A stretch of 64,000 nucleotides of DNA. Origin: Acetofilamentum sp. Lineage in GTDB: Bacteria > Hydrothermota > 32-111. The stretch's first letter is position 1; each line of letters opens with the position of its first letter. A program made the translations under genes and the position numbers. The notes under the pieces are model-generated. The model was given only the letters and a program-made list of their open reading frames with translations, made no database searches and was not told the origin of the DNA. The DNA is taken from contig DYMB01000002.1 of NCBI GenBank assembly GCA_020721805.1, forward strand, positions 43,899-107,898, read 5' to 3'. Positions 1-64,000 of the stretch are shown piece by piece.

Positions 1-195
1 GAATTACAGGACACATCAACTATCGATTCAACAAAACTTGATACTCTACCAACCGTTCAGTTAGAGGAACCACAGGATACATCCGTTGTTGATTCAATAA
101 AAATCGATACCCTTACAACCGTTCAGTTACAAGAATTACAGGACTCATCAAATATCGATTCAACCAAACTTGATACTCTAACAACCGATAAAACT
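1..195 (+). repeat. 66-bp in-frame tandem repeats
   Basis: Two full units (64-129 and 130-195) and one unit missing its first codon (1-63) lie in the frame of the partial first gene. Each encodes 22 residues with a conserved start (ELQD or EPQD), middle (IDSTK) and end (LDTL.TVQL). Nucleotide identity between units 1 and 3 is high, and unit 2 is more diverged. The array continues off the left edge. Confidence 0.8.
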
Positions 196-528
196 GATAA
201 CCAAAATTATACATCATATTCTGATTTTCTTGATATGGAGAGTAAAGAAAAATCTCAAACCCAGATACAAACGAAGACTTTAGAAGATAATAAATTCCCG
301 GAAAAAAAGATGGATAAAAAGAATATATTTTCACCACTGAAACTTGATTTGATTCTTGGAATCTCCTCGGATAGATCTGAACTTCAACTTGGATATGCTA
401 CAGATCTCACATCTGCTTTGACAGCTGGATTTCTTATAGGTTACAATAACATTTCAATTCTATGGTCAAGTAAATTCTGGGGAGAACTTGGAATTTCACA
501 ATCTATAGGAATGAGGTTGAGTTTTTAA
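1..528 (+). CDS. C-terminal part of a repeat-bearing surface or outer-membrane protein (5' end outside window)
   Basis: The reading frame is open from the first base of the window to a TAA at 526-528, so the start lies upstream. The first 65 codons are tandem 22-residue repeats rich in Asp, Thr, Ser and Leu (recurring core IDSTKLDTL), matched by a 66-bp DNA repeat. A Lys/Glu-rich linker follows, then about 65 residues of alternating hydrophobic residues ending in Phe (GMRLSF), which looks like the last strands of an outer-membrane beta-barrel. The repeats may form a periplasmic or surface spacer. The next gene starts one base after the stop, so the two are probably co-transcribed. I do not recognise a named family. 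Confidence 0.6.
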   Translation, partial: ELQDTSTIDSTKLDTLPTVQLEEPQDTSVVDSIKIDTLTTVQLQELQDSSNIDSTKLDTLTTDKTDNQNYTSYSDFLDMESKEKSQTQIQTKTLEDNKFPEKKMDKKNIFSPLKLDLILGISSDRSELQLGYATDLTSALTAGFLIGYNNISILWSSKFWGELGISQSIGMRLSF

Positions 529-529
529 A

Positions 530-1240
530 ATGTTGAGCACCGATTTTTTGAATGTAAGACTCGATCAATTTGAAGGGCCACTCGATCTTCTTTTATACCT
601 CATCAAAAAAAATGAAATCAACATCTATGATATTCCAATACAAAAGATCACGCTTCAATATCTTGAAATACTTGATAGGATGAAAGAATTGGATATTGAT
701 GTCGCAAGTGATTACATCGTTATGGCAGCGACCCTGATAAAAATAAAATCCGATATGCTTTTACCAATGTCCCAGATCGATGGTGAAGAGATAGATGATC
801 CAAGAAAACCTCTGGTGGATAAACTTTTAGAATACCAGAAGTTTAAAAAAGTCTCCGAAATTTTAAGAAATATAGAGAACGAATCTATGAAACTTTTTTC
901 AAGAAGTATAATATATGAAACTAAAATAGAAACCGATGATGAAAGCCCGCACTCGCTTGTTGATCTTATGGAGGTTTTTATACCGCTCTTAAAAAAAGGT
1001 GAATCTTTGAAAAATTATCGTGATCCAAGGGTAAAAAAGAGCATCCTTGAAAAAACAAGGGAAATAATTTCATTTCTGAAAAATAAAAAGGAGTTTATTT
1101 TTTTTGATTATATCAAGCAATATGATAATATGTTTGAAATAGTTTTAACCTTTATAACGATACTTGACCTTTCCCTTAAAGGAATTTTATACATTGAACA
1201 AAATCTACAGTTTGGCGATATAAAAGTATGTTTAAAATAG
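530..1240 (+). CDS. scpA: Segregation and condensation protein A
   Basis: This is the kleisin subunit of the bacterial SMC condensin, which with SMC and ScpB compacts and segregates chromosomes. The 236-residue length is normal. The N-terminal signature FEGPLDLLLYLI at about residues 14-25 and the INIYDIPI helix that contacts SMC are clear. The C-terminal region (FITILDLSLKG, then QNLQFGDIKV) matches the family's winged-helix end. It starts 1 bp after the preceding stop and overlaps the next gene by 13 bp, so it sits inside an operon. No scpB follows, so the partner must lie elsewhere. The product is cytoplasmic. Confidence 0.93.
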   Translation: MLSTDFLNVRLDQFEGPLDLLLYLIKKNEINIYDIPIQKITLQYLEILDRMKELDIDVASDYIVMAATLIKIKSDMLLPMSQIDGEEIDDPRKPLVDKLLEYQKFKKVSEILRNIENESMKLFSRSIIYETKIETDDESPHSLVDLMEVFIPLLKKGESLKNYRDPRVKKSILEKTREIISFLKNKKEFIFFDYIKQYDNMFEIVLTFITILDLSLKGILYIEQNLQFGDIKVCLK

Positions 1241-2367
1241 ATAAGAAAGATTTTTCCGATGGTTGTTTTTCAAAAAGTTATCATATAATAAAAAAGGCAA
1301 AAAAGATCCTTGTCTGGGGAGATGAGGATTCAGATGGTATAACAGCGACTATAGTTCTTTTAAGAAGTTTAAAGAAGATAAATAAAAAAGTTGAATATTT
1401 TATACCCTCGAGAGAATTGGATGGAATAGGTTTGACCGAGAAGAAACTTTCATATTTTTTAAAAAAAGATTACGATACATTTGTTACCGTAGATTGTGGT
1501 TCAGTCAATTCTTCACAAATCGAAATGATAAAGAAGAACAAAAAAAATATTGTGGTAACCGATCATCATATACCATATAAAAAACTGATAAAAGATGTTC
1601 CATACATAAATACACATCTTCTTTCATCTAAAAAATTTAAGAATCTTTCAGGTTGTGGTGTTTCATTTATTTTCTCTCTTTTTCTATTGAAAAAATTTAA
1701 AGTCTATGATAACTTTATTGAAAGTTTTTTCAATGATCCTTTAAGCCTTTCGCTAACAGCGATCGGGACATTCTGTGATAAGGTTAAAATTGGTGGATTG
1801 AATGAATATTTTATGCGATACCTTGATGGAATTTTATATAATCTCCCTTATCTGAAAGAAGTTCATTTTGATAATGATAACATATGTGGACTTTTTGGTA
1901 ACTCAAAGACCGAAGGTCTAAAAAATCCTATTGTGGAATTTTTTATTTCTGAAAAATTCGATTCTACTTTTTATGAGTATTTAAAAAAGAGTCGGAAAAA
2001 GAGTATAATTTTCCAAAAGAATCTTGAAAAAAATATTAAAATGTTTGAAGATAAAAATTTTGAAAATAAAAAGATTATAGTTTTATTGAAAAAAGATATA
2101 GAATATAAATATATAGGAATGACCGCATCCATACTCTCAAAAAAACTTGACAAACCTGTTTGTGTTATAGGAAAAAGGGGAAAAACATTATCAGGTGAAT
2201 GTAGATTCAATGGAAAGAGATTCAATTGGTTGAATATCTTAAAGTTTTTCAAAGACTATTTTGAAAATTATGGAGGGCACAAACAGGCTGCTGGCTTTTC
2301 GATCAAGGAGGAGAATGTAAATGAGTTTATTGATAAATTTAATCTTAAGTACAATGCTTCTGAGTAA
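1228..2367 (+). CDS. RecJ-like DHH-family single-strand exonuclease or phosphoesterase (short form)
   Basis: The protein is a DHH/DHHA1 phosphoesterase. Motif I is DEDSDG (D32, D34, D36), motif II is VTVDCGS around D89, motif III is TDHH (D112, H113, H114), and the DHHA1 signature GGHKQAAGFSI lies near residues 349-359. These residues bind two Mn ions in RecJ, which degrades single-stranded DNA 5' to 3'. At 379 residues it is far shorter than classical RecJ (about 570), so the C-terminal OB and other accessory regions are missing. It may be a compact RecJ or an archaeal-GAN-like nuclease. It overlaps scpA by 13 bp and yidD by 47 bp. The function is solid at family level; the substrate is inferred. 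Confidence 0.8.
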   Translation: MFKIDKKDFSDGCFSKSYHIIKKAKKILVWGDEDSDGITATIVLLRSLKKINKKVEYFIPSRELDGIGLTEKKLSYFLKKDYDTFVTVDCGSVNSSQIEMIKKNKKNIVVTDHHIPYKKLIKDVPYINTHLLSSKKFKNLSGCGVSFIFSLFLLKKFKVYDNFIESFFNDPLSLSLTAIGTFCDKVKIGGLNEYFMRYLDGILYNLPYLKEVHFDNDNICGLFGNSKTEGLKNPIVEFFISEKFDSTFYEYLKKSRKKSIIFQKNLEKNIKMFEDKNFENKKIIVLLKKDIEYKYIGMTASILSKKLDKPVCVIGKRGKTLSGECRFNGKRFNWLNILKFFKDYFENYGGHKQAAGFSIKEENVNEFIDKFNLKYNASE

Positions 2368-2716
2368 TTTTATGGTTGAAGTCCCATTTGAAAAAGGTGA
2401 TACTCAGAAAATCTATTATGATGAAAAATATGATAAGAATCTGGTTGATAACTCATTGAACATCATTCCTCTTCTTGGACTGAGAGTTTACCAGAAATTC
2501 ATCTCTCCAGGTCAGGGAGAGGTTTGTAATTTTTCTCCATCCTGTTCAAACTATATGTTTAAATCAATAAGAAAATATGGGATAGTGATGGGATTTATAA
2601 AGGGTATAGACAGATTACAAAGATGCAATCTTTCAGCAAAAACTTATGCATACATTTTTTACGATACTATCGTTTTTATCGAAAATAGAGGATATAAAGT
2701 TCTTGATAATCCATAA
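2321..2716 (+). CDS. yidD: YidD membrane-protein insertion efficiency factor with N-terminal extension
   Basis: The YidD core spans about residues 50-103 (LLGLRVYQKFISP, then CNFSPSCSNY and RLQRC) with the family cysteines at 69, 75 and 102. YidD assists YidC/Sec insertion of inner-membrane proteins. The start overlaps the upstream gene by 47 bp but has a strong AAGGAGG ribosome site 9 bases ahead. The first 20 or so residues (LLINLILSTMLLSNF) look like a signal peptide or membrane anchor, and about 50 residues precede the core, whereas typical YidD is 70-85 residues in all. The two following genes encode secreted TPR/DUF5683-like proteins, so this copy may serve an envelope-specific role. 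That last point is inference. Confidence 0.85.
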   Translation: MSLLINLILSTMLLSNFMVEVPFEKGDTQKIYYDEKYDKNLVDNSLNIIPLLGLRVYQKFISPGQGEVCNFSPSCSNYMFKSIRKYGIVMGFIKGIDRLQRCNLSAKTYAYIFYDTIVFIENRGYKVLDNP

Positions 2717-2729
2717 ATAAGGATATAAC

Positions 2730-3509
2730 ATGAAAAGATATTTTATTTTCATTTTCTTTATTTTTCTTTTTATTAAAGTTTTGCCCAACGATTATGATTT
2801 TGCTAAATTTTTGTTTGAAGATAAAGATTACTACAGGTGTATAACAGAACTCAAGCGACAATTTTTTAATACTGATGACACAAAAGAAAAGGAAAAGATA
2901 ACGAATCTTATAGGTGTATCTTATTTTTTTATGAACGATTTTAACAAAGCAGAAGAAAGTTTCTCAAAGATAAAAAATATTTCTCCAGAATATGAAAAAA
3001 ATTATTTTTTGACTTTATTTTTACAAAAAAATTTCCAAAAGATTTTAAATGAAAACTTAACCTATGAAGAGAATAGAAAATATTTTCTTCTCTCAAAACT
3101 CTTTTTCAACAAAGCAAAGTTGGAGGATTTTGAAAATACTGATTCCGAAATAAAAGAGATAGCACAAAAATATTTTAAAATAAAAAAGAAGAATCCATAC
3201 CTTGCCTTATTCTTATCAGCCATTCTACCGGGTAGTGGAAGATTTTACTCTGAAAGGGGAGGAGATGGAGTTTTTTCTTTTTTTACCATAGCAACACCCC
3301 TTGTTGGCGCTTTATATTATAAATTTGTAAATGAAAACAGAACAAATTTTATCGTAACGGTTTCACTGGCATCAATTTTTTATGCTGGAGAACTTTATGG
3401 TTCCTACAATTCAGCAAAAATATATTTTGAAAAAAAAGTTGGAGTCTATTTAAATGAAATCAAAAATAACTATTCTGATATTCTTTTTCAGCCTTATTAT
3501 TCTTTCTGA
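2730..3509 (+). CDS. Secreted TPR-like protein with C-terminal DUF5683-like hydrophobic domain
   Basis: A signal peptide occupies residues 1-19, followed by helical, TPR-like sequence to about residue 150. The C-terminal part (155-235) begins NPYLALFLSAILPGSGRFY and then has two hydrophobic segments. The N-P-x-x-A-x-x-x-S-x-x-x-P-G-x-G pattern resembles DUF5683, a membrane domain of unknown function common in Bacteroidetes-like genomes. The gene starts 13 bp after yidD and its 3' end overlaps the next gene by 56 bp. It is paralogous to that gene. The function is unknown; an inner-membrane or periplasmic location is inferred. Confidence 0.65.
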   Translation: MKRYFIFIFFIFLFIKVLPNDYDFAKFLFEDKDYYRCITELKRQFFNTDDTKEKEKITNLIGVSYFFMNDFNKAEESFSKIKNISPEYEKNYFLTLFLQKNFQKILNENLTYEENRKYFLLSKLFFNKAKLEDFENTDSEIKEIAQKYFKIKKKNPYLALFLSAILPGSGRFYSERGGDGVFSFFTIATPLVGALYYKFVNENRTNFIVTVSLASIFYAGELYGSYNSAKIYFEKKVGVYLNEIKNNYSDILFQPYYSF

Positions 3510-4329
3510 AAACTCCTATTTTTATAAAGAGTTTTTAAATGAGGAAGATTATTTCAGGGCAGTGGAAGAATATAAAAGATATTTTTTCGAAACTAAAAAT
3601 ATAAAAAATGCAGAATACTGTATAAAAATCGCCTCAATTTATTCGCTTTCAGGTTATGATACTTTCGCGGTAAAATATCTTGATGAACTTTTAAACTATG
3701 ATGTGGATGAAAAATATTTTCTATACGAATCTTTGATAAGATCTTTTATAAATTTCAAAAATGGAGATGTCGCTTCTTCTCTTCTTGAGATAGAGGATTA
3801 CACTGAAAATGGTATGGATACGCTTACCATTTTACTTGAGTTTTTAAAAAATGCGGTTAATGGCGATGTTGATTCCATTTTGAATTTTATTGATGATTCT
3901 ATCAAATCTCAAATAAATGAATACAAAAAGGTAAAATTAAAAAATCCGGATCACGCTTTTTTGCTATCTTCATTTTTACCGGGAGCAGGGGAGTTTTATG
4001 CAGGTTATCCTATTGATGGACTCAGGGATTTATCCTTAAACCTGTTATCAACTTTACTTTTTGTCTATGCGTTTATAAAATCCCCAGATAATTTTTCAAT
4101 CGAAAGGGTAGAATTTTCAAAAGATTATCTACTTAAAAGAGATTACTTTTTAACCATTTTTGTTAACTCTTTTTTTGTATCGAGATTCCAGAACGGTTCA
4201 AAAATTAATGCTTATCGACTCGCTCTGAAAAAAAATGAGGAGATTCATAAAAAATACCTATCATCTTTGTATTTTAAAATAGAGAATTTATTTGAAAAGA
4301 AAATAAAAGGTTTTATCCTTTCAAATTAG
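3454..4329 (+). CDS. Second secreted TPR/DUF5683-like protein, paralogue of the upstream gene
   Basis: The architecture repeats that of the gene at 2730-3509: a signal peptide (residues 1-20), helical repeats (21-160), then NPDHAFLLSSFLPGAGEFY (165-182) and hydrophobic segments. The chosen start lies 56 bp inside the upstream gene. It is supported by a GGAG ribosome site 9 bases ahead and by the complete signal peptide, which any later start would destroy. The 3' end overlaps the convergent regulator gene by 4 bp. The function is unknown. Tandem duplication followed by divergence is the simplest explanation for the pair. Confidence 0.65.
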   Translation: MKSKITILIFFFSLIILSENSYFYKEFLNEEDYFRAVEEYKRYFFETKNIKNAEYCIKIASIYSLSGYDTFAVKYLDELLNYDVDEKYFLYESLIRSFINFKNGDVASSLLEIEDYTENGMDTLTILLEFLKNAVNGDVDSILNFIDDSIKSQINEYKKVKLKNPDHAFLLSSFLPGAGEFYAGYPIDGLRDLSLNLLSTLLFVYAFIKSPDNFSIERVEFSKDYLLKRDYFLTIFVNSFFVSRFQNGSKINAYRLALKKNEEIHKKYLSSLYFKIENLFEKKIKGFILSN

Positions 4330-4685
4330 AATCTCTTTTTTTTGAACAACTCATCTCTATTTATGCTTCTTGCCTTCTGATAATCCTTCAATATTAATGG
4401 GTCCGAATTAAAATAGCCTGAAAGAAGTTGAACTATATCTTTTGCAAATTTATCAAAAATGGAACCTGTATTTTTAACAAAATAGACTTCGTATTTTCCA
4501 TCATTCACCTTTGATACGATGCCTGATTGTATCAACCTGTTCAATATTTCCTCTAACCTGTTTTCAGGTTCATCGAATATCTCGACAAGTTCAAATATAG
4601 TGCACATTTTTTTTGTTAGAAGTTTTACTATCCTTATGCTCAACTCTTCTGAAAGTGCCATAAAAATTTTTATAAGTTTTTCCAT
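4326..4685 (-). CDS. ArsR-like winged-helix transcriptional regulator
   Basis: This 119-residue protein opens with a winged-helix domain in ArsR style: IKIFMALSEELSIRIVKLL (helices 1-2), a helix-turn-helix around residues 28-52 with FELVEIFDEPENRLEEILNR, then a wing (KVNDGKYEVYFVKN). No cysteine cluster typical of metal-sensing ArsR proteins is visible; the single Cys28 precedes the HTH. A GGAG ribosome site precedes the ATG. It is transcribed divergently from the secreted-protease operon, and the shared 103-bp spacer carries two promoter-overlapping inverted repeats, so it probably regulates itself and that operon. The ligand is unknown. Confidence 0.65.
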   Translation of the reverse strand: MEKLIKIFMALSEELSIRIVKLLTKKMCTIFELVEIFDEPENRLEEILNRLIQSGIVSKVNDGKYEVYFVKNTGSIFDKFAKDIVQLLSGYFNSDPLILKDYQKARSINRDELFKKKRF

Positions 4686-4703
4686 ACTTCTCCTTTTTTT
4701 TAA

Positions 4704-4731
4704 ATTTTAAACTTTCTTTTTAAGGTGTCAA
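4704..4731 (-). promoter_or_regulatory. Sigma-70-type promoter of the ArsR-like gene
   Basis: Read on the minus strand, TTGACA (4731-4726) and TAAAAT (4709-4704) are separated by 16 bp. An AAGGAG ribosome site and the ATG at 4685 follow. Confidence 0.6.
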
Positions 4732-4735
4732 CCTT
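4722..4735. promoter_or_regulatory. Inverted repeat over the regulator -35 box (candidate operator)
   Basis: AAGGT and ACCTT form a perfect 5-bp inverted repeat with a 4-bp centre, covering the -35 hexamer of the minus-strand promoter. The placement suits autorepression by the adjacent winged-helix regulator; binding is inferred. Confidence 0.35.
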
Positions 4736-4742
4736 CTTTCTA

Positions 4743-4770
4743 TTGACAATTGTCCATATAAAGATATATT
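4743..4770 (+). promoter_or_regulatory. Sigma-70-type promoter of the secreted-protease operon
   Basis: A consensus TTGACA (4743-4748) is followed after 16 bp by TATATT (4765-4770). A GGAGG ribosome site sits at 4780-4784, ahead of the TTG start at 4789. Confidence 0.65.
4745..4754. promoter_or_regulatory. Perfect 10-bp palindrome GACAATTGTC over the -35 box
   Basis: GACAATTGTC is its own reverse complement and overlaps the -35 hexamer of the plus-strand promoter. It is a candidate operator for the divergent ArsR-like regulator. Confidence 0.4.
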
Positions 4771-4788
4771 TGTATAAATGGAGGTTGT

Positions 4789-7700
4789 TTGAAAAAGATA
4801 TTTTTATTTTTTTTGACTTTAAGTTTCGTAACAATATGGCCCGCTGAGAAAACTGACCTGAACTTTTATAAAAACTATTATCTTAAAAATATAAAATTTT
4901 TCGAAAGCGCTGCGAAAAAAACATATAAACTGAAGAGTTCAAATTCTCTTTTTTTCCAACCTTCAAAAAGAAAAATTGTTGATTTTGAAAAAAAAGGGCA
5001 GGATACTATAAAAGTTCTTGTGTTAAAAGTAGAGTTTCTTGAAGATACCACATCGCTTACTACCGGAAATGGAAAGATGGATCTTAGAAGATCAACTGAT
5101 AGTATTTTTATAATTGATACAGTGATAAAAGGAGCCGATACTATTCTGGACACAAATGTAAATATTTACTATAAGGTTCCACATGATTCACTATACTTTT
5201 ATAGACAGATGGAGGCTTTAAGAAACTATTATCTTGATGATTCAAGAGGAAAACTATATATAGATTTCGAGATTTTTCCAAAAGGTCTTTACACTTGTTA
5301 TACTTTAAAACATCAGATGCAATTTTATGGTGATACCTTGAATATGGTTTATGGGTTGTTTTATCTTTTAAGGGATGCTTTGAAAGAGGCTGAAATAAAT
5401 GGCGGGATAGATTTTTCTAAATTTGATGCTGTTGTAATATTCCATGCTGGAAGTATGTGGCAAACAGATTACAATTTTGATTCTCCATTTGATTTACCTG
5501 CTGTTTACATTCAAGGGGCATCCTATATTTTTGGACAACCTATAACTGTAGGAGGTAAAAGTTTTGAAGATGGTGTTATATATTCTGAGACAGCGATGCA
5601 GGATGGAGGAATAGCCTTTATACAGGGTGGGCTTGACCATGAGTTTGCCCATCAACTCGGGGTATATGATCTTTATGATACATCCTCAAAAAGGATGGGG
5701 ATGGGTGGATGGAATCTTCAGGGAACGGGGAACTGGAACCTTGCAGGTCTTGTTCCTCCACATCAAGGAGGGTATAACAGTATTTCAAGGTTTAATACCA
5801 AACCAAATAATGATTATCATAACTGGATATATTTCAATCAAACCAAAACTATCTATAATGATACAACAGGGTTAAGAATAAAGTTTTTAGGTTCCAACGA
5901 GGATACATCTTTTAAATTTTTTAAAATTCCATTAAATTCTCACGAATATTTTCTTGTTGAAAATAGATTCGCTTATGTTTCAAAGGATACTATTTCAGAT
6001 AGACTCGATTCTAACGGTTTCAGAGTATGGAAGGATGGAGTTCTTGTTAAGATCGAAGATTATGATATTTCATTACCCTGTCCACTCGATTCTGGTGGCT
6101 TGGCGATCTACCATATAGATGAAAAAATAATCGCAAACGATTCAGGTTACAATATGATAAACAACGGTCAAATTCTTGGTGTGGATATGGAAGAAGCTGA
6201 CAGAGTGCAAGATTTTGAACTATATTTTAATGAGGTTGTTGATTGGGAAAAGAGTTTTTATGGGACTTACGATGACCTTTTCAGAAAAGGTGGAGTCTCG
6301 AACCAGTTTACACCTAAAACTTATCCAAACACGGATGCAAACAATTCAGGTAAAACACATATTTACATTTATGATATCTCTTTATCAGATACTGTAATGG
6401 AATTCTCAGTTTTATTTGATTATAGAAGAAAAGGTTTCCCATTTTCCTTAAGAACATCACCGGATGTTAATAGTCCAAAATTGTTAAAAAAAGATGATAA
6501 AAAGTATATCATACTTCAAACTGAAAATGGTGAAGTTTATGCAATTGATAAAGATGGTAAGCCTTTATCTAACGCTTCAGGGATCGTAGCGACCTATAAT
6601 GTAAATTCATCGTCATATTCAACCATAGCCATAGGCAATATCGCACCCTTTTTTGGAGATGAGATCTGTTTTAACGATTATGATGGAAACCTTTATCTTT
6701 TAAGAACCGACACATTGAATGATAGGGGATATTTTATACCTGTTCAAAATTCCCCCGTAAAAGTTAAAGGACCTGTTGTAGCATCACCCGTTTTATACGA
6801 TCTCGATAACGATGGTTATGATGAAATTCTGTTAACGAGTGAAAGTATGTTCCTTTACATTTTTGAATATGATACATTAAATGGGCTTTTTAAAAGTGAT
6901 TCTCTCTTCTTGAACTCTTCTTCCTGGTCATTACCTGTAGTACTTAAAGATAAGATCATAACTCTTGGTTTCGATGGAGTCTTAAGATTCTTTGATTTTT
7001 CATTTAAAGAACTTTATAACACTCATACCGAAAATCCATATCCAACAACATCTTCACCTATCGCACTCGATATGGATGGTGATTCTTCTATAGAGGTTAT
7101 TTTTATAAGAGGCGATGGGACATTCTTTGTGGTTTCTTCTGATGATGGAAGTATAAAAGTATCAAGAAAACTTCCTAAAACCAATTTTTATTCTTCACCT
7201 GTTCCGGTTGATTTCAATGCGGATGGAATCTTTGAAATAGCTCTTACAAACGAAAATAACCTTTATCTTTTAGATCTAAATGGAAACATTCTTAACGGTT
7301 TTCCAAAAAGGTTTAATAACCCCATACAATCATCTCCACTATCGGTGGATCTTGATGATGATGGGACAAACGAAATAATGATTCATACTTTTGATGGATT
7401 ACTTATTCCCTATTCATTTAAAAATCAGATTTCCGGATTCCCCCTATCTACGGGTCAATTTTCAAATTCAACGCCACTCGTATGCGATTTGGATAATGAT
7501 TCTTTGATTGATATCGTAGCATCCGCTGATTCAACGATAATCGCATTTTCAATAAAATCAAGAGTTAATAAATTAAACTGGGAGAGTTTAAACTATAATA
7601 ATTCAAACAACAGATATTTCCCTTATATTTCCAAAAAGGTTTCTTTGGATCTGCTTGTGGATCAGACTGGTGATAATTATATTTATCCGAATCCTGTGAA

Positions 7701-7935
7701 AGAAAAAGCAAAGTTAAGATTTACAACTCGCAGTGGACAGAATTTTTATTATATGATATTCGATATCAACAAAAACTTAAAGTTTAAATCCGAAGAGTTT
7801 AAAGCCCTCTATGGAACCAATGAGCATGAACTTGATCTTGAATATCTTGCACCTGGATTTTATATTTTAAAATTGTTTATCAGTGATGGAGAGAATTCTC
7901 AATCCGTAAACTTTAATTTTGGAGTAGTTAAATGA
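4789..7935 (+). CDS. Secreted M6-family zinc metalloprotease with propeller-like repeats and C-terminal sorting domain
   Basis: A signal peptide (1-19) is followed by a peptidase M6 (immune inhibitor A-like) domain. The zinc motif is HEFAHQLGVYD with H284, E285 and H288, and then GMGGWNLQGTGNWN, typical of the family. Residues about 560-930 carry repeated D-x-D-x-D-G-x-x-E segments (DLDNDGYDE, DMDGDSSIE, DLDDDGTNE) of the VCBS/FG-GAP kind, likely a calcium-binding beta-propeller. The last 85 residues (YIYPNPVKEKAKL, then LAPGFYILKL) match a type IX-style C-terminal sorting domain. Translation starts at TTG after GGAGG. The product is probably an exported, cell-surface protease that digests external protein. 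It heads a tight operon. Confidence 0.88.
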   Translation: MKKIFLFFLTLSFVTIWPAEKTDLNFYKNYYLKNIKFFESAAKKTYKLKSSNSLFFQPSKRKIVDFEKKGQDTIKVLVLKVEFLEDTTSLTTGNGKMDLRRSTDSIFIIDTVIKGADTILDTNVNIYYKVPHDSLYFYRQMEALRNYYLDDSRGKLYIDFEIFPKGLYTCYTLKHQMQFYGDTLNMVYGLFYLLRDALKEAEINGGIDFSKFDAVVIFHAGSMWQTDYNFDSPFDLPAVYIQGASYIFGQPITVGGKSFEDGVIYSETAMQDGGIAFIQGGLDHEFAHQLGVYDLYDTSSKRMGMGGWNLQGTGNWNLAGLVPPHQGGYNSISRFNTKPNNDYHNWIYFNQTKTIYNDTTGLRIKFLGSNEDTSFKFFKIPLNSHEYFLVENRFAYVSKDTISDRLDSNGFRVWKDGVLVKIEDYDISLPCPLDSGGLAIYHIDEKIIANDSGYNMINNGQILGVDMEEADRVQDFELYFNEVVDWEKSFYGTYDDLFRKGGVSNQFTPKTYPNTDANNSGKTHIYIYDISLSDTVMEFSVLFDYRRKGFPFSLRTSPDVNSPKLLKKDDKKYIILQTENGEVYAIDKDGKPLSNASGIVATYNVNSSSYSTIAIGNIAPFFGDEICFNDYDGNLYLLRTDTLNDRGYFIPVQNSPVKVKGPVVASPVLYDLDNDGYDEILLTSESMFLYIFEYDTLNGLFKSDSLFLNSSSWSLPVVLKDKIITLGFDGVLRFFDFSFKELYNTHTENPYPTTSSPIALDMDGDSSIEVIFIRGDGTFFVVSSDDGSIKVSRKLPKTNFYSSPVPVDFNADGIFEIALTNENNLYLLDLNGNILNGFPKRFNNPIQSSPLSVDLDDDGTNEIMIHTFDGLLIPYSFKNQISGFPLSTGQFSNSTPLVCDLDNDSLIDIVASADSTIIAFSIKSRVNKLNWESLNYNNSNNRYFPYISKKVSLDLLVDQTGDNYIYPNPVKEKAKLRFTTRSGQNFYYMIFDINKNLKFKSEEFKALYGTNEHELDLEYLAPGFYILKLFISDGENSQSVNFNFGVVK

Positions 7936-8576
7936 TTAAAAAACTTTTGATAATTTTCCTTTTGCTCCCTTTATTTGTTTTTAGTGAATTTAACAAGGAT
8001 ATAATTAAAGATACTGGAAAATCTTTTATCCTTCCAGGATATGGCTTGTGGGAACTTGATAGAAAACTTAACAGTTTACCCTATATCGTTTTTGAAACTG
8101 TTCTTGTTCCAGCCTTCGTTTATCTTTCTTATTCATCGGTTAAAACAGGGGAGGATGCTTTGAATTTTGCTTCATACTCGATTTCAACAAATGTTTCAAA
8201 TTATCCTGATAAACTTTTAACAAAGATGGAATTTTATAATTCCTATAAAGATTACAATACGAAAATAATATCACAGGCAAGAGCCTATTATCCAGACGAT
8301 TATGAAAAGCAAATGGAATATATCAACGAAAACATAGTTTCAGATTCTCTCGGATGGGAATTTCCATCAGATTCCATAAGAATGATTTATTCTGATATGA
8401 GAAAAAGACAGAGAGAGTTTAAACAATTTTCTTATTATACCTTGTTTTTTGTAGCTATGAACCATATCGCTGGTGCAGTGAACACTTTTTTTGTTTCAAA
8501 AGACTTGAGGAATATTCATTTGAAAACCGAAGGACAACTTGACAGGATAAATTTAAAAATTGGAGTTAATTTTTGA
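7932..8576 (+). CDS. Signal-peptide membrane protein of unknown function
   Basis: The start overlaps the protease stop by 4 bp (ATGA). Residues 1-19 form a signal peptide or first membrane segment. FILPGYGLWELDRKL and the hydrophobic stretch after it (VFETVLVPAFVYLSY) recall the DUF5683-like genes near 3-4 kb. A second hydrophobic segment (YYTLFFVAMNHIAGAVNTFF) lies near residue 175. The central part is charged and helical. I cannot name a family. Its place between two secreted-protein genes suggests an envelope or secretion-related role. Confidence 0.5.
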   Translation: MIKKLLIIFLLLPLFVFSEFNKDIIKDTGKSFILPGYGLWELDRKLNSLPYIVFETVLVPAFVYLSYSSVKTGEDALNFASYSISTNVSNYPDKLLTKMEFYNSYKDYNTKIISQARAYYPDDYEKQMEYINENIVSDSLGWEFPSDSIRMIYSDMRKRQREFKQFSYYTLFFVAMNHIAGAVNTFFVSKDLRNIHLKTEGQLDRINLKIGVNF

Positions 8577-9070
8577 AAAAATTCTTACTAAATTTTTTGA
8601 AAAATTTTTATACGATGATCTATGATACACTTGATAACACAGGTGTTTTTAAATATTTTAAACTTTTGTTTTTAAAATCAAAGAGTGAAAAAACTAAATT
8701 TTTTAAAGAATATTTTCATAAAAATAAAACTATCATCCTTGTTTTTGTAGCGATAGTTTTGTTGGTATTTTTGGTTTTCAAATTCAACCTTAACAAACCG
8801 ATAGCCACACTTGTTATTTTGATAGTTGGAATGATAACACATTTTTTCACAGAATTGCTTGCTCTCGTTGCACTGATACCATTCGTGGGCCCCATTATCG
8901 TCAAAGTTATTTCGATCCCTTTTATAATTCTTTTGAACGCATTTACCTATGCTATAAGTTTTTTCGCGCTGAAAAAAGGATACAGAGTTGAAATTGTCAA
9001 ATCCAGATCTTTTACACTCATTTTACTTACAGGGATTTTAATCGGTTATATTATAGGGAAAATATTATGA
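8573..9070 (+). CDS. Small polytopic membrane protein
   Basis: This 165-residue protein starts at a TTG that overlaps the previous stop (TTGA). After a basic, soluble N-terminus of about 40 residues it has roughly four hydrophobic segments (TIILVFVAIVLLVFLVF; ATLVILIVGMITHFF; ALIPFVGPIIVKVISIPFIIL; FTLILLTGILIGYIIGKIL). No catalytic motif is visible and I do not recognise the family. It overlaps the next gene by 4 bp, so translation is probably coupled along the operon. Confidence 0.55.
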   Translation: MKKFLLNFLKNFYTMIYDTLDNTGVFKYFKLLFLKSKSEKTKFFKEYFHKNKTIILVFVAIVLLVFLVFKFNLNKPIATLVILIVGMITHFFTELLALVALIPFVGPIIVKVISIPFIILLNAFTYAISFFALKKGYRVEIVKSRSFTLILLTGILIGYIIGKIL

Positions 9071-11892
9071 AAAAATTTTCTTCTTTTATCATTCTTTCAT
9101 TTTTTTTGCTCTCTTATACTCAAACGACAAATTTTGGGAAAAACAAGATACAATATAAAGATTATCAATGGAAGGTTGGTAGCACAAAACATTTTAACAT
9201 CTACTATTATCAGGGTGCTGAATCCCTTTTTGATTTTGTTGCAACGGTAGCCGAATCTTCCATAACCAGTTTGCAGGAAGAATTTAAAGTTAACATCACT
9301 CAAAAGATTCCAATTGTTTTGTTCAATTCGCATAAAGATTTCGAAGAAACAAACATAACAGTTGAGGTACTCGATGAATTTATCGGGGGATTCACTGAAT
9401 CCGTTAAAAATAGGGTTGTTCTACCTTTTACAGGTTCATACGCTGATTTAAGGCATGTGATAAATCATGAACTTGTTCATGCATTACAATTTCAAGTTCT
9501 TTATGGAGGGAGTGGAACATCAGCGATAATAAGTTCAGTTTTCTATGATATACCTTTATGGTTTATAGAAGGCTCAGCTGAGTTTTACTCGGTAGAGTTT
9601 GACAAAGAGTGTGATATGTATATGAGAGATGCTATCTTGAACGATAGATATATAAACCTTGTTAGTCTCTCATCTTATTATGGTGGATTTTATATTTACA
9701 AAGCTGGGCAGATGGTTTTAAAATACATTTCCGAAAGGTATGGAAGAGAAAAAATAGTAGAGATTTATAAAGATTTAAAATATACCAAATCCTTTTACAA
9801 ATCGCTTGAAAGAAAATGTGGAATAGATCTTTCAAAATTTGATGCTGATTTCAACAATTATCTTAAAAAAAGATATTATCCTCTTTTGACTGATAGGGAT
9901 CTTGAAATCATAGATGCGAGATCTCTACTTGGGGACTTTTTGAAAACATCTAATTATAATGTATCACCTTCAATATCGCCAGACGGTAATTATGTTGCTT
10001 TCATAAGCGAAAGATATGGTTATTTTGATATATACATTTTACCAGTTTATAAACCAGAAAATAAAAAAAAGATACTTCCAAGAAATTTTGTCAGAACATT
10101 TGAATCTTTTCACCTTGATTACGGTAATTTAAACTGGTCAAAAGATAGTAAGTATCTTTTATTCTCTTTGAGATCGGGTAAGGATGAAATAGTTATAATA
10201 TATGATGTTGAAAAAAATAAGATTTTTAAAAGAATAAAATTTGATGCTGACGGTGTATATTCACCTGCGATAGATTCAAAAAATAAAAGGATCGTTTATA
10301 CAAAACAGAAAAATGGAAAAGATGATATCTATATCTATGAAATTGAAACCAAAAGAGAGAGAAGAATAACATCCGACATCTATGACGATATTTCGCCATA
10401 TTTTTTGAACGATTCAACTATAATTTTTTTGAGTGACAGGAACCATACAGGTGAAAAGTGGGAATATGGTGAATATCATCTATACAGATATGATCTGACT
10501 GAGGAAAGATTAGAATCGATCGAAACAAATTTTAATTTTGAAAAGAGATTTTATCCGGTAAACGATTCGATCATACTTTTTTCATCATTTATCGATTATG
10601 TTTCGGATGTTTTCATCTATAATTTGAATTCTAAAAATCTTTCAAGATTAACAAACTCTGTAACCGGCGCTTTCAATCCAACGATAAGCACCGATCTATC
10701 AAAAATGGTTTTTTCCCATTTTAAAAGTTTTTCAATGGATCTTTTGATACTTTCAAATCCACTTGAAAAAGAATATTCAATACCCGATTCTAACAGGTTC
10801 AACGATTATGTTTTAAAAAGTGTTCTTTTTGAAAAAACTGACAAAACGATCGATTCCAGAAAACTTCCGCCAACTTTTTCTCTGGACTGGGTGGCTGGAG
10901 CCCTTTCCTATTCACCGATTTCAGGATTTCTGGGACTTCTTGATATCGGAATAAGTGATATAATGGGAGATAACAGGATATATCTTCAAATGCAGAGATT
11001 ATCTATGTCTGGAACAGGTTATTTAGATTTTCAATACTGGTATTTAAAAAACAGGCTTGATTTTGGGTTTATTTATTTTAATTTGAAGGAAGATTATTTT
11101 TACGATTTTTATACAAAGATTACACAATCTTTAAACGGTGGCGGAATACTTTTAAGGTATCCTCTTGACAGGTATAAAAGAATTGATTTTGAAAATAGTC
11201 TTTTTAAATATTCACTCGATTTTACAAAATACTATATCGATACGGTTGTTGTTAGCAACATCTATTCATCATTTTTCACAAACCATATAGTATCTTTTGT
11301 TTACGATAACGGTATATGGGGAGAATATGGACCGGTAAACGGTGAACTGGCAAGGATCGATATGGGTTTTTCATTTGATATTTTTAGCGATAGTTCAAAT
11401 TTACTTTATAACGGTGGTTTCTATTCTTTAGATTTAAGAAAATATTTTGTTCTTACTCCCAGAACTCAATTCGCATCCAAATTTTATATGATACAAAATT
11501 TTGGTCCATATCCGTCTTTAACATATCTTGGTGGAGCAGGGACAATAAGGGGATATCCCGATTACCAATATTTTGGGAAAATAGTCTCTTACACAAACAA
11601 CGAGTTGAGATTCCCTTTGATAGATGTTATAAAATTTTCCTTTCTTAATCTGGGAATTTACAATATAAGAGGAGTGTTCTTTGTTGATGCTGGATTCGCA
11701 AAGAATAGTTTTAAAGATTTAAGGTTGATCACATCCGATCTGATCCTTGATGATCTAAAACTTGGCTTTGGTGTTGGAATAAGGATGAACCTCTGGATCA
11801 CGAACTTAAAATTGGATATAGCAAAAAATACAGATTTATGGAGAATATCAGAAAAAACCTATTTTCATATATCTTTCGGTTCAGATTTCTAA
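9067..11892 (+). CDS. Three-part fusion: gluzincin peptidase, TolB/PD40 beta-propeller and Omp85-type outer-membrane barrel
   Basis: A signal peptide (1-18) precedes a peptidase-MA-like domain with NHELVHALQF (H134, E135, H138) and a downstream WFIEGSAEFYS segment (E168, E172) that should supply the third zinc ligand. Residues about 290-590 are PD40/TolB-type blades (SPDGNYVAFISERYGYFDIY, FLSDRNHTGEKWEYGEY). The C-terminal 330 residues resemble the BamA/Omp85 surface-antigen barrel, with YLGGAGTIRGYPDYQYFG holding the RGY signature and a terminal Phe. It should be anchored in the outer membrane with its protease and propeller in the periplasm, or exposed outside. The substrate is unknown. Its 3' end overlaps the next gene by 55 bp. 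Confidence 0.82.
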   Translation: MKKFSSFIILSFFLLSYTQTTNFGKNKIQYKDYQWKVGSTKHFNIYYYQGAESLFDFVATVAESSITSLQEEFKVNITQKIPIVLFNSHKDFEETNITVEVLDEFIGGFTESVKNRVVLPFTGSYADLRHVINHELVHALQFQVLYGGSGTSAIISSVFYDIPLWFIEGSAEFYSVEFDKECDMYMRDAILNDRYINLVSLSSYYGGFYIYKAGQMVLKYISERYGREKIVEIYKDLKYTKSFYKSLERKCGIDLSKFDADFNNYLKKRYYPLLTDRDLEIIDARSLLGDFLKTSNYNVSPSISPDGNYVAFISERYGYFDIYILPVYKPENKKKILPRNFVRTFESFHLDYGNLNWSKDSKYLLFSLRSGKDEIVIIYDVEKNKIFKRIKFDADGVYSPAIDSKNKRIVYTKQKNGKDDIYIYEIETKRERRITSDIYDDISPYFLNDSTIIFLSDRNHTGEKWEYGEYHLYRYDLTEERLESIETNFNFEKRFYPVNDSIILFSSFIDYVSDVFIYNLNSKNLSRLTNSVTGAFNPTISTDLSKMVFSHFKSFSMDLLILSNPLEKEYSIPDSNRFNDYVLKSVLFEKTDKTIDSRKLPPTFSLDWVAGALSYSPISGFLGLLDIGISDIMGDNRIYLQMQRLSMSGTGYLDFQYWYLKNRLDFGFIYFNLKEDYFYDFYTKITQSLNGGGILLRYPLDRYKRIDFENSLFKYSLDFTKYYIDTVVVSNIYSSFFTNHIVSFVYDNGIWGEYGPVNGELARIDMGFSFDIFSDSSNLLYNGGFYSLDLRKYFVLTPRTQFASKFYMIQNFGPYPSLTYLGGAGTIRGYPDYQYFGKIVSYTNNELRFPLIDVIKFSFLNLGIYNIRGVFFVDAGFAKNSFKDLRLITSDLILDDLKLGFGVGIRMNLWITNLKLDIAKNTDLWRISEKTYFHISFGSDF

Positions 11893-14800
11893 TTTTACTT
11901 TTTCTGATTCCTTTTTTTTCCGAATCGAAAGAATTTATACCTGATTTTTATTTGAAAGATGAAGGTGATTATGTAAAAATAATCTGTGATCATCAGTTGA
12001 TTTCAAAAAATCCCGGTTTTCCACAGATCCCTGTTATAAGAAGAACAGATGTTGATAAAGTGTTAAAAATCAAACTGATAGCAGAGGATACGATATATCT
12101 TTCAAAGAGATTGATCCCTTTAAAATTTCCTGTAAGCAAAAATTCAAAATACTTGTTGGTATTGAAACCTGATGAAAAAATTTATAATTCAAATACAAGA
12201 ATAGTTGGAAAAGATTTTTCATTTAACAGGGGTATACTGGAGATTTATCCTTTTGATTATATACCTTCCAAAAACCTTCTTCTTGTAAAACATCTTGATG
12301 TGGATTATAGGATAAAAAAGAGTGATAAAACAACGAACAGAAAGATTCTGATAATATACTCTCCATCAATTTTAAATGATACTTCAACTATTAAAAATTA
12401 TTACCTTGTCAGGGGATATGAACCTATATTTAAAGATTTAAATAGTATAGGAACGACCTCTTCAGAAATAAAAAATTTTATTAAAAATCTTTACACGACC
12501 AATCCATTCTCTTTTTTACTCTTAATCGGTGGAAGTTCATATATACCATTTGAGTATGGAAACGGTGAAAGCAGTCCTGCTACAGACCTTTATTATTCCC
12601 TTATCGATACTCTTGACTATTTTCCTGATATCATAACTTCCAGATTACCATTTGTCGATTCTATCTCATGTAAAAACTATTTTGAGAAATCCATCTATTT
12701 ATCAAAAAATGATCAGTTGTATAGAATGCCCTCATCCTATTTTATCGCAACTGATGATGGCGGATATCATACTCTTGTTGAATCCACACACATATATTCT
12801 ATGAATGTTTTTAGAAATGTAAATATTTTAACCGACTCACTCTTTGGTTACTATCAAACTGGAACAAGAATTGACACATCGATAAACAGGGGAAAGGATA
12901 TCGTTGTATATTCCGGACATGGTGGAACATATCAATGGGCTGGTCCATATTTTTATCAAACCGATATAGAAAAACTTGAAAATAAAATCTATCCTAATAT
13001 TTTTTCATTTGCATGTTATACGGGTAATTATACTTATGAAGACTTTTTTGGGCATTCGTGGTTATCCGCTCTGGATAAAGGGGGATTATCTTTTACAGGA
13101 GCATCTGATGAAACTTACTGGGATGAAGATGATGTCCTTCAAAGATTTTTTATCGATTCTTTAAAAAATTTTGGTTACATTTTTGATAAATTCAATCAAG
13201 CGAAAGTTTCATTTTTCAACAATTATGGAGATTTAAGTTTAACTAAAGGGTATTTTGAAAGATACAACTATTTTTCCACACCTGAAAGATTTTTCGGGAA
13301 CAGATTTTTAAATAACTTTACATTTGACTATGATATATTCATACCCTACACTGATTCTTTTAATGTAAAAATTCAATATGATGGTAATCTTGATTCTCCA
13401 ATTTTCACTTCGATTTTCAAATTTAGCGACTCTCTCGTTGATTCTAAATTTGTTTCTTTACCTTCTTTTGTCTTTCTTAATACAACCGATATCATAAAAG
13501 ACAGTTTAAAATTTTTTACCTTCATCGAGGGAAGAAAACTCTTTTCTGATACGATCTTTATAATCGGTGATGGACCATATGTCACAATAAAAGATTATTA
13601 CCTTTCAAACTATTATTTGGATACTCTATATTTTGATCTTGTTTTTAAAAATTTTGGTAATCAAAATTCTGACTCATCTAAAGTATTTTTTAAAGCCAAT
13701 TCAACAGGTTTTGATATAATTACCGATACCTTATACCTACCACCTTTAAATTCTGAATCAACTTTCTTGTTTTACAAGGGACTTACATTGAAGGTTAACG
13801 GATTTTCTGATTCACTCACCAGTCAGATCTGTTCAGTTTATACAGTTTCAAGTAATGACACACTATTATATAAGATTCCTATAACTATAACGCCTCTAGA
13901 TTTTTCTTTGAATTACATAAATACTATCTTTAATGATGATACCTTATATGGGATACCGAAAAATGTTAATTCGAAAATATTTTTCAATATAGATAACATA
14001 TCTATACTTCAGGTTAAAGATTTAAAGGTTAAAATAATCTCAAATGATCTTTTTATTTCAAATCCCGAGTTTACAATACCTTCAATATCTGGAAACTCTT
14101 CATATACTTTTGGCGTTGATGTTTTTTCGAATCTTACCCTTTCGCAAAAGTCTTTAATAACTGTAATTTTGCAAGTTGGTGATTGGACTAAGGAATTTTA
14201 TCTTTACATTCCCTTCATCTATATAAATAAACCTCAATACTATGGTCCAGTAAAAAATATATACATATATTCAAATAAAATGGATTACCTTACTAACGCT
14301 CCTGTCTTTAAAAACTATAATCTTGATTCGATACCGTTCAAACAACTCTATGTTAAAGATGATACGACTATTTCCTTAAAACTTCCTTTCAAATTTAAAT
14401 TTTTTGGTATCAACAGGGATACATTATTCTTTAACACGAATGGTCTTTTATCTTTCAGCAAACTTGATAATTCTCTTTTTACGCCAACAAATTTACCATC
14501 CGAATATTTAAAGATGATGAACACCATCGTTTTTGCCTGGAACGATTTCAGGCCATCATTTTTTTATGATAGTTATTCAAAAAGGAGTGAGACTTCAAAT
14601 AACATTTTTACATATTTTGATACTACGAATTTTTCATATTTAATCTATTTTAACAGGGTTATTTCTCCAGATTATCTATATAATACTTTTGTTCTTTCCA
14701 TAGAAACTACTTCTGTAACTGTCCATTTTATAGATGTTGCGGATCCATCATTTTTTATAACTGGAATACAATTTTACGACGGAACTTTTCTTTCTTTTAC

Positions 14801-15173
14801 AGGTGATTCATTTTTTGACCCGGATGATTCCAGCTTAATACATTCCAAAGTATCGATCAAATTCACAACCGATAAACCAAAGTTGAAAAATAAAGAGATT
14901 GATCTTACTATGACATTTGATAAAAAAGTTAGCATAAACTTTTCTCTCTTTTCAAAAAATTGTTTTTATTTTACTGTTCATAAAAATGGGATATATTCTA
15001 TAGAAATTTATGATATATATGGAAGAAGGGAGAGTATTTGCTCTTCTGGACTATTTCCAAAAAATGTTTATAAAATACCGTTAAACTTAAAAAGTTCTGG
15101 AATAAAATTCATCGTTGTAAAAGATTATAACGGTAATACTCTTGAAAGAAAAAAGATCATTTTTTTAAAATAG
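11838..15173 (+). CDS. Gingipain-like C25 cysteine protease with C-terminal sorting domain
   Basis: A long N-terminal signal sequence (residues about 14-29) and a prodomain-like region precede a caspase-fold C25 domain. The catalytic pair is His361 in YSGHGG and Cys393 in FACYTGNY, followed by GLSFTGASDETYW. Beta-rich Ig-like segments occupy the rest. The last 65 residues (YSIEIYDIYGRRESI) fit a type IX-style sorting domain. Gingipains cleave after Arg or Lys; the specificity here cannot be told. The ATG lies 55 bp inside the upstream gene without a clear ribosome site, but no later start would keep the signal peptide. The 3' end overlaps the convergent gene by 9 bp. Confidence 0.85.
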   Translation: MENIRKNLFSYIFRFRFLILLFLIPFFSESKEFIPDFYLKDEGDYVKIICDHQLISKNPGFPQIPVIRRTDVDKVLKIKLIAEDTIYLSKRLIPLKFPVSKNSKYLLVLKPDEKIYNSNTRIVGKDFSFNRGILEIYPFDYIPSKNLLLVKHLDVDYRIKKSDKTTNRKILIIYSPSILNDTSTIKNYYLVRGYEPIFKDLNSIGTTSSEIKNFIKNLYTTNPFSFLLLIGGSSYIPFEYGNGESSPATDLYYSLIDTLDYFPDIITSRLPFVDSISCKNYFEKSIYLSKNDQLYRMPSSYFIATDDGGYHTLVESTHIYSMNVFRNVNILTDSLFGYYQTGTRIDTSINRGKDIVVYSGHGGTYQWAGPYFYQTDIEKLENKIYPNIFSFACYTGNYTYEDFFGHSWLSALDKGGLSFTGASDETYWDEDDVLQRFFIDSLKNFGYIFDKFNQAKVSFFNNYGDLSLTKGYFERYNYFSTPERFFGNRFLNNFTFDYDIFIPYTDSFNVKIQYDGNLDSPIFTSIFKFSDSLVDSKFVSLPSFVFLNTTDIIKDSLKFFTFIEGRKLFSDTIFIIGDGPYVTIKDYYLSNYYLDTLYFDLVFKNFGNQNSDSSKVFFKANSTGFDIITDTLYLPPLNSESTFLFYKGLTLKVNGFSDSLTSQICSVYTVSSNDTLLYKIPITITPLDFSLNYINTIFNDDTLYGIPKNVNSKIFFNIDNISILQVKDLKVKIISNDLFISNPEFTIPSISGNSSYTFGVDVFSNLTLSQKSLITVILQVGDWTKEFYLYIPFIYINKPQYYGPVKNIYIYSNKMDYLTNAPVFKNYNLDSIPFKQLYVKDDTTISLKLPFKFKFFGINRDTLFFNTNGLLSFSKLDNSLFTPTNLPSEYLKMMNTIVFAWNDFRPSFFYDSYSKRSETSNNIFTYFDTTNFSYLIYFNRVISPDYLYNTFVLSIETTSVTVHFIDVADPSFFITGIQFYDGTFLSFTGDSFFDPDDSSLIHSKVSIKFTTDKPKLKNKEIDLTMTFDKKVSINFSLFSKNCFYFTVHKNGIYSIEIYDIYGRRESICSSGLFPKNVYKIPLNLKSSGIKFIVVKDYNGNTLERKKIIFLK

Positions 15174-16142
15174 TGTTGAGAGAAGTGTAAAGAATATTAA
15201 GAACAAGGGAAGGACAAGAGGATAGGTCTGAAAAAAAAGTTTCATTCTTTCAAACCAATTTGTTTTATAACTATTTTTAGAAGCGAAAGGGTTTTTGATT
15301 CTCATATTTTGATTTTTAATAATATCCATTATTGAATCAGTTTTTTTAAAAAAATCTATATTCAATTTTTTCTGTTTGATTTTAAAAAAGTTTTCCTGTA
15401 ACGATATATTTCTTTTCCCAAGATAGATAACGCAATCGTAATCTTTTTTCATAGATACGATTTTATCTTTTCGTAAAAAGCCGGTGTTGAATTCCACCGA
15501 ATCATAGAGTCCCGATATTTTCAGCGATATTTTTTGTAATTCTTTTGAAAATCTATCATCAACAAGTAAAATCGTTAATTTTTTTTTATCTGTATAAGAA
15601 TTGTTGTAAGGATTCTGATCATTTGTAAGAATTTTAACAGAGTCAACGCTTCTTTTATCCTTTATGGTTATCATAGTATCATTCCTGAACTTAAAATCAT
15701 AAATTTTTTCTTTTAAAAAAATTTTAACAATAAATATTGTATCGCTTTTTGTATAGTTTCTCAAAAATATAAAGTTAAAAGAATCTTTATGAAATATAGT
15801 ATCAATACCCGCATCAAGATTCCCTTTCAGGTTAAATGTCTTTGTATTTGAACTTATAAAAATATCATTCTTTTCTTTTTCATCTGAAATGAAAAAGGGG
15901 AGAATGGAAGAAAAAAAATTTTTTATTATATCATATTTTCTTTGATCGTTGAGTTTGATAAAATTTTCCTTTTCATTGGAAATCACAACAAATGTATTGT
16001 ATAGCTTGAATTTTGCGACAAAAAGGAAAGAGAAGGCAAGAAGATAAATAAGACATATAAGAAAAAACCTTTTAAAGGAAACCCTTCTGAAAAATATTAA
16101 AATTATCAGAAGGGCGATTATAATGGAAAGAATAATATACAT
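15165..16142 (-). CDS. Membrane-anchored protein, possibly a degenerate BatA/von Willebrand A-like protein
   Basis: Two N-terminal membrane segments (residues 1-20 and 26-46) are separated by a basic loop, and a third lies at the C-terminus (YPLVLPLFLIFFTLLSTLF). Between them is a beta-rich periplasmic or cytoplasmic region with a segment LTILLVDDRFSKELQKISL. The two-helix start followed by FVVISN and a helix loosely recalls BatA-type vWA membrane proteins, but the DxSxS metal site is absent. It starts 7 bp downstream of pckA and is probably co-transcribed with it. The function is unknown. Confidence 0.45.
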   Translation of the reverse strand: MYIILSIIIALLIILIFFRRVSFKRFFLICLIYLLAFSFLFVAKFKLYNTFVVISNEKENFIKLNDQRKYDIIKNFFSSILPFFISDEKEKNDIFISSNTKTFNLKGNLDAGIDTIFHKDSFNFIFLRNYTKSDTIFIVKIFLKEKIYDFKFRNDTMITIKDKRSVDSVKILTNDQNPYNNSYTDKKKLTILLVDDRFSKELQKISLKISGLYDSVEFNTGFLRKDKIVSMKKDYDCVIYLGKRNISLQENFFKIKQKKLNIDFFKKTDSIMDIIKNQNMRIKNPFASKNSYKTNWFERMKLFFQTYPLVLPLFLIFFTLLSTLF

Positions 16143-16149
16143 CGACAGA

Positions 16150-17694
16150 TTAAAGCGATATGTTCATCTTTTTAAAATTCTCTTCGAATTTTGTTTTTAA
16201 ACTTAAGGCGGCTCTTTTATAATCTTCTTTATTTTTCCATGTATTTATTGGATTTAAAACTTCCTTTGGCACATCAGGGCATTCCAAAGGGATCATCAAT
16301 CCAAAAAATTCTTCCTTTACAAACTTAATTTTTGAAAATTCATCAGTAAGGATCGCCTTTACCATTCTTCTTGTATAAGTAAGATTAAATCTTTTTCCAA
16401 TTCCGTAAGGGCCACCAGTCCATCCGGTGTTTAGAAGATAAACTTTTGTTTTGTGCTTTAAAATTTTTTCTTTCAACATTTTTGCATATTTATCGGGACT
16501 CAAAGGCATAAAAGGTGCTCCAAAACAGGCTGAGAATGTTGTCTGTGGTTCGACTATTCCTCTTTCGGTTCCAGCGAGTTTACTCGTATATCCGGAAACA
16601 AAATGGAACATCGCTTCTTCAACTGAAAGTAAAGAGACCGGTGGAAGAACGCCGAAAGCATCCGCTGTGAGGAATATGATATATTTTGGGTGTGAACATT
16701 TTCCTTCAGGATTAGCATTGGGTATAAAATGTATTGGATATGCTGCTCTCGTGTTTTCGGTTAGAGAACCATCTGCATAGTCTGGTTCTCCATTCTCATT
16801 TACAACAACATTTTCAAGAACTGCACCAAATTTTAAAGAATCGTAAATCTGAGGTTCGGTTTCTCTTTTTAAGTTTATCGTTTTTGCATAACAGCCACCT
16901 TCAAAATTGAAAACTCCATCATCTCCCCATCCATGTTCATCATCACCGATGAGTTTTCTTTCAATATCAGCGGAAAGTGTTGTTTTACCTGTTCCGGAAA
17001 GTCCAAAGAATATTGCTGAGTTTCCCTTTTCATCGGTATTTGCTGAACAATGCATAGGGAAAACACCTTTTTTAGGTAAAAGATAATTCATCATCGTGAA
17101 TACTGATTTTTTTACTTCACCGAAATATTGCGTTCCACCTATAAGAACAGTCATAGTATCATAGTTTATTATTATAAAACATTCTGAATTTGTTTTATCT
17201 ATCTGGGGAATAGCTTTGAAATTTGGTAGAGATAAAATATTTATGTCAGGTTTGAAATTTTTTAATTTTTCTTCATTTGGTCTAATAAAAAGTGAAGATG
17301 AAGCTAAAGCCTGATTGGCTAGTTCAGTTATGACCCTTAAAGAGTATCCATATTTTTTATCGGCACCGACAAAACCATCAAAAATGAAAAGATCTTTTCC
17401 TTGAAGATATGCTCTCATCTTATCAAAAAGTTTGTTGTAAACTTCAACTGTGATAGGTTTATTTATCTTTCCCCATGCTATATCGTTATGAACGGATTCA
17501 GTATCAACTATGAATCTATCATCTGGACTTCTTCCATTATATTTACCAGTATTAACAACAAAAGCACCTGTATTTGTTAAAATACCTTCATTCTTCTGCA
17601 AAGCGATTGTAACAAGTTTTGATGGGGGAAGGTTACGATACAAATTTTTATAGTTTATAATTTTTAAATCGTTTAAAGAAATATTGTTTACCAT
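16150..17694 (-). CDS. pckA: Phosphoenolpyruvate carboxykinase (ATP)
   Basis: PckA converts oxaloacetate and ATP to PEP and CO2, or runs in reverse in fermenters making succinate. The P-loop GLSGTGKTTLSAD, the metal and kinase-2 region IGDDEHGWGDDG, and the substrate loop NTGKYNGRSPDDRF are all present. The 514-residue length is close to the usual 530. An AGGAGG ribosome site precedes the ATG, and a divergent promoter faces fhs. With the methylmalonyl-CoA genes downstream of fhs, this suggests a PEP, oxaloacetate, succinate and propionate flow. The product is cytoplasmic. Confidence 0.96.
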   Translation of the reverse strand: MVNNISLNDLKIINYKNLYRNLPPSKLVTIALQKNEGILTNTGAFVVNTGKYNGRSPDDRFIVDTESVHNDIAWGKINKPITVEVYNKLFDKMRAYLQGKDLFIFDGFVGADKKYGYSLRVITELANQALASSSLFIRPNEEKLKNFKPDINILSLPNFKAIPQIDKTNSECFIIINYDTMTVLIGGTQYFGEVKKSVFTMMNYLLPKKGVFPMHCSANTDEKGNSAIFFGLSGTGKTTLSADIERKLIGDDEHGWGDDGVFNFEGGCYAKTINLKRETEPQIYDSLKFGAVLENVVVNENGEPDYADGSLTENTRAAYPIHFIPNANPEGKCSHPKYIIFLTADAFGVLPPVSLLSVEEAMFHFVSGYTSKLAGTERGIVEPQTTFSACFGAPFMPLSPDKYAKMLKEKILKHKTKVYLLNTGWTGGPYGIGKRFNLTYTRRMVKAILTDEFSKIKFVKEEFFGLMIPLECPDVPKEVLNPINTWKNKEDYKRAALSLKTKFEENFKKMNISL

Positions 17695-17718
17695 TATTCC
17701 TCCTAAAGTTTTTCAAAT

Positions 17719-17746
17719 ATTATAATATTTTACATTTTTTTTTCAA
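17719..17746 (-). promoter_or_regulatory. Promoter of pckA
   Basis: On the minus strand, TTGAAA (17746-17741) and a perfect TATAAT (17724-17719) are spaced by 16 bp. The expected transcript start is about 18 bases ahead of the ATG, with AGGAGG between them. Confidence 0.6.
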
Positions 17747-17758
17747 TCTAAATCTACC

Positions 17759-17787
17759 TTGAAAAAATAGGATTTATAGGATAAAAT
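17759..17787 (+). promoter_or_regulatory. Promoter of fhs
   Basis: TTGAAA (17759-17764), a 17-bp spacer and TAAAAT (17782-17787) are followed by AAGGAG and the ATG at 17817. Confidence 0.55.
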
Positions 17788-17816
17788 TAACCTTAAAAAT
17801 CAAGAAGGAGTAATCA

Positions 17817-19442
17817 ATGTTAAAAAGAATTGAGGAAATATGTGACAGTTTAAATATTGAAAATGAAAATATGATCCTTTATGGAAAATATATCGCTAAA
17901 ATAGATCTTAAAGAGAGAGAAAAAAGGAAAAAATTTGGAAAAATGATTCTTGTTACAGCGATGAATCCCACACCGTATGGTGAGGGTAAGACAACGGTAT
18001 CTATAGGATTATCGGATGCTTTAAATTATTTGAATAAAAAATCTATCGTTTGTTTAAGAGAACCATCTCTTGGTCCTGTTTTCGGTGTAAAAGGTGGAGC
18101 CACAGGAGGTGGATTGGCAAAGATCGAACCATCAACGCAGATAAATCTCCATTTCACCGGTGATATACACGCTGTTACTTCTGCACATAACCTTTTAGCA
18201 GCGATGATCGATAACGCTTATTCAAGGAAAAATTTATCCCATTTTCAACCGAGGGATATATTTTTCCATAGGGTACTGGATATGAACGATAGATCTTTAA
18301 GGAAGGTAATAATAGGAGTCGGTGATGATAGTGGACAGATAAGGGAATCGAAATTCGAAATAACAGCAGCATCAGAGGTTATGGCTATTCTCGGTTTATC
18401 CTATGATCTTAAAGAACTCAAGGAAAGGTTATCAAAGATCCTAATAGGTATTTCTATTGAAAATAAACCTGTCTTTTCTTCCGATGTTGGTGCACAGGAA
18501 GCGATGACAATACTTTTAAAGGATGCTCTCAATCCAAATCTTGTTCAGACTTTAAACAACAATCCTGCTTTTGTTCACACTGGACCTTTTGCTAATATAG
18601 CACATGGAACCTGTTCCATCACTTCGATAGATCTCGCTTTAAGACTATCAGATTATGTTGTTGTTGAAGCAGGATTTGGAAGTGATCTCGGTGGCGAAAA
18701 ATTTATCGATATAGTTGGTAGAAACAAAAAGATGAATCCACCAGATTTTGTAGTTATCGTTGCAACACTCCGTGCTATTAAACATCATGGAGGAGTTAAA
18801 GTTAAAAATATGAATGAAAGAAATTTTGATGCTGTTAAAAACGGTTTCTCCAATCTTGAAAAACATATAGAAAATATGAAATATTTCAACATAAAAACCG
18901 TAGTCGCTCTTAACAGATTCACAGATGATGATCCTGAGGAGATAAAACTTCTTGAAGATCTTGTAAGAGAGAAAGGTTGCGAAATTTTTACCATCGATGT
19001 TTTCAACAAAGGTTATAAAGGTGCACTTTCCCTTGCTGATTATATTTCAAAAAATATCGAAAAAAATTCTCAAGAGGTAAGATATGCTTATGAACTTACG
19101 GATCCTGTTGAAGAAAAGATTAAAAAGATAGCATACAATATCTATGGAGCCTATGGTATCGTTATAAACAGGAAGGTAAAAGAGAAAATAAGTTTTATAG
19201 ATGAGTTGGGATTCAACAATCTCCCCATATGTATCGCCAAAACGCAGTATTCACTTTCTGATAACGAAAAGATGCTTGGAAGACCCAAAAACTTTAATAT
19301 TGAGATAAAGGATATTAAGATTTCAAGCGGTGCTGGATTTCTCGTTGTTTATCTTGGAAATATAATGACTATGCCTGGCCTTCCAGATGAACCAGCCTCT
19401 TTAAAAATGTTCATAGATGAAAAAGGTAATATAAAACTTTAA
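17817..19442 (+). CDS. fhs: Formate-tetrahydrofolate ligase
   Basis: Fhs makes 10-formyl-THF from formate, THF and ATP. The N-terminal P-loop-like signature TPYGEGKTTVSIGLSDAL, the GPVFGVKGGATGGG segment and the FTGDIHAVTSAHNL stretch are diagnostic. At 541 residues it is slightly shorter than the usual 556. An AAGGAG ribosome site precedes the ATG. It appears to be a single-gene transcript, since a second promoter stands between it and the next gene. It can feed purine synthesis (purH is at 49-51 kb) or work in reverse to yield ATP in amino-acid fermenters. The direction is not visible from sequence. Confidence 0.97.
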   Translation: MLKRIEEICDSLNIENENMILYGKYIAKIDLKEREKRKKFGKMILVTAMNPTPYGEGKTTVSIGLSDALNYLNKKSIVCLREPSLGPVFGVKGGATGGGLAKIEPSTQINLHFTGDIHAVTSAHNLLAAMIDNAYSRKNLSHFQPRDIFFHRVLDMNDRSLRKVIIGVGDDSGQIRESKFEITAASEVMAILGLSYDLKELKERLSKILIGISIENKPVFSSDVGAQEAMTILLKDALNPNLVQTLNNNPAFVHTGPFANIAHGTCSITSIDLALRLSDYVVVEAGFGSDLGGEKFIDIVGRNKKMNPPDFVVIVATLRAIKHHGGVKVKNMNERNFDAVKNGFSNLEKHIENMKYFNIKTVVALNRFTDDDPEEIKLLEDLVREKGCEIFTIDVFNKGYKGALSLADYISKNIEKNSQEVRYAYELTDPVEEKIKKIAYNIYGAYGIVINRKVKEKISFIDELGFNNLPICIAKTQYSLSDNEKMLGRPKNFNIEIKDIKISSGAGFLVVYLGNIMTMPGLPDEPASLKMFIDEKGNIKL

Positions 19443-19450
19443 ATCTTTTA

Positions 19451-19478
19451 TTGACAATTTTATTTAAATAAATAGAAT
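19451..19478 (+). promoter_or_regulatory. Promoter of the methylmalonyl-CoA operon
   Basis: Consensus TTGACA (19451-19456), a 16-bp spacer and TAGAAT (19473-19478) lie just after the fhs stop and 24 bp ahead of the mutase ATG. A GAGG ribosome site sits between. Confidence 0.65.
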
Positions 19479-19502
19479 TAAAATAATAAACTCTGAGGAT
19501 GT

Positions 19503-21071
19503 ATGGAAGATAAAAAATTTAATTCATCCGGTATAGAACTTAAAAGTTGTTATTTCAATGATGATTTGAAAAAGGAACCTGAACTTGGAAAACCTGGCGA
19601 ATATCCATTCACAAGAGGTGTTTATTCCACGATGTATAGAGGAAAACCGTGGACAATGAGGCAATATGCTGGATTCGGCACTGCCGAGGAGACAAACAAG
19701 AGATTCAAATATCTTCTTGAAAATGGTCAAACAGGGTTATCAGTAGCCTTCGATCTACCAACACAACTTGGACTCGATTCTGACGATCCTTTATCAAACG
19801 GTGAGGTTGGAAAAGTTGGAGTTGCCATTTCAACTATAGACGATATGGCTCTTCTTTTCGACGGTATTCCTCTTGATAAGGTTTCAACCTCAATGACCAT
19901 TAACGCTTCCTCTATGATAATACTTGCTATGTATATCATCGTGGCAAAAAAAAGTGGTGTTGGAATGGATAAACTTTCAGGTACCATACAGAACGATATA
20001 TTGAAAGAATATACTGCAAGGGGAAACTATATTTTTCCACCTGAACCATCGATGAGATTAACGGCTGACATATTTGAGTTCTGTTCAAAAAATCTTCCCA
20101 AATGGAATACAATTTCAATATCTGGTTATCATATAAGGGAGGCTGGTTCAACCGCTGTTCAAGAACTCGCTTTCACATTCGCTGACGCGATAGCATATGT
20201 TGAATATGCTATGAAAAAAGGACTTGCCGTTGATCAATTCGCACCAAGGTTATCCTTCTTCTTCAACGCTCACAACAATTTCTTTGAGGAGATTGCAAAA
20301 TTCAGAGCTGCAAGAAGGATATGGGCAAAAATAATGAAAGAGAAGTTTAAATCTAAGAATCCAAAGAGTATGATGTTAAGATTTCATACTCAGACAGCAG
20401 GTTCAATGTTGACAGCTCAGCAACCTGCCAACAACATAGTAAGGGTTGCATTACAGGCACTCTCCTCTGTTTTGGGAGGAACCCAATCACTCCACACCAA
20501 TTCGTATGATGAAGCACTCGCATTACCAACAGAGGAATCTGTTAGAATCGCTTTAAGAACACAGCAAATAATTGCATATGAAAGTGGAGTATGCGATGTA
20601 GCGGATCCACTTGGAGGAAGTTATTACATAGAAAGTTTAACAGACGAGATAGAAAAACTGGTCTGGGAATATCTTGGAAAAATAGAGAAGATGGGAGGTG
20701 CTGTCAAGTGTGTTGAATCAGGTTATTTTAAAAATGAGATACATAACTCTTCTTACAGCTTTCAGAAAGATGTGGAATCGGGGGAAAAAATAATAGTTGG
20801 ACTCAACAGGTTTACAATCGAAGAGGAAATAAAGACAAACCTTATGAAGATAGATGAATCGGTTGAGTTGAAAAGGAAGGAAATTTTAAAAAATTTCAGA
20901 CAGAAAAGAGATAACGAACAAGTAAAAAAGATACTTGAAAAGATTTCACAGGTTTGTGATACGGATGAAAATCTCTTTCCATATGTTTTAGAAGCGGTTG
21001 AAAATAAAGCCACTATGGGAGAGATAATAAATGTAATGAAAAATAAATGGGGGTTATTCGATAATGATTAA
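19503..21071 (+). CDS. Methylmalonyl-CoA mutase, catalytic (large) subunit
   Basis: This enzyme interconverts succinyl-CoA and methylmalonyl-CoA using adenosylcobalamin. The TIM-barrel signatures YPFTRGVYSTMYRGKPWTMR, RQYAGFGTAEETN and FDLPTQLGLDSDDP are near the N-terminus, and the SLHTNSYDEALALPTE segment near residue 330. The 522-residue length corresponds to the catalytic subunit of split mutases. The B12-binding domain (DxHxxG) is absent from this protein and from the window, so the small subunit must be encoded elsewhere. The epimerase gene overlaps its 3' end by 8 bp. Confidence 0.94.
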   Translation: MEDKKFNSSGIELKSCYFNDDLKKEPELGKPGEYPFTRGVYSTMYRGKPWTMRQYAGFGTAEETNKRFKYLLENGQTGLSVAFDLPTQLGLDSDDPLSNGEVGKVGVAISTIDDMALLFDGIPLDKVSTSMTINASSMIILAMYIIVAKKSGVGMDKLSGTIQNDILKEYTARGNYIFPPEPSMRLTADIFEFCSKNLPKWNTISISGYHIREAGSTAVQELAFTFADAIAYVEYAMKKGLAVDQFAPRLSFFFNAHNNFFEEIAKFRAARRIWAKIMKEKFKSKNPKSMMLRFHTQTAGSMLTAQQPANNIVRVALQALSSVLGGTQSLHTNSYDEALALPTEESVRIALRTQQIIAYESGVCDVADPLGGSYYIESLTDEIEKLVWEYLGKIEKMGGAVKCVESGYFKNEIHNSSYSFQKDVESGEKIIVGLNRFTIEEEIKTNLMKIDESVELKRKEILKNFRQKRDNEQVKKILEKISQVCDTDENLFPYVLEAVENKATMGEIINVMKNKWGLFDND

Positions 21072-21483
21072 AAAATTCAATCACATTTCAATCGCAGTTT
21101 CCGATCTTTCAAAAAGTAAAAAGATTTTTGAAGAAATTTTTAACAAAAAATGTGATATGGAAGTTGAGGTTTCAGATCAAAAAGTAAAGGTTGCTATGTT
21201 TAACATAGGTGGAGTGCTTTTTGAGATAATACAACCAACGGATATGGACACATCGATAGCACAGTTTGTTGACAACAGAGGGAACGCTTTGCACCATATC
21301 GCCTTTTCTGTTGATGATTTACAGAAAACAATAGAAGAGTATATCAAAAAAGGTTACAAGATGATAGATCAGAAACCAAGAATGGGTGCCGAGGGCAATC
21401 CAATAGCATTTATGCATCCAAAATCATCAGATGGTATTTTAATCGAGTTTGTTGAGGAAAAAGGGGAGAACAAAGATGAATAA
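21064..21483 (+). CDS. mce: Methylmalonyl-CoA epimerase
   Basis: The epimerase interconverts the (R) and (S) forms of methylmalonyl-CoA, linking the mutase to carboxylation or decarboxylation steps. It is a 139-residue vicinal-oxygen-chelate protein. The first repeat starts FNHISIAVSDL with a metal-binding His, the second has LHHIAFSVDDL, and the third ligand lies in ILIEFVEE. It overlaps the mutase by 8 bp and the acyltransferase by 8 bp, so the three are surely one transcript. Confidence 0.93.
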   Translation: MIKKFNHISIAVSDLSKSKKIFEEIFNKKCDMEVEVSDQKVKVAMFNIGGVLFEIIQPTDMDTSIAQFVDNRGNALHHIAFSVDDLQKTIEEYIKKGYKMIDQKPRMGAEGNPIAFMHPKSSDGILIEFVEEKGENKDE

Positions 21484-22378
21484 TTTTAAAATTTTCGAAG
21501 AAAAATTGAAAGAAAGAAAAATCAAAGCAAAGGTTGCCATTGTTAACGCAACGATAGACTCAGCGATAGATGCAGCAGTTGAAGCGGCAAAAAAGGGTTT
21601 CGCTTATCCAATATTTATAGGAAAAAAGGAAAAGATTGAGGAACTTCTTAAGAAGGTTGATTACAAAAACGAATATGAGATTATAGATTCTGCTGATGAA
21701 GTTCAATCTGCAAAAATAGCGGTATCTCTTGTCAAGGAAAAAAAGGCAGATGTTATTCTTAAAGGATCGATTACAACTTCAAATTTTATGAAACCTATTT
21801 TAAGTAAGGATAATGGTATAGTAAAACCGGGTTCACTTGTTTCACACATATCTGTCTTCTCTCTTCCAACATATCACAAATTTCTAATAGTAACGGATGT
21901 TGCCATAAACATAATGCCAACGCTTGAAGAAAAAGTCAAGATAGTTAAAAATGCGATTGAACTTGCCATAAACCTTGATATACAGAAACCAAAGGTTGCC
22001 ATACTCGCGGCAGCGGAAACTGTGAATTTAAAGATGCCTTCTTCGGTTGATGCAGCGATAATTGCAAAGATGGGTGATAGGGGTGTCTTTGGTGATGCGA
22101 TAGTGGAAGGACCAATGGCTTTAGATCTTGCTGTTTCAAAGGAAGCGTGTGAAGAAAAAAAATTCCATAGTCCTGTAGGTGCGGATGCTGATATAGTTGT
22201 TGCTCCAGAGATAGATGCTGGAAATGTTTTATATAAATCTTTAACAAAACTTGCAAAAGCGGATCTTGCAGCGATACTGGTTGGTACACTCGTTCCCGTT
22301 GTTCTAACATCAAGAGGTGATACCGCTGAAATAAAATACTGGTCACTCGTTCTTGCAATGATGATGTTAAAAAAATAG
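21476..22378 (+). CDS. ptb: Phosphate butyryltransferase-family acyltransferase
   Basis: This family exchanges CoA for phosphate on acyl-CoA, giving an acyl phosphate for ATP formation. It is 300 residues long, as usual. Landmarks are the ADVILKGSITTSNFMKPIL segment, PTYHKFLIVTDVAIN and the C-terminal VPVVLTSRGD. I take the ATG at 21476 because GGGGAG lies 6 bases ahead; an in-frame ATG at 21449 has no such site. Downstream of the mutase and epimerase, its substrate may be propionyl-CoA or a branched acyl-CoA rather than butyryl-CoA. That is inference. A matching kinase is not in the window. Confidence 0.88.
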   Translation: MNNFKIFEEKLKERKIKAKVAIVNATIDSAIDAAVEAAKKGFAYPIFIGKKEKIEELLKKVDYKNEYEIIDSADEVQSAKIAVSLVKEKKADVILKGSITTSNFMKPILSKDNGIVKPGSLVSHISVFSLPTYHKFLIVTDVAINIMPTLEEKVKIVKNAIELAINLDIQKPKVAILAAAETVNLKMPSSVDAAIIAKMGDRGVFGDAIVEGPMALDLAVSKEACEEKKFHSPVGADADIVVAPEIDAGNVLYKSLTKLAKADLAAILVGTLVPVVLTSRGDTAEIKYWSLVLAMMMLKK

Positions 22379-22387
22379 AGGTTTATG

Positions 22388-22816
22388 ATGAAAATTTCTA
22401 TAGGTAGTGATCATAGAGGCTTTAAAATAAAAGAGAAGATAAAGAAGTGTGATGATTTTGAGTTTATAGATAGAGGCACTTTTTCTGAAGAATCTACAGA
22501 TTATCCTGATTATGCTAAACTCGTTGCAGATGATATTTTACAAAAAAGGGCTGATTTTGGGATTCTGATCTGTTATACAGGGATCGGAATGTCTATATCT
22601 GCTAATAAAATAAAAGGGATAAGAGCAGCATATGTTATCGATGAAGAGTATGCTTTACTAGCAAGGAAACATAATGATGCCAACATCCTTGTTCTTGGTG
22701 CAAAGGTTGTTGAAAATAAAGATCTCTGCAAAATTGTAAAACTCTTTACAGAGCAGACTTTTGAAGGTGGAAGACATTTAAAAAGGATAGAAAAAATTTC
22801 GTCTTTAGAAAACTGA
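22388..22816 (+). CDS. rpiB: Ribose-5-phosphate isomerase B
   Basis: RpiB interconverts ribose 5-phosphate and ribulose 5-phosphate. The N-terminal IGSDHRGF phosphate and substrate loop, the catalytic cysteine in CYTGIGMSISANK and the late RKHNDANILVLGA segment are diagnostic. The usual CGTGIG loop reads CYTGIG here, a Gly-to-Tyr change next to the nucleophile. Two adjacent ATG codons exist. The second (22388) gives the canonical MKISIGSDH start and has better spacing from AGAGG. It is the last gene of the methylmalonyl operon, 9 bp after ptb. Confidence 0.9.
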   Translation: MKISIGSDHRGFKIKEKIKKCDDFEFIDRGTFSEESTDYPDYAKLVADDILQKRADFGILICYTGIGMSISANKIKGIRAAYVIDEEYALLARKHNDANILVLGAKVVENKDLCKIVKLFTEQTFEGGRHLKRIEKISSLEN

Positions 22817-22833
22817 TTAAAGATTATAAAATA

Positions 22834-22862
22834 TTGACATTTTTAGATCTATGTTTTAAAAT
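22834..22862 (+). promoter_or_regulatory. Promoter of tRNA-Ala and the downstream lipoprotein genes
   Basis: Consensus TTGACA (22834-22839), a 17-bp spacer and TAAAAT (22857-22862). The predicted start point is about 6 bases ahead of the mature tRNA 5' end. Confidence 0.7.
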
Positions 22863-22875
22863 AACAAAAATTAGT

Positions 22876-22948
22876 GGGGCTATAGCGCAGTTGGGAGCGC
22901 GTTTGACTGGCAGTCAAAAGGTCACGGGTTCGACTCCCGTTAGCTCCA
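22876..22948 (+). tRNA. tRNA-Ala (anticodon GGC)
   Basis: A full cloverleaf is present. The acceptor GGGGCTA pairs with TAGCTCC and contains the G3-U70 wobble that identifies alanine tRNAs. The anticodon stem TTTGA/TCAAA holds loop CTGGCAG (anticodon GGC), and the T arm ACGGG/CCCGT holds loop TTCGACT. The discriminator is A and CCA is not encoded. No terminator separates it from the gene 22 bp downstream. Confidence 0.96.
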
Positions 22949-22970
22949 TTTTAAACAGGAGGTTAAATAG

Positions 22971-23420
22971 ATGAGAAGGTTTTGGTCGCTTACATTGATT
23001 TTTTTGATCATATTTGTATCAATCATTTCCTGTTCTAAAAATAAAGGCACATTTATAGATTTTGCTTCTATAAAGGATGCACAGAGAACGATGACAAAAT
23101 TGACAAACCTTATGGAACAATACTATGTTGAACATGAATCTTATCCTTCCACACAGGAAGATTTTGAAGAGAAAATCAGACCTTATTTTATAACAAAAAA
23201 TGCCGAAGGACAGGATGTTGACAAATGGGTTGAAATGGTCGAACATGTTTTTGCTGATAAAAAAATATATTATCAGACAAACGATCCTAAAAAAAACTAT
23301 TTTGCTTATGGAAGAGCAAAAGATTCAAACAAAACTATAGTTTTTTGCAGACCCCCTATTCAACATGTTGATACAACTGTTTTAAAAGATGAAAATTCAA
23401 ATAAACCAGTAGGTAAATAA
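22971..23420 (+). CDS. Small lipoprotein with pseudopilin-like sequence
   Basis: A basic start (MRRFW), hydrophobic core and lipobox IISC (Cys21) mark a lipoprotein. The mature part begins with a helix and then LTNLMEQYYVEHESYPST, which resembles the segment after the N-terminal helix in type II pseudopilins (extended Y-x-x-x-x-x-x-Y-P). The rest is mixed alpha/beta without a recognised motif. An AGGAGG site precedes the ATG. It follows tRNA-Ala directly and precedes a TPR lipoprotein by 12 bp. The function is unknown. Confidence 0.6.
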   Translation: MRRFWSLTLIFLIIFVSIISCSKNKGTFIDFASIKDAQRTMTKLTNLMEQYYVEHESYPSTQEDFEEKIRPYFITKNAEGQDVDKWVEMVEHVFADKKIYYQTNDPKKNYFAYGRAKDSNKTIVFCRPPIQHVDTTVLKDENSNKPVGK

Positions 23421-23432
23421 GGAGATTTTAAA

Positions 23433-24596
23433 ATGGGTAGAAAAAGTTTAATTATCTTTATAGTGATACTTGTATTGATTTTAAGTTGTCAGGCTACAAC
23501 TCAATCAACGCCAAAGATTGAAACAACAACTGAAAATGTTTCTGAAGCCGTAAAATACTTTGATTTTGGAAAAGAATATTTGAAAAATAAAATCTATGAT
23601 TCCGCTATCAGAAATTTTCAAAAATCTATAGAGGAAAGTTTAGATTTTATAGAAGCGTATAACGGACTTGGATTAAGTTTTGAAGGTAAAATGGATTATA
23701 CCAGAGCAGAATCACTTTATAATTTTATGATCACAAATTTTTCCAAAAATGCTGAAGGATATGTTAACCTTGGAAATCTTTATTCAAAAATGAAAAAATA
23801 TAATGATGCTGAGAAATTTTATTTTGACGCTCTTTCTGTCGATTCGATGAACTCAAAAGCATATTTTGGACTTGCACAGATATATGAATACATTTCTCCT
23901 TCAAAAAAAGAGTTAACAAAATTGAAATGTTATGAGAAAGCGTGCACTTTTGATCCCGAGAATCTAAAAGCGGCATACTCATATGCAAAAGCACTTATAA
24001 AGATAGAGGAGTATCAAAAGGCAGTAGATCTTTTGAAAAAAATTTCAGAAGCACATCCAACATTCGTAGAGCCCCTTTCAAATCTTGCTGAAGCATACCT
24101 CGAAACGAAACAATATCAAAAATCTATAGAAACTTACAATAAAGTTAACCAACTTGATTCAACGATAGTTAACACATACCTTGGACTTGCAAGAGCATAT
24201 CAGGGGCTTAAGGATTACAACCAGGCAGAAAAAAACTATTCTAAGATGATTTCACTTATGCCATATTCAATCGTTCCATATCTTTACCTTGGTCAGATGT
24301 ATATTGAAATAAAAAATTATGATAAGGCTATAGGTTATCTTGAAAAGGCACTTGCAAAAAGTCCAAATGATGTCAACGCCTTGCTTCTTATGGCTCAATC
24401 ATATTTTTTGAAAGTTGATCCTTTTAACGCAAAAAAAAGTGATGAAAATTATCAGGAAGCTCTTAAATTACTTGAGAAATCAAGTTCATATTTCAAAAAG
24501 ATTATAGATCTTAAAGGTAAATATTTAAAAGAAGCACAGACAGGTCTTGAAAATATAGAAAAAAGAAAAAAGGATATCGATCCAACAAGGTGGTAA
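23433..24596 (+). CDS. TPR-repeat lipoprotein
   Basis: A signal peptide with lipobox LILSC (Cys19) is followed by about eight tetratricopeptide repeats spanning residues 35-335, with the classic pattern (for example AYNGLGLSFEGKMDYTRAESLY and PYLYLGQMYIEIKNYDKAIGYL). TPR lipoproteins of this type scaffold outer-membrane or periplasmic assemblies; BamD and PilF/PilW are comparable cases. The neighbouring genes encode another lipoprotein and a small Omp85-like barrel, so a role in envelope assembly or secretion is plausible. That link is inferred. Confidence 0.8.
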   Translation: MGRKSLIIFIVILVLILSCQATTQSTPKIETTTENVSEAVKYFDFGKEYLKNKIYDSAIRNFQKSIEESLDFIEAYNGLGLSFEGKMDYTRAESLYNFMITNFSKNAEGYVNLGNLYSKMKKYNDAEKFYFDALSVDSMNSKAYFGLAQIYEYISPSKKELTKLKCYEKACTFDPENLKAAYSYAKALIKIEEYQKAVDLLKKISEAHPTFVEPLSNLAEAYLETKQYQKSIETYNKVNQLDSTIVNTYLGLARAYQGLKDYNQAEKNYSKMISLMPYSIVPYLYLGQMYIEIKNYDKAIGYLEKALAKSPNDVNALLLMAQSYFLKVDPFNAKKSDENYQEALKLLEKSSSYFKKIIDLKGKYLKEAQTGLENIEKRKKDIDPTRW

Positions 24597-24636
24597 AATA
24601 AACGCGAAATGAAATTGGTAAAATGGGAGGTGGTAA

Positions 24637-24993
24637 ATGGTTGATAAAATTTTTGGTTTGATTAAGCTCACCATTTTTATTTTGATCGTTGGACTTTTGG
24701 GTTATAGCGGATGGCAGTATATGGTTATGGAGATTAAAAACTATCAAATCAAAGAAGAGATAACTAGAGTTCTTTATGGTGAAATAAGAAACGATGAATA
24801 TATCGTTAAAGAAAAAGTTCTTGAAAAACTTAACAAAAAGGGAGTTAATTTAACCTATGATGATCTGAATGTTGTAAAAGAAGAATACTCCTGCCATATT
24901 GAATTTACTTATATTGATTCAATAACTATACCTATTATCAAAAAATCTTTCTATTTTGAAAAGGAGATCAATACAACTGTTACACCTCAGTAA
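24637..24993 (+). CDS. Single-pass membrane protein, DUF4845-like shape
   Basis: This 118-residue protein has one N-terminal membrane helix (residues about 7-25) and a small soluble domain. The domain has a helical first half (KEEITRVLYGEIRNDEYIVKEKVLEKL) and a beta second half (VVKEEYSCHIEFTYIDSITIPII, then KKSFYFEKEI). That order resembles DUF4845 proteins, but I could not test it. A GGAGG ribosome site precedes the ATG. The 3' end overlaps the next gene's longest frame, and a terminator-like hairpin follows 35 bp after the stop. Confidence 0.55.
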   Translation: MVDKIFGLIKLTIFILIVGLLGYSGWQYMVMEIKNYQIKEEITRVLYGEIRNDEYIVKEKVLEKLNKKGVNLTYDDLNVVKEEYSCHIEFTYIDSITIPIIKKSFYFEKEINTTVTPQ

Positions 24994-26338
24994 AATATTT
25001 ATTTTCCTTCTTTCTGTTTTTAAATTTACCCTGCTTTTACCATCATTAAGCAGGGTTTATTTTTATGGTAACAATTTTGTTTCAGATCAAATAATTGATT
25101 CCATATTTAACAATTTTAATGTTAAAGATGGAATAGATTCGGTCATTAAAATTTACCTTGAGAATGGATTTCCTTTTATATCGTTAGAAGTGGATTCAGT
25201 TTTAATGAGGGGAGACGCCGATCTATATTTTATAAGAATAAAGGAAAATGGGAAATATTTTGTTGATCATATAGAAAATGTTTCAAATGTTAAGAACTCC
25301 TTTCTAAACGGTTCTTTAAGGTTAAAAAATAAAATTTTTAATGAAAAGTATATTAAAAAGAAATTGAAAGAACTTGATATTCATGATGGAATTTTTGTTG
25401 ATACGATTTTTGATGTTTGCAAATATTCAGACACCTCCGTGGTAATAAAGACCAATATAATACAGGGTAAAATGTCTTCAGTTTCTGGAATTCTTTCAAG
25501 TTCACTTGACACTTTTAAAATCAATGGATTTTTAAATATTCTTTTAAAGAGCCCTTTTGGAAATTTTGATACTTATTCTATAGATTATCAAAGAATAAAA
25601 GGATACAATTCATTTCTTGATGTATATTTTGAATACCCATATTTGTTTTCTTTACCAACTGGAATCTTTGGAAATTTGAGTTTTCAATCTATTGATACGA
25701 CATATAACATAGAGAATTTTAATTTTGGATTTAAAATATTTTTTACAGATAAATTGACTCTTACAACAGGATATGGGCAAAAAAATGTAAATTACATCAA
25801 ATCCGATTCAACGGATTTGAAGGAAAACTACATAAGTGGAGGTCTTGAATATAAAAGTAAAAACTTGCTTTCATCAAGCAAAATTTTTTATAATTTTAAA
25901 AATTTAACAAATAACTGGACAAGTCTTATAGAGAAAGGCGAGTTTAAAAATTTTTACCGTAAAATTGGCTATTCGTTCACTTTTGATTCATATCTCAACT
26001 TTTCCGATTCTTTGAAAGATTATATGAAAATCTTTATAGGTGGTAATAAGAATATTAAAGGTTATCCGGAAGATTTCACTCAGGTTTATAATTTTATCTA
26101 CGGTGAATTTAAAATCGGTTATCTTACAAAACAATTTTTCCCCGGTCTTTTTTTAGATTTTATATTTTATAACATAGAGAATATAAATATTTACAATTCT
26201 TACAGAAATCTTTTATCCTATGGGATATTTTTGATCGCAAAAAATGAAAATTATCAAACAACCATTTATTATGCTTTGAACAGGGATATTTCAATAGTTG
26301 AGGGAAGAGTTCATCTGATATTTTCAGTCTTTTTTTAA
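24956..26338 (+). CDS. Small Omp85/BamA-like outer-membrane protein with POTRA-like N-terminus
   Basis: After a signal sequence (residues about 10-32) comes a POTRA-like region with VYFYGNNFVSDQIIDSIF and a repeat-like second module. A roughly 290-residue barrel follows, with GGNKNIKGYPEDF (a variant of the Omp85 GxRGY motif) and a terminal FF. At 460 residues it is much shorter than BamA or TamA, so it has perhaps two POTRA domains. The start is uncertain: the only standard start is TTG at 24956, which lacks a ribosome site. An AAGGAGA at 24961-24967 would serve a rare CTG at 24977. A terminator-like hairpin lies inside the signal-peptide codons. Confidence 0.7.
   Translation: MKRRSIQLLHLSKIFIFLLSVFKFTLLLPSLSRVYFYGNNFVSDQIIDSIFNNFNVKDGIDSVIKIYLENGFPFISLEVDSVLMRGDADLYFIRIKENGKYFVDHIENVSNVKNSFLNGSLRLKNKIFNEKYIKKKLKELDIHDGIFVDTIFDVCKYSDTSVVIKTNIIQGKMSSVSGILSSSLDTFKINGFLNILLKSPFGNFDTYSIDYQRIKGYNSFLDVYFEYPYLFSLPTGIFGNLSFQSIDTTYNIENFNFGFKIFFTDKLTLTTGYGQKNVNYIKSDSTDLKENYISGGLEYKSKNLLSSSKIFYNFKNLTNNWTSLIEKGEFKNFYRKIGYSFTFDSYLNFSDSLKDYMKIFIGGNKNIKGYPEDFTQVYNFIYGEFKIGYLTKQFFPGLFLDFIFYNIENINIYNSYRNLLSYGIFLIAKNENYQTTIYYALNRDISIVEGRVHLIFSVFF
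25028..25064 (+). terminator. Intrinsic terminator or attenuator inside the start of the Omp85-like gene
   Basis: ACCCTGCTT (25028-25036) and AAGCAGGGT (25048-25056) form a perfect 9-bp stem with an 11-base loop, followed by TTATTTTTA. It stands 35 bp after the stop of the upstream small gene yet within the coding frame of the next, so it may attenuate expression of the barrel protein. Confidence 0.6.
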
Positions 26339-26495
26339 CAGAAAAGTTTCTATCTCTCCAACATATAACCTGTGGTAATCTTTTTGTGGATAATGTTTTA
26401 AAAGTTCTTTTTTTATAAATTTGTTTTCTTTTTATATCATCATAATATATTTTTTTGCAAACTATGGCGAGTCTTGCCTGTTGGTATATTTCCAT
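26324..26495 (-). pseudogene. Possible small gene split by a frameshift at an A7 run
   Basis: On the minus strand an ATG at 26495 opens a frame coding MEIYQQARLAIVCKKIYYDD and onward to residue 29. A second frame continues as KKELLKHYPQKDYHRLYVGE and stops at TGA 26326-26324, 15 bp inside the 3' end of the convergent Omp85-like gene. The frames meet at seven consecutive A residues (26414-26408); loss of one A would join them into a 56-residue protein. It has its own promoter. The first frame does not stop here but runs on antisense to the neighbouring gene. It could be a real small gene with slippage, a sequencing error or a decayed gene. I recognise no family. Confidence 0.4.
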
Positions 26496-26510
26496 AACTA
26501 TTTTTTTAAT

Positions 26511-26538
26511 ATTATCCTTATCCTTTAGTTTATGTCAA
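26511..26538 (-). promoter_or_regulatory. Promoter facing the small minus-strand gene
   Basis: On the minus strand, consensus TTGACA (26538-26533), a 16-bp spacer and GATAAT (26516-26511). The expected start is about 9 bases ahead of the ATG at 26495, and no ribosome site is visible. Confidence 0.5.
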
Positions 26539-26560
26539 CTATTTATTTTATTGTTGACAT
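26532..26560. promoter_or_regulatory. Inverted repeat made of two divergent -35 boxes
   Basis: ATGTCAAC (26532-26539) and GTTGACAT (26553-26560) are perfect reverse complements separated by 13 bp. Each arm contains one of the divergent TTGACA boxes, so a dimeric regulator bound here could control both promoters. Confidence 0.4.
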
Positions 26561-26582
26561 TTAGAGAGCATTTTAATATATT
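26554..26582 (+). promoter_or_regulatory. Promoter of the polysaccharide locus (predicts a leaderless mRNA)
   Basis: TTGACA (26554-26559), a 17-bp spacer and TATATT (26577-26582). The normal start point, about 7 bases downstream, falls at or one base before the ATG at 26590. No ribosome site exists between them. Confidence 0.65.
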
Positions 26583-26589
26583 CTAAAAT

Positions 26590-27189
26590 ATGTATTATAA
26601 GATTAAAAATATTCTTGATATACTTTTTTCGTTGATATTGATAATTCTTTTAATGCCTTTATTTATTATAATTTCATTTTTAATATATCTTGATACAAAA
26701 AGACCTATCCTCTTTTTACAGGATAGGATCGGTAAGGATGGAAAAGTTTTTAAAATGATAAAATTCAGAACAATGTTTATTGGTGCGGAAAAGATGGGTA
26801 TTTATGAATTTAAAAATGATAAAAGAGTTACAAAAGTTGGTAAATTTTTAAGGTTAACATCACTTGATGAGATTCCACAGTTGTTCAATATCTTAAAGGG
26901 TGAAATGTCCTTTATAGGTCCAAGACCTGTTCTAACATATCATCCATTCAAATATGAAGAATATACAGAGATGCAGAAAAAAAGGTTTCTTGTCAAACCG
27001 GGTATAACCGGACTCGCTCAGATCAATGGAAGAAAAGAGATAGACTGGAATAAAAGGTTTGAATATGATATATTTTATGTTGATAATTTGAAATTGCTTC
27101 TTGATTTTAAAATTTTGATTTTAACCTTTAAAAATGTTCTATTGACAAAAAATAATTTAAATACAGAAGAAACTGTTAAAAAAAATTAA
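26590..27189 (+). CDS. Initiating sugar-phosphate transferase (bacterial sugar transferase, PglC/WcaJ type)
   Basis: This family moves a sugar phosphate from a UDP-sugar to undecaprenyl phosphate at the inner membrane, starting glycan assembly. The 199-residue protein is the minimal monotopic form: a basic start, one reentrant hydrophobic helix (residues about 10-33), then KMIKFRTM, RLTSLDEIPQLFNILKGEMS with the catalytic Asp-Glu, FIGPRPVL and VKPGITGLAQINGR. It is the first gene of an 11-kb locus and its start appears leaderless. The donor sugar is not predictable. Confidence 0.93.
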   Translation: MYYKIKNILDILFSLILIILLMPLFIIISFLIYLDTKRPILFLQDRIGKDGKVFKMIKFRTMFIGAEKMGIYEFKNDKRVTKVGKFLRLTSLDEIPQLFNILKGEMSFIGPRPVLTYHPFKYEEYTEMQKKRFLVKPGITGLAQINGRKEIDWNKRFEYDIFYVDNLKLLLDFKILILTFKNVLLTKNNLNTEETVKKN

Positions 27190-28008
27190 ATGGCATTAAG
27201 ATTTCTTTATATCACAAACAATACTGATGTAGCGCTTATAGCCCAGAAAAATGGTGTTGAATGGATTTTTGTGGATCTTGAGTTTCTTGGAAAATCTGAA
27301 AGACAGAAAGGGAAGGATAGTCTAATTTCAAATCATAAAATAGATGATGTAAAAAAAATAAGAAAAGTTTTAACCTTATCAAAATTACTCGTAAGAATAA
27401 ATCCTATACATAATGGAAGTGAAAATGAGATAAAAGAGGTTATTGATAATGGTGCCGATATTATAATGTTACCATATTTTAAAACTATGTTTGAAGTTGA
27501 AAAGTTTTTAAATTTTACATACGGAAAAATTAAGAGAATTCTTCTTCTGGAAACAAAAGGTTCTGTTGATTTACTAAAAAGTTTGATAAAGATAAAAGAA
27601 GTTGATTATTATTACATCGGATTAAATGATCTATCGATAGATTATGGATTTAAGTTTATGTTCGAACCGCTCGCTTACGGTTTGGTAGATGAGATCTCTG
27701 TCAAGATAAGATCAATCTCTAAAGAATTTGGATTTGGTGGAATAGCGACACTAGGCGGTGGACTCCTTCCAGCCGAATATATTCTTGCAGAACATTATAG
27801 ACTCGGATCCTCTATGGCTATACTATCAAGAAGTTTCTGTAATTTTAAAGATTACAAAAATATTTTAGATTTTGAAAAAAGATTTTCAGATGAACTAAAA
27901 AAAATAAGAGAATATGAAAAGATAGTTCAAAATATAGATAAGGATTTTTTTAAAACTAACAATGAAAAGATGAAAGAAATTGTGAAGAAAATTATTAAAA
28001 GGGGTTAA
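27190..28008 (+). CDS. HpcH/HpaI-family aldolase-like protein
   Basis: The sequence follows the HpcH/HpaI TIM-barrel pattern: VEWIFVDLEFLGK (the usual D-x-E), KLLVRINP (substrate Arg), GADIIMLPYF, ILLLETKGSVD and YYIGLNDLSIDYG. Members cleave or form 2-keto-3-deoxy or 3-hydroxy acids using a divalent metal and pyruvate-type donors. Finding one in a glycan locus, just before an asparagine-synthase-like gene and a 2-hydroxyacid dehydrogenase, suggests it makes an acyl precursor for sugar decoration. The reaction is inferred. It starts directly after the preceding stop. Confidence 0.75.
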   Translation: MALRFLYITNNTDVALIAQKNGVEWIFVDLEFLGKSERQKGKDSLISNHKIDDVKKIRKVLTLSKLLVRINPIHNGSENEIKEVIDNGADIIMLPYFKTMFEVEKFLNFTYGKIKRILLLETKGSVDLLKSLIKIKEVDYYYIGLNDLSIDYGFKFMFEPLAYGLVDEISVKIRSISKEFGFGGIATLGGGLLPAEYILAEHYRLGSSMAILSRSFCNFKDYKNILDFEKRFSDELKKIREYEKIVQNIDKDFFKTNNEKMKEIVKKIIKRG

Positions 28009-28009
28009 G

Positions 28010-29599
28010 ATGAATATTGAAATAAAAAAAGTTCTTGATGAGAGAAAAGATTTACAGAAATTTTTGTTCATCAAAGGGTTTCTTATAACAACAAAAGATA
28101 TAAAACCTCAAAGTGATAGATTTCCCCTTTACTCAAATTTTCAACTCAAAAAGATAAATGATTACAATTTTTGGATATATGATAAAGTTAATTTATTCTC
28201 TTATGAAATCAATGGAAAAATTTTTTTCTTAATAGGACACGCTTATAATCCATTTATTATGGAACATAACGAAAACAATATTTTAAAATATATATCAGAG
28301 GGTGAAGAAATAGGTGAAAAAGAATATTTCAATAGAATAGATCAACTAACTGGAATATTTATTACAGGTTTTATAGAAAAGGAGAGGATAAGATTTTTAA
28401 CTGATGCATCCGGGATGCAGTATGCCTGTTATGGTAAATATAAAGAAGATATTTTTATCTCTTCACATATTCAACTTGTAAACGATCTTCTTGATTTAAA
28501 AAGTATCGAATATGTTGATAAACTTATAAATTATAGATGGTATAAATATATGATGGGGAACTATCTACCCGGTGATCTGACACCTTTTGAAGAGTTTAAA
28601 AGACTGATCCCCAACACTTATGTTGATTACAAAAATAAAGAATTCAAAATTGGAAGGTTTTATCCTGTAAAACCTCTCGAATATGTTAAAGATAAAACTG
28701 AATATGGAAATCTTATTAAAGATGCTGCAGAAATAATGAGAAATAATATGAAATTGATATTGAAAAAATGGGGAAAACCGGCGATTTCTCTGACAGGTGG
28801 ATTGGATAGCCAGACAACACTTGCTGCAGCAAACGGTATGTATGATAAGTATTCAGTTTTCAGTTATATTTCAATGTTCAGGGAAAAAGTTGATACTGAA
28901 GTTGCCAAAAAAAAATCATCAAAGTTTAATATAAAACATACCATATACGATGTTCCGGAAAGAAACGAAGAAATAGAGGATTTTGAAATTTATAAAATGA
29001 TATTGATACATAATGAAGGGGAGATCGGAGAAAATAAAGATAACGATATAAGGAAAAAGATCTATCTGATGAAAAATTTTGATTATGATGTTGAAGTAAA
29101 AAATTGGATCGCCGAAACTTTCAGAGGTTACGCTTATAAATATTTTGGTAGAAAAAAATTTCATAAAAGTTTAAAGCCAAGAGATTATTCTTCATTGTAT
29201 AAAATATTTTTACTTGATAGAAAACTATTGTATGAAACAGATAAACATTTCAAAGATTACATTAAAAAAACAGAATTAAAGGAACATCTATTCAATTATG
29301 ATGAGACCGATCTTTTTGTTTGGGAGATGATGCATGGTGGAAAATGCGGACTAAATATTGGAGTTATGAAATTCTCTTTTGATATAACAATACCTTATAA
29401 TAACAGAAAACTTCTTGATATGTTATTGAGAACTGATATTAAGGATAGGATCGATGATAGGATTCATCTTCATTTAACAAAATATTTAAATGAAGAACTC
29501 TATAATATGAAATTGAGAAATGTCAACTTAAATGAAACAAGGCTGAGAAAATTTATGGCTAACATTTATTTCACCCTTAACACTTCCATACCATTCTGA
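28010..29599 (+). CDS. Asparagine-synthase-like ATP-dependent amide ligase lacking the glutaminase cysteine
   Basis: The C-terminal half has the PP-loop of asparagine synthetase, LTGGLDS (residues 261-267), which adenylates a carboxylate. The N-terminal half keeps the Ntn-fold outline (IDQLTGIFITGF, then DASGMQY) but begins MNIEI, so the Cys that follows the start Met in glutamine-hydrolysing enzymes is missing. It should therefore use free ammonia or another amine, as beta-lactam synthetase relatives do, and may join an acid to an amino sugar. Length is 529 residues. It overlaps the next gene by 1 bp. The substrate is unknown. Confidence 0.78.
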   Translation: MNIEIKKVLDERKDLQKFLFIKGFLITTKDIKPQSDRFPLYSNFQLKKINDYNFWIYDKVNLFSYEINGKIFFLIGHAYNPFIMEHNENNILKYISEGEEIGEKEYFNRIDQLTGIFITGFIEKERIRFLTDASGMQYACYGKYKEDIFISSHIQLVNDLLDLKSIEYVDKLINYRWYKYMMGNYLPGDLTPFEEFKRLIPNTYVDYKNKEFKIGRFYPVKPLEYVKDKTEYGNLIKDAAEIMRNNMKLILKKWGKPAISLTGGLDSQTTLAAANGMYDKYSVFSYISMFREKVDTEVAKKKSSKFNIKHTIYDVPERNEEIEDFEIYKMILIHNEGEIGENKDNDIRKKIYLMKNFDYDVEVKNWIAETFRGYAYKYFGRKKFHKSLKPRDYSSLYKIFLLDRKLLYETDKHFKDYIKKTELKEHLFNYDETDLFVWEMMHGGKCGLNIGVMKFSFDITIPYNNRKLLDMLLRTDIKDRIDDRIHLHLTKYLNEELYNMKLRNVNLNETRLRKFMANIYFTLNTSIPF

Positions 29600-30504
29600 T
29601 GAAAAGAATTTTATTAACCGGAGCATTAAATTTTGATGAAAATTTTAAAGAAAGAGTTGAAAAACTTGGTTTTAAGATATTTTACCATAAAGATGAGAAG
29701 AAAAATGTCCCAGAAGAGTATTTAAAGGTAGATGGGGTTGTATGTAACAATCTTTTTATCAAGAATGATATATCAAAATTTAAACATTTAAAGTTTATTC
29801 AACTAACGAGTGCTGGAATTGATAGATTACCGAACGAAAAAATAAAAAGAATGGGAATAAAGATCTTCACAGCAAAAAATGTTTATGCTATACCTATTTC
29901 AGAATGGGTTATAATGAGGATACTCGAGATATACAAAAATGTCAGAGAATTCGAAAAAATACAAAAAGAGCATAGGTGGGAAAAAATAAGGGATATTGAA
30001 GAGTTGACTGATAAAGTCGCAGGTATTATTGGTTATGGTAATATAGGTAAAGAGATAGCAAGAAGGTTGAAACCTTTTGGCGTAAAAATATATGTATGTG
30101 ATATTAAAAAAAGTGCAGATAAAAATGTTGATAAATTCTTCTCTTCACAAAAAATTGATATTTTTTTAAACCAGATAAATATTTTAATCTTAACTTTACC
30201 TTTAACAAAAAAGACAAAAGGGTTAATAGATATAAAAAAAATGGATCTGATGAAAAATGATTCCTTAATTATAAATGTTTCAAGAGGTGCAATTATAAAA
30301 GATGAAGATCTTAAAAAAATTTTGCAAAGGGGTAAATTTAAAGGAGTATATCTTGATGTTTTTGAAAATGAACCACTTTTTGAAGATGATCCTCTGTGGG
30401 ATTATAAAAATGTTTATATAACACCCCATAACAGTTTTGTATCGGAAAAGATAAATGACAGGTTGTTAAATTTAATATTTAAAAATCTAAAAAAAATGTT
30501 ATGA
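29599..30504 (+). CDS. D-isomer-specific 2-hydroxyacid dehydrogenase
   Basis: The NAD-binding domain has GIIGYGNIGKEIARRLKPFG (about residues 139-158), with an acidic residue after the second strand (VCDIKK). NVSRGAIIKDEDL and the late TPHNSF carry the family's catalytic Arg/His surroundings. Such enzymes reduce 2-keto acids to D-2-hydroxy acids. Length (301) is slightly short. Its position between an amide-ligase-like gene and a glycosyltransferase suggests it makes a hydroxyacid building block for the glycan. The substrate is inferred, not seen. It overlaps both neighbours by 1-4 bp. Confidence 0.85.
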   Translation: MKRILLTGALNFDENFKERVEKLGFKIFYHKDEKKNVPEEYLKVDGVVCNNLFIKNDISKFKHLKFIQLTSAGIDRLPNEKIKRMGIKIFTAKNVYAIPISEWVIMRILEIYKNVREFEKIQKEHRWEKIRDIEELTDKVAGIIGYGNIGKEIARRLKPFGVKIYVCDIKKSADKNVDKFFSSQKIDIFLNQINILILTLPLTKKTKGLIDIKKMDLMKNDSLIINVSRGAIIKDEDLKKILQRGKFKGVYLDVFENEPLFEDDPLWDYKNVYITPHNSFVSEKINDRLLNLIFKNLKKML

Positions 30505-31607
30505 AAAGAATTCTTTTAATTTCACCTAAAAATAGAACCGTATACAATTTCAGAGGGGATCTTATAAAGGATCTGCAAAAAAAGGGATTTCAGGTCTTTG
30601 TTTCAATACCAGATTTAACAAACATAGAAAAGATTGAAGAGTTGAATGTTTCTTACAGGGTAATAAAATTATCCAAACATGGTTTAAACTTTTTTGATGA
30701 TTTAAACTATATTTTGAATTTAACAAAATATATCAAAGAGATAAAGCCAGATTTAATACTAGCCTATACTGTAAAACCTATAGTTTACGGTTCAATATCT
30801 ACCAGAATATCGGGTGTTAAAAATTTTTATTCAATGGTTGAAGGTTTAGGATTCATCTTTATTTCAAAGAGTATAAAAGCAAAAATCTTGAATGTTATTA
30901 TAAGATATCTTTACAAATTAGCGTTTAAATTATCAAAAAAAATAATTTTTCTTAACGATGATGATTTAAAACTCTTTACGATGTCAGGGATAACTAAAAA
31001 AGAAAAATCTTTTGTTGTTAACGGAGCAGGAGTCAATCTTGAAAAATTCAAACCATTACCTTATCCAGAAAAAATAACTTTTTTCATGCTATCAAGACTT
31101 TTAAAGAGTAAAGGGGTTATGCAATACCTTTATGCCTGTGAAAAGATTAAAAGAGAATATCCACAAATAGAATGCATACTTCTTGGAAAAATTGAAAATA
31201 TGCCGGATGCTATACCAGAAAAAGAGATTATGAAATTTATTGAAAATGGTGTTGTTGAACTTTTTGGTGAGACTGAAAATGTTATAGATTTTTATAAAGA
31301 ATCATCAGTTTATGTTTTAACTTCATACAGGGAAGGGGTTCCAAGGACTGTTCTTGAAGCGATGGCCTGTGCAAGACCCATAATAGTTACAGATGTTCCC
31401 GGATGTAGAGAAACCTTGAAGGAAGGGTATAATGGATTCTTTGTTCCCTTAAACGATGTTGATAAACTTGTTGAAAAAATGGAATGGTTTATAAAAAATG
31501 AAGATAAGATTCAAATACTTGGTAAAAATTCTTACGAACTTTGTGTTGAAAAGTTTGATGTTAAAAAAGTCAATAAAAGTTTATTGAAAATAATGCAGAT
31601 AGATTAA
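30501..31607 (+). CDS. Glycosyltransferase family 4 (PglA/CapM-like)
   Basis: A two-Rossmann GT-B retaining glycosyltransferase. The N-terminal half (RILLISPKNRTVYNFRGDLI, IKPDLILAYTVKPIVYGSI, YSMVEGLGFIF) resembles PglA-type enzymes that add the second sugar to an undecaprenyl-linked primer. The C-terminal half has SRLLKSKGV and the E-x7-E motif REGVPRTVLEAMACARPII. No membrane segment is obvious beyond a basic hydrophobic patch. It overlaps the dehydrogenase by 4 bp. The donor and acceptor are unknown. Confidence 0.88.
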   Translation: MKRILLISPKNRTVYNFRGDLIKDLQKKGFQVFVSIPDLTNIEKIEELNVSYRVIKLSKHGLNFFDDLNYILNLTKYIKEIKPDLILAYTVKPIVYGSISTRISGVKNFYSMVEGLGFIFISKSIKAKILNVIIRYLYKLAFKLSKKIIFLNDDDLKLFTMSGITKKEKSFVVNGAGVNLEKFKPLPYPEKITFFMLSRLLKSKGVMQYLYACEKIKREYPQIECILLGKIENMPDAIPEKEIMKFIENGVVELFGETENVIDFYKESSVYVLTSYREGVPRTVLEAMACARPIIVTDVPGCRETLKEGYNGFFVPLNDVDKLVEKMEWFIKNEDKIQILGKNSYELCVEKFDVKKVNKSLLKIMQID

Positions 31608-31642
31608 CAATTAATCTTATATGGTTCAACTTGAGGTTTAAT

Positions 31643-32737
31643 ATGATAAGAGTTTTACAGGTTTTCGGAAGAATGGATAGAGGTGGCTCTGAGACCTTGA
31701 TGATGGAGATTTATAGAAATATTGATAGAAAAAAGATTCAATTTGATTTTCTTGTTCATACTAACGAAAAATGTGCATACGATGAAGAGATTCTTTCACT
31801 GGGTGGTAGGATTATAAGGGCCCCAAGATATAATATTTTCAATCATTTCTTTTACATTAAAATTTTAAAAAATATTTTCCAGAAAAATGAAAATAACTGG
31901 AAGATAGTCCATAACCATTACTATACTATATCTTCATTGATTTTTAAAGTTTTAAAAGATAAAAATATTAAATATATTGTCCATTCCCACAATGCCTCTG
32001 TCGGTTATAACATTACAGGGTTGATAAGAAGTTTAATGGTTAAAGATATAAAAAATTGTGATTGTATAAAATTTGCCTGCTCAAAGAAGGCTGGTGAATT
32101 CTTATTCAAAGATAAAAGTTTTTTTCTTTTTAATAACAGTATAGATGTTAAAAAATTTATATTTGATCCTATGTTAAGAAACAAATTGAGAAAAGAGTTA
32201 AATTTAGAAGGTAAAATAGTGATAGGACATGTTGGTAGTATTTTTTATCCCAAAAATCATTCTTTTTTAATAGATATTTTTTATGAATTTCAAAAATTAA
32301 AAAAGGATTCAATCTTGATTTTGGTTGGAAAGGGTGATATGGAAAGAAGGATAAGAAGAAAGGTGAAAAATTTAAATTTAGAAAAAAAAGTAATATTTTT
32401 AGGTGTAAGAAATGATGTTAACAGAATTTTAAACTCTTTTGATATTTTTGTCTTCCCTTCTCTATACGAAGGATTAGGAATAGTTTTAGTAGAATCTCAA
32501 GCAAATGGGTTAAAATCTATAGTCTCTGATAGGATTACAAAAGAGGTAAGAATAACCGAACTTGTTGATTTCTTACCTCTTGAAATGGGTGCAGAATACT
32601 GGGCAAAATATATATTAAATTCACTTGATTATGAAAGGAAAGATAGGATTGATGAATTAACAAAAGCAGGGTATGATGTTTTAGAAAATACCAGATGGCT
32701 TGAAAAGTTTTATGAGGAACTGATAACAAAAAAATGA
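31643..32737 (+). CDS. Glycosyltransferase family 4 (EpsF-like)
   Basis: A GT-B enzyme with the family's N-terminal loop RMDRGGSETLMMEIYR, the HSHNAS segment, GHVGSIFYPKNHSFLI opening the C-terminal domain and the E-x7-E motif PSLYEGLGIVLVESQANG. I take the ATG at 31643, which follows TTGAGG at good spacing and gives the normal MIRVLQVFG start; the frame is open a little further upstream to a TTG at 31631. A 35-bp gap without promoter or terminator separates it from the previous gene. It overlaps the next by 4 bp. Confidence 0.88.
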   Translation: MIRVLQVFGRMDRGGSETLMMEIYRNIDRKKIQFDFLVHTNEKCAYDEEILSLGGRIIRAPRYNIFNHFFYIKILKNIFQKNENNWKIVHNHYYTISSLIFKVLKDKNIKYIVHSHNASVGYNITGLIRSLMVKDIKNCDCIKFACSKKAGEFLFKDKSFFLFNNSIDVKKFIFDPMLRNKLRKELNLEGKIVIGHVGSIFYPKNHSFLIDIFYEFQKLKKDSILILVGKGDMERRIRRKVKNLNLEKKVIFLGVRNDVNRILNSFDIFVFPSLYEGLGIVLVESQANGLKSIVSDRITKEVRITELVDFLPLEMGAEYWAKYILNSLDYERKDRIDELTKAGYDVLENTRWLEKFYEELITKK

Positions 32738-34008
32738 GAAAAATCTGGATTCTATTTTTTATACTGATTATTTTAACTTCTCTCTTTAAACCTTTAATAG
32801 GTGATTTTGAATTCGCTTCTTTATTCTTTGTTTTGATAGATTTTTCATTATCACTCTTAATCCTTCTACAGTTTAAAACTAAATTTAAATATATTTTTAT
32901 TTTAGGTTTTATTTTAAGAGTTTTTGTAATCTTCTGGGATATCTATTTTAAAAATATCTTCAGTTTACCCAATTCAGGGGCTGATTCTGAAGGTTATTAT
33001 TATTATGCGATTCAAATATCAAATTATGAATCTTTTACAGATTTTTTTACAAGAGGTGGTATCTATTCTTTTATAAATGGGATATTATTCTATCTAATTG
33101 GACCACAAAGAATGGTAGGTCAATATTTAAATGTTCTTTTTGGATTAAATATGATCATTCTGACAAAAAAAATATTTGATCTTTTGAATATAAGTGAAAA
33201 AAATAAATTTTATTCTATTTTGATAATCTCTTTATTTCCAAATTCATTGATAATGTCTGGAATTTTTTTAAGAGAGAGTATTATTTCATTTTTAACGACT
33301 CTATCACTCTATTATTTTACATTATGGTTTAAAAATGGAAAGAACAGATTTTTATTTTATAATGTTATAACAATTTTGTTAGCATCTCTCTTTCATTCAG
33401 GTATGTTATCACTTCTATTTGGATTTATTTTTCCATTTTTATTTTATTCATCCGAAAGAAAGAAATTTTATTTTACAAAGAGAACCATAATGACTTTTGG
33501 ATTCTTTATATTTGTTTTCTTTATAATATATTTTAGATTTTCCGATATTTTCTTGATGAAATTTAATGGAATAGAACAGATAGGGGATTATTATAATACT
33601 ATAAATTTACGACTTGGTGGTTCAGCATATTTGAGAAATTTAAGAATAGATTCACCATTACTATTGTTTTTATTTGGACCGATTAAATTTATCTATTTTT
33701 ATATTTCACCTTTACCATTCGATTGGAGAAACATTTTTGATCTTATTACTTTTTTCCTTGATGCTTTTTTATATTTAATTATAATAATAGAAATTTTCTA
33801 TTTTCTTATAAAAAACAAAAGTTTTTATTTAGAAAAGGAATACATTATTAGCCTTATTCTGGTAATATTGATAACAGCAATAATCTTTGGTTCAGGTGTC
33901 GGAAATACAGGTTCAGCCTTAAGACACAGGTATAAATTTGTTTCAATTTTTATAATTTTATTTGGTTTATTATCAAAAGATAATAAATTGGTCAGGAAAG
34001 AAATATGA
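32734..34008 (+). CDS. Polytopic membrane protein, probable polysaccharide polymerase (Wzy-like) or GT-C transferase
   Basis: About ten hydrophobic helices span the 424 residues. A periplasmic-type loop after helix 3 has NSGADSEGYYYYA, an acidic motif like the first loop of GT-C enzymes. LFPNSLIMSGIFLRESIISFL is similar to a segment seen in many Wzy/EpsG-like proteins of glycan loci. Position between glycosyltransferases and the flippase gene makes a polymerase the best guess. Wzy proteins are too diverse to confirm by eye. Confidence 0.65.
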   Translation: MRKIWILFFILIILTSLFKPLIGDFEFASLFFVLIDFSLSLLILLQFKTKFKYIFILGFILRVFVIFWDIYFKNIFSLPNSGADSEGYYYYAIQISNYESFTDFFTRGGIYSFINGILFYLIGPQRMVGQYLNVLFGLNMIILTKKIFDLLNISEKNKFYSILIISLFPNSLIMSGIFLRESIISFLTTLSLYYFTLWFKNGKNRFLFYNVITILLASLFHSGMLSLLFGFIFPFLFYSSERKKFYFTKRTIMTFGFFIFVFFIIYFRFSDIFLMKFNGIEQIGDYYNTINLRLGGSAYLRNLRIDSPLLLFLFGPIKFIYFYISPLPFDWRNIFDLITFFLDAFLYLIIIIEIFYFLIKNKSFYLEKEYIISLILVILITAIIFGSGVGNTGSALRHRYKFVSIFIILFGLLSKDNKLVRKEI

Positions 34009-35234
34009 AAATATTATATGTAACAGGTTTAACGATTCCTTTAAAGGATCTATTGAAAGGTAAAAAAGAAGAACAAATAACAGGGCTGCCAGGGTTCTAT
34101 TATCCCTGGAAATATCTTGTAAAAAAAGGACATCAGGTTGATTTTGTTTTCATTTCAAACTTTAAAGAAAAATATAAGATAACTGTTGATTGGTTTAATG
34201 AAAAAAATATTTTAGCCAATATTTATGCTCCATATAAAGAATATAGATTTATGAGATTCTTAAGACAGATATTCAGATTGATACAACTTTTTTATTACAC
34301 TTCAAAGGCTCTTAAAGTCAAGAAATATGATTTTATATATTGTAAGAGTTATGAAGGATTCGCAGGACAGGTTCTTTCAAAAATATATAAGATACCATCA
34401 GGTATAAGATTGTTTGGAGATTTTACTTTTTGTTATAATGATATAAAAAAATATGGTAATTTGAAAGCGATAATGAAACATCCTTTAGAATATTTATCCT
34501 TTAAAGTTGGAGCCAATTTTTTACTTGCAACCGATGATGGTAGTAATTGTGATGATCTGTTTAAAATGTGGGGAAATAAAAAGACTAAATTTTATTTCTG
34601 GAAAACTGGAATAGATCTAAATCTACCAAAAGATGAAAAAATCAATATAAAATTGCCAGAAAATTTTTTGTACTATCCTGCAAGATATGTTGATTGGAAA
34701 AGACAGGATAGGGCGTTGAAAATACTTAAGTTACTATTTGATAAAAATATAAAAAATGTATATTTGATCTTTACTGGAAATTTAACTTCAATTGAACATT
34801 ACAACAATTTACAAAAAAAAGCAAAAGAATACAGTATAGAAAATAATGTGATATTTGAAAAGGAGGTTGTTCAAAATCAAATGAGGTTGATTTCACAGAA
34901 ATCATTAGCAAATATACTTGTTGCTGATCATTCAAATCTGGGAAATGTTTTTTATGAGATTTTATCTTCAGGTTCGGTTGTTATATCATTTAAAAATAAA
35001 GGACTTGATGAATTCATAGTTGATGGTTATAATGGCTTTCTTGTTGATGATGAGGAGGGATTTGTAGAGAATATAAAAAAAATTATTTATGGAAAGATAG
35101 ATATTAAAAGGATAAAAGAAAATGCCAGAAAGACCGCTCTTGAAAGATTTCTATCTCTGGAAGAAAGATTTTTAAAAGAGGTTGAATTGATAGAAAAGAC
35201 TGCACAAAAAAATAACAAAAATCTAAAAATATGA
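34005..35234 (+). CDS. Glycosyltransferase family 4
   Basis: A GT-B enzyme of 409 residues. The N-terminal domain starts MKILYVTGLTIPLKD and has the YDFIYCKSYEGFAGQVLSKI segment. The C-terminal domain has YYPARYVDWKRQDRALKIL and NVIFEKEVV. The acidic pair is in NVFYEILSSGSVVISF and GLDEFIVDGYNGFLVDD. It is less close to well-known members than the other two family-4 genes here. It overlaps both neighbours by 4 bp, consistent with coupled translation. Donor and acceptor are unknown. Confidence 0.8.
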   Translation: MKILYVTGLTIPLKDLLKGKKEEQITGLPGFYYPWKYLVKKGHQVDFVFISNFKEKYKITVDWFNEKNILANIYAPYKEYRFMRFLRQIFRLIQLFYYTSKALKVKKYDFIYCKSYEGFAGQVLSKIYKIPSGIRLFGDFTFCYNDIKKYGNLKAIMKHPLEYLSFKVGANFLLATDDGSNCDDLFKMWGNKKTKFYFWKTGIDLNLPKDEKINIKLPENFLYYPARYVDWKRQDRALKILKLLFDKNIKNVYLIFTGNLTSIEHYNNLQKKAKEYSIENNVIFEKEVVQNQMRLISQKSLANILVADHSNLGNVFYEILSSGSVVISFKNKGLDEFIVDGYNGFLVDDEEGFVENIKKIIYGKIDIKRIKENARKTALERFLSLEERFLKEVELIEKTAQKNNKNLKI

Positions 35235-36703
35235 AGATTAAAATAGGATTAAACTCCTTGATTCTTACTATAGTTAGACTTTTTAATTTAACTATAATGA
35301 TTCTTTTTTTTATGATATTAACAAGATTTCTATCCTTATACGATTATGGGACATTTTCCCAGATTTTAATTACAACAAATCTCTCTACGGTTGTCCTGAG
35401 TTTAGGACTATCATCGAGTGTTAATTATTTTTTTTCTAAATCTGAAAGTCAAAAGGAAAAGGAAGATTTTTTATCAGTTTTATTTTCAACAATTTTTATA
35501 ATTTCATTTTTTATCGGCATAATTTTATTATTTTTCACTCCCTATATTTCTAAATATTTTGATAATAGAAATCTTTTATTTTACTCTTACGCTTTTATAT
35601 TTTTACCTTTCTGTATAATTAGTAAAGAGAGTTTTGATAATATTCTTATAGTTTCAAACAGAATATATTCACTTATGGTATTTAGAATTATACTCTCTTT
35701 ACTACTTCTTCTGGTTGTTTTTTCAAGTTATATTTTTAAACTAAACTTTGGTCATTTTTTGATACAATATATTTTTGTTGAAATGATTTTATCAGTTATT
35801 TTTATCTTTTATATTTATTTTAAAATTATAAGATTTAAATTCCGATTAAATTTTTATCTGATCAAATCTATTCTAAAATTTTCAATTCCCCTTGGTCTTG
35901 CATCGACTCTATCAACGATAAATATAGAACTTGATAAATTTGTGATAGGCAGGTTTTTTGATACAGAAAGACTCGCCATTTACACAAATGGTTCAAAAGA
36001 GATGCCTGTTACGATAATTTCATTTTCAATCGTTTCCATTTTATTACCCATAATCGTAAAAGAGATAAAAGATAAAAATTATGATAAAGTTTTAGAACTC
36101 TGGAATATGTCGAATCGTATCTCTCTGATCATTGTTTCATTTTTTATCTCACTATTTTTTGTCTTTGCACCTGAATTGATCACCATCTTATACTCATCAA
36201 AATATATCGAGTCGGTTACCATTTTCAGGATATATTCATTGATTCTATTTTTAAGGTTCACCTATTTTGGGATAATACTCAACGCCTCTGGAAAAACAAG
36301 TTTTATCCTGTATACTTCTTTTCTTTCACTGATATTGAATCTGATTTTAAACATATTATTCGTAAAAATTTTTGGTTTTGTTGGACCCGCTATATCAACC
36401 TTTTTATGTTCTATTGTAGCAGCCTTTTTACAGGTCTATTATTCTCTTGATATATTAAAAATTAAATTTTCAAAAATTTTTGAATGGAAAAGAATTTTTA
36501 TAGTAATTTTTAATACTCTATCTTTCACTGTTATACTTTTTGTTCTTAAAATTTTTCTTTTAAAATTCAGGTTTAATCAATACTTGATATTTATCTTTCT
36601 TTCTATACTATTTGGTTTATTCTATTTCTTTTTCTTTTATAAAAAAGAATTATTTACCTTATGGAACAAATTGAACGATTATAAAGAAAAGGGGAGTGCT
36701 TAA
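35231..36703 (+). CDS. Polysaccharide flippase (Wzx-like, MOP superfamily)
   Basis: The 490-residue protein has 12-14 hydrophobic helices and a Wzx/MurJ-type layout: an N-terminal RFLSLYDYGTFSQILI (the common L-x-x-x-x-Y-G-x-F/Y motif), LGLASTLSTINIELDKFVIGRF in the middle and GPAISTFLCSIVAAFLQV late. It should move the lipid-linked glycan unit across the inner membrane for polymerisation. Its last base overlaps the first base of the acyltransferase gene. Confidence 0.88.
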   Translation: MKIKIGLNSLILTIVRLFNLTIMILFFMILTRFLSLYDYGTFSQILITTNLSTVVLSLGLSSSVNYFFSKSESQKEKEDFLSVLFSTIFIISFFIGIILLFFTPYISKYFDNRNLLFYSYAFIFLPFCIISKESFDNILIVSNRIYSLMVFRIILSLLLLLVVFSSYIFKLNFGHFLIQYIFVEMILSVIFIFYIYFKIIRFKFRLNFYLIKSILKFSIPLGLASTLSTINIELDKFVIGRFFDTERLAIYTNGSKEMPVTIISFSIVSILLPIIVKEIKDKNYDKVLELWNMSNRISLIIVSFFISLFFVFAPELITILYSSKYIESVTIFRIYSLILFLRFTYFGIILNASGKTSFILYTSFLSLILNLILNILFVKIFGFVGPAISTFLCSIVAAFLQVYYSLDILKIKFSKIFEWKRIFIVIFNTLSFTVILFVLKIFLLKFRFNQYLIFIFLSILFGLFYFFFFYKKELFTLWNKLNDYKEKGSA

Positions 36704-37308
36704 TGAAAAAAATTATCGGTTTTTTTTATTATTTTATTATTTTTTTAATTGGCATTTCAGTATCTTTTATTATTTATGACAGAAAATATTTAAAATCAAA
36801 ATGGTTTAAAAAGCCATCTATAATCTATGCACCCGGATGGTCCTGGGTTGTAAAAGATTTTATGGGTAGAATCTTTTTACACAAAAATGTAACAGTAAAT
36901 TTCCCAATCTCACCATTTTGCACTGTAATAAATTATAAAAATATTCTTTTTGATCCAGATCAGATAAATATTTTTCAAATGAACGGTTCATATTTTCAAG
37001 CCTGGGATGATGCTAAAATAATCATAGGGAAAAATGTCTGGATTGCTCCAAATACTGGTATAATTACAACAAACCATGATTTATATGATCCAAATAAGCA
37101 TTCACCCGGAAAAGATATAATAATTGGTGATGATTGCTGGATTGGAATGAATTCAGTTATTCTTCCAGGGGTGGTTATTGGTAAAAAAACTGTTGTTGGT
37201 GCTGGTTCAATAGTTACAGAAAGTTTTCCAGAGGGTAAATGCGTGATCGCTGGAAATCCTGCAAAAATAATAAAGAATTTAGATTTTAATGATGATTCTG
37301 ACTCTTAA
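36703..37308 (+). CDS. Left-handed beta-helix (hexapeptide) acyltransferase
   Basis: An N-terminal membrane helix (residues 3-24) precedes a hexapeptide-repeat domain with IIIGKNVWIAPNTGIITTNH, then IIIGDDCWIGMNSVILPGVV and TVVGAGSIVTESFPEG, ending AGNPAKIIK. The NH-x-x-x-x-x (NHDLYDP) segment carries the catalytic His of maltose/serine-type acetyltransferases. The membrane anchor suggests that it acetylates lipid-linked glycan intermediates at the inner membrane. It is the last gene of the locus. No terminator is seen after it; the next gene has its own promoter. Confidence 0.85.
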   Translation: MKKIIGFFYYFIIFLIGISVSFIIYDRKYLKSKWFKKPSIIYAPGWSWVVKDFMGRIFLHKNVTVNFPISPFCTVINYKNILFDPDQINIFQMNGSYFQAWDDAKIIIGKNVWIAPNTGIITTNHDLYDPNKHSPGKDIIIGDDCWIGMNSVILPGVVIGKKTVVGAGSIVTESFPEGKCVIAGNPAKIIKNLDFNDDSDS

Positions 37309-37359
37309 AAAAAACAAAATAATTTAAAAAATAGATACAATCAATTTCAAAATTCACAA

Positions 37360-37387
37360 TTGACTGTAAAAAATAAAAGTTTATAAT
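37360..37387 (+). promoter_or_regulatory. Promoter of the S9 peptidase gene
   Basis: TTGACT (37360-37365), a 16-bp spacer and a perfect TATAAT (37382-37387) are followed by AAAGGAGA and the ATG at 37410. Confidence 0.7.
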
Positions 37388-37409
37388 ATAAAATTAAAAG
37401 GAGAAAAAT

Positions 37410-39515
37410 ATGTTTAGGAAGAAAAAATTTTTATTTTTTATTCTTTTATTTACTTTTATTTTAATATTTTCAAAAGAACTTAAAATTTTAAAACCACCGA
37501 TTGCCATAAAGGAAGCATATTATACTTCTATACACGATACGACTATTCTTGATAACTATCATTATTTTAGAAATATTGATGATAAGAGGGTAATCGATTA
37601 TATCAAAGAAGAGAATGAATATACTGATAGGATGATGTTAAAGACAAAAAAATTACAGGAAAAATTATACAATGAAATTTTAAAAAGGGTTGATAAAAAT
37701 GAGATATCCTTACCTGAAAGAAGAGATTCTTTTCTATACTACTATAAGGATCTGAAGGGGAAAAATTATCAAATATTTTGCAGAAAGAAAAACAGGAAGA
37801 ATGAAAAGGAAGAAGTTATTCTTGATGTTAATCAAATCGCAAAAGGTCATCAATTCTTTGATATAAACCTGCTGGAAGTTTCCTCAGATCATAAACTTCT
37901 ATCTTATTCAACTGATACTCTTGGGAACGAAGTATACACTTTAAAGATTCTTGATATTGAAACTAAAAAATTACTCGATTTACCCCAAATAACAAACATA
38001 ACATCTTTCGCTTTTAATAAGTATAACGATGGATTCTTCTATACTGTTCAAAATGAGATCTCAAGATCTTATGCTTTACATTTCTTTGATATGATAATGA
38101 AAAAGGATACATTGCTTTACGAGGAACCTGATGAAAAGTTTTCAGTCTATATATATAAATCTAAAAATCTTGATTATATTTTCCTTTCGATTTCAAGTTC
38201 AAAAACGAGTGAATATTATTATTTACAGAGCAGTGATAGAGAGTTGAAATTGAATCTCCTTGTAAAGAGAGAGGAAGGAATAGAATATTCTTTTGATCAA
38301 AGTGGAAAATATTTTTATTATTTAACAAACAAAGAATGTATAAATTTTGATTTTAAAAGGTTCAGGATAGATTCTACCATTGAAAATTCGAATACTATTG
38401 TAAAAGGTAATGATACACTTATGATAGAGGGTTTTGATTGTTTTGAAAAATTTATTTCAATCTATGAAAGAGTAAATGGAAGCAAAAAATTAAAATTCTT
38501 TTATTTAAACACCGAAGAGTCAAAATATTATGACTTTGAAGAGACAAATTGTATATTTTACCCTTTATCAAACATATCATTTAAAAGGGATAGTTTCAGG
38601 GTATCCTACAATTCTTTAAAAACTCCTTCCCAAATAATAGATATAGATGTATGGTCTTTGAAAGGTGTTGTCAAAAAAGTTGATAAGATAAAAGGGTATA
38701 ATAAAGATAACTATCAAACAGAGTATATTCTTGTTCAAGCATCAGATGGCGAACTTGTTCCATTATCACTTGTTTATAACAAAAAACTTAAAAAGGAAAA
38801 TATGCCATGTTTGTTGACAGGTTATGGTTCATATGGTTTTCCTCAAGACCCCTATTTTTCAAAGATTAGATTATCTTTACTTGACAGGGGAGTCATCTAT
38901 GCGATAGCACATGTAAGGGGTGGGAGTGAAAAAGGAAGAAAATGGTATCTTGATGGAAAACTTTTAAATAAAATAAACACTTTTACAGATTTTATTTCGT
39001 GCGCTGAATATCTTATAAAAAATAATTATACTTCACCTAATAAACTTGCTATTGAAAGCGCAAGCGCTGGAGGACTTTTGATAGGAAATGCACTTAACAG
39101 GAAACCAGAGATTTTTGGCGGCGCTATTCTTTCTGTTCCATTCGTTGATCTTTTAAATACAATGCTTGACACATCCTTACCATTAACTACAGGAGAATTT
39201 GAAGAATGGGGAAATCCTAAAGAAAAAGAATATTTCAACTATATGCTTAAATATAGCCCTTATGATAACATAAAAGAAGATAATTATCCACCAATACTTG
39301 TTAAATCATCGCTATTTGATGCAAGAGTTATGTTCTGGGAACCATTAAAATGGGTCGCTAAAATGAGAGAAAATAAACTTGATAATAACCCATTGCTTTT
39401 AAAAATGGAATTGACTGGTGGACATTCTGGAAGTTCTAGTAAGTATTTACGGTATAAAGATATATCCTTTGATTATGCTTTTTTACTTTATTATGTTTGG
39501 AATATCTATAAGTAA
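37410..39515 (+). CDS. Prolyl oligopeptidase-family serine peptidase (S9A, oligopeptidase B-like), exported
   Basis: A signal peptide (1-21) is followed by a seven-bladed propeller and a C-terminal alpha/beta hydrolase. The likely triad is Ser552 in ESASAGGLLIG, Asp637 in SLFDARV and His672 in GGHSGSS. HVRGGSEKGRKWY precedes the nucleophile, as in oligopeptidase B. The usual Gly two residues before the nucleophile is Ser550. Such enzymes cut short peptides after Pro or basic residues. With the M6 and C25 proteases at 5-15 kb it fits periplasmic digestion of imported peptides. It is monocistronic, and its 3' end is one base from the convergent next gene. Confidence 0.9.
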   Translation: MFRKKKFLFFILLFTFILIFSKELKILKPPIAIKEAYYTSIHDTTILDNYHYFRNIDDKRVIDYIKEENEYTDRMMLKTKKLQEKLYNEILKRVDKNEISLPERRDSFLYYYKDLKGKNYQIFCRKKNRKNEKEEVILDVNQIAKGHQFFDINLLEVSSDHKLLSYSTDTLGNEVYTLKILDIETKKLLDLPQITNITSFAFNKYNDGFFYTVQNEISRSYALHFFDMIMKKDTLLYEEPDEKFSVYIYKSKNLDYIFLSISSSKTSEYYYLQSSDRELKLNLLVKREEGIEYSFDQSGKYFYYLTNKECINFDFKRFRIDSTIENSNTIVKGNDTLMIEGFDCFEKFISIYERVNGSKKLKFFYLNTEESKYYDFEETNCIFYPLSNISFKRDSFRVSYNSLKTPSQIIDIDVWSLKGVVKKVDKIKGYNKDNYQTEYILVQASDGELVPLSLVYNKKLKKENMPCLLTGYGSYGFPQDPYFSKIRLSLLDRGVIYAIAHVRGGSEKGRKWYLDGKLLNKINTFTDFISCAEYLIKNNYTSPNKLAIESASAGGLLIGNALNRKPEIFGGAILSVPFVDLLNTMLDTSLPLTTGEFEEWGNPKEKEYFNYMLKYSPYDNIKEDNYPPILVKSSLFDARVMFWEPLKWVAKMRENKLDNNPLLLKMELTGGHSGSSSKYLRYKDISFDYAFLLYYVWNIYK

Positions 39516-39516
39516 T

Positions 39517-40275
39517 TTAAAAAGTTAAAGTCTCAGAAGGGTAATCGTAAGGAGCGATTATAAACTTTAAATTATTGAAATTTAATCTGTTAACAACCTC
39601 TTCTTCAACATTTTTCATAGAATTTGTTCTTTTACTTAAATGATGTAAAAATATATACTTAAGATTTGGATTATAAAGTTTAAGTATCACTTTTAAAGTA
39701 TCCTCATTTGAAAGGTGTCCTTTAGTTGAATCTATTCTTTTTTTTAGTTCAACTGGATAAAATGAGTTATAAAGAAGTTCAATCGAGTGGTTTGATTCTA
39801 TTATAAGTAGATTGATATCTGAAAGTAGGTTTATTATTTTATCATCGAAACTTCCCATATCAGAAAGAAAACCAATCTTTTTATCTTTGTAAATTATTTT
39901 AAATCCAGCATTTACCATATCATGTTCTATAAAAAATGGTAAGATTTCAAAATCTAAGATATTAAATTTTTCTAAATATTGAAAAAATGTTTTGTTTGTA
40001 TAGTTTGTATAAAGTTTTTTATAAAGAATGTTAAAATAGATCCTTACATTTGGTAATCTTTTGATTATAGAATCAAGACCATTAAAATGGTCTCTATGAA
40101 AATGTGTTATAATTATTGCTTTTACATTATTTATATCTAAAAATTTATCCTTTAAAAGTTTTGAAGTCTTTTTGAATGATATACCTGCATCTATAAGAAT
40201 TAGATTATCTGGTTGAGAGTATAAAATAAAAGAGTTTCCATCAGAACAACTTGATAGGGAGAAAAAATTCACCAT
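39517..40275 (-). CDS. MBL-fold metal-dependent hydrolase (YycJ/WalJ-like)
   Basis: The metallo-beta-lactamase motif is THFHRDH with H58, H60, D62 and H63. The N-terminal SSCSDGNSFILY and LILIDAGISFKKTSKLL segments and the late FLHHLSKR match the YycJ/WalJ group, which has 5' to 3' DNA exonuclease members. Length is 252. It is the first gene on the minus-strand side of the coding-strand switch. A perfect DnaA box abuts its start codon. The precise substrate is not known. Confidence 0.8.
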   Translation of the reverse strand: MVNFFSLSSCSDGNSFILYSQPDNLILIDAGISFKKTSKLLKDKFLDINNVKAIIITHFHRDHFNGLDSIIKRLPNVRIYFNILYKKLYTNYTNKTFFQYLEKFNILDFEILPFFIEHDMVNAGFKIIYKDKKIGFLSDMGSFDDKIINLLSDINLLIIESNHSIELLYNSFYPVELKKRIDSTKGHLSNEDTLKVILKLYNPNLKYIFLHHLSKRTNSMKNVEEEVVNRLNFNNLKFIIAPYDYPSETLTF

Positions 40276-40284
40276 TTATCCACA
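40276..40284 (+). promoter_or_regulatory. DnaA box (TTATCCACA) abutting a start codon
   Basis: A perfect 9-bp match to the high-affinity DnaA box, immediately upstream of the minus-strand ATG at 40275. A second copy in the same orientation lies 74 bp away. Confidence 0.5.
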
Positions 40285-40349
40285 ACCTTTAAACATTTTA
40301 AGTTATTAAAATTTTAAATTTACAAAAAAATTTGATTGAAATAGAAAAA

Positions 40350-40358
40350 TTATCCACA
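40350..40358 (+). promoter_or_regulatory. DnaA box (TTATCCACA), second copy
   Basis: A perfect match in the same orientation as the copy at 40276-40284, within the same 264-bp intergenic region. Its role may be regulatory or DnaA titration; gene orientation argues against an origin here. Confidence 0.5.
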
Positions 40359-40474
40359 AGTTGATATTTTAAAATTTTTAAAAGATTTATAAAAAAAAAT
40401 AGCATCAAAATAAATAGCATAAAGATATTTTTTTAAATATAAGGTTAACAAACTATCTATTTTATTAGTATACA

Positions 40475-40502
40475 ACTTTACATAATATATATTATCGGGT
40501 AT
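40475..40502 (-). other. dif: Candidate dif site (XerC/XerD chromosome-dimer resolution site)
   Basis: Read on the minus strand, the 28 bp are ATACCCGATAA, TATATA and TTATGTAAAGT, the 11-6-11 layout of dif. The XerD-side arm agrees with the B. subtilis arm TTATGTAAACT in 10 of 11 positions, and the TATATA centre matches too. The XerC-side arm ends in the usual ATAA. The site is intergenic and lies within 1 kb of the point where gene direction flips from plus to minus. It is the only such sequence I saw in the window. Confidence 0.8.
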
Positions 40503-40539
40503 TGCATATATATACATAAATTGGACTGGTATAATGAAA

Positions 40540-41301
40540 TTATTTATTGTTAGCCCCTTTTTTCTCTTCTTTGTTGTAAATCTGAGTTAAAGGATCTATT
40601 GCACCTTCTAAAAGATTTTTTTGAACATATGCTTGTTGTGAATAAGTTGTATTTTTAAAAAGATAGATTATTTTTTCATAAGTATTAAGAGCCTCTTCAA
40701 CCTGATATTTTGCTTCATAGTATCTTGCAAGTCCAAGATATGCTTCTGGAGTATAAGCGTTTGTTGGCAATTTTTCTATCGCATAATTGTAGTAAACAAA
40801 GGCTGAATCAATTTGATTTAAACCCTCAAAAGATTTTGCTATTCCTATATATGCCGCAGATCTTATTTCATCCATACCTATTTTGAATTTCAAAAACTGT
40901 TTAAAACTCTTTATAGCATTGTTATAGTTCTCTTCTGGATTTTTTTGCATAGTGGCGATATTTAAATTACACATTCCTATATAGTAATTTGACATTTTTG
41001 AAGCGTTTGTGCCATAATAAGTTTGTTTTATGTTTGTAAACAACTCAACTGCCTGTTTGAAATCTCCAGAAACATATATATCAAGTGCTCCAGTCATTTC
41101 AAGTTGAGAATTTTTTTCTTTAGCATTGAAAGTCGATTTGAAGGATAGAATTATAATTATTGCAAGTATTAAAACTGAAAACCCGATAAAAAGATATCTC
41201 CACCGAGCCTTTCCCCAATTATAGAGATTTAAAACTGATTCTACGAATCTATCCCTTTTTAACTCTTTTTTTGTTACTTTTACTTTTTTTACTATTGCCA
41301 T
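40540..41301 (-). CDS. Single-pass membrane protein with TPR repeats (YfgM/BamD-like)
   Basis: A cytoplasmic basic N-terminus (residues 1-33), one membrane helix (about 36-54) and a TPR domain make up the 253 residues. Repeats include ALDIYVSGDFKQAVELFTNI, AAYIGIAKSFEGLNQIDSAF and AYLGLARYYEAKYQVEEALN. The layout resembles YfgM, a partner of the SecYEG and periplasmic chaperone network, but identity cannot be fixed by eye. A GGAGATATT site precedes the ATG. It lies 16 bp downstream of tRNA-Arg and is probably the last gene of the long minus-strand cluster. Confidence 0.7.
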   Translation of the reverse strand: MAIVKKVKVTKKELKRDRFVESVLNLYNWGKARWRYLFIGFSVLILAIIIILSFKSTFNAKEKNSQLEMTGALDIYVSGDFKQAVELFTNIKQTYYGTNASKMSNYYIGMCNLNIATMQKNPEENYNNAIKSFKQFLKFKIGMDEIRSAAYIGIAKSFEGLNQIDSAFVYYNYAIEKLPTNAYTPEAYLGLARYYEAKYQVEEALNTYEKIIYLFKNTTYSQQAYVQKNLLEGAIDPLTQIYNKEEKKGANNK

Positions 41302-41317
41302 AATATCTCCTTTTTAT

Positions 41318-41390
41318 TGCCCCTGACAAGAATCGAACTTGTGGCCCTCTGTTTAGGAAACAGATGCTCTATCCACTGAGCTACAGGGGC
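41318..41390 (-). tRNA. tRNA-Arg (anticodon CCT)
   Basis: On the minus strand the acceptor GCCCCTG pairs with CAGGGGC. The anticodon stem TCTGT/ACAGA carries loop TTCCTAA (anticodon CCT, reading AGG), and the T arm CAAG/CTTG carries loop TTCGATT. The discriminator is A and CCA is not encoded. It begins 5 bp after the apt stop and ends 16 bp before the next gene, so it must be processed from a longer mRNA. Confidence 0.95.
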
Positions 41391-41395
41391 ATTTT

Positions 41396-41908
41396 TTAAA
41401 AGTGAATTATACTTGATATTGTGTAATTTTCAAGTTTTTTCCTTCCATTTAAGAAATCCAGTTCTATTAAAAATGTTATCCCATAAACTTTACCACCACT
41501 TTTTTCAACCAGTTTTGCAGCAGCATTCATTGTTCCTCCAGTTGCAAGAAGATCATCAACAAGGAGTATATTCTCATCCTTATTTACAGCATCGATGTGC
41601 ATCTCTATCGTTGCATTCCCATATTCGAGTTTATATGTTTCTTCAAAAGTTTTATATGGTAGTTTCCCCTTTTTTCTTATCGGGACAAAACCTTTGTTAT
41701 ACTTGTTTGCAAGTGCAATACCAAAAATAAAACCTCTCGATTCTATTCCGGCAATTTTGTCGATTCTGGAAAAATCAAAATTTTTACCCATAAGATCTAT
41801 AGATTTTTTGAAAGCATAAGGGTCAAGGATTACAGGTGTAACATCCTTAAAGATTATGCCTTTAACAGGAAAATCTGGAATGTCCCTTATAAGATTTTTT
41901 AAATCCAT
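41396..41908 (-). CDS. apt: Adenine phosphoribosyltransferase
   Basis: Apt makes AMP from adenine and PRPP (purine salvage). The PRPP-binding motif is ILLVDDLLATGGT, preceded by the GIESRGFIFG loop and the flexible FVPIRKKGKLPYKT segment. The 170-residue length is typical. It is followed after 5 bp by tRNA-Arg, which seems to share its transcript. It lies 11 bp downstream of acyP, within the long minus-strand cluster that also holds purH, purL and purQ, in keeping with a purine theme. Confidence 0.95.
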   Translation of the reverse strand: MDLKNLIRDIPDFPVKGIIFKDVTPVILDPYAFKKSIDLMGKNFDFSRIDKIAGIESRGFIFGIALANKYNKGFVPIRKKGKLPYKTFEETYKLEYGNATIEMHIDAVNKDENILLVDDLLATGGTMNAAAKLVEKSGGKVYGITFLIELDFLNGRKKLENYTISSIIHF

Positions 41909-41919
41909 TTAAATCCTCC

Positions 41920-42189
41920 TTAAAATTTAATTGTAAAACCATCATAATCAGAAGATTCTATATCTTTTATCAACATTTCTTTTACCGTTGCATAATGGTG
42001 TTTTGTTTTAACATTTTTCACAAACTCTTCAAGTTGATAATTTTCACCCTGTGCGATAATCAGAACATCACCATTCTCAAGGTTCTTCACATATCCTTTT
42101 ATTCCGATACTCTTTGCTTCCTTTTGAACAAAGTATCTAAACCCAACTCCCTGAACATAACCTTTAACGATAATTTCAAAAGTTTTCAT
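41920..42189 (-). CDS. acyP: Acylphosphatase
   Basis: An 89-residue acylphosphatase, which hydrolyses acyl phosphates. The signature KGYVQGVGFRYFVQKEA holds the phosphate-binding Arg, and GYVKNLENGDV holds the catalytic Asn. Its start overlaps the end of the upstream gene by 4 bp. Its real cellular substrate is uncertain in all bacteria; the phosphate acyltransferase gene at 21-22 kb shows that acyl phosphates are probably made in this organism. Confidence 0.93.
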   Translation of the reverse strand: MKTFEIIVKGYVQGVGFRYFVQKEAKSIGIKGYVKNLENGDVLIIAQGENYQLEEFVKNVKTKHHYATVKEMLIKDIESSDYDGFTIKF

Positions 42190-42641
42190 AAATCTAAATT
42201 AAGTTTTATAAATTTTTTTATTTCGCTTATATCTTTTGCTTCAACTATTTTTAAACTTTTTGCATAATTAGATTTATATGATATTATAGGTTTGTTAAAC
42301 TGTAAAGCATAACCTATCTCTGTTAAAGTCCCATATTTCCCATCTATTGCAACTATTATATCGGAGGAGTTCACTATTATAAAGTTTCTCGCGAATCCAA
42401 TACCTGTCGATATTGGTATATCTATATATTCGTTTGCGTATTTTTTATCGTAAGGGAGTATTCCTATTGTCAGTCCACCAACTTCCTTTACACCTTTTGA
42501 AACCGCTTTCATAACACCTTCACCACCACCACAAATAATCGGCAGTTTGAATTCAGCAAGCATTTTCCCTATTTCAACACTCTCTTTGAAGAGTTCATCA
42601 TCAATAGCAGAACCTCCAATGATACCTATTATCTTATACAT
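42186..42641 (-). CDS. TIGR00725/LOG-like Rossmann-fold protein
   Basis: The 151-residue protein has IGIIGGSAIDDE at the start, ICGGGEGVMKAVSKGV, and IDGKYGTLTEIGYAL, a variant of the P-G-G-x-G-T-x-x-E motif of the lysine-decarboxylase-like/LOG family. LOG enzymes release cytokinin-type bases from nucleotide monophosphates; the small bacterial TIGR00725 group is not well characterised but likely binds nucleotides. It overlaps its neighbours by 4 and 8 bp. Its location among purine genes suggests a nucleotide-related role, which is inference. Confidence 0.78.
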   Translation of the reverse strand: MYKIIGIIGGSAIDDELFKESVEIGKMLAEFKLPIICGGGEGVMKAVSKGVKEVGGLTIGILPYDKKYANEYIDIPISTGIGFARNFIIVNSSDIIVAIDGKYGTLTEIGYALQFNKPIISYKSNYAKSLKIVEAKDISEIKKFIKLNLDL

Positions 42642-44001
42642 TTTTCAAATCAACTGTTTTATATTTTGATAAAACCTTTTTTACTTCTTCTCTTATCTTT
42701 TTTAAATCATTCTCAGTTTTTGCTTCAAACCTTAAAACGAGTATTGGTTGAGTGTTGGATGCTCTTATAAGTGCCCATCCGTTATCAAAATAGACTCTTG
42801 CGCCATCGATATCTATAACCCTGTAACCGTTTTCTTTATAATGTTTAACAATTTCATCAACTATTTTAAATTTATCCTCATCTGTCGTATCAACCCTTAT
42901 CTCTGGTGTCGATATGTAATATGGCATCTGTTTTTTTAATTCGGATATCTTTTTATTTGTTTGAGACATTATTCTCAATATTAGCAAAGAAGCATAGAGT
43001 CCATCATCGAAACCAAAAAAGTTTTCTGCAAAAAACATATGCCCTGACATTTCTCCAGCAAGAAGTGCTTTTTCATCCTTCATCTTTCTTTTTAAAAGTG
43101 AATGGCCTGTTTTATACATTATGGGAATTCCTCCCTCTTTTAGAATAAACTCCTCAAGTCCCTGTGAACATTTAACATCGAATATGACCTTCTGTTTTGG
43201 ATTTCTTGAAAGCATATCTTTTGCGAGTATACCAAGTATCTGATCTCCAAAAACAACTTCTCCATTTTCATCAACTATTCCTATTCTATCACAATCCCCA
43301 TCATATCCTATGCCAATATCATAGCCACCCTTTAGAGTCTTTTCCCTTAATTCTTTTATAAACTCCATAACGGTTGGATCCGGAAGATGGTTTGGGAAAT
43401 TGCCATCTCTATCATAATTTATAAAATCCGCTCTTATGTTGAGTCTATCAAAAATCTTTTTCGCTATTGGGCCTGCGGTTCCATTACCAGGATCGACGAG
43501 TATTCTCATTTTTTTATCTATCTTCACTTTTTCAACACACATCCGTACATAGGCATCATCTATAATTTCGTTTGTAAGTTTCCCTTTTCCTTTTTCAAAA
43601 TCTTTGTTTAAAATCATCTTATAAAAATTTTGAATAACTTCTCCATATATTGTAACATCGGGATCAACCATTTTTAAGCCGTTAAACTCTATAGGATTGT
43701 GTGAACCTGTAACCATTATTCCACCATCAGCTTTGAAATAATATTGTGAATAATAGAGCATCGGAGTTGTAACGATACCAACATCTATAACATCCAGCCC
43801 TGTATCAAGGAGACCGTTTATGAAAGATTCCTTTATTCTTGGTCCAGACAATCTTACATCCATTCCAGCAACGACCTTTTTCCCTCCCCTTCTTTTTATA
43901 TATGTTGCAAAAGCCTTACCTACAAGGTATACATCAGCACTGTTCAAATCCGTCTCCGCTATACCTCTAACATCATACATTCTGAATATAGAACTCTTCA
44001 T
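42634..44001 (-). CDS. manB: Phosphomannomutase/phosphoglucomutase (AlgC/ManB type)
   Basis: The alpha-D-phosphohexomutase motifs are in order: RLSGPR, the phosphoserine loop VTGSHNPIEFNG, the metal loop GYDGDCDR, the sugar loop GEMSGHMFF and the C-terminal phosphate loop RASNTQPILVLR. It interconverts hexose 1- and 6-phosphates for nucleotide sugars, which the polysaccharide locus at 26-37 kb would use. Length 455 is typical. It overlaps purQ by 4 bp and the next gene by 8 bp. Mannose versus glucose preference cannot be told; the symbol is the best guess. Confidence 0.9.
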   Translation of the reverse strand: MKSSIFRMYDVRGIAETDLNSADVYLVGKAFATYIKRRGGKKVVAGMDVRLSGPRIKESFINGLLDTGLDVIDVGIVTTPMLYYSQYYFKADGGIMVTGSHNPIEFNGLKMVDPDVTIYGEVIQNFYKMILNKDFEKGKGKLTNEIIDDAYVRMCVEKVKIDKKMRILVDPGNGTAGPIAKKIFDRLNIRADFINYDRDGNFPNHLPDPTVMEFIKELREKTLKGGYDIGIGYDGDCDRIGIVDENGEVVFGDQILGILAKDMLSRNPKQKVIFDVKCSQGLEEFILKEGGIPIMYKTGHSLLKRKMKDEKALLAGEMSGHMFFAENFFGFDDGLYASLLILRIMSQTNKKISELKKQMPYYISTPEIRVDTTDEDKFKIVDEIVKHYKENGYRVIDIDGARVYFDNGWALIRASNTQPILVLRFEAKTENDLKKIREEVKKVLSKYKTVDLKNV

Positions 44002-44759
44002 AATTCCTCCTTAATATATCTGTATACATTTTCAAAAATAAGAATTCCAAAAGGATCAATTTTTTTATCAAAGTAAAATTGTCTTCCATCTCTGAATCTT
44101 TCAGGATGCGGCATCATTCCAAGTATTTTTCCTGTATTATCTATTATTCCAGCTAAAGAATCAAAAGAGCCATTTGGATTTGATGGATATTTCATAGTTT
44201 TATTTCCATTTTTATCAACATAATAAAAAACACCTATTCTGTCAAGAATATTTTTTTTGAAATTATGCACCAATTTCCCCTCTCCATGGGCAACCGGAAG
44301 ATAGATGAACTCAGGAAAATTTTTTGTAAATATGGTGTTCTGATTCACCTTTAACTTTACCCATCTATCCTCATAGTGAAATGAATCGTTGAAAATTAAA
44401 CTGACCTCCTGTTTCCATAAACCTTCAATGTTTGGAAGCAATCCGGATTTCACAAGTATTTGAAATCCATTGCATATTCCCAAAATCAACTTACCATTTG
44501 AAATATGATTTTGGAGTCTATTAAAAAGATGATGTCTGATTATCGATGAAACTATTCTTCCACTTCCGGTATAATCACCATAAGAGAATCCACCGGGTAT
44601 AACTATAAAAGAGTATTTTTCAATCTTCTTTTCTTCTAAAAGAAGTTCATTTATAGTGATTATTTCTGGTTTGAACCCAACATTTTCCAATATGAAAGAT
44701 GTTTCGATCTCACAATTGGTTCCACTTGCTTTTAAAACGAGCGTTTTAAACTTGTTCAT
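43998..44759 (-). CDS. purQ: Phosphoribosylformylglycinamidine synthase, glutaminase subunit
   Basis: PurQ supplies ammonia to PurL in step four of purine synthesis. A class I glutamine amidotransferase with LKASGTNCEIE at the start, PGGFSYGDYTGSG, the nucleophile Cys in LGICNGFQILVKSG and the late PVAHGEGKLV and MMPHPERF (catalytic His). Length 253 is typical of PurQ in organisms with a separate PurL. It starts 4 bp after purL. Confidence 0.95.
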   Translation of the reverse strand: MNKFKTLVLKASGTNCEIETSFILENVGFKPEIITINELLLEEKKIEKYSFIVIPGGFSYGDYTGSGRIVSSIIRHHLFNRLQNHISNGKLILGICNGFQILVKSGLLPNIEGLWKQEVSLIFNDSFHYEDRWVKLKVNQNTIFTKNFPEFIYLPVAHGEGKLVHNFKKNILDRIGVFYYVDKNGNKTMKYPSNPNGSFDSLAGIIDNTGKILGMMPHPERFRDGRQFYFDKKIDPFGILIFENVYRYIKEEL

Positions 44760-44763
44760 AATT

Positions 44764-47547
44764 TCACCTGTAATATCTGAAAAGTTTTTTTAAAGGATAT
44801 TCGAAAGATTTTTTCCCCTGTTTTATTCTTATCAAAGGTTTATCTATTGGTTTTCCTATCTTTTTTAAATATTTTTCCCCCATTATACTTTTAGCACACT
44901 CTTCATCTTCATCATAAATCTGAACAAGATATCTTGTCTGAGTTTCAGAAAAAAGAAAATCTATAAGATCTCTATCATCTTCCACAATGATTTCAACACC
45001 AACATTGTTCCCCAGAGAGGATTCAAAAAGTGAAACGAAAAGTCCACCATCGGAAAGATCATGAGCAGAAATCAAAAGTTTTCTTTTGTTAAGAATATCT
45101 ATCTTTTTGTGGATTGATGACGATTCTTTTATATCAACTTTTGGAATGAATCCATCAGATATTTTCATTTTTGTGTAAAGAATGGATCCTGCGAGTTCAT
45201 CTTGAGTCTTTTTACCCGCTATAAAAATAGAGGAAGGTTTTTGGGTTGCTTTAAAATATGAAGACCTGATGTTTGTTATATCAGTTACCGACAATGCGGA
45301 TATAAGAAGCGTTGGAGGGATTTCTATTATTTTATCCGATGAAATGAAATAGTTGTTTAAGGAATCCTTACCTGATATGAAAGGTGTTTTTAAGAGTCGT
45401 GTATACTCATAGCAGGCAACCGCTGATTCAACGATCGAACCGAGTGTAAATGGATTGGATGTATCTCCGAAACAAAAATTATCAAGCAAGAATGTATGTT
45501 CAATATCACCACCTATTGATAAAACATTTCTCAACGCTTCATCTATAACCGAGTAAGTCATCTGTTTTACATTCAATTCGCCATATCTTGGATTGATACC
45601 ACATCCAACAACTATGCACTTCTCTTTTGAATGAAGAGGATATATAACTGAAGCATCGTTTGGTGCATTTCCGGTAATCCCCCCGAGTGGCTTTAGAAGA
45701 GTCTGTGATTGGACCTCATGGTCGTATTGTCTTACTATCCACTCTTTTGATCTAACATCATTTGCAGACAACACAGCATATACAGCCTCGTCAAGTGAGA
45801 ATTTGTATTTTTCTTTTCTTTTTTTCTCTTTAAAGTTTTTGTAGGGTTTTGCTTTCTTTTCATAGAGTGGAACGCCTCTATGTAAAAAATCCATATCAAG
45901 TGATAATACTTTTTCATCATAAAAAAATAGTTCTAATTTTTCTCCTTTAAAATATCCAATATGTGATATTGTTGTATCATATTTTTTAGCGATCCTTTTT
46001 ACACTTTCAAAATTTTTTTCTCCAACAGCAAGAACCATTCTTTCCTGACTTTCCGAGATCCATATGTCGGAATATGTTAAACCTTCATATTTTAAAGGAA
46101 CTCTATCAAGAAAGACCAAAGCACCTGTTTCCTCTCCCATCTCCCCTATAGCGGAAGATAATCCCCCAGCGCCACAATCTGTTATGGCGTTGAACAAACC
46201 TTCCATTTCCATTATGGCATCAAGCATTTTCTTCTCTTCTATAGGATTACCTATCTGAACCGCTCCAGAGGAAATCTCCTGTGATTCTTCTGTAAGTGAT
46301 GCTGATGAGAATGTTGCCCCATGGATACCATCTCTTCCAGTTTTGCCACCTATCAAAACTATATAATCATTTTTTTGAACTTTTTTGAAACTATTTTTTG
46401 ATTTCATTATACCTATCGAACCTGCGAATACCAATGGGTTACCTGAAAATCTACCATGATAACAAACAGCTCCATTTATCGTTGGAATACCCATTCTATT
46501 CCCATAATCCCTAACACCTTCAACAACCCCTTTAAGTATTTCATCGGGTGGAATAATTTTTTCATTTTCATCAACAGGTTTGTCAACATTTCCAACACAA
46601 AAAACATCTGTATTGGCTATGGGTTTTGCAGAAAGACCGGTTCCGATTATATCTCTTATAACCCCACCTATTCCCGTTCCAGCACCTCCATAAGGTTCAA
46701 GTGCTGATGGATGGTTATGTGTTTCAACTTTAAAACAAATGTTATGATAATCATCAAATTTAACTATTCCAGCATTATCAGAAAACAATGAAACCGTATC
46801 GGGATGCTTTATCTCATAACTTGCTTTCATTATGGTTTCTTTGAAAAGGTTTTTAAATTTTTTATTTTTATACTTAAATGGTGATTTGAAAGTTTTATGA
46901 ACACAATGTTCAGACCAGGTCTGTGCTATAGTTTCAAGTTCAACATCGGTTGGTTTTCTTTTCAATCTGTTATAGAAATAATCTTTTATTATTTTCATCT
47001 CATTAAGATTCAATGAAAGAACCATATCCTTTGATAATTTTTCAAGATCGCCATCAAGATCTATATATTTGATTTCAAAATTTTTTAGTGATCTATTCTT
47101 TCTTTCCTTTATTTCAAATTTCCCGATTTCCTCGATCAACGGATTGAAGTATCTGTTTTTAAAAATTTCAACTATTCTACTTTCATCGATAGGTTTTTCA
47201 GAAAAAAGATAAAACCTTCTTATACTCTTTACTCTTTCAACTTTGAAATTGGATATCAAAAGATATTCTTTTAAAGTCTCTCCTGAAGAATCCAGAACTT
47301 TATCCTTATAATATATATCAATATAAAAAACATTTTTAAAAGGAAGTTCAGGATAAACGAAAAGATCGTCTGTTATAGAATCGACCAACAGTTCTTTCAA
47401 AAAATCGATCTCCAAGTTTCCATCCAAATAGTAAAGTGTAGATGTTCTTACTCTGTTTATATTCATCCTGTATCTATTCAAAAGTTTTAAAACTATAAAA
47501 CCGAGTGCATCATATTCATCCTGTTTGTTCACGATTTCTATAAGCAT
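44764..47547 (-). CDS. purL: Phosphoribosylformylglycinamidine synthase, synthetase subunit with PurS-like N-terminus
   Basis: PurL converts FGAR to FGAM using ATP and ammonia from PurQ. AIR-synthase-type motifs include TWSEHCVHKTF (active-site His), VETHNHPSALEPYGGAGTG and TDCGAGGLSSAIGEMG. At 927 residues it is about 190 longer than the small PurL that works with PurS and PurQ. The first 160 residues contain two short alpha/beta stretches (IEIVNKQDEYDALG and VFYIDIYYKDKVLD) that look like fused PurS modules, and no separate purS is visible. It has no glutaminase domain. It overlaps the radical SAM gene by 10 bp. Confidence 0.95.
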   Translation of the reverse strand: MLIEIVNKQDEYDALGFIVLKLLNRYRMNINRVRTSTLYYLDGNLEIDFLKELLVDSITDDLFVYPELPFKNVFYIDIYYKDKVLDSSGETLKEYLLISNFKVERVKSIRRFYLFSEKPIDESRIVEIFKNRYFNPLIEEIGKFEIKERKNRSLKNFEIKYIDLDGDLEKLSKDMVLSLNLNEMKIIKDYFYNRLKRKPTDVELETIAQTWSEHCVHKTFKSPFKYKNKKFKNLFKETIMKASYEIKHPDTVSLFSDNAGIVKFDDYHNICFKVETHNHPSALEPYGGAGTGIGGVIRDIIGTGLSAKPIANTDVFCVGNVDKPVDENEKIIPPDEILKGVVEGVRDYGNRMGIPTINGAVCYHGRFSGNPLVFAGSIGIMKSKNSFKKVQKNDYIVLIGGKTGRDGIHGATFSSASLTEESQEISSGAVQIGNPIEEKKMLDAIMEMEGLFNAITDCGAGGLSSAIGEMGEETGALVFLDRVPLKYEGLTYSDIWISESQERMVLAVGEKNFESVKRIAKKYDTTISHIGYFKGEKLELFFYDEKVLSLDMDFLHRGVPLYEKKAKPYKNFKEKKRKEKYKFSLDEAVYAVLSANDVRSKEWIVRQYDHEVQSQTLLKPLGGITGNAPNDASVIYPLHSKEKCIVVGCGINPRYGELNVKQMTYSVIDEALRNVLSIGGDIEHTFLLDNFCFGDTSNPFTLGSIVESAVACYEYTRLLKTPFISGKDSLNNYFISSDKIIEIPPTLLISALSVTDITNIRSSYFKATQKPSSIFIAGKKTQDELAGSILYTKMKISDGFIPKVDIKESSSIHKKIDILNKRKLLISAHDLSDGGLFVSLFESSLGNNVGVEIIVEDDRDLIDFLFSETQTRYLVQIYDEDEECAKSIMGEKYLKKIGKPIDKPLIRIKQGKKSFEYPLKKLFRYYR

Positions 47548-48425
47548 CTTTCCTCCACATCTTCAATTTCCTGGATGAAACAGTTTTCAAGTCCAAGTTT
47601 TTTCGCATAATCGACAACATCTTGATATTCTTCAAATTTAACTCTTCTTTTTAAATTTGGGTCATCGAGTGCTTTATAATAGGGAGTATACTGCGACATT
47701 AGAGATAGATAAATTTCCCTACCAAAATTATCATAACAGAATTTTATAATATCTTTTGCGTTTTCAACCATTCCAGGCAGAACCAGTATTCTAACGAGTA
47801 GCCCCTTCGTTGCATATCCATATTCATCTATCTGTAGATTTCCCTTTTGTTTGAAAAATTTTATCACATTTTGAAAAGCGATATCCGTATATTTTTTTAC
47901 CGAAGAATATTTTTCAGCATCACTATTCTTTGAATATCTTATATCAGCAAGATAGATATCAACAACATCATCTAAAAAATCGACTATTTCTGGATTTTCA
48001 TAAGATGAGGTATTCCATACAACCGGGATATTAAGAAGACCATCCTTAAGTTTCTTGATAACTCTGTATATATGGTATGAATAATGTGTTGGGGTAACTA
48101 AATTTATATTTTTCGCTTTTTTTTTCTGAAGTTCAAGAATGATATTGATCAATCTATCCTGATCGTAAGGTTTTCCAACTCCAAATTGGGAAATTGGATA
48201 ATTTTGACAATATCTACATTTTAATGAACAGTTTGAAAAGAATATCGTTCCAGATCCATCATATCCTGAAATCGGTGGTTCTTCACCAAAGTGTAGATTT
48301 CTTGATGCTATATAGATTGTATCATCCGAATTACATTTTCCTTTTTCACCGGATATTCTTTTTACACCACACATGTTACCACAAAGAAAACATCCATCAT
48401 TGTAAAAATCTTCTATCCTTTTCAT
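47538..48425 (-). CDS. Radical SAM protein, PflA-like (COG1313 group)
   Basis: The radical SAM cluster motif is CSLKCRYC (C66, C70, C73), within FFSNCSLKCRYCQNYPISQ. Upstream, cysteines 12, 15, 19 and 31 (GCFLCGNMCGV, then GKC) form a second, N-terminal Cys set typical of the COG1313 group, which may bind metal or a further cluster. Members resemble pyruvate-formate-lyase activases but their targets are unknown. No PFL gene is in the window. The 3' end overlaps purL by 10 bp and the 5' end overlaps the patatin gene by 29 bp. Confidence 0.85.
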   Translation of the reverse strand: MKRIEDFYNDGCFLCGNMCGVKRISGEKGKCNSDDTIYIASRNLHFGEEPPISGYDGSGTIFFSNCSLKCRYCQNYPISQFGVGKPYDQDRLINIILELQKKKAKNINLVTPTHYSYHIYRVIKKLKDGLLNIPVVWNTSSYENPEIVDFLDDVVDIYLADIRYSKNSDAEKYSSVKKYTDIAFQNVIKFFKQKGNLQIDEYGYATKGLLVRILVLPGMVENAKDIIKFCYDNFGREIYLSLMSQYTPYYKALDDPNLKRRVKFEEYQDVVDYAKKLGLENCFIQEIEDVEERCL

Positions 48426-49386
48426 AATTTTTTATTCTTTCAATAAGTTTTTTTTCAGTAACGAATTTCCACATTTCCTTTTCGCCCAGTAATATTGCTT
48501 CTCTTGATCTGTAATAATCAAAATGTTTTATTGAACTCATATCAGGTTGTATTAAAAAATCGGGTTTATCTATTCCCAATCTAAATTTTGCAAGATTAGA
48601 TTCGGCTACCAAAAATGTCTGGGAAAGTATATCTATTATGTTGAGTTGTTCATTCAAATTGAGAAGTGTCCCAACGGCTTTTGCCTTGCCTTCAACAATT
48701 TTTATTTCCTGTTTTAAAAAATGTTTAATTTTTTCATTTATGGATTCGTTCGATCTGATTCCATCCTCTTCTATTTTCTCTTCTGGAAAATCTAAAGATT
48801 TTGATTTTAAAACTGGCACATTCAAAACATTTACAGCGATGATCACATCGGCACCAAGTTTTCTGCATAAAGATACTGGAACAGGGTTAACAAGACCACC
48901 ATCAACAAACGCAAGATCGTTTATTTTTTTTGGTGTGAGAATACCTGGTATTGAAATGGATGCTCTTATGGCATCCCTTAAAAAACCTTTTGTGAACAAA
49001 AACTCTCTGCCATTGAGTATATTACAGGCAACACAACCAAATTTTATCTTTAAATTTTCGAATGTTGTTATCGGTAGTATAGAATCGATATATCTATTGA
49101 GTATCTCTCCATTAACTAGTCCAGCACCATCAAAAGTTATTTTGAATAGTTTTTTTATTTCATCCTTATCTATAGTAATCGCTATATCCTCAATATCCTT
49201 CGCAAGATAACCAGAAGCATACATAGCACCTATGAGTGATCCTATTGATGTCCCGGTTATAATATCTGGTCTTATTTTTAATTGTTCAAGAACTTTTAAA
49301 ACCCCTATATGTGCAATTCCCTTGGCTGAACCTGAGCCAAGAACAAGACCTATTTTTAATTTTCTTTTAACTCTTTTTAAGAGCAT
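48397..49386 (-). CDS. Patatin-like phospholipase (RssA/YlbK type)
   Basis: A patatin fold with GLVLGSGSAKGIAHIGVL (oxyanion loop), the nucleophile elbow GTSIGSLIGA and the Asp of the dyad in FVDGGLVNPVPV. These enzymes hydrolyse acyl chains of membrane lipids. No signal peptide is visible, so a cytoplasmic or inner-leaflet location is likely. The C-terminal 90 residues include a DYYRSREAILLGEKEMW segment found in this subgroup. Length 329 is normal. It starts 6 bp after purH. Confidence 0.88.
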   Translation of the reverse strand: MLLKRVKRKLKIGLVLGSGSAKGIAHIGVLKVLEQLKIRPDIITGTSIGSLIGAMYASGYLAKDIEDIAITIDKDEIKKLFKITFDGAGLVNGEILNRYIDSILPITTFENLKIKFGCVACNILNGREFLFTKGFLRDAIRASISIPGILTPKKINDLAFVDGGLVNPVPVSLCRKLGADVIIAVNVLNVPVLKSKSLDFPEEKIEEDGIRSNESINEKIKHFLKQEIKIVEGKAKAVGTLLNLNEQLNIIDILSQTFLVAESNLAKFRLGIDKPDFLIQPDMSSIKHFDYYRSREAILLGEKEMWKFVTEKKLIERIKNYEKDRRFLQ

Positions 49387-49392
49387 AAAACC

Positions 49393-50934
49393 TCAATGTT
49401 TAAAATGTCTTATGTTAGTAAAAACCATCGATATTTCATTTTCATCACATGCTTGAATAACCTCTTTGTCCTTTATTGAACCACCAGGTTGTATTATAGC
49501 ATAAATTCCAGCCTTCGCTATCAAATCTATAGAATCCCTGAATGGAAAGAAACCATCAGATGCGAGGGCTGATCCTCCAGTGTATGCAGCCATTCCACCA
49601 CTCTTTTTAAGAGCGATCTCAACAGCATCTACCCTTGAAGTTTGACCACCGGAAATTCCCATAGTTCTATTTGCAGTTGCGACAACTATAGCGTTAGATT
49701 TTACATATTTTACGACTTTCCATGCGAATTCTATAGATTCCCATTCTTTCAAAGTTGGCTCTTTTTTTGTTACAACATTAAAAAGTGAATGATTCTCCTT
49801 TTGATTATCTCTGTTTTGAACAAGGAAAGAACCGATCAAAGATTTTATTTCAAGTTCTGGTTTTATCTCAACAATACCTTCAACCAATCTCAGATTTTTC
49901 TTTTTTGAAAGAATCTCAAGAGCTTCGGGTGAAAAGGATGGAGCATATACAACTTCCATAAATAATGGTGAAATCATCTCTGCTGTTTGAGTATCACATT
50001 CACGGTTCAAAGCTATTATTCCACCAAAAGCGGATTTTGGATCAGAAATATGAGCGTATTCAAAAGCTTCGGAAATATTTTCTCCTCTTCCAACTCCACA
50101 GGGGTTGGAATGTTTTATTATTGAACAGGCAGGTTGATCGAAAGAATAAACTATGTTTATCGCTGTATCCAGATCAAGATAATTGTTGAATGACATCTCT
50201 TTGCCCTGTAATATTTTAAGATCCGAAATGGTGTTATGTGAACCTTCAACATAGTATAAAGCACCTTTTTGATGCGGATTCTCCCCATATCTTAGATCAC
50301 TTTTCTTTTTTAAAACGATATTTAAAGTTTTTGGTAAAATATTCTGATTTGAATTTATAATACTGAAAAATCTAAATATGGTTGAATCATATTCAACGGT
50401 TCTGTTAAAAGCTTTCTGTGCGAGAAGCGACAAAGTCTCTGATGTGATCTCTCCGTTATTCTCATCGATATGTTCTGAAATGATCCTGTAATCATTTTTA
50501 TCAACGATGATACCAACATATTTGAAATTCTTTGCAGCGGCCCTTATCAACGATATACCACCTATATCTATCTTTTCAATAAGTTCATCTATATCTTTTA
50601 AAGGATCGTTTGAATTTTTAAAACTTTCCTCAAAAGGATAAAGATCGACCACCACGAGATCAAAAAGAACTTTTATTTTAGAAAGATCATCCTTATCTTT
50701 TCTTGCCAGAATTCCTGCAAAAAGATCGGTGTTTAAAGTTTTTATTCTTCCATTCAAAATTTCAGATATTCCTGTTATATCTTCTGTAGGTTTCACATCG
50801 TATCCTAAGTTCTTTATATGTTTATATGTTGAAGTTGTTGCATAAATGTTAACAGAATATTTTTTTAAAGTTTTTAAAAGTTCCTCTATGTCTTCCTTAT
50901 TATAGAGTGATATCAAAGCGTTTTTTATTTTCAT
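49393..50934 (-). CDS. purH: Bifunctional AICAR formyltransferase/IMP cyclohydrolase
   Basis: PurH performs the last two steps of IMP synthesis, using 10-formyl-THF, which fhs at 17.8 kb can supply. The N-terminal cyclohydrolase domain (NALISLYNKEDIEEL, ISEILNGRIKTLNTDLFAGI) is followed by the transferase domain with LRYGENPHQKGALY and SIIKHSNPCGVG. The C-terminal PGGSIKDKEVIQACDENEIS and FTNIRHFKH complete it. Length 513 is typical. It overlaps wecB by 4 bp. Confidence 0.96.
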   Translation of the reverse strand: MKIKNALISLYNKEDIEELLKTLKKYSVNIYATTSTYKHIKNLGYDVKPTEDITGISEILNGRIKTLNTDLFAGILARKDKDDLSKIKVLFDLVVVDLYPFEESFKNSNDPLKDIDELIEKIDIGGISLIRAAAKNFKYVGIIVDKNDYRIISEHIDENNGEITSETLSLLAQKAFNRTVEYDSTIFRFFSIINSNQNILPKTLNIVLKKKSDLRYGENPHQKGALYYVEGSHNTISDLKILQGKEMSFNNYLDLDTAINIVYSFDQPACSIIKHSNPCGVGRGENISEAFEYAHISDPKSAFGGIIALNRECDTQTAEMISPLFMEVVYAPSFSPEALEILSKKKNLRLVEGIVEIKPELEIKSLIGSFLVQNRDNQKENHSLFNVVTKKEPTLKEWESIEFAWKVVKYVKSNAIVVATANRTMGISGGQTSRVDAVEIALKKSGGMAAYTGGSALASDGFFPFRDSIDLIAKAGIYAIIQPGGSIKDKEVIQACDENEISMVFTNIRHFKH

Positions 50935-51974
50935 AACAACTCCTTCAATTTAAAATTTATATATTGTGATGCTTTTCCATTACCATAGAAATATTTATAT
51001 TTTTGTGGTTTAAACCTTTTAAAAATATTTTCATCAAGTTTTTCACCATATGGAAGAAGTATATTATAACCATTCCTGACGGTTTCTACCCATTCAGTTT
51101 CGCTTCTCAGGGTAACGCAAAATTTTCTTGCGAAATATGCTTCCTTCTGTAAACCACCAGAATCAGTTAAAACTATAGAACATTTTTTCAAAAGGTATAT
51201 TGTTTCAAAATAGCCAACAGGATCGATGGGTTCAATATTTCTGTTGATTTTAAAAGTTTTAAGAATCTTTTTCGTCCTTGGATGAACTGGGAAAATCACT
51301 CTCATATTAAGATTTGAAACATTTTTTAAGATTCTTTTTAGTACATTCTTTTTTGTGTTTGATTCTCTGTGTATCGTGAGGAGTGCGAATTCTTTATCTT
51401 GAATAATTTTTTTAAATCTTTTATCGACTCTTTTCTCAACACCTTTTTTAAATAGAAGAAAGGCATCATACATAACATCACCTGAAAAAAATGATTTTAT
51501 TCCCTCATTTTTTAAATTTTCAACTGCTATTTTTGATGGGCAAAAAAGGATATCCGAAATCCTATCGGTTACCATTCTGTTTATCTCTTCAGGCATATTC
51601 ATATTGTGGCTTCTCAATCCGGCTTCTATATGAACAAGTGGAATATTCAATTTGGTTGTTGCGATTGCACCAGCAAGTGTTGTATTGGTATCACCATAAA
51701 CGATAACACCCGATGGTTTTTCTTCGAGAAGTATTTTTTCAAACTCCACCATCATTTTATTGGTTTGATTTGAATGTGTTCCAGAACCAACATTTAAATT
51801 GTGATCGGGTTCTGAAAGACCAAAAGAGTTAAAGAATATTTTTGACATATTAAAATCATAATGTTGCCCGGAATGCACTAAAACGACATCAAAATTTTTT
51901 TTTAAAACTTTATCAAGAGGTGCATGTTTAATAAATTGAGGTCTTGCTCCTACAAGAACGACCAACTTTTTCAT
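50931..51974 (-). CDS. wecB: UDP-N-acetylglucosamine 2-epimerase (non-hydrolysing)
   Basis: WecB makes UDP-ManNAc, a precursor of surface glycans. Motifs include GARPQFIKHAPLDKVL, VLVHSGQHYDFNMS, VIVYGDTNTTLAGA, HIEAGLRSHNMNMPEEINR and the late LTDSGGLQKEAYF with TLRSETEWVETVRNG. Length 347 is slightly short. It lies among translation and purine genes instead of in the polysaccharide locus at 26-37 kb, although its product probably serves that locus. It overlaps nrnA by 4 bp. Confidence 0.95.
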   Translation of the reverse strand: MKKLVVLVGARPQFIKHAPLDKVLKKNFDVVLVHSGQHYDFNMSKIFFNSFGLSEPDHNLNVGSGTHSNQTNKMMVEFEKILLEEKPSGVIVYGDTNTTLAGAIATTKLNIPLVHIEAGLRSHNMNMPEEINRMVTDRISDILFCPSKIAVENLKNEGIKSFFSGDVMYDAFLLFKKGVEKRVDKRFKKIIQDKEFALLTIHRESNTKKNVLKRILKNVSNLNMRVIFPVHPRTKKILKTFKINRNIEPIDPVGYFETIYLLKKCSIVLTDSGGLQKEAYFARKFCVTLRSETEWVETVRNGYNILLPYGEKLDENIFKRFKPQKYKYFYGNGKASQYINFKLKELL

Positions 51975-52933
51975 AGGGAATATAGCTCTTTTTCAACCTT
52001 CTTAACAGTTTCTTCAAGAGAAAGGTTGGATCTTCCACCGGCAGCATAATAGTGCCCTCCACCTTCAAACCTTCTGGCAAAAATATTCGCGTTATACTTT
52101 TCAACTTTGCTCCTGAAAGAAATTCTAACAAGTTTTTCTTCCTCTATCAAAAGGGTTGCAAAATTGACATTTTTAAGATACAACAACTCGTTAACAATAC
52201 CATCAGTGTATTCCAATTTCGCTTTCAACTCTTCAAAATCTTTAAATTTAATATAAGAGTAAACTTTGTCTTCTATAAACTTCATTCTATCTATAACCCT
52301 TGATATGAGTTTTACTTTGGAGATAGGTCTTGACATAAAAACTTCTTTAGATATTTTCTGAATTTCAGCACCATTTTCAAAAAGTTGTGCTGCAAATTTA
52401 AAAGTATCAGAATTTGTATTTTTAAATTTAAAATTTCCAGTATCAGTTATTATTCCAGTATAGAGAGCGTTTGAAATATCTCTGTTTAATTTTAAATTTA
52501 ACTTTTTAAATAATTTTAAAACAATCTCCGCTGTCGAACTGGTATATTTTTCAATGTAATTGTATGTGCCAAAATTTTCGTTTGAATCGTGGTGGTCGAT
52601 GTTGATCAAAATAATATTTTCATTTTTTTTTATAATTTCATTTATGAATTTTTCAGTTTTTTCCCCTACCCTTTCTATGTTTGAGATATCCAAAGTTATT
52701 AACAGATCAAATTTTTTAGTTGTTGATGGCGGTGTTGATATAAACTGCTGTCCATTAAGAAATTGAAAAATTTCTGGAACGGGATCCTCGTTCACGCAGT
52801 AAACATTTTTTTTTAATCTTTTCAAACCAAGCAAAAGTCCTATCTGAGAGCCTATCGAATCCCCATCTGGTCTTTTATGTGAAACTATAAGAATTCTTTT
52901 CGATCTTTTTATGGTATCAACTATTTTCTTCAT
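51971..52933 (-). CDS. nrnA: DHH/DHHA1 phosphoesterase, NrnA-type nanoRNase/pAp phosphatase
   Basis: NrnA degrades very short RNA and dephosphorylates pAp. The motifs are SHKRPDGDSIGSQIG, LLITLDISN, INIDHHDSNENFG (DHH), the alanine or tyrosine signature TGIITDTGNF, and the DHHA1 motif FEGGGHYYAAGG. Length 320 is typical. It follows rbfA, a neighbour order (infB, rbfA, nrnA) common in many bacteria. It overlaps rbfA by 17 bp. The assignment to NrnA rather than another DHH enzyme rests on length and context. Confidence 0.9.
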   Translation of the reverse strand: MKKIVDTIKRSKRILIVSHKRPDGDSIGSQIGLLLGLKRLKKNVYCVNEDPVPEIFQFLNGQQFISTPPSTTKKFDLLITLDISNIERVGEKTEKFINEIIKKNENIILINIDHHDSNENFGTYNYIEKYTSSTAEIVLKLFKKLNLKLNRDISNALYTGIITDTGNFKFKNTNSDTFKFAAQLFENGAEIQKISKEVFMSRPISKVKLISRVIDRMKFIEDKVYSYIKFKDFEELKAKLEYTDGIVNELLYLKNVNFATLLIEEEKLVRISFRSKVEKYNANIFARRFEGGGHYYAAGGRSNLSLEETVKKVEKELYSL

Positions 52934-53261
52934 CTTTTAACTTCCTCAAAATATTTTCCATCCTTAACTGATATTCAATACCTTCATCATATTTGAATTC
53001 TATCTGGGGGGTTTTTCTTATATTTAACATCTCACTTATATGCCCTCTGAAAAATCCTTTTGCTTTTTCAAGATGAACTGAAATATAATCCTTTCTTTTA
53101 TGTGAAATGTAGAAAATGGTTGCATATTTAAGATCATCAGTTAATTCGACTCGTGTGAATGTTATAAGTTTTAATTTTGGATCCTTTACATATTCCAGAG
53201 AATTGGCTACAACCTTTAAAATCTCGGATTCAATTCTTTTGTGTCTTCTTTCGCTCACCAT
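52917..53261 (-). CDS. rbfA: Ribosome-binding factor A
   Basis: RbfA is a 30S maturation factor with a KH-like fold. SERRHKRIESEILKVVANSL at the start, ITFTRVELTDDLKYATIFYI in the middle and RKTPQIEFKYDEGIEYQLRM near the end are diagnostic. Length 114 is typical. It sits in the conserved nusA-infB-rbfA order, overlapping the DUF503 gene by 7 bp and nrnA by 17 bp. Confidence 0.95.
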   Translation of the reverse strand: MVSERRHKRIESEILKVVANSLEYVKDPKLKLITFTRVELTDDLKYATIFYISHKRKDYISVHLEKAKGFFRGHISEMLNIRKTPQIEFKYDEGIEYQLRMENILRKLKDEENS

Positions 53262-53536
53262 ACACTCAACTCACTTTTTACTATTAACACTAAAGGATTA
53301 GATTCAATAAAGTTTAAAACCTCTTTCAACTGTTGATCGTTAAATTTCGCATCATTTGAGACTATAACTATACCTATTATACTTTTTTTCAAAGAATCAT
53401 CATTATCTATCTGCGAGATTGAAACATTATATCTATTTTTTATCCTTTCTATAAGTGATTTAACAACTCTTCGTTTATCTTTCAAAGATTGAGATTCTTT
53501 TAAAAACAATTCTACTTTTAAAGAAGTTATTCTCAT
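53255..53536 (-). CDS. DUF503 (YlxP-like) protein
   Basis: This 93-residue protein has the DUF503 pattern: VELFLKESQSLKDKRRVVKSL, then LIERIKNRYNVSISQID and a C-terminal LNFIESNP. DUF503 members (YlxP) often lie between infB and rbfA and have been linked to ribosome assembly. The infB stop and this ATG share one base (TGATG), so I prefer the ATG at 53536 over the TTG three bases upstream. Confidence 0.88.
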   Translation of the reverse strand: MRITSLKVELFLKESQSLKDKRRVVKSLIERIKNRYNVSISQIDNDDSLKKSIIGIVIVSNDAKFNDQQLKEVLNFIESNPLVLIVKSELSVW

Positions 53537-56262
53537 CAATATGTTTTTTCAACCTTAATGATACATTTAAAAATATCATCCTTCTGAACATCATCGAATC
53601 CATCCAGAAGAAGAGCACATTCGTATCCGGATTCGACTTCTTTAACATCATCTTTGAATCTTTTTAAAGATTTTATCGGATAAAGTCCAAGATCAGAACC
53701 ATTTCTCAATACATTTATTGCGCCATTTCTCACTATTTTACCATCAAGCACATAAAGACCTGCGATGGTGCCAACTTTTGATATTTTAAAAATCTCTCTA
53801 ACCTCTGCGGTTCCTATGATCCTGTTTTCGTAGATAACCTCTTTAAAAGATTTTATAGCATTTTTAATATCATCTATAACATCATAGATTATATTATACT
53901 GTTTTATTATTATTCCTTCGGTTTTTGCTTTCGATTTAGCGTTTGGATCTATTGATGTATCAAAAGCTATTATCATTCCTTTTGAAGCTATGGCAGCGTT
54001 GACATCGTTTTCTGTAACTATTCCAACATCCTTTAAAATCACATTAACAATGGCATCCTCATTTGAGAGCATCTGCAAAGAATCAGCGAGTGCTTCTATG
54101 GAACCATAAGATTTTCCTTTTATGATCATATTCAACTCTTTTTTCTTCATTATTTCAAGTTGTTTCTCAAACCCGTCAAGTGAAGTTATCTCTCTTTTTT
54201 TCAAAAGTTGTTCCTTGTATGCAAAATATCTTTCTCTTGCCATCTCTTTTGCGATCTTTTCATTTTCAACGGTTGTTAGAATATCTCCAACCTCAGGTAG
54301 TTCATTCGCACCAACAACCATAACCGGTATTCCCGGAGTAGCATTTTGAATCTCTTCTTTAAATTCATTCAATATTTTACGAACCTTACCAAATACTTTC
54401 CCGACGACAAAATAAGCATCTTTTTTCAATGTTCCCTTTTGAATGATACAGTTGAATATGGAACCAAGCCCTTTTGCCTGTTTTATTTCAATAACGGTTC
54501 CTTTAACAGGACCTTCAACTGGTGCCTTCAAATCAAGTATCTCTGAGTGAAATGCTATAGTTTCAAGAAGTTCATTAACATTTTTACCAGTTTTTGCAGA
54601 GATTGCAACGGAAGGAACATTTCCGCCAAACTCTTCAAGCACGACATTAATATTTAAAAGTTCTCTTTTTACTTTTCCTATATCAGCATCAGGAAGATCT
54701 ATTTTATTTATAACTATAATAAATGGAACATTCGCAAGTTTAGCATGATTTATCGCTTCAATAGTTTGTGGTTGAACACCATCTATTGCGGAAACAACTA
54801 TGAGTGCTATATCGGTTATCTGTGCCCCTCTTGCACGCATAGCAGTAAAAGCTTCGTGTCCTGGTGTATCGAGAAAAGTTATCAGACCATGTTTTGTTTG
54901 AACAGTGTATGCTCCCAGATCCTGTGTTATCTTACCATGTTCAGAATCGGCTATCCTTGAATTTCTAAGATAATCTATAAGTGTTGTTTTACCATGATCA
55001 ACATGTCCCATTATGGTTATCACTGGTGGCCTTTTATAAAGTTCATACTCTGTTTTATCCTCTTCCTTTTCCTCATCTTTTTTTGCTTCGATTTTAGAGC
55101 TGATTTTTTCTACTTCATAACCAAATTCCATAAGAAGTACTGATGCGGTTTCAAAATCGATTCTTTGATTTATTGTTACCATCAAGCCAAGTTCAATACC
55201 CTTTTCGATCATTTCAACTGGATCAACATTGATCCTCTCCGCGAGTTCTGAAACAACTATAAAATCTGAAATGGAAATTTTCTTTGTCTCTTCATTTTGT
55301 GTAACATCTTTTTGTTTCTCTTTGTATTTTTTCCTATGTGATAATTCTCCAGCTTTTATCGCCTTTATAGTTTGTTGAATAAATTTTTCAACTATCTTTT
55401 CATCTATTATTTTTTTCTTTTTTCCCTTTTTACCCTTTGTTATCTCTTCTGAGTTTATAAATTTTTTATCCTTGTCTAAAACAGGCCTAACTTCTTCAAA
55501 TCTATTTTTTGTAAAATATCCATTGTTTTTATATTTAAAATCTTTTTTTTCTCTTTTTTCAAATTGTTCAAATCTTTTTTCGGTAGGTTTGGCAGTCTCG
55601 GCTGTCTCTTCCTCTTTTCTTTCTATTTTAATTTCTTCCATCATTTTAACATCAAATATTTTTGAATCCTTTTTGTTCTCCTCTTCATTTCTTTTAGATT
55701 CAAATTTTTTCTTCTCTTCAATATTTAAGATATTTTCCACTTCAACCGATTTCTTTTCTTCAACAGGAATCTCTCTCTCTTCCTCAGCTTCGTTCTCTTC
55801 TTCTTTTTTTTCTATCACTGGAATCTCTTCGCTTTTCTCATCTTCGTTTGAATCTTCGTAATGTGAAAACTTTATTTTTCTTTTCTGTTGGGAAACCGAG
55901 GATTGCATTTCATCTTTCGTTTCTTCTTTTTCTTCAGTTTGTTCCTCTTTTACTTTTTTTACAACTTTCTTTTTCTTTTCTTCTGTTAAAGGTTTTTTAC
56001 TTACACGCTTTGAAACTTTTTTCTTTTTTACCTCTTCCTTTTTTTCATTCGATTTTTTAGTTTTATTTTTTACTATTTTTTTTGCTTTTTCTTTAAAAGT
56101 GTTTTTTATTTCATCAACAAGGTTTGGTTCAATAAGAGTATCTTTATCGACCTTTTTCAAATCTGAAGTCTCGTTAAGATATTCAAGTATAGTATCGACT
56201 TTAACTTTTATCTGTTTTGCTATTTCTGATACAGTCAAACTTTGTTTTTTCTTACTCGCCAT
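53536..56262 (-). CDS. infB: Translation initiation factor IF-2
   Basis: IF-2 is the GTPase that brings initiator tRNA to the ribosome. The N-terminus has an IF2_N-like segment ([21 protein letters not shown]). A very long Lys/Glu-rich low-complexity region follows, then a second IF2_N-like helix set, and the G domain with [24 protein letters not shown] and INKIDLPDA. Domains II-IV complete it. I place the start at the ATG at 56262 (MASKKKQ), preceded by AGGGAG; an ATG 36 bp upstream lacks a site. It overlaps nusA by 11 bp. Length is 908 residues. Confidence 0.96.
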
Positions 56263-57550
56263 TATTTTTCTCCCTATCTTTAAGATACTGTTGAGCACTT
56301 TTCATTATTTTTTCTGCAGTTTTATGACCAAGTCCTTGAATCTTTTCAAGTTCATCAACACCCTTTTCAATTATCTCTTCAACATTTTTATAACCAGCGG
56401 AAACAAGTTTTTCCTTTTGATTTTCAGTTATATCCCTTAAAAGATATATAGGATTGATATTCTGATTTTTTTCAACTTCCTCTTTAAATTCATTTTCAGA
56501 TATTACCTGTAACTTCCATCCTGTAAGTCTTGAAGCCAACTCAACATTTACTCCATCCTTACCGATAGCTTTTGCATGAGTATCATCCTTTACAACAAGT
56601 TTCATAGTTTTCATCTCTTCATTTTTAAAAGCTCTTAAAACAATACCGGGAGATATGACCCTTTGTGCATACAATGTTGGGTCAGATGACCATTGAATTA
56701 TATCTATATGTTCATTGTTCAATTCTTTTATTATTGTATGGATCCTTGATCCTTTAACTCCCACACATGCTCCAACAGGATCTATTTTGTCATCAACCGA
56801 CATAATGGATATCTTTGCTCTTACTCCAGGAACCCTTGCAATACCTTTTATTATAACTGAACCTTCCTCAATTTCAGGTACTTCAAATTCTAAAAGTTTT
56901 TGTAAAAATTTGTCCGATTTTCTTGATAGAATAATTTCTGGATCTTTGTTATTATTTTTATTCTTTTTCACCTCTATTATTATGGCTTTAAGCAACTTGC
57001 CCTGTCTATATTTTTCACCTGGAATACCTTCCTCTATTGGCATTTTTGCATCTATTCTTGATAGATTGATATAAACGAATCTTCTATCTATCTTTTTAAT
57101 GTGACCGTTAACAAGTGTATCTATTTTTGTTGTATATTCGTTAAATATCGATTCCCTTTCTTCCTGAAGTACCCTGGAAACTATCATCTGTTTCATTTTA
57201 TTTATGGCGTTTCTTCCTATATTATCAAGATTAAGTTCCTCATAGAATACTCCACCGAGTTTTATCAGATTTTTATATTTATCAGGCACAGCATCTAACG
57301 CTTCCTGATAACTTATTTCAAGATTTGGTTCTTCGACATTTTCAACTATTGTTAGTCCCCTTTCAATTTTGATCTCTCCAGTGGCTTCGTTCATAGAAAC
57401 CTTGTATCTCCCTTCCTCACCAAAATTTTTCATTACGGCAACTTTTAAAGCTTCCTCAACTATTTTAATGAGTGTACTTTTATCAATATTTTTTACCACA
57501 CTTATCTCTTTTATCGCTTCAATGATTTCTCTATCCTGTTCCTTGTTCAC
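56252..57550 (-). CDS. nusA: Transcription termination/antitermination factor NusA
   Basis: NusA binds RNA polymerase and controls pausing. The N-terminal domain (EQDREIIEAIKEISVVKNID), S1 domain (KIDTLVNGHIKKIDRRFVYI), two KH domains (VPGVRAKISIMS, VDPVGACVGVKGSRI-type sequence) and a C-terminal helix-hairpin segment (VDELEKIQGLGHKTAEKIMK) are in order. I place the start at GTG 57550, five bases after a perfect AGGAGG. Upstream in-frame sequence is only the shadow of rimP. Length is 432. Confidence 0.95.
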   Translation of the reverse strand: MNKEQDREIIEAIKEISVVKNIDKSTLIKIVEEALKVAVMKNFGEEGRYKVSMNEATGEIKIERGLTIVENVEEPNLEISYQEALDAVPDKYKNLIKLGGVFYEELNLDNIGRNAINKMKQMIVSRVLQEERESIFNEYTTKIDTLVNGHIKKIDRRFVYINLSRIDAKMPIEEGIPGEKYRQGKLLKAIIIEVKKNKNNNKDPEIILSRKSDKFLQKLLEFEVPEIEEGSVIIKGIARVPGVRAKISIMSVDDKIDPVGACVGVKGSRIHTIIKELNNEHIDIIQWSSDPTLYAQRVISPGIVLRAFKNEEMKTMKLVVKDDTHAKAIGKDGVNVELASRLTGWKLQVISENEFKEEVEKNQNINPIYLLRDITENQKEKLVSAGYKNVEEIIEKGVDELEKIQGLGHKTAEKIMKSAQQYLKDREKNNGE

Positions 57551-57551
57551 T

Positions 57552-57830
57552 TTACCTCCTATCTTTTTCCTCTCCGGGAGATGATACTTCAAGAGTATAA
57601 TTTTTGTTAAAGATTTTTTCAACATCCAGTAAAATTTCAAACTCTTTATGAAACTCTTCAAGATCCTTTAAATTTATACCACCTTCCTTATCAAGATAAA
57701 TTCTTATAAGAGGACTGGCATTTTTAGAAATAAAGAGTTTTTTGAGTACAATTTTTTTCTCAAGATAATCTTCCCTTTTTAGTAATCTTTCAATAAGATT
57801 TTTAACTTTTTCTTCTTTTTCTTCAAACAT
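57552..57830 (-). CDS. rimP: RimP-like ribosome maturation factor, N-terminal domain only
   Basis: Position ahead of nusA and the signature YTLEVSSPG identify RimP (DUF150), which helps 30S assembly. The protein is only 92 residues and stops after SSPGEEKDRR; normal RimP is about 150 and continues SSPGLDRPL into an SH3-like C-terminal domain. The stop lies inside the AGGAGG site of nusA, so no room remains for the missing half and no frameshifted remnant is visible downstream. It seems to be a naturally reduced form. It overlaps proS by 8 bp. Confidence 0.82.
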   Translation of the reverse strand: MFEEKEEKVKNLIERLLKREDYLEKKIVLKKLFISKNASPLIRIYLDKEGGINLKDLEEFHKEFEILLDVEKIFNKNYTLEVSSPGEEKDRR

Positions 57831-59529
57831 TATATCTCTCCATTTCTTCTTCTATCAATTTTTTTATTTTATCATAAACCTGTTCTTTATCAACATTGAA
57901 TCTTTCACCATCCCTTCTTCTAACTATCTCTACAACACCATCTTTAAGAAACCTGTTTCCATATATCACTTTAAAAGGTATTCCAATAAGATCGGCATCT
58001 TTAAATTTGTTTCCTGGAGAAATATCCCTATCATCTATTATAGCATCATAGTGTGAAAATTTTTTATAGAGATTTTCAGATTGATTATAGATCTTCTCAT
58101 CGCTAATATTAATGGGAATTATTATTATCTTGAATGGAGCTACGGTTATAGGCCAGATCATACCATCCTTATCGTTGTTCTGTTCTAAAATTGTTGATGC
58201 TATTCTTCCAAGTCCTATGCCATAGGAACCCATAACGATAGGTTTCCTTTCTCCAGAACTATCTATAAACTCAGCCTTCATAGATTCAGAATATTTTGTC
58301 CCAAGTTGAAAAATATGCCCTATCTCTATGCTTTTTTTGATTTCAAGAGGTCCTTTGCAAACTTCACACCTGTCAAACTCTTTTATTTTTATAAGATCAA
58401 CGAATTTTACATTTTTAATATCTCTCTCTATGTTGATATTTTTAAAATGATAATCTTTTCTGTTGGCTCCCGAGATCATTCCCTTTCTATTCTTTAAAGA
58501 TAAATCCGCAAATACCGGGTATGAAAGATTGACAGGGGAAATGTAACCTTTAGGAGCGTTGCAATACTTTTCAATCTCTTCATCTGTAGCGTATCTAAAA
58601 GGCTCTTTGAAAATAAGTTCAAGTTTATTATCATCAACATCCCTATCACCGGGAACAAGTAAAAAGACCGGATTACTCTTAACTATTATCAGAATCGATT
58701 TAAAAAGTTTATTCTTTTCAACATTTAGAAATTGACTTATATTTTCTATGGTGCCTTCAACAGGTGTATGGATATCTTCCAGCATTCCATCCTCATCATC
58801 AAAAACTTCAAGATATGGTCTTGCCACTTCAGTATTGAAAGCTTTATTGCAACTATTACATATGACGATATTGTCCTCTCCATTTTCAGAAAATGCCATA
58901 AACTCCTGTGATTTTTTACCACCCATCAGCCCACTCGCTGCATCGACTATAACAAAATTTAATCCACACCTTTTGAATATACGGATGTATGCTTCCCTGT
59001 GTTTTTCGTAGGAAATGTTTAAACCATCATAATCCTTATCAAGAGAGTATGAATCTTTCATCTCAAACTGTCTAACCCTTAACAATCCGCTTTTTGGTCT
59101 TGGTTCATCCCTGAACTTTGTTTGGATCTGATACCATATCTGAGGAAGATCCCTATAAGATTTTATCTCTTTTCTTGCAAGATCTGTTATAATCTCTTCA
59201 TGTGTAGGAGACATTGCGAAATCTCTTCCTTTTCTATCTTTTACTCTAAACATCTCCTCACCAAAATCATTCCATCTACCACTCTCTTCCCAAACCTCTT
59301 TTGGTGTCAAAACTGGAAGAAGAAGTTCCTGACCTCCTATTCTATCCATCTCCTCTTTTATAATCTTTCTTATATTTTCTATAACCATCAATCCGAGTGG
59401 AAGATAAGAATATATTCCAGAAGCGTTCTGCCTTATAAAGCAAGCCCTCAACATCAGTTTATGACTTGGTATCTGGGCATCCTTTGGGATCTCTTTTAAA
59501 CTGTTAAATAAAAAATTTTTCATTCTCAT
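57823..59529 (-). CDS. proS: Prolyl-tRNA synthetase (bacterial type)
   Basis: A class II synthetase with the three motifs: motif 1 around GLMVIENIRKIIKEEMDRIG, motif 2 in QIQTKFRDEPRPKSGLLRVR, REFEMKDSYS-like sequence QFEMKDSYSL, and motif 3 in GSYGIGLGRIASTI. The insertion (editing) domain lies between, from about residue 225 to 400. Length 568 is typical of the bacterial form. The ATG at 59529 has another in-frame ATG two codons later; neither has a strong ribosome site. It lies 2 bp after kbl. Confidence 0.96.
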   Translation of the reverse strand: MRMKNFLFNSLKEIPKDAQIPSHKLMLRACFIRQNASGIYSYLPLGLMVIENIRKIIKEEMDRIGGQELLLPVLTPKEVWEESGRWNDFGEEMFRVKDRKGRDFAMSPTHEEIITDLARKEIKSYRDLPQIWYQIQTKFRDEPRPKSGLLRVRQFEMKDSYSLDKDYDGLNISYEKHREAYIRIFKRCGLNFVIVDAASGLMGGKKSQEFMAFSENGEDNIVICNSCNKAFNTEVARPYLEVFDDEDGMLEDIHTPVEGTIENISQFLNVEKNKLFKSILIIVKSNPVFLLVPGDRDVDDNKLELIFKEPFRYATDEEIEKYCNAPKGYISPVNLSYPVFADLSLKNRKGMISGANRKDYHFKNINIERDIKNVKFVDLIKIKEFDRCEVCKGPLEIKKSIEIGHIFQLGTKYSESMKAEFIDSSGERKPIVMGSYGIGLGRIASTILEQNNDKDGMIWPITVAPFKIIIIPINISDEKIYNQSENLYKKFSHYDAIIDDRDISPGNKFKDADLIGIPFKVIYGNRFLKDGVVEIVRRRDGERFNVDKEQVYDKIKKLIEEEMERYNV

Positions 59530-59531
59530 AA

Positions 59532-60731
59532 TTAAATAACTTTATATTTTTTACCAACTTTTACAAAAGCATCTATAGCTTTATCAAGATGTTTCTTTTC
59601 ATGTGCTGCTGAAATTTGAACTCTAATCCTTGATGTCCCTTTTGGAACAACCGGGTAAAAGAAGCCTATAACATATATGCCCTCGTTTAGCAATTCTTTT
59701 GCGAAAATTTGTGATAATTGTGCGTCGTTCTCAAATTTTGAAAACATTATTGGGACTATAGGATGTATTCCGGGTTTTATATCGAAACCAGATTCACTCA
59801 TACGTTTTCTGAAATATTTTGTGTTCTCTTCGAGTTTATCACGAAGTGATGTTGTTTCAGAGAGCATATTAAATATCTCATATGCTGTGTAAACTATAAC
59901 AGGTGAAAGTGAATTTGAAAAAAGATAAGGTCTTGATCTTTGTCTTAAAATTTCAATTATCTCTTTTCTTCCAGATATAAAACCACCCATAGCACCACCT
60001 AAAGCCTTACCAAGGGTTGAAGTAACTATATCAATTCTATCGATAACATTCATATATTCTATCGTTCCCCTTCCAGTCTTACCTATGAAACCTGTCGCAT
60101 GGGAATCATCGACCATAACCAGTGCATCATATTTTTCAGCGAGTTCAACTATTTTATCCAGTTTCGCTATATCGCCATCCATAGAGAAAACACCGTCAGT
60201 TGCTATCAATCTGTACCTTAACTTCTGTGTATTTTTTAATACCTCTTCGAGTTGTTCCATATTTGAATGTTCATAGACGAAACGCTGAGCTTTACACAAC
60301 CTTGTCCCATCAATTATAGAGGCATGATTCAACCTATCAGAAATCAAAGCATCATTTTCGTTTAAAAGAGGCTCAAAAACACCACCGTTTGCATCAAAAC
60401 AGGCTGCATAAAGAATAGTATCTTCCTTTTGTAAAAATTCGGAAATTTTATCTTCAAGTTTTTTGTGAATATCCATCGTTCCACAGATAAACCTTACGGA
60501 ACTCAACCCATAGCCATATTTTTCAATTCCCTTTTTTGCTATCTTTATAAGTTGTTCACTTCCAGCAAGACCGAGATAGTTGTTTGCACAGAAATTTAAT
60601 ACTCTTCTCCCATCATTCAAACTTATTTCAACACCCTGTTTTGATGTGATGATTCTTTCCTCTTTGTATAGATTATCCTCTCTTATTTTTTGAATTTCCT
60701 TTTGTAAATTCTCTTTAATTTTACCATACAT
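59532..60731 (-). CDS. kbl: Glycine C-acetyltransferase (2-amino-3-ketobutyrate CoA ligase)
   Basis: Kbl splits 2-amino-3-ketobutyrate with CoA into glycine and acetyl-CoA. It is a PLP-dependent alpha-oxoamine synthase. The substrate loop is FCANNYLGLAGS, the PLP Asp/His are in MVDDSHATGFIGKTGRG, and the PLP Lys is in STLGKALGGAMGG. Length 399 is standard. It follows tdh by 12 bp, and the two form the threonine dehydrogenase pathway. An AGGAG site precedes the ATG. Confidence 0.96.
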   Translation of the reverse strand: MYGKIKENLQKEIQKIREDNLYKEERIITSKQGVEISLNDGRRVLNFCANNYLGLAGSEQLIKIAKKGIEKYGYGLSSVRFICGTMDIHKKLEDKISEFLQKEDTILYAACFDANGGVFEPLLNENDALISDRLNHASIIDGTRLCKAQRFVYEHSNMEQLEEVLKNTQKLRYRLIATDGVFSMDGDIAKLDKIVELAEKYDALVMVDDSHATGFIGKTGRGTIEYMNVIDRIDIVTSTLGKALGGAMGGFISGRKEIIEILRQRSRPYLFSNSLSPVIVYTAYEIFNMLSETTSLRDKLEENTKYFRKRMSESGFDIKPGIHPIVPIMFSKFENDAQLSQIFAKELLNEGIYVIGFFYPVVPKGTSRIRVQISAAHEKKHLDKAIDAFVKVGKKYKVI

Positions 60732-60743
60732 ATAAAACTCCTT

Positions 60744-61835
60744 TTACTTTTTAAACTCTTTCAACCTCTCATTCAAAAGATTTTTGTCTGGAAAGAGCAC
60801 TATCTTGGCTGAGGTTCTTGGTATTTTCATCATCTCTTCAAAACCTTTTTCAAAATCATCAAGAGAGAAAAGGTGAGTTATTACAGGTCTAATATCAAGT
60901 TTTTTTGATGAGAGCATATTCTTTACCCTTACCCAGGTATCAAACATCTTTCTACCAGAAATACCATGGATCTGGATTCCTTTAAAAACGATCTGATTGT
61001 TATAGTCTATCTGAAGTTTTTGTTCAGGTGTTATTCCAAAGGCTGAAAATCTACCACCCTTTCTCAAAGAGTTTAACCCTTCTTCAACAGCCTGACTCGC
61101 TCCAGCCATCTCTACAACTATATCCACTCCATAACCATCAGTGTTATCTTTTATAAATGCTACCCTATCCATATCATCTGTTGCTTTTAAAGAAAAATCT
61201 GCTCCCATTTTTTTGCCTATTTCCATGTTAAAATCAAAAACACCGATATGGAAAATTTTTGAAGCACCCGCACATCTTGCGACACCTATCGCAAAGAGTG
61301 CTATTGGACCATCACCGAATATCGCAATTCTTTTACCATATATATTATAATCCTCACCTAAAACGGCATAGGTTGCATTTCCGAGAGGTTCCTGAATGGA
61401 TGCGATTTCTGGTGGTAGTCTCTTATCGTTTACCCATGCTACAGATTCTGGAATAACAGCATACTCTGAAAAAACACCATCCCTATCAACACCGAGTATT
61501 GATCCGTTTGTACAAATATGTTCATTACCGGTCAAACAGTTTAAGCATTTTTTGCAGGGAATGTGTGTTTCCGACGAAATCAAATCTCCAACTTTTACTT
61601 TTTTTACAGATGAGCCTATTTCAACAACCTCACCACAAACCTCATGTCCTAAAGTTTGAGGTATATTCTTTATCCTTGACTGAGACCAGGCATCCCATTT
61701 GTATATATGAACATCCGTTCCACATATACTTGTTGCAAGAACCTTGATAAGTATCTCATCAGAAGAAATTTCTGGTATCTTTATTTCTACGAGTTCTGCC
61801 CCCTTATCTCTTTTTAATTTTCTGACAGCTTTCAT
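60744..61835 (-). CDS. tdh: L-threonine 3-dehydrogenase (zinc, medium-chain)
   Basis: Tdh oxidises threonine to 2-amino-3-ketobutyrate with NAD. It is a zinc MDR enzyme. The catalytic zinc Cys is in TSICGTDVHIY, followed by TLGHEVCGEV. The structural zinc set is CKKCLNC plus the Cys in NEHIC. The NAD loop is IFGDGPIALFAIG. TDH-type features include HIYKWDAWSQ and the late GISGRKMFDTW. Length is 363. It is paired with kbl and preceded by AAGGAG. Confidence 0.95.
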   Translation of the reverse strand: MKAVRKLKRDKGAELVEIKIPEISSDEILIKVLATSICGTDVHIYKWDAWSQSRIKNIPQTLGHEVCGEVVEIGSSVKKVKVGDLISSETHIPCKKCLNCLTGNEHICTNGSILGVDRDGVFSEYAVIPESVAWVNDKRLPPEIASIQEPLGNATYAVLGEDYNIYGKRIAIFGDGPIALFAIGVARCAGASKIFHIGVFDFNMEIGKKMGADFSLKATDDMDRVAFIKDNTDGYGVDIVVEMAGASQAVEEGLNSLRKGGRFSAFGITPEQKLQIDYNNQIVFKGIQIHGISGRKMFDTWVRVKNMLSSKKLDIRPVITHLFSLDDFEKGFEEMMKIPRTSAKIVLFPDKNLLNERLKEFKK

Positions 61836-61839
61836 TTTA

Positions 61840-63153
61840 TCATAACTCCTTTAGAGATTTTTCGACGATACTGATTCCTTTTTTAGCATCATCATTTGAA
61901 AGGTTTAACGGTGGTCTGAATCTTATACTTTTCTCTCCACATTTTATTGAAAAGAGTCCATTTTTGAAGAGTGTTTCAAACATTTTATCTCTTTTTTGAG
62001 TGTCTTTAAGATCAAAGGCGATCATCAATCCTCTACCTCTGATGTTTGATATGCTGCCACTCTTTATCTCTTTTAAACCTTCTATCAAAAACTCTCCTAC
62101 ATTTTTTGCATTTTCAACAAGTCTTTCTTCATCTATTATCTGTAAAATTATTGAGGATCTGACCATATCTATCAAATTGCCACCCCAGGTTGAGTTGATC
62201 CTTGATGATTCCTTAAAAACATTCTTTTCGACCTCATCAACCCTTTCGCTACACATTATTCCACATATTTGTGCTTTTTTACCAAAAACGATCATATCAG
62301 GTTTTATATCAAAATGTTCAAATGCCCATAATTTTCCAGTTAGTCCCATTCCAGTTTGAATTTCATCAAGAATAAACATTATATCACTTTCAAGTGTAAT
62401 TTCTCTTAATTTGATAAAAAACTCTTTTCTAAAATGTCTATCTCCACCTTCAGCTTGAATTGGCTCGATGATTAAAGCTGCGATATCATCCTTATCTTTG
62501 GCAATAATATCTTTTATCTGTTTGATCGTTTTCTCTTCTTCTTTTTCAACTCTTTGTATTTCCTTTTCATCTATCGGAAAATTCAAAGCTGGGCTATCGA
62601 CCCTTGGCCAATTGAATTTGGGGAAATATTTTGTTTTATTTGGATCGAAAGTATTCGTAAGTGAAAGTGTATAACCACTTCTACCGTGAAAAGCATGTTT
62701 AAAATGTATAACTTTTGTTCCTATTTCACCTTTCCCTTTTTTTAAATTTTTTCTTATCTTCCAATCAAAAGCTGTTTTCAAGCCATTTTCAACGGCGAGT
62801 GCTCCTCCGGAAATGAAAAAAAGATATTTCATAAAATCAGGTTTTGCTATACGAGCAAAGGTATCGACAAATTCAGCCATCTGGATAGTGTAAACATCTG
62901 AATTGGATGGCTTATGGATAGCAATTTTTCCAATCTTTTTTATGAATTCATCGTTATTCATTTTAGGATGGTTGAAACCTATTGGTGATGAAGCAAAAAA
63001 AGTAAAAAAATCAAGATATTCTTTTTTATGTTTTGAATCGTAAAGATAGGATCCATGAGATCTATCATTATCAAAAACAAGATCAAAGCCATCAACAAGC
63101 ATATATTTAGACAATGTTTCAAGAACATTTTGTGGATTTATTTTGTTATTCAT
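61840..63153 (-). CDS. lat: L-lysine 6-transaminase
   Basis: A class III PLP aminotransferase that matches the LAT group, which converts lysine and 2-oxoglutarate to allysine and glutamate. The LAT-like start LVDGFDLVFDNDRSHGSYL and DFFTFFASSPIGFNHP are characteristic. FILDEIQTGMGLTG holds the PLP Asp and VFGKKAQICGIM the PLP Lys. I place the start at ATG 63153, six bases after AAGGAGG; an in-frame upstream ATG lacks a site. It is first in the long minus-strand cluster and has its own promoter. With tdh and kbl it forms an amino-acid catabolism block. Confidence 0.9.
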   Translation of the reverse strand: MNNKINPQNVLETLSKYMLVDGFDLVFDNDRSHGSYLYDSKHKKEYLDFFTFFASSPIGFNHPKMNNDEFIKKIGKIAIHKPSNSDVYTIQMAEFVDTFARIAKPDFMKYLFFISGGALAVENGLKTAFDWKIRKNLKKGKGEIGTKVIHFKHAFHGRSGYTLSLTNTFDPNKTKYFPKFNWPRVDSPALNFPIDEKEIQRVEKEEEKTIKQIKDIIAKDKDDIAALIIEPIQAEGGDRHFRKEFFIKLREITLESDIMFILDEIQTGMGLTGKLWAFEHFDIKPDMIVFGKKAQICGIMCSERVDEVEKNVFKESSRINSTWGGNLIDMVRSSIILQIIDEERLVENAKNVGEFLIEGLKEIKSGSISNIRGRGLMIAFDLKDTQKRDKMFETLFKNGLFSIKCGEKSIRFRPPLNLSNDDAKKGISIVEKSLKEL

Positions 63154-63188
63154 CAAAAACCTCCTTAAAAAATTAGGAATAAATAAGT

Positions 63189-63217
63189 AATATATCAAAT
63201 AAATGGATAAAAGTCAA
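63189..63217 (-). promoter_or_regulatory. Promoter at the head of the 23-kb minus-strand cluster
   Basis: On the minus strand, TTGACT (63217-63212), a 17-bp spacer and TATATT (63194-63189). The start point falls about 30 bases ahead of the lat ATG, with AAGGAGG between. Confidence 0.65.
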
Positions 63218-63241
63218 TAATTTGTAAAAATATATGGATTT

Positions 63242-63268
63242 AAAAGGCGGGAGAAGCCCCGCCTTTTT
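63242..63268 (-). terminator. Intrinsic terminator after the surface-protein gene
   Basis: AAAAGGCGGG (63242-63251) and CCCGCCTTTT (63258-63267) form a perfect 10-bp stem with a 6-base loop, with A and T tracts on both sides. It starts 4-5 bases after the minus-strand stop at 63273 and insulates the lat promoter downstream. It could work in both directions. Confidence 0.88.
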
Positions 63269-63272
63269 GAAA

Positions 63273-64000
63273 CTATTTTATGATAACAAATTTTTTGATA
63301 AAAGGTTTCAGATCACCGTTAACCTGTATAAAATATACACCCTTTGAAAGGTTATCAGATAATGCTATTCTATAAATACCCTTTGATGAGGTTATCTCTT
63401 TATAAAGTATATTTCTTCCAGTCAAATCATATATCTCTATCGATGTTGGTGAATCAACTTCTTTGTTATAGATGAATGAGACCATTCCATCATTATTTTC
63501 TATTATTATCTTTTCAGGTAAAAGGTTTTCATCTATCCCCGCGAGTTTTGTCAATGTTACATCATAATTGTAAGGACCGGAAAGTAAGAATGTAACGGAA
63601 TCAGACTGATAACCATCATGTTCAAACTTCAATTTATATTCATAACCGTATGAAATGTTGCTAAAGGAATAATTTCCAGTGTTATCGGTTGTATCAACGA
63701 TAAGAGTTGAAGAGATAAGTGATACTATGGAATTTGAAAGATCGGATGGAGAATCACTTAGAGAAACTTTACCTGTTATATCACCTTTTAACCTTGTTAG
63801 AGTTGAGTTGATTATGGTATCAGTTGAAAGATTAAAATTTAAAGAATCTTTTTGATAATAAGTCTTTTCAAAAGTTAGATTGTATGTCCCAGGAGCCACT
63901 GCAAAACTATAGTTCCCAGTAGAATCGGTGATAATCGAATCAGAATATGACCCGTCGAAAATTTTAGCAGTTATTCCAGAATAATCTGTTGTATCATCAA
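63273..64000 (-). CDS. C-terminal part of a surface protein with carboxypeptidase-regulatory-like repeats and sorting domain (5' end outside window)
   Basis: The minus-strand frame is open to the window edge, so the start lies beyond 64000; a GTG at 63899 is internal. Two beta-sandwich repeats of the carboxypeptidase regulatory type are visible, with matching cores TDSTGNYSFAVAPGTYNLTF and DNTGNYSFSNISYGYEYKLK. The last 80 residues (FIYNKEVDSPTSIEIYDLTG, then LSKGVYFIQVNG and KKFVIIK) fit a type IX-style C-terminal sorting domain. The product is probably exported and held at the cell surface. Its enzymatic part, if any, lies outside the window. A strong terminator follows the stop. Confidence 0.8.
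   Translation of the reverse strand, partial: DDTTDYSGITAKIFDGSYSDSIITDSTGNYSFAVAPGTYNLTFEKTYYQKDSLNFNLSTDTIINSTLTRLKGDITGKVSLSDSPSDLSNSIVSLISSTLIVDTTDNTGNYSFSNISYGYEYKLKFEHDGYQSDSVTFLLSGPYNYDVTLTKLAGIDENLLPEKIIIENNDGMVSFIYNKEVDSPTSIEIYDLTGRNILYKEITSSKGIYRIALSDNLSKGVYFIQVNGDLKPFIKKFVIIK

Follow-up and report, generated by a model that had tools for sequence, protein, structure and literature searches.

A 28-bp sequence in the window (the 64,000-nucleotide stretch of DNA analyzed here) is, with high confidence, predicted to be a functional chromosome-dimer-resolution site (dif) at a replication terminus. From its sequence, it is almost certainly a dif of the ordinary, XerCD type, here in a little-studied uncultured phylum, candidate division WOR-3 (Caldifarciminota in the NCBI naming). 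The window corresponds to positions 43899 to 107898 of contig C49 (full span 132,106 bp) in a 1.70-Mb genome (G000); this genome is a draft of 74 contigs, and dif was therefore placed on its contig and not on a closed map. The analysis covered this one contig in full, stretches of others, and the remainder of the genome through searches. The case for dif is carried by conservation and GC skew. Sequence analysis shows (i) the site itself, its uniqueness and its conservation; (ii) its location at a skew switch; and (iii) genes for XerC, XerD and an FtsK with gamma domain. XerCD binding, the order of cleavage and FtsK control would be as in E. coli and B. subtilis. The elements of the site and the adjoining spacer were as follows.

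40475 to 40502, minus strand: predicted dif site, 28 bp (ATACCCGATAA TATATA TTATGTAAAGT), recognized by its sequence, single copy, identity of the 23-bp core in the congener and phylum consensus
40492 to 40502, minus strand: XerC-side arm, ATACCCGATAA; inner GATAA invariant across close sites by column conservation of 26 sites, an alignment in which the search pattern itself fixed or nearly fixed the GATAA bases
40486 to 40491, minus strand: central 6 bp, TATATA, the putative strand-exchange region; positions 1 and 2 variable and the last four nearly fixed in the aligned sites
40475 to 40485, minus strand: XerD-side arm, TTATGTAAAGT, by column conservation
40276 to 40474, no strand: AT-rich non-coding spacer between dif and an MBL-fold gene, 2.6 kb long with extra genes in the congener and holding a half-site array in sister genera

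The site has the dif layout of two 11-bp, partly dyad arms flanking 6 bp, and the 11-6-11 XerC/XerD arrangement proposed for it in the first-pass annotation was found exactly at the stated position, read on the minus strand. It is non-coding and occurs once per chromosome; the suggested scan for a second copy recovered a single match to the 23-bp core in the whole genome at zero to two mismatches. The sole match at three mismatches (C65:45788) is most simply a promoter, as it includes TATAAT and has divergent genes on either side. By column conservation, the outer base of the XerD arm is G in the window site and its family and C in most of the phylum.

The genes and the skew signal around the site were examined for their position relative to dif, and the following features were identified.

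40540 to 41301, minus strand: TPR protein with YbgF-like repeats (Pfam/NCBIfam); dif lies 3′ of its end, and the gene marks dif by synteny in two families
41317 to 41391, minus strand: tRNA-Arg(CCT), conserved neighbor (ARAGORN; matching stretch in L005)
41396 to 41908, minus strand: adenine phosphoribosyltransferase (APRT), conserved neighbor (annotation and L005 ORF)
39517 to 40275, minus strand: MBL-fold hydrolase, flanking dif opposite the TPR gene (Pfam PF12706)
39515 to 39517, no strand: gene-orientation switch between convergent S9 peptidase and MBL genes (ORF table; same in the congener, L042 17623/17625)
40691 (contig 84589), no strand: maximum of cumulative GC skew for the contig as a whole (132 kb), ~190 bp from dif

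The ORF table bore out the earlier observation that the plus strand carries every gene between 17.8 and 39.5 kb and the minus strand every gene between 39.5 and 64 kb. Among the genes called on the complete 132-kb contig, 68 of 82 to the left of dif are on the plus strand and 44 of 46 to the right are on the minus strand. The claim that the coding strand switches at dif held only as far as convergence nearby is concerned: the S9 peptidase gene ends at 39515 and the MBL gene at 39517, and dif is 0.96 kb from this convergent pair, in a gap between two minus-strand genes. Nor is that gap (40276 to 40539, 264 bp) the only sizeable one of the region, as had been stated, since another at 26339 to 26589 is of similar length (251 bp). 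Two perfect DnaA-box words, TTATCCACA, were noted inside the dif gap at 40276 to 40284 and 40350 to 40358; the first lies right against the start codon of MBL, and in L042, too, the word precedes the MBL start.

Conservation was examined by searching the same gap in relatives, as the first-pass annotation had advised, and a dif site adjoining the TPR gene was recovered from the congener, from further genera of its family and from two members of another family. Each of the refuting conditions named in that annotation (several copies, no skew change, no conservation among relatives) was checked, and none was found to hold. The congener (G001) has an identical core, CGATAATATATATTATGTAAAGT, ~40 bp past the stop codon of its TPR gene, and the bases flanking it on both sides differ from the intergenic DNA of the window. 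The two genomes share the order purL, purQ, phosphoglucomutase, SLOG, APRT, tRNA-Arg, TPR, dif ... MBL, S9 peptidase (genes paired by position, strand and length), with 2.6 kb of additional DNA between dif and MBL in the congener. This segment (L042 14284 to 16864) begins immediately past dif and includes an acyltransferase-like membrane protein, recognized by eye, and two other ORFs. Beyond the congener, dif follows the 3′ end of this TPR gene in G002, G003 and G004 (family f1, as is G001) and in G005 and G008 (family f2), all with dif sequences similar to that of the window; TPR homologues were found to adjoin dif in G001, G004 and G005, and the gene past the dif gap in G002 and G003 is again MBL-like.

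Across 147 WOR-3 genomes, a strict 18-base pattern matched in 24 genomes, and its reversed control gave zero matches. Each genome had one matching place except G002, whose two matches look like one locus on two overlapping contig ends with differing array lengths. A profile built from dif sites extended the matches to 79 of the 147 genomes, nearly all matched once, with 68 left without a match; a loose pattern allowing two mismatches gave chance matches too numerous for use. Information content in the aligned sites was limited to about 28 to 31 bp, with none beyond, and here the pattern partly fixed the inner bases but left free the outer positions (C before YGATAA, C/G-T after TTATGTAAA). The resulting consensus was TGTC(C/T)GATAA-nnTATA-TTATGTAAACT, with AAAG replacing AAAC in the family of the window. 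The XerD arm TTATGTAAA was nearly invariant in the 26 sites and was kept in most of the profile-found sites that were read. No mention of a WOR-3 dif site was found in the literature searched. The consensus (about YGATAA-nnTATA-TTATGTAAA) is well supported and provides the uncultured phylum with a dif sequence and a terminus marker, which helps to orient and check WOR-3 assemblies.

The skew data supported the proposal of a probable replication terminus: the recommended cumulative GC skew analysis placed the extremum of the 132-kb contig at the site. The skew peak also lay close to the site in three relatives, at −32 bp in G001 (peak taken within 40 kb around the site), +144 bp in G034 and +1 bp in G110. 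The switch does not merely reflect gene orientation, because (i) the minus-strand genes to the left of dif have a third-codon-position skew of +0.066, thus keeping the plus-strand sign; and (ii) the intergenic skew changes sign across dif, from +0.144 on the left to −0.108 on the right. Of 21 relatives, 18 had the higher skew to the left of the site (sign test, p = 0.0015, the relatives not being independent). The contrast was absent in G115, G074 and G018; for G115, an assembly of one contig, the whole-replicon skew (35 samples) was noisy, with no clear extremum at the site. The skew of contig C38 reaches its minimum (36729) within dnaA (35518 to 36861), where gene orientation diverges. The KOPS word GGGNAGGG was distributed 7:0 on the contig of the window in the expected direction, a bias estimated to be no stronger than leading-strand G-richness gives.

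The genome was also scanned for xerC and xerD, as had been suggested, and both were present, together with an FtsK with gamma domain encoded on C18. Exactly two tyrosine recombinases (PF00589) are encoded in the genome, on C65 and C69, and thus on contigs other than that of dif. The C65 recombinase was identified as XerD (340.5 bits versus a cut-off of 329.6). The best model for the C69 recombinase was XerC, at 308.7 bits and below the curated NCBIfam cut-off of 335.15, and this XerC candidate also passed the archaeal XerA model; the Xer active-site residues were inspected only visually. On the pattern of known systems, the ATACCCGATAA arm would be the binding site of XerC and the TTATGTAAAGT arm that of XerD. 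Where an odd number of crossovers joins the sister chromosomes, FtsK would pump DNA at the septum until both dif copies meet, its gamma domain would activate XerD, and XerD, then XerC, would exchange strands across TATATA to yield monomers. As described for XerCD/dif (PMC5357621), FtsK drives synapsis of two dif copies at the septum, its gamma domain activates XerD, and the strands are exchanged across the 6 central bp. The WOR-3 dif consensus also shows the XerCD/FtsK system to be standard in this phylum.

When compared with proteobacterial and B. subtilis dif/XerCD, the window site is alike in its 28-bp 11-6-11 layout, XerD arm TTATGTAAA, single copy and AT-rich, intergenic setting, and in lying at a GC-skew switch in a genome with two Xer recombinases and an FtsK-gamma (PMC2731167, PMC5357621). 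It differs in the outer G of the XerD arm (usually C in the phylum), the CYGATAA XerC arm and its conserved TPR-gene neighbor, the xer genes being located elsewhere. The difH/XerH and difSL/XerS systems likewise have terminus-linked Xer sites, but these use a single recombinase and another motif and usually adjoin the xer gene (PMC2731167), in contrast to the two recombinases on other contigs found here. A difH/XerH assignment was considered and rejected, as neither a single linked xerH gene nor a TGAAAAC-type motif was present.

The close likeness to known dif sequences noted in the first-pass annotation was barely above chance for DNA this rich in AT. The deltaproteobacterial sites of Syntrophus (TTGTCCTATAAGATATATTATGTAAACC) and Myxococcus (AGGTCCGATAACATGCGTTATGTAAACT), which differ in organism and outer arm positions, are identical to the window site at 20 to 21 of 28 positions, and the window site ranked first for four of five distant proteobacterial dif queries (one tie). 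As the maxima of simulated contigs were also 20 to 21, sequence likeness alone is weak evidence, and an AT-rich intergenic stretch resembling dif by chance could reach the same score. Chance is nevertheless excluded by the conservation of the site, since the core is kept base for base at one syntenic place in diverged relatives, which is already sufficient to refute it; the phylum-wide consensus, with no control matches in the strict search, and the coincidence with the skew maximum further reduce this explanation to a negligible likelihood.

We also considered whether the site might be an attachment site or remnant of a mobile element that exploits Xer (IMEX) instead of a chromosomal dif, given that the congener has a 2.6-kb segment directly past dif and that phage-like contigs with similar sites exist. 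The congener segment was found to hold no second dif, and no degenerate copy was detected at its far end or at 20.0 to 40.5 kb of the window; with one copy per genome and vertical synteny over two families, a mobile origin is very improbable, if slightly less so than chance. A replication origin or other protein-binding element would be in keeping with the occurrence of TTATCCACA twice in 83 bp, compared with about 1.7 expected per 132 kb. This word, however, was not found near any of the 24 other sites examined, skew and gene orientation converge at dif rather than diverge, and dnaA marks the skew minimum of a different contig; such a function is extremely improbable. Chromosomal dif remains the reading most consistent with these data.

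Arrays of XerD half-sites were identified in sister genera, outside the window. In G002, G003 and G004, the TPR-dif-MBL gap holds an expanded array in which the right half of dif is repeated, in most copies in the orientation opposite to that of dif. Each unit consists of the central bases, the XerD arm and a GWTGG flank, and reads TAT(A/G)TTATGTAAA(T/C)G(A/T)TGG, with the GTTGG or GATGG flank matching that of each genome's own dif.

L197 12659 to 12886 (G002, contig C37): half-dif array of five units, period 50 to 59 bp, one degenerate
L199 242 to 581 (G004, contig C50): half-dif array of five half-sites
L241 1 to 660 (G003, contig C100): half-dif array with >600 bp of units

The G003 assembly breaks at dif and units appear at the start of C100, upstream of an MBL-like gene; the dif contig and C100 are inferred to join there. 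Direct and inverted copies pair in G003 and G004 (e.g., TTATGTAAAGATGG-nnnn-CCATCaTTTACATAA), sometimes in a hairpin-like manner. The units had no matches elsewhere in the genomes of G002, G003 and G004 and were not found in G000, G001, G005 and G008, and XerD half-sites on the contig of the window did not cluster near dif. According to work cited in PMC12322038, XerD unloads SMC in B. subtilis. By analogy, the arrays might form a dedicated XerD-binding array at the terminus, e.g., for SMC unloading, a putative role that we regard as rather unlikely. ScpA is encoded in G000, G001, G002 and G004; in the first of these the gene for this SMC partner is on the same contig as dif (window about 599 to 1234; C49:44497-45132). 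The half-site arrays of the sister genera offer a testable lead on terminus organization.

Two further observations were made. A low-GC block (about 0.25 to 0.30) at 24000 to 40000 of the window ends next to the terminus and includes polysaccharide-biosynthesis genes (flippase-like, hexapeptide transferase). In addition, 55 viral contigs of IMG/VR (L142 to L196) carry GATAAnnTATATTATGTAAA, many of them with full dif arms, GTCYGATAA..TTATGTAAACT; these include some of about 4 to 6 kb and possibly represent Xer-integrating phages.
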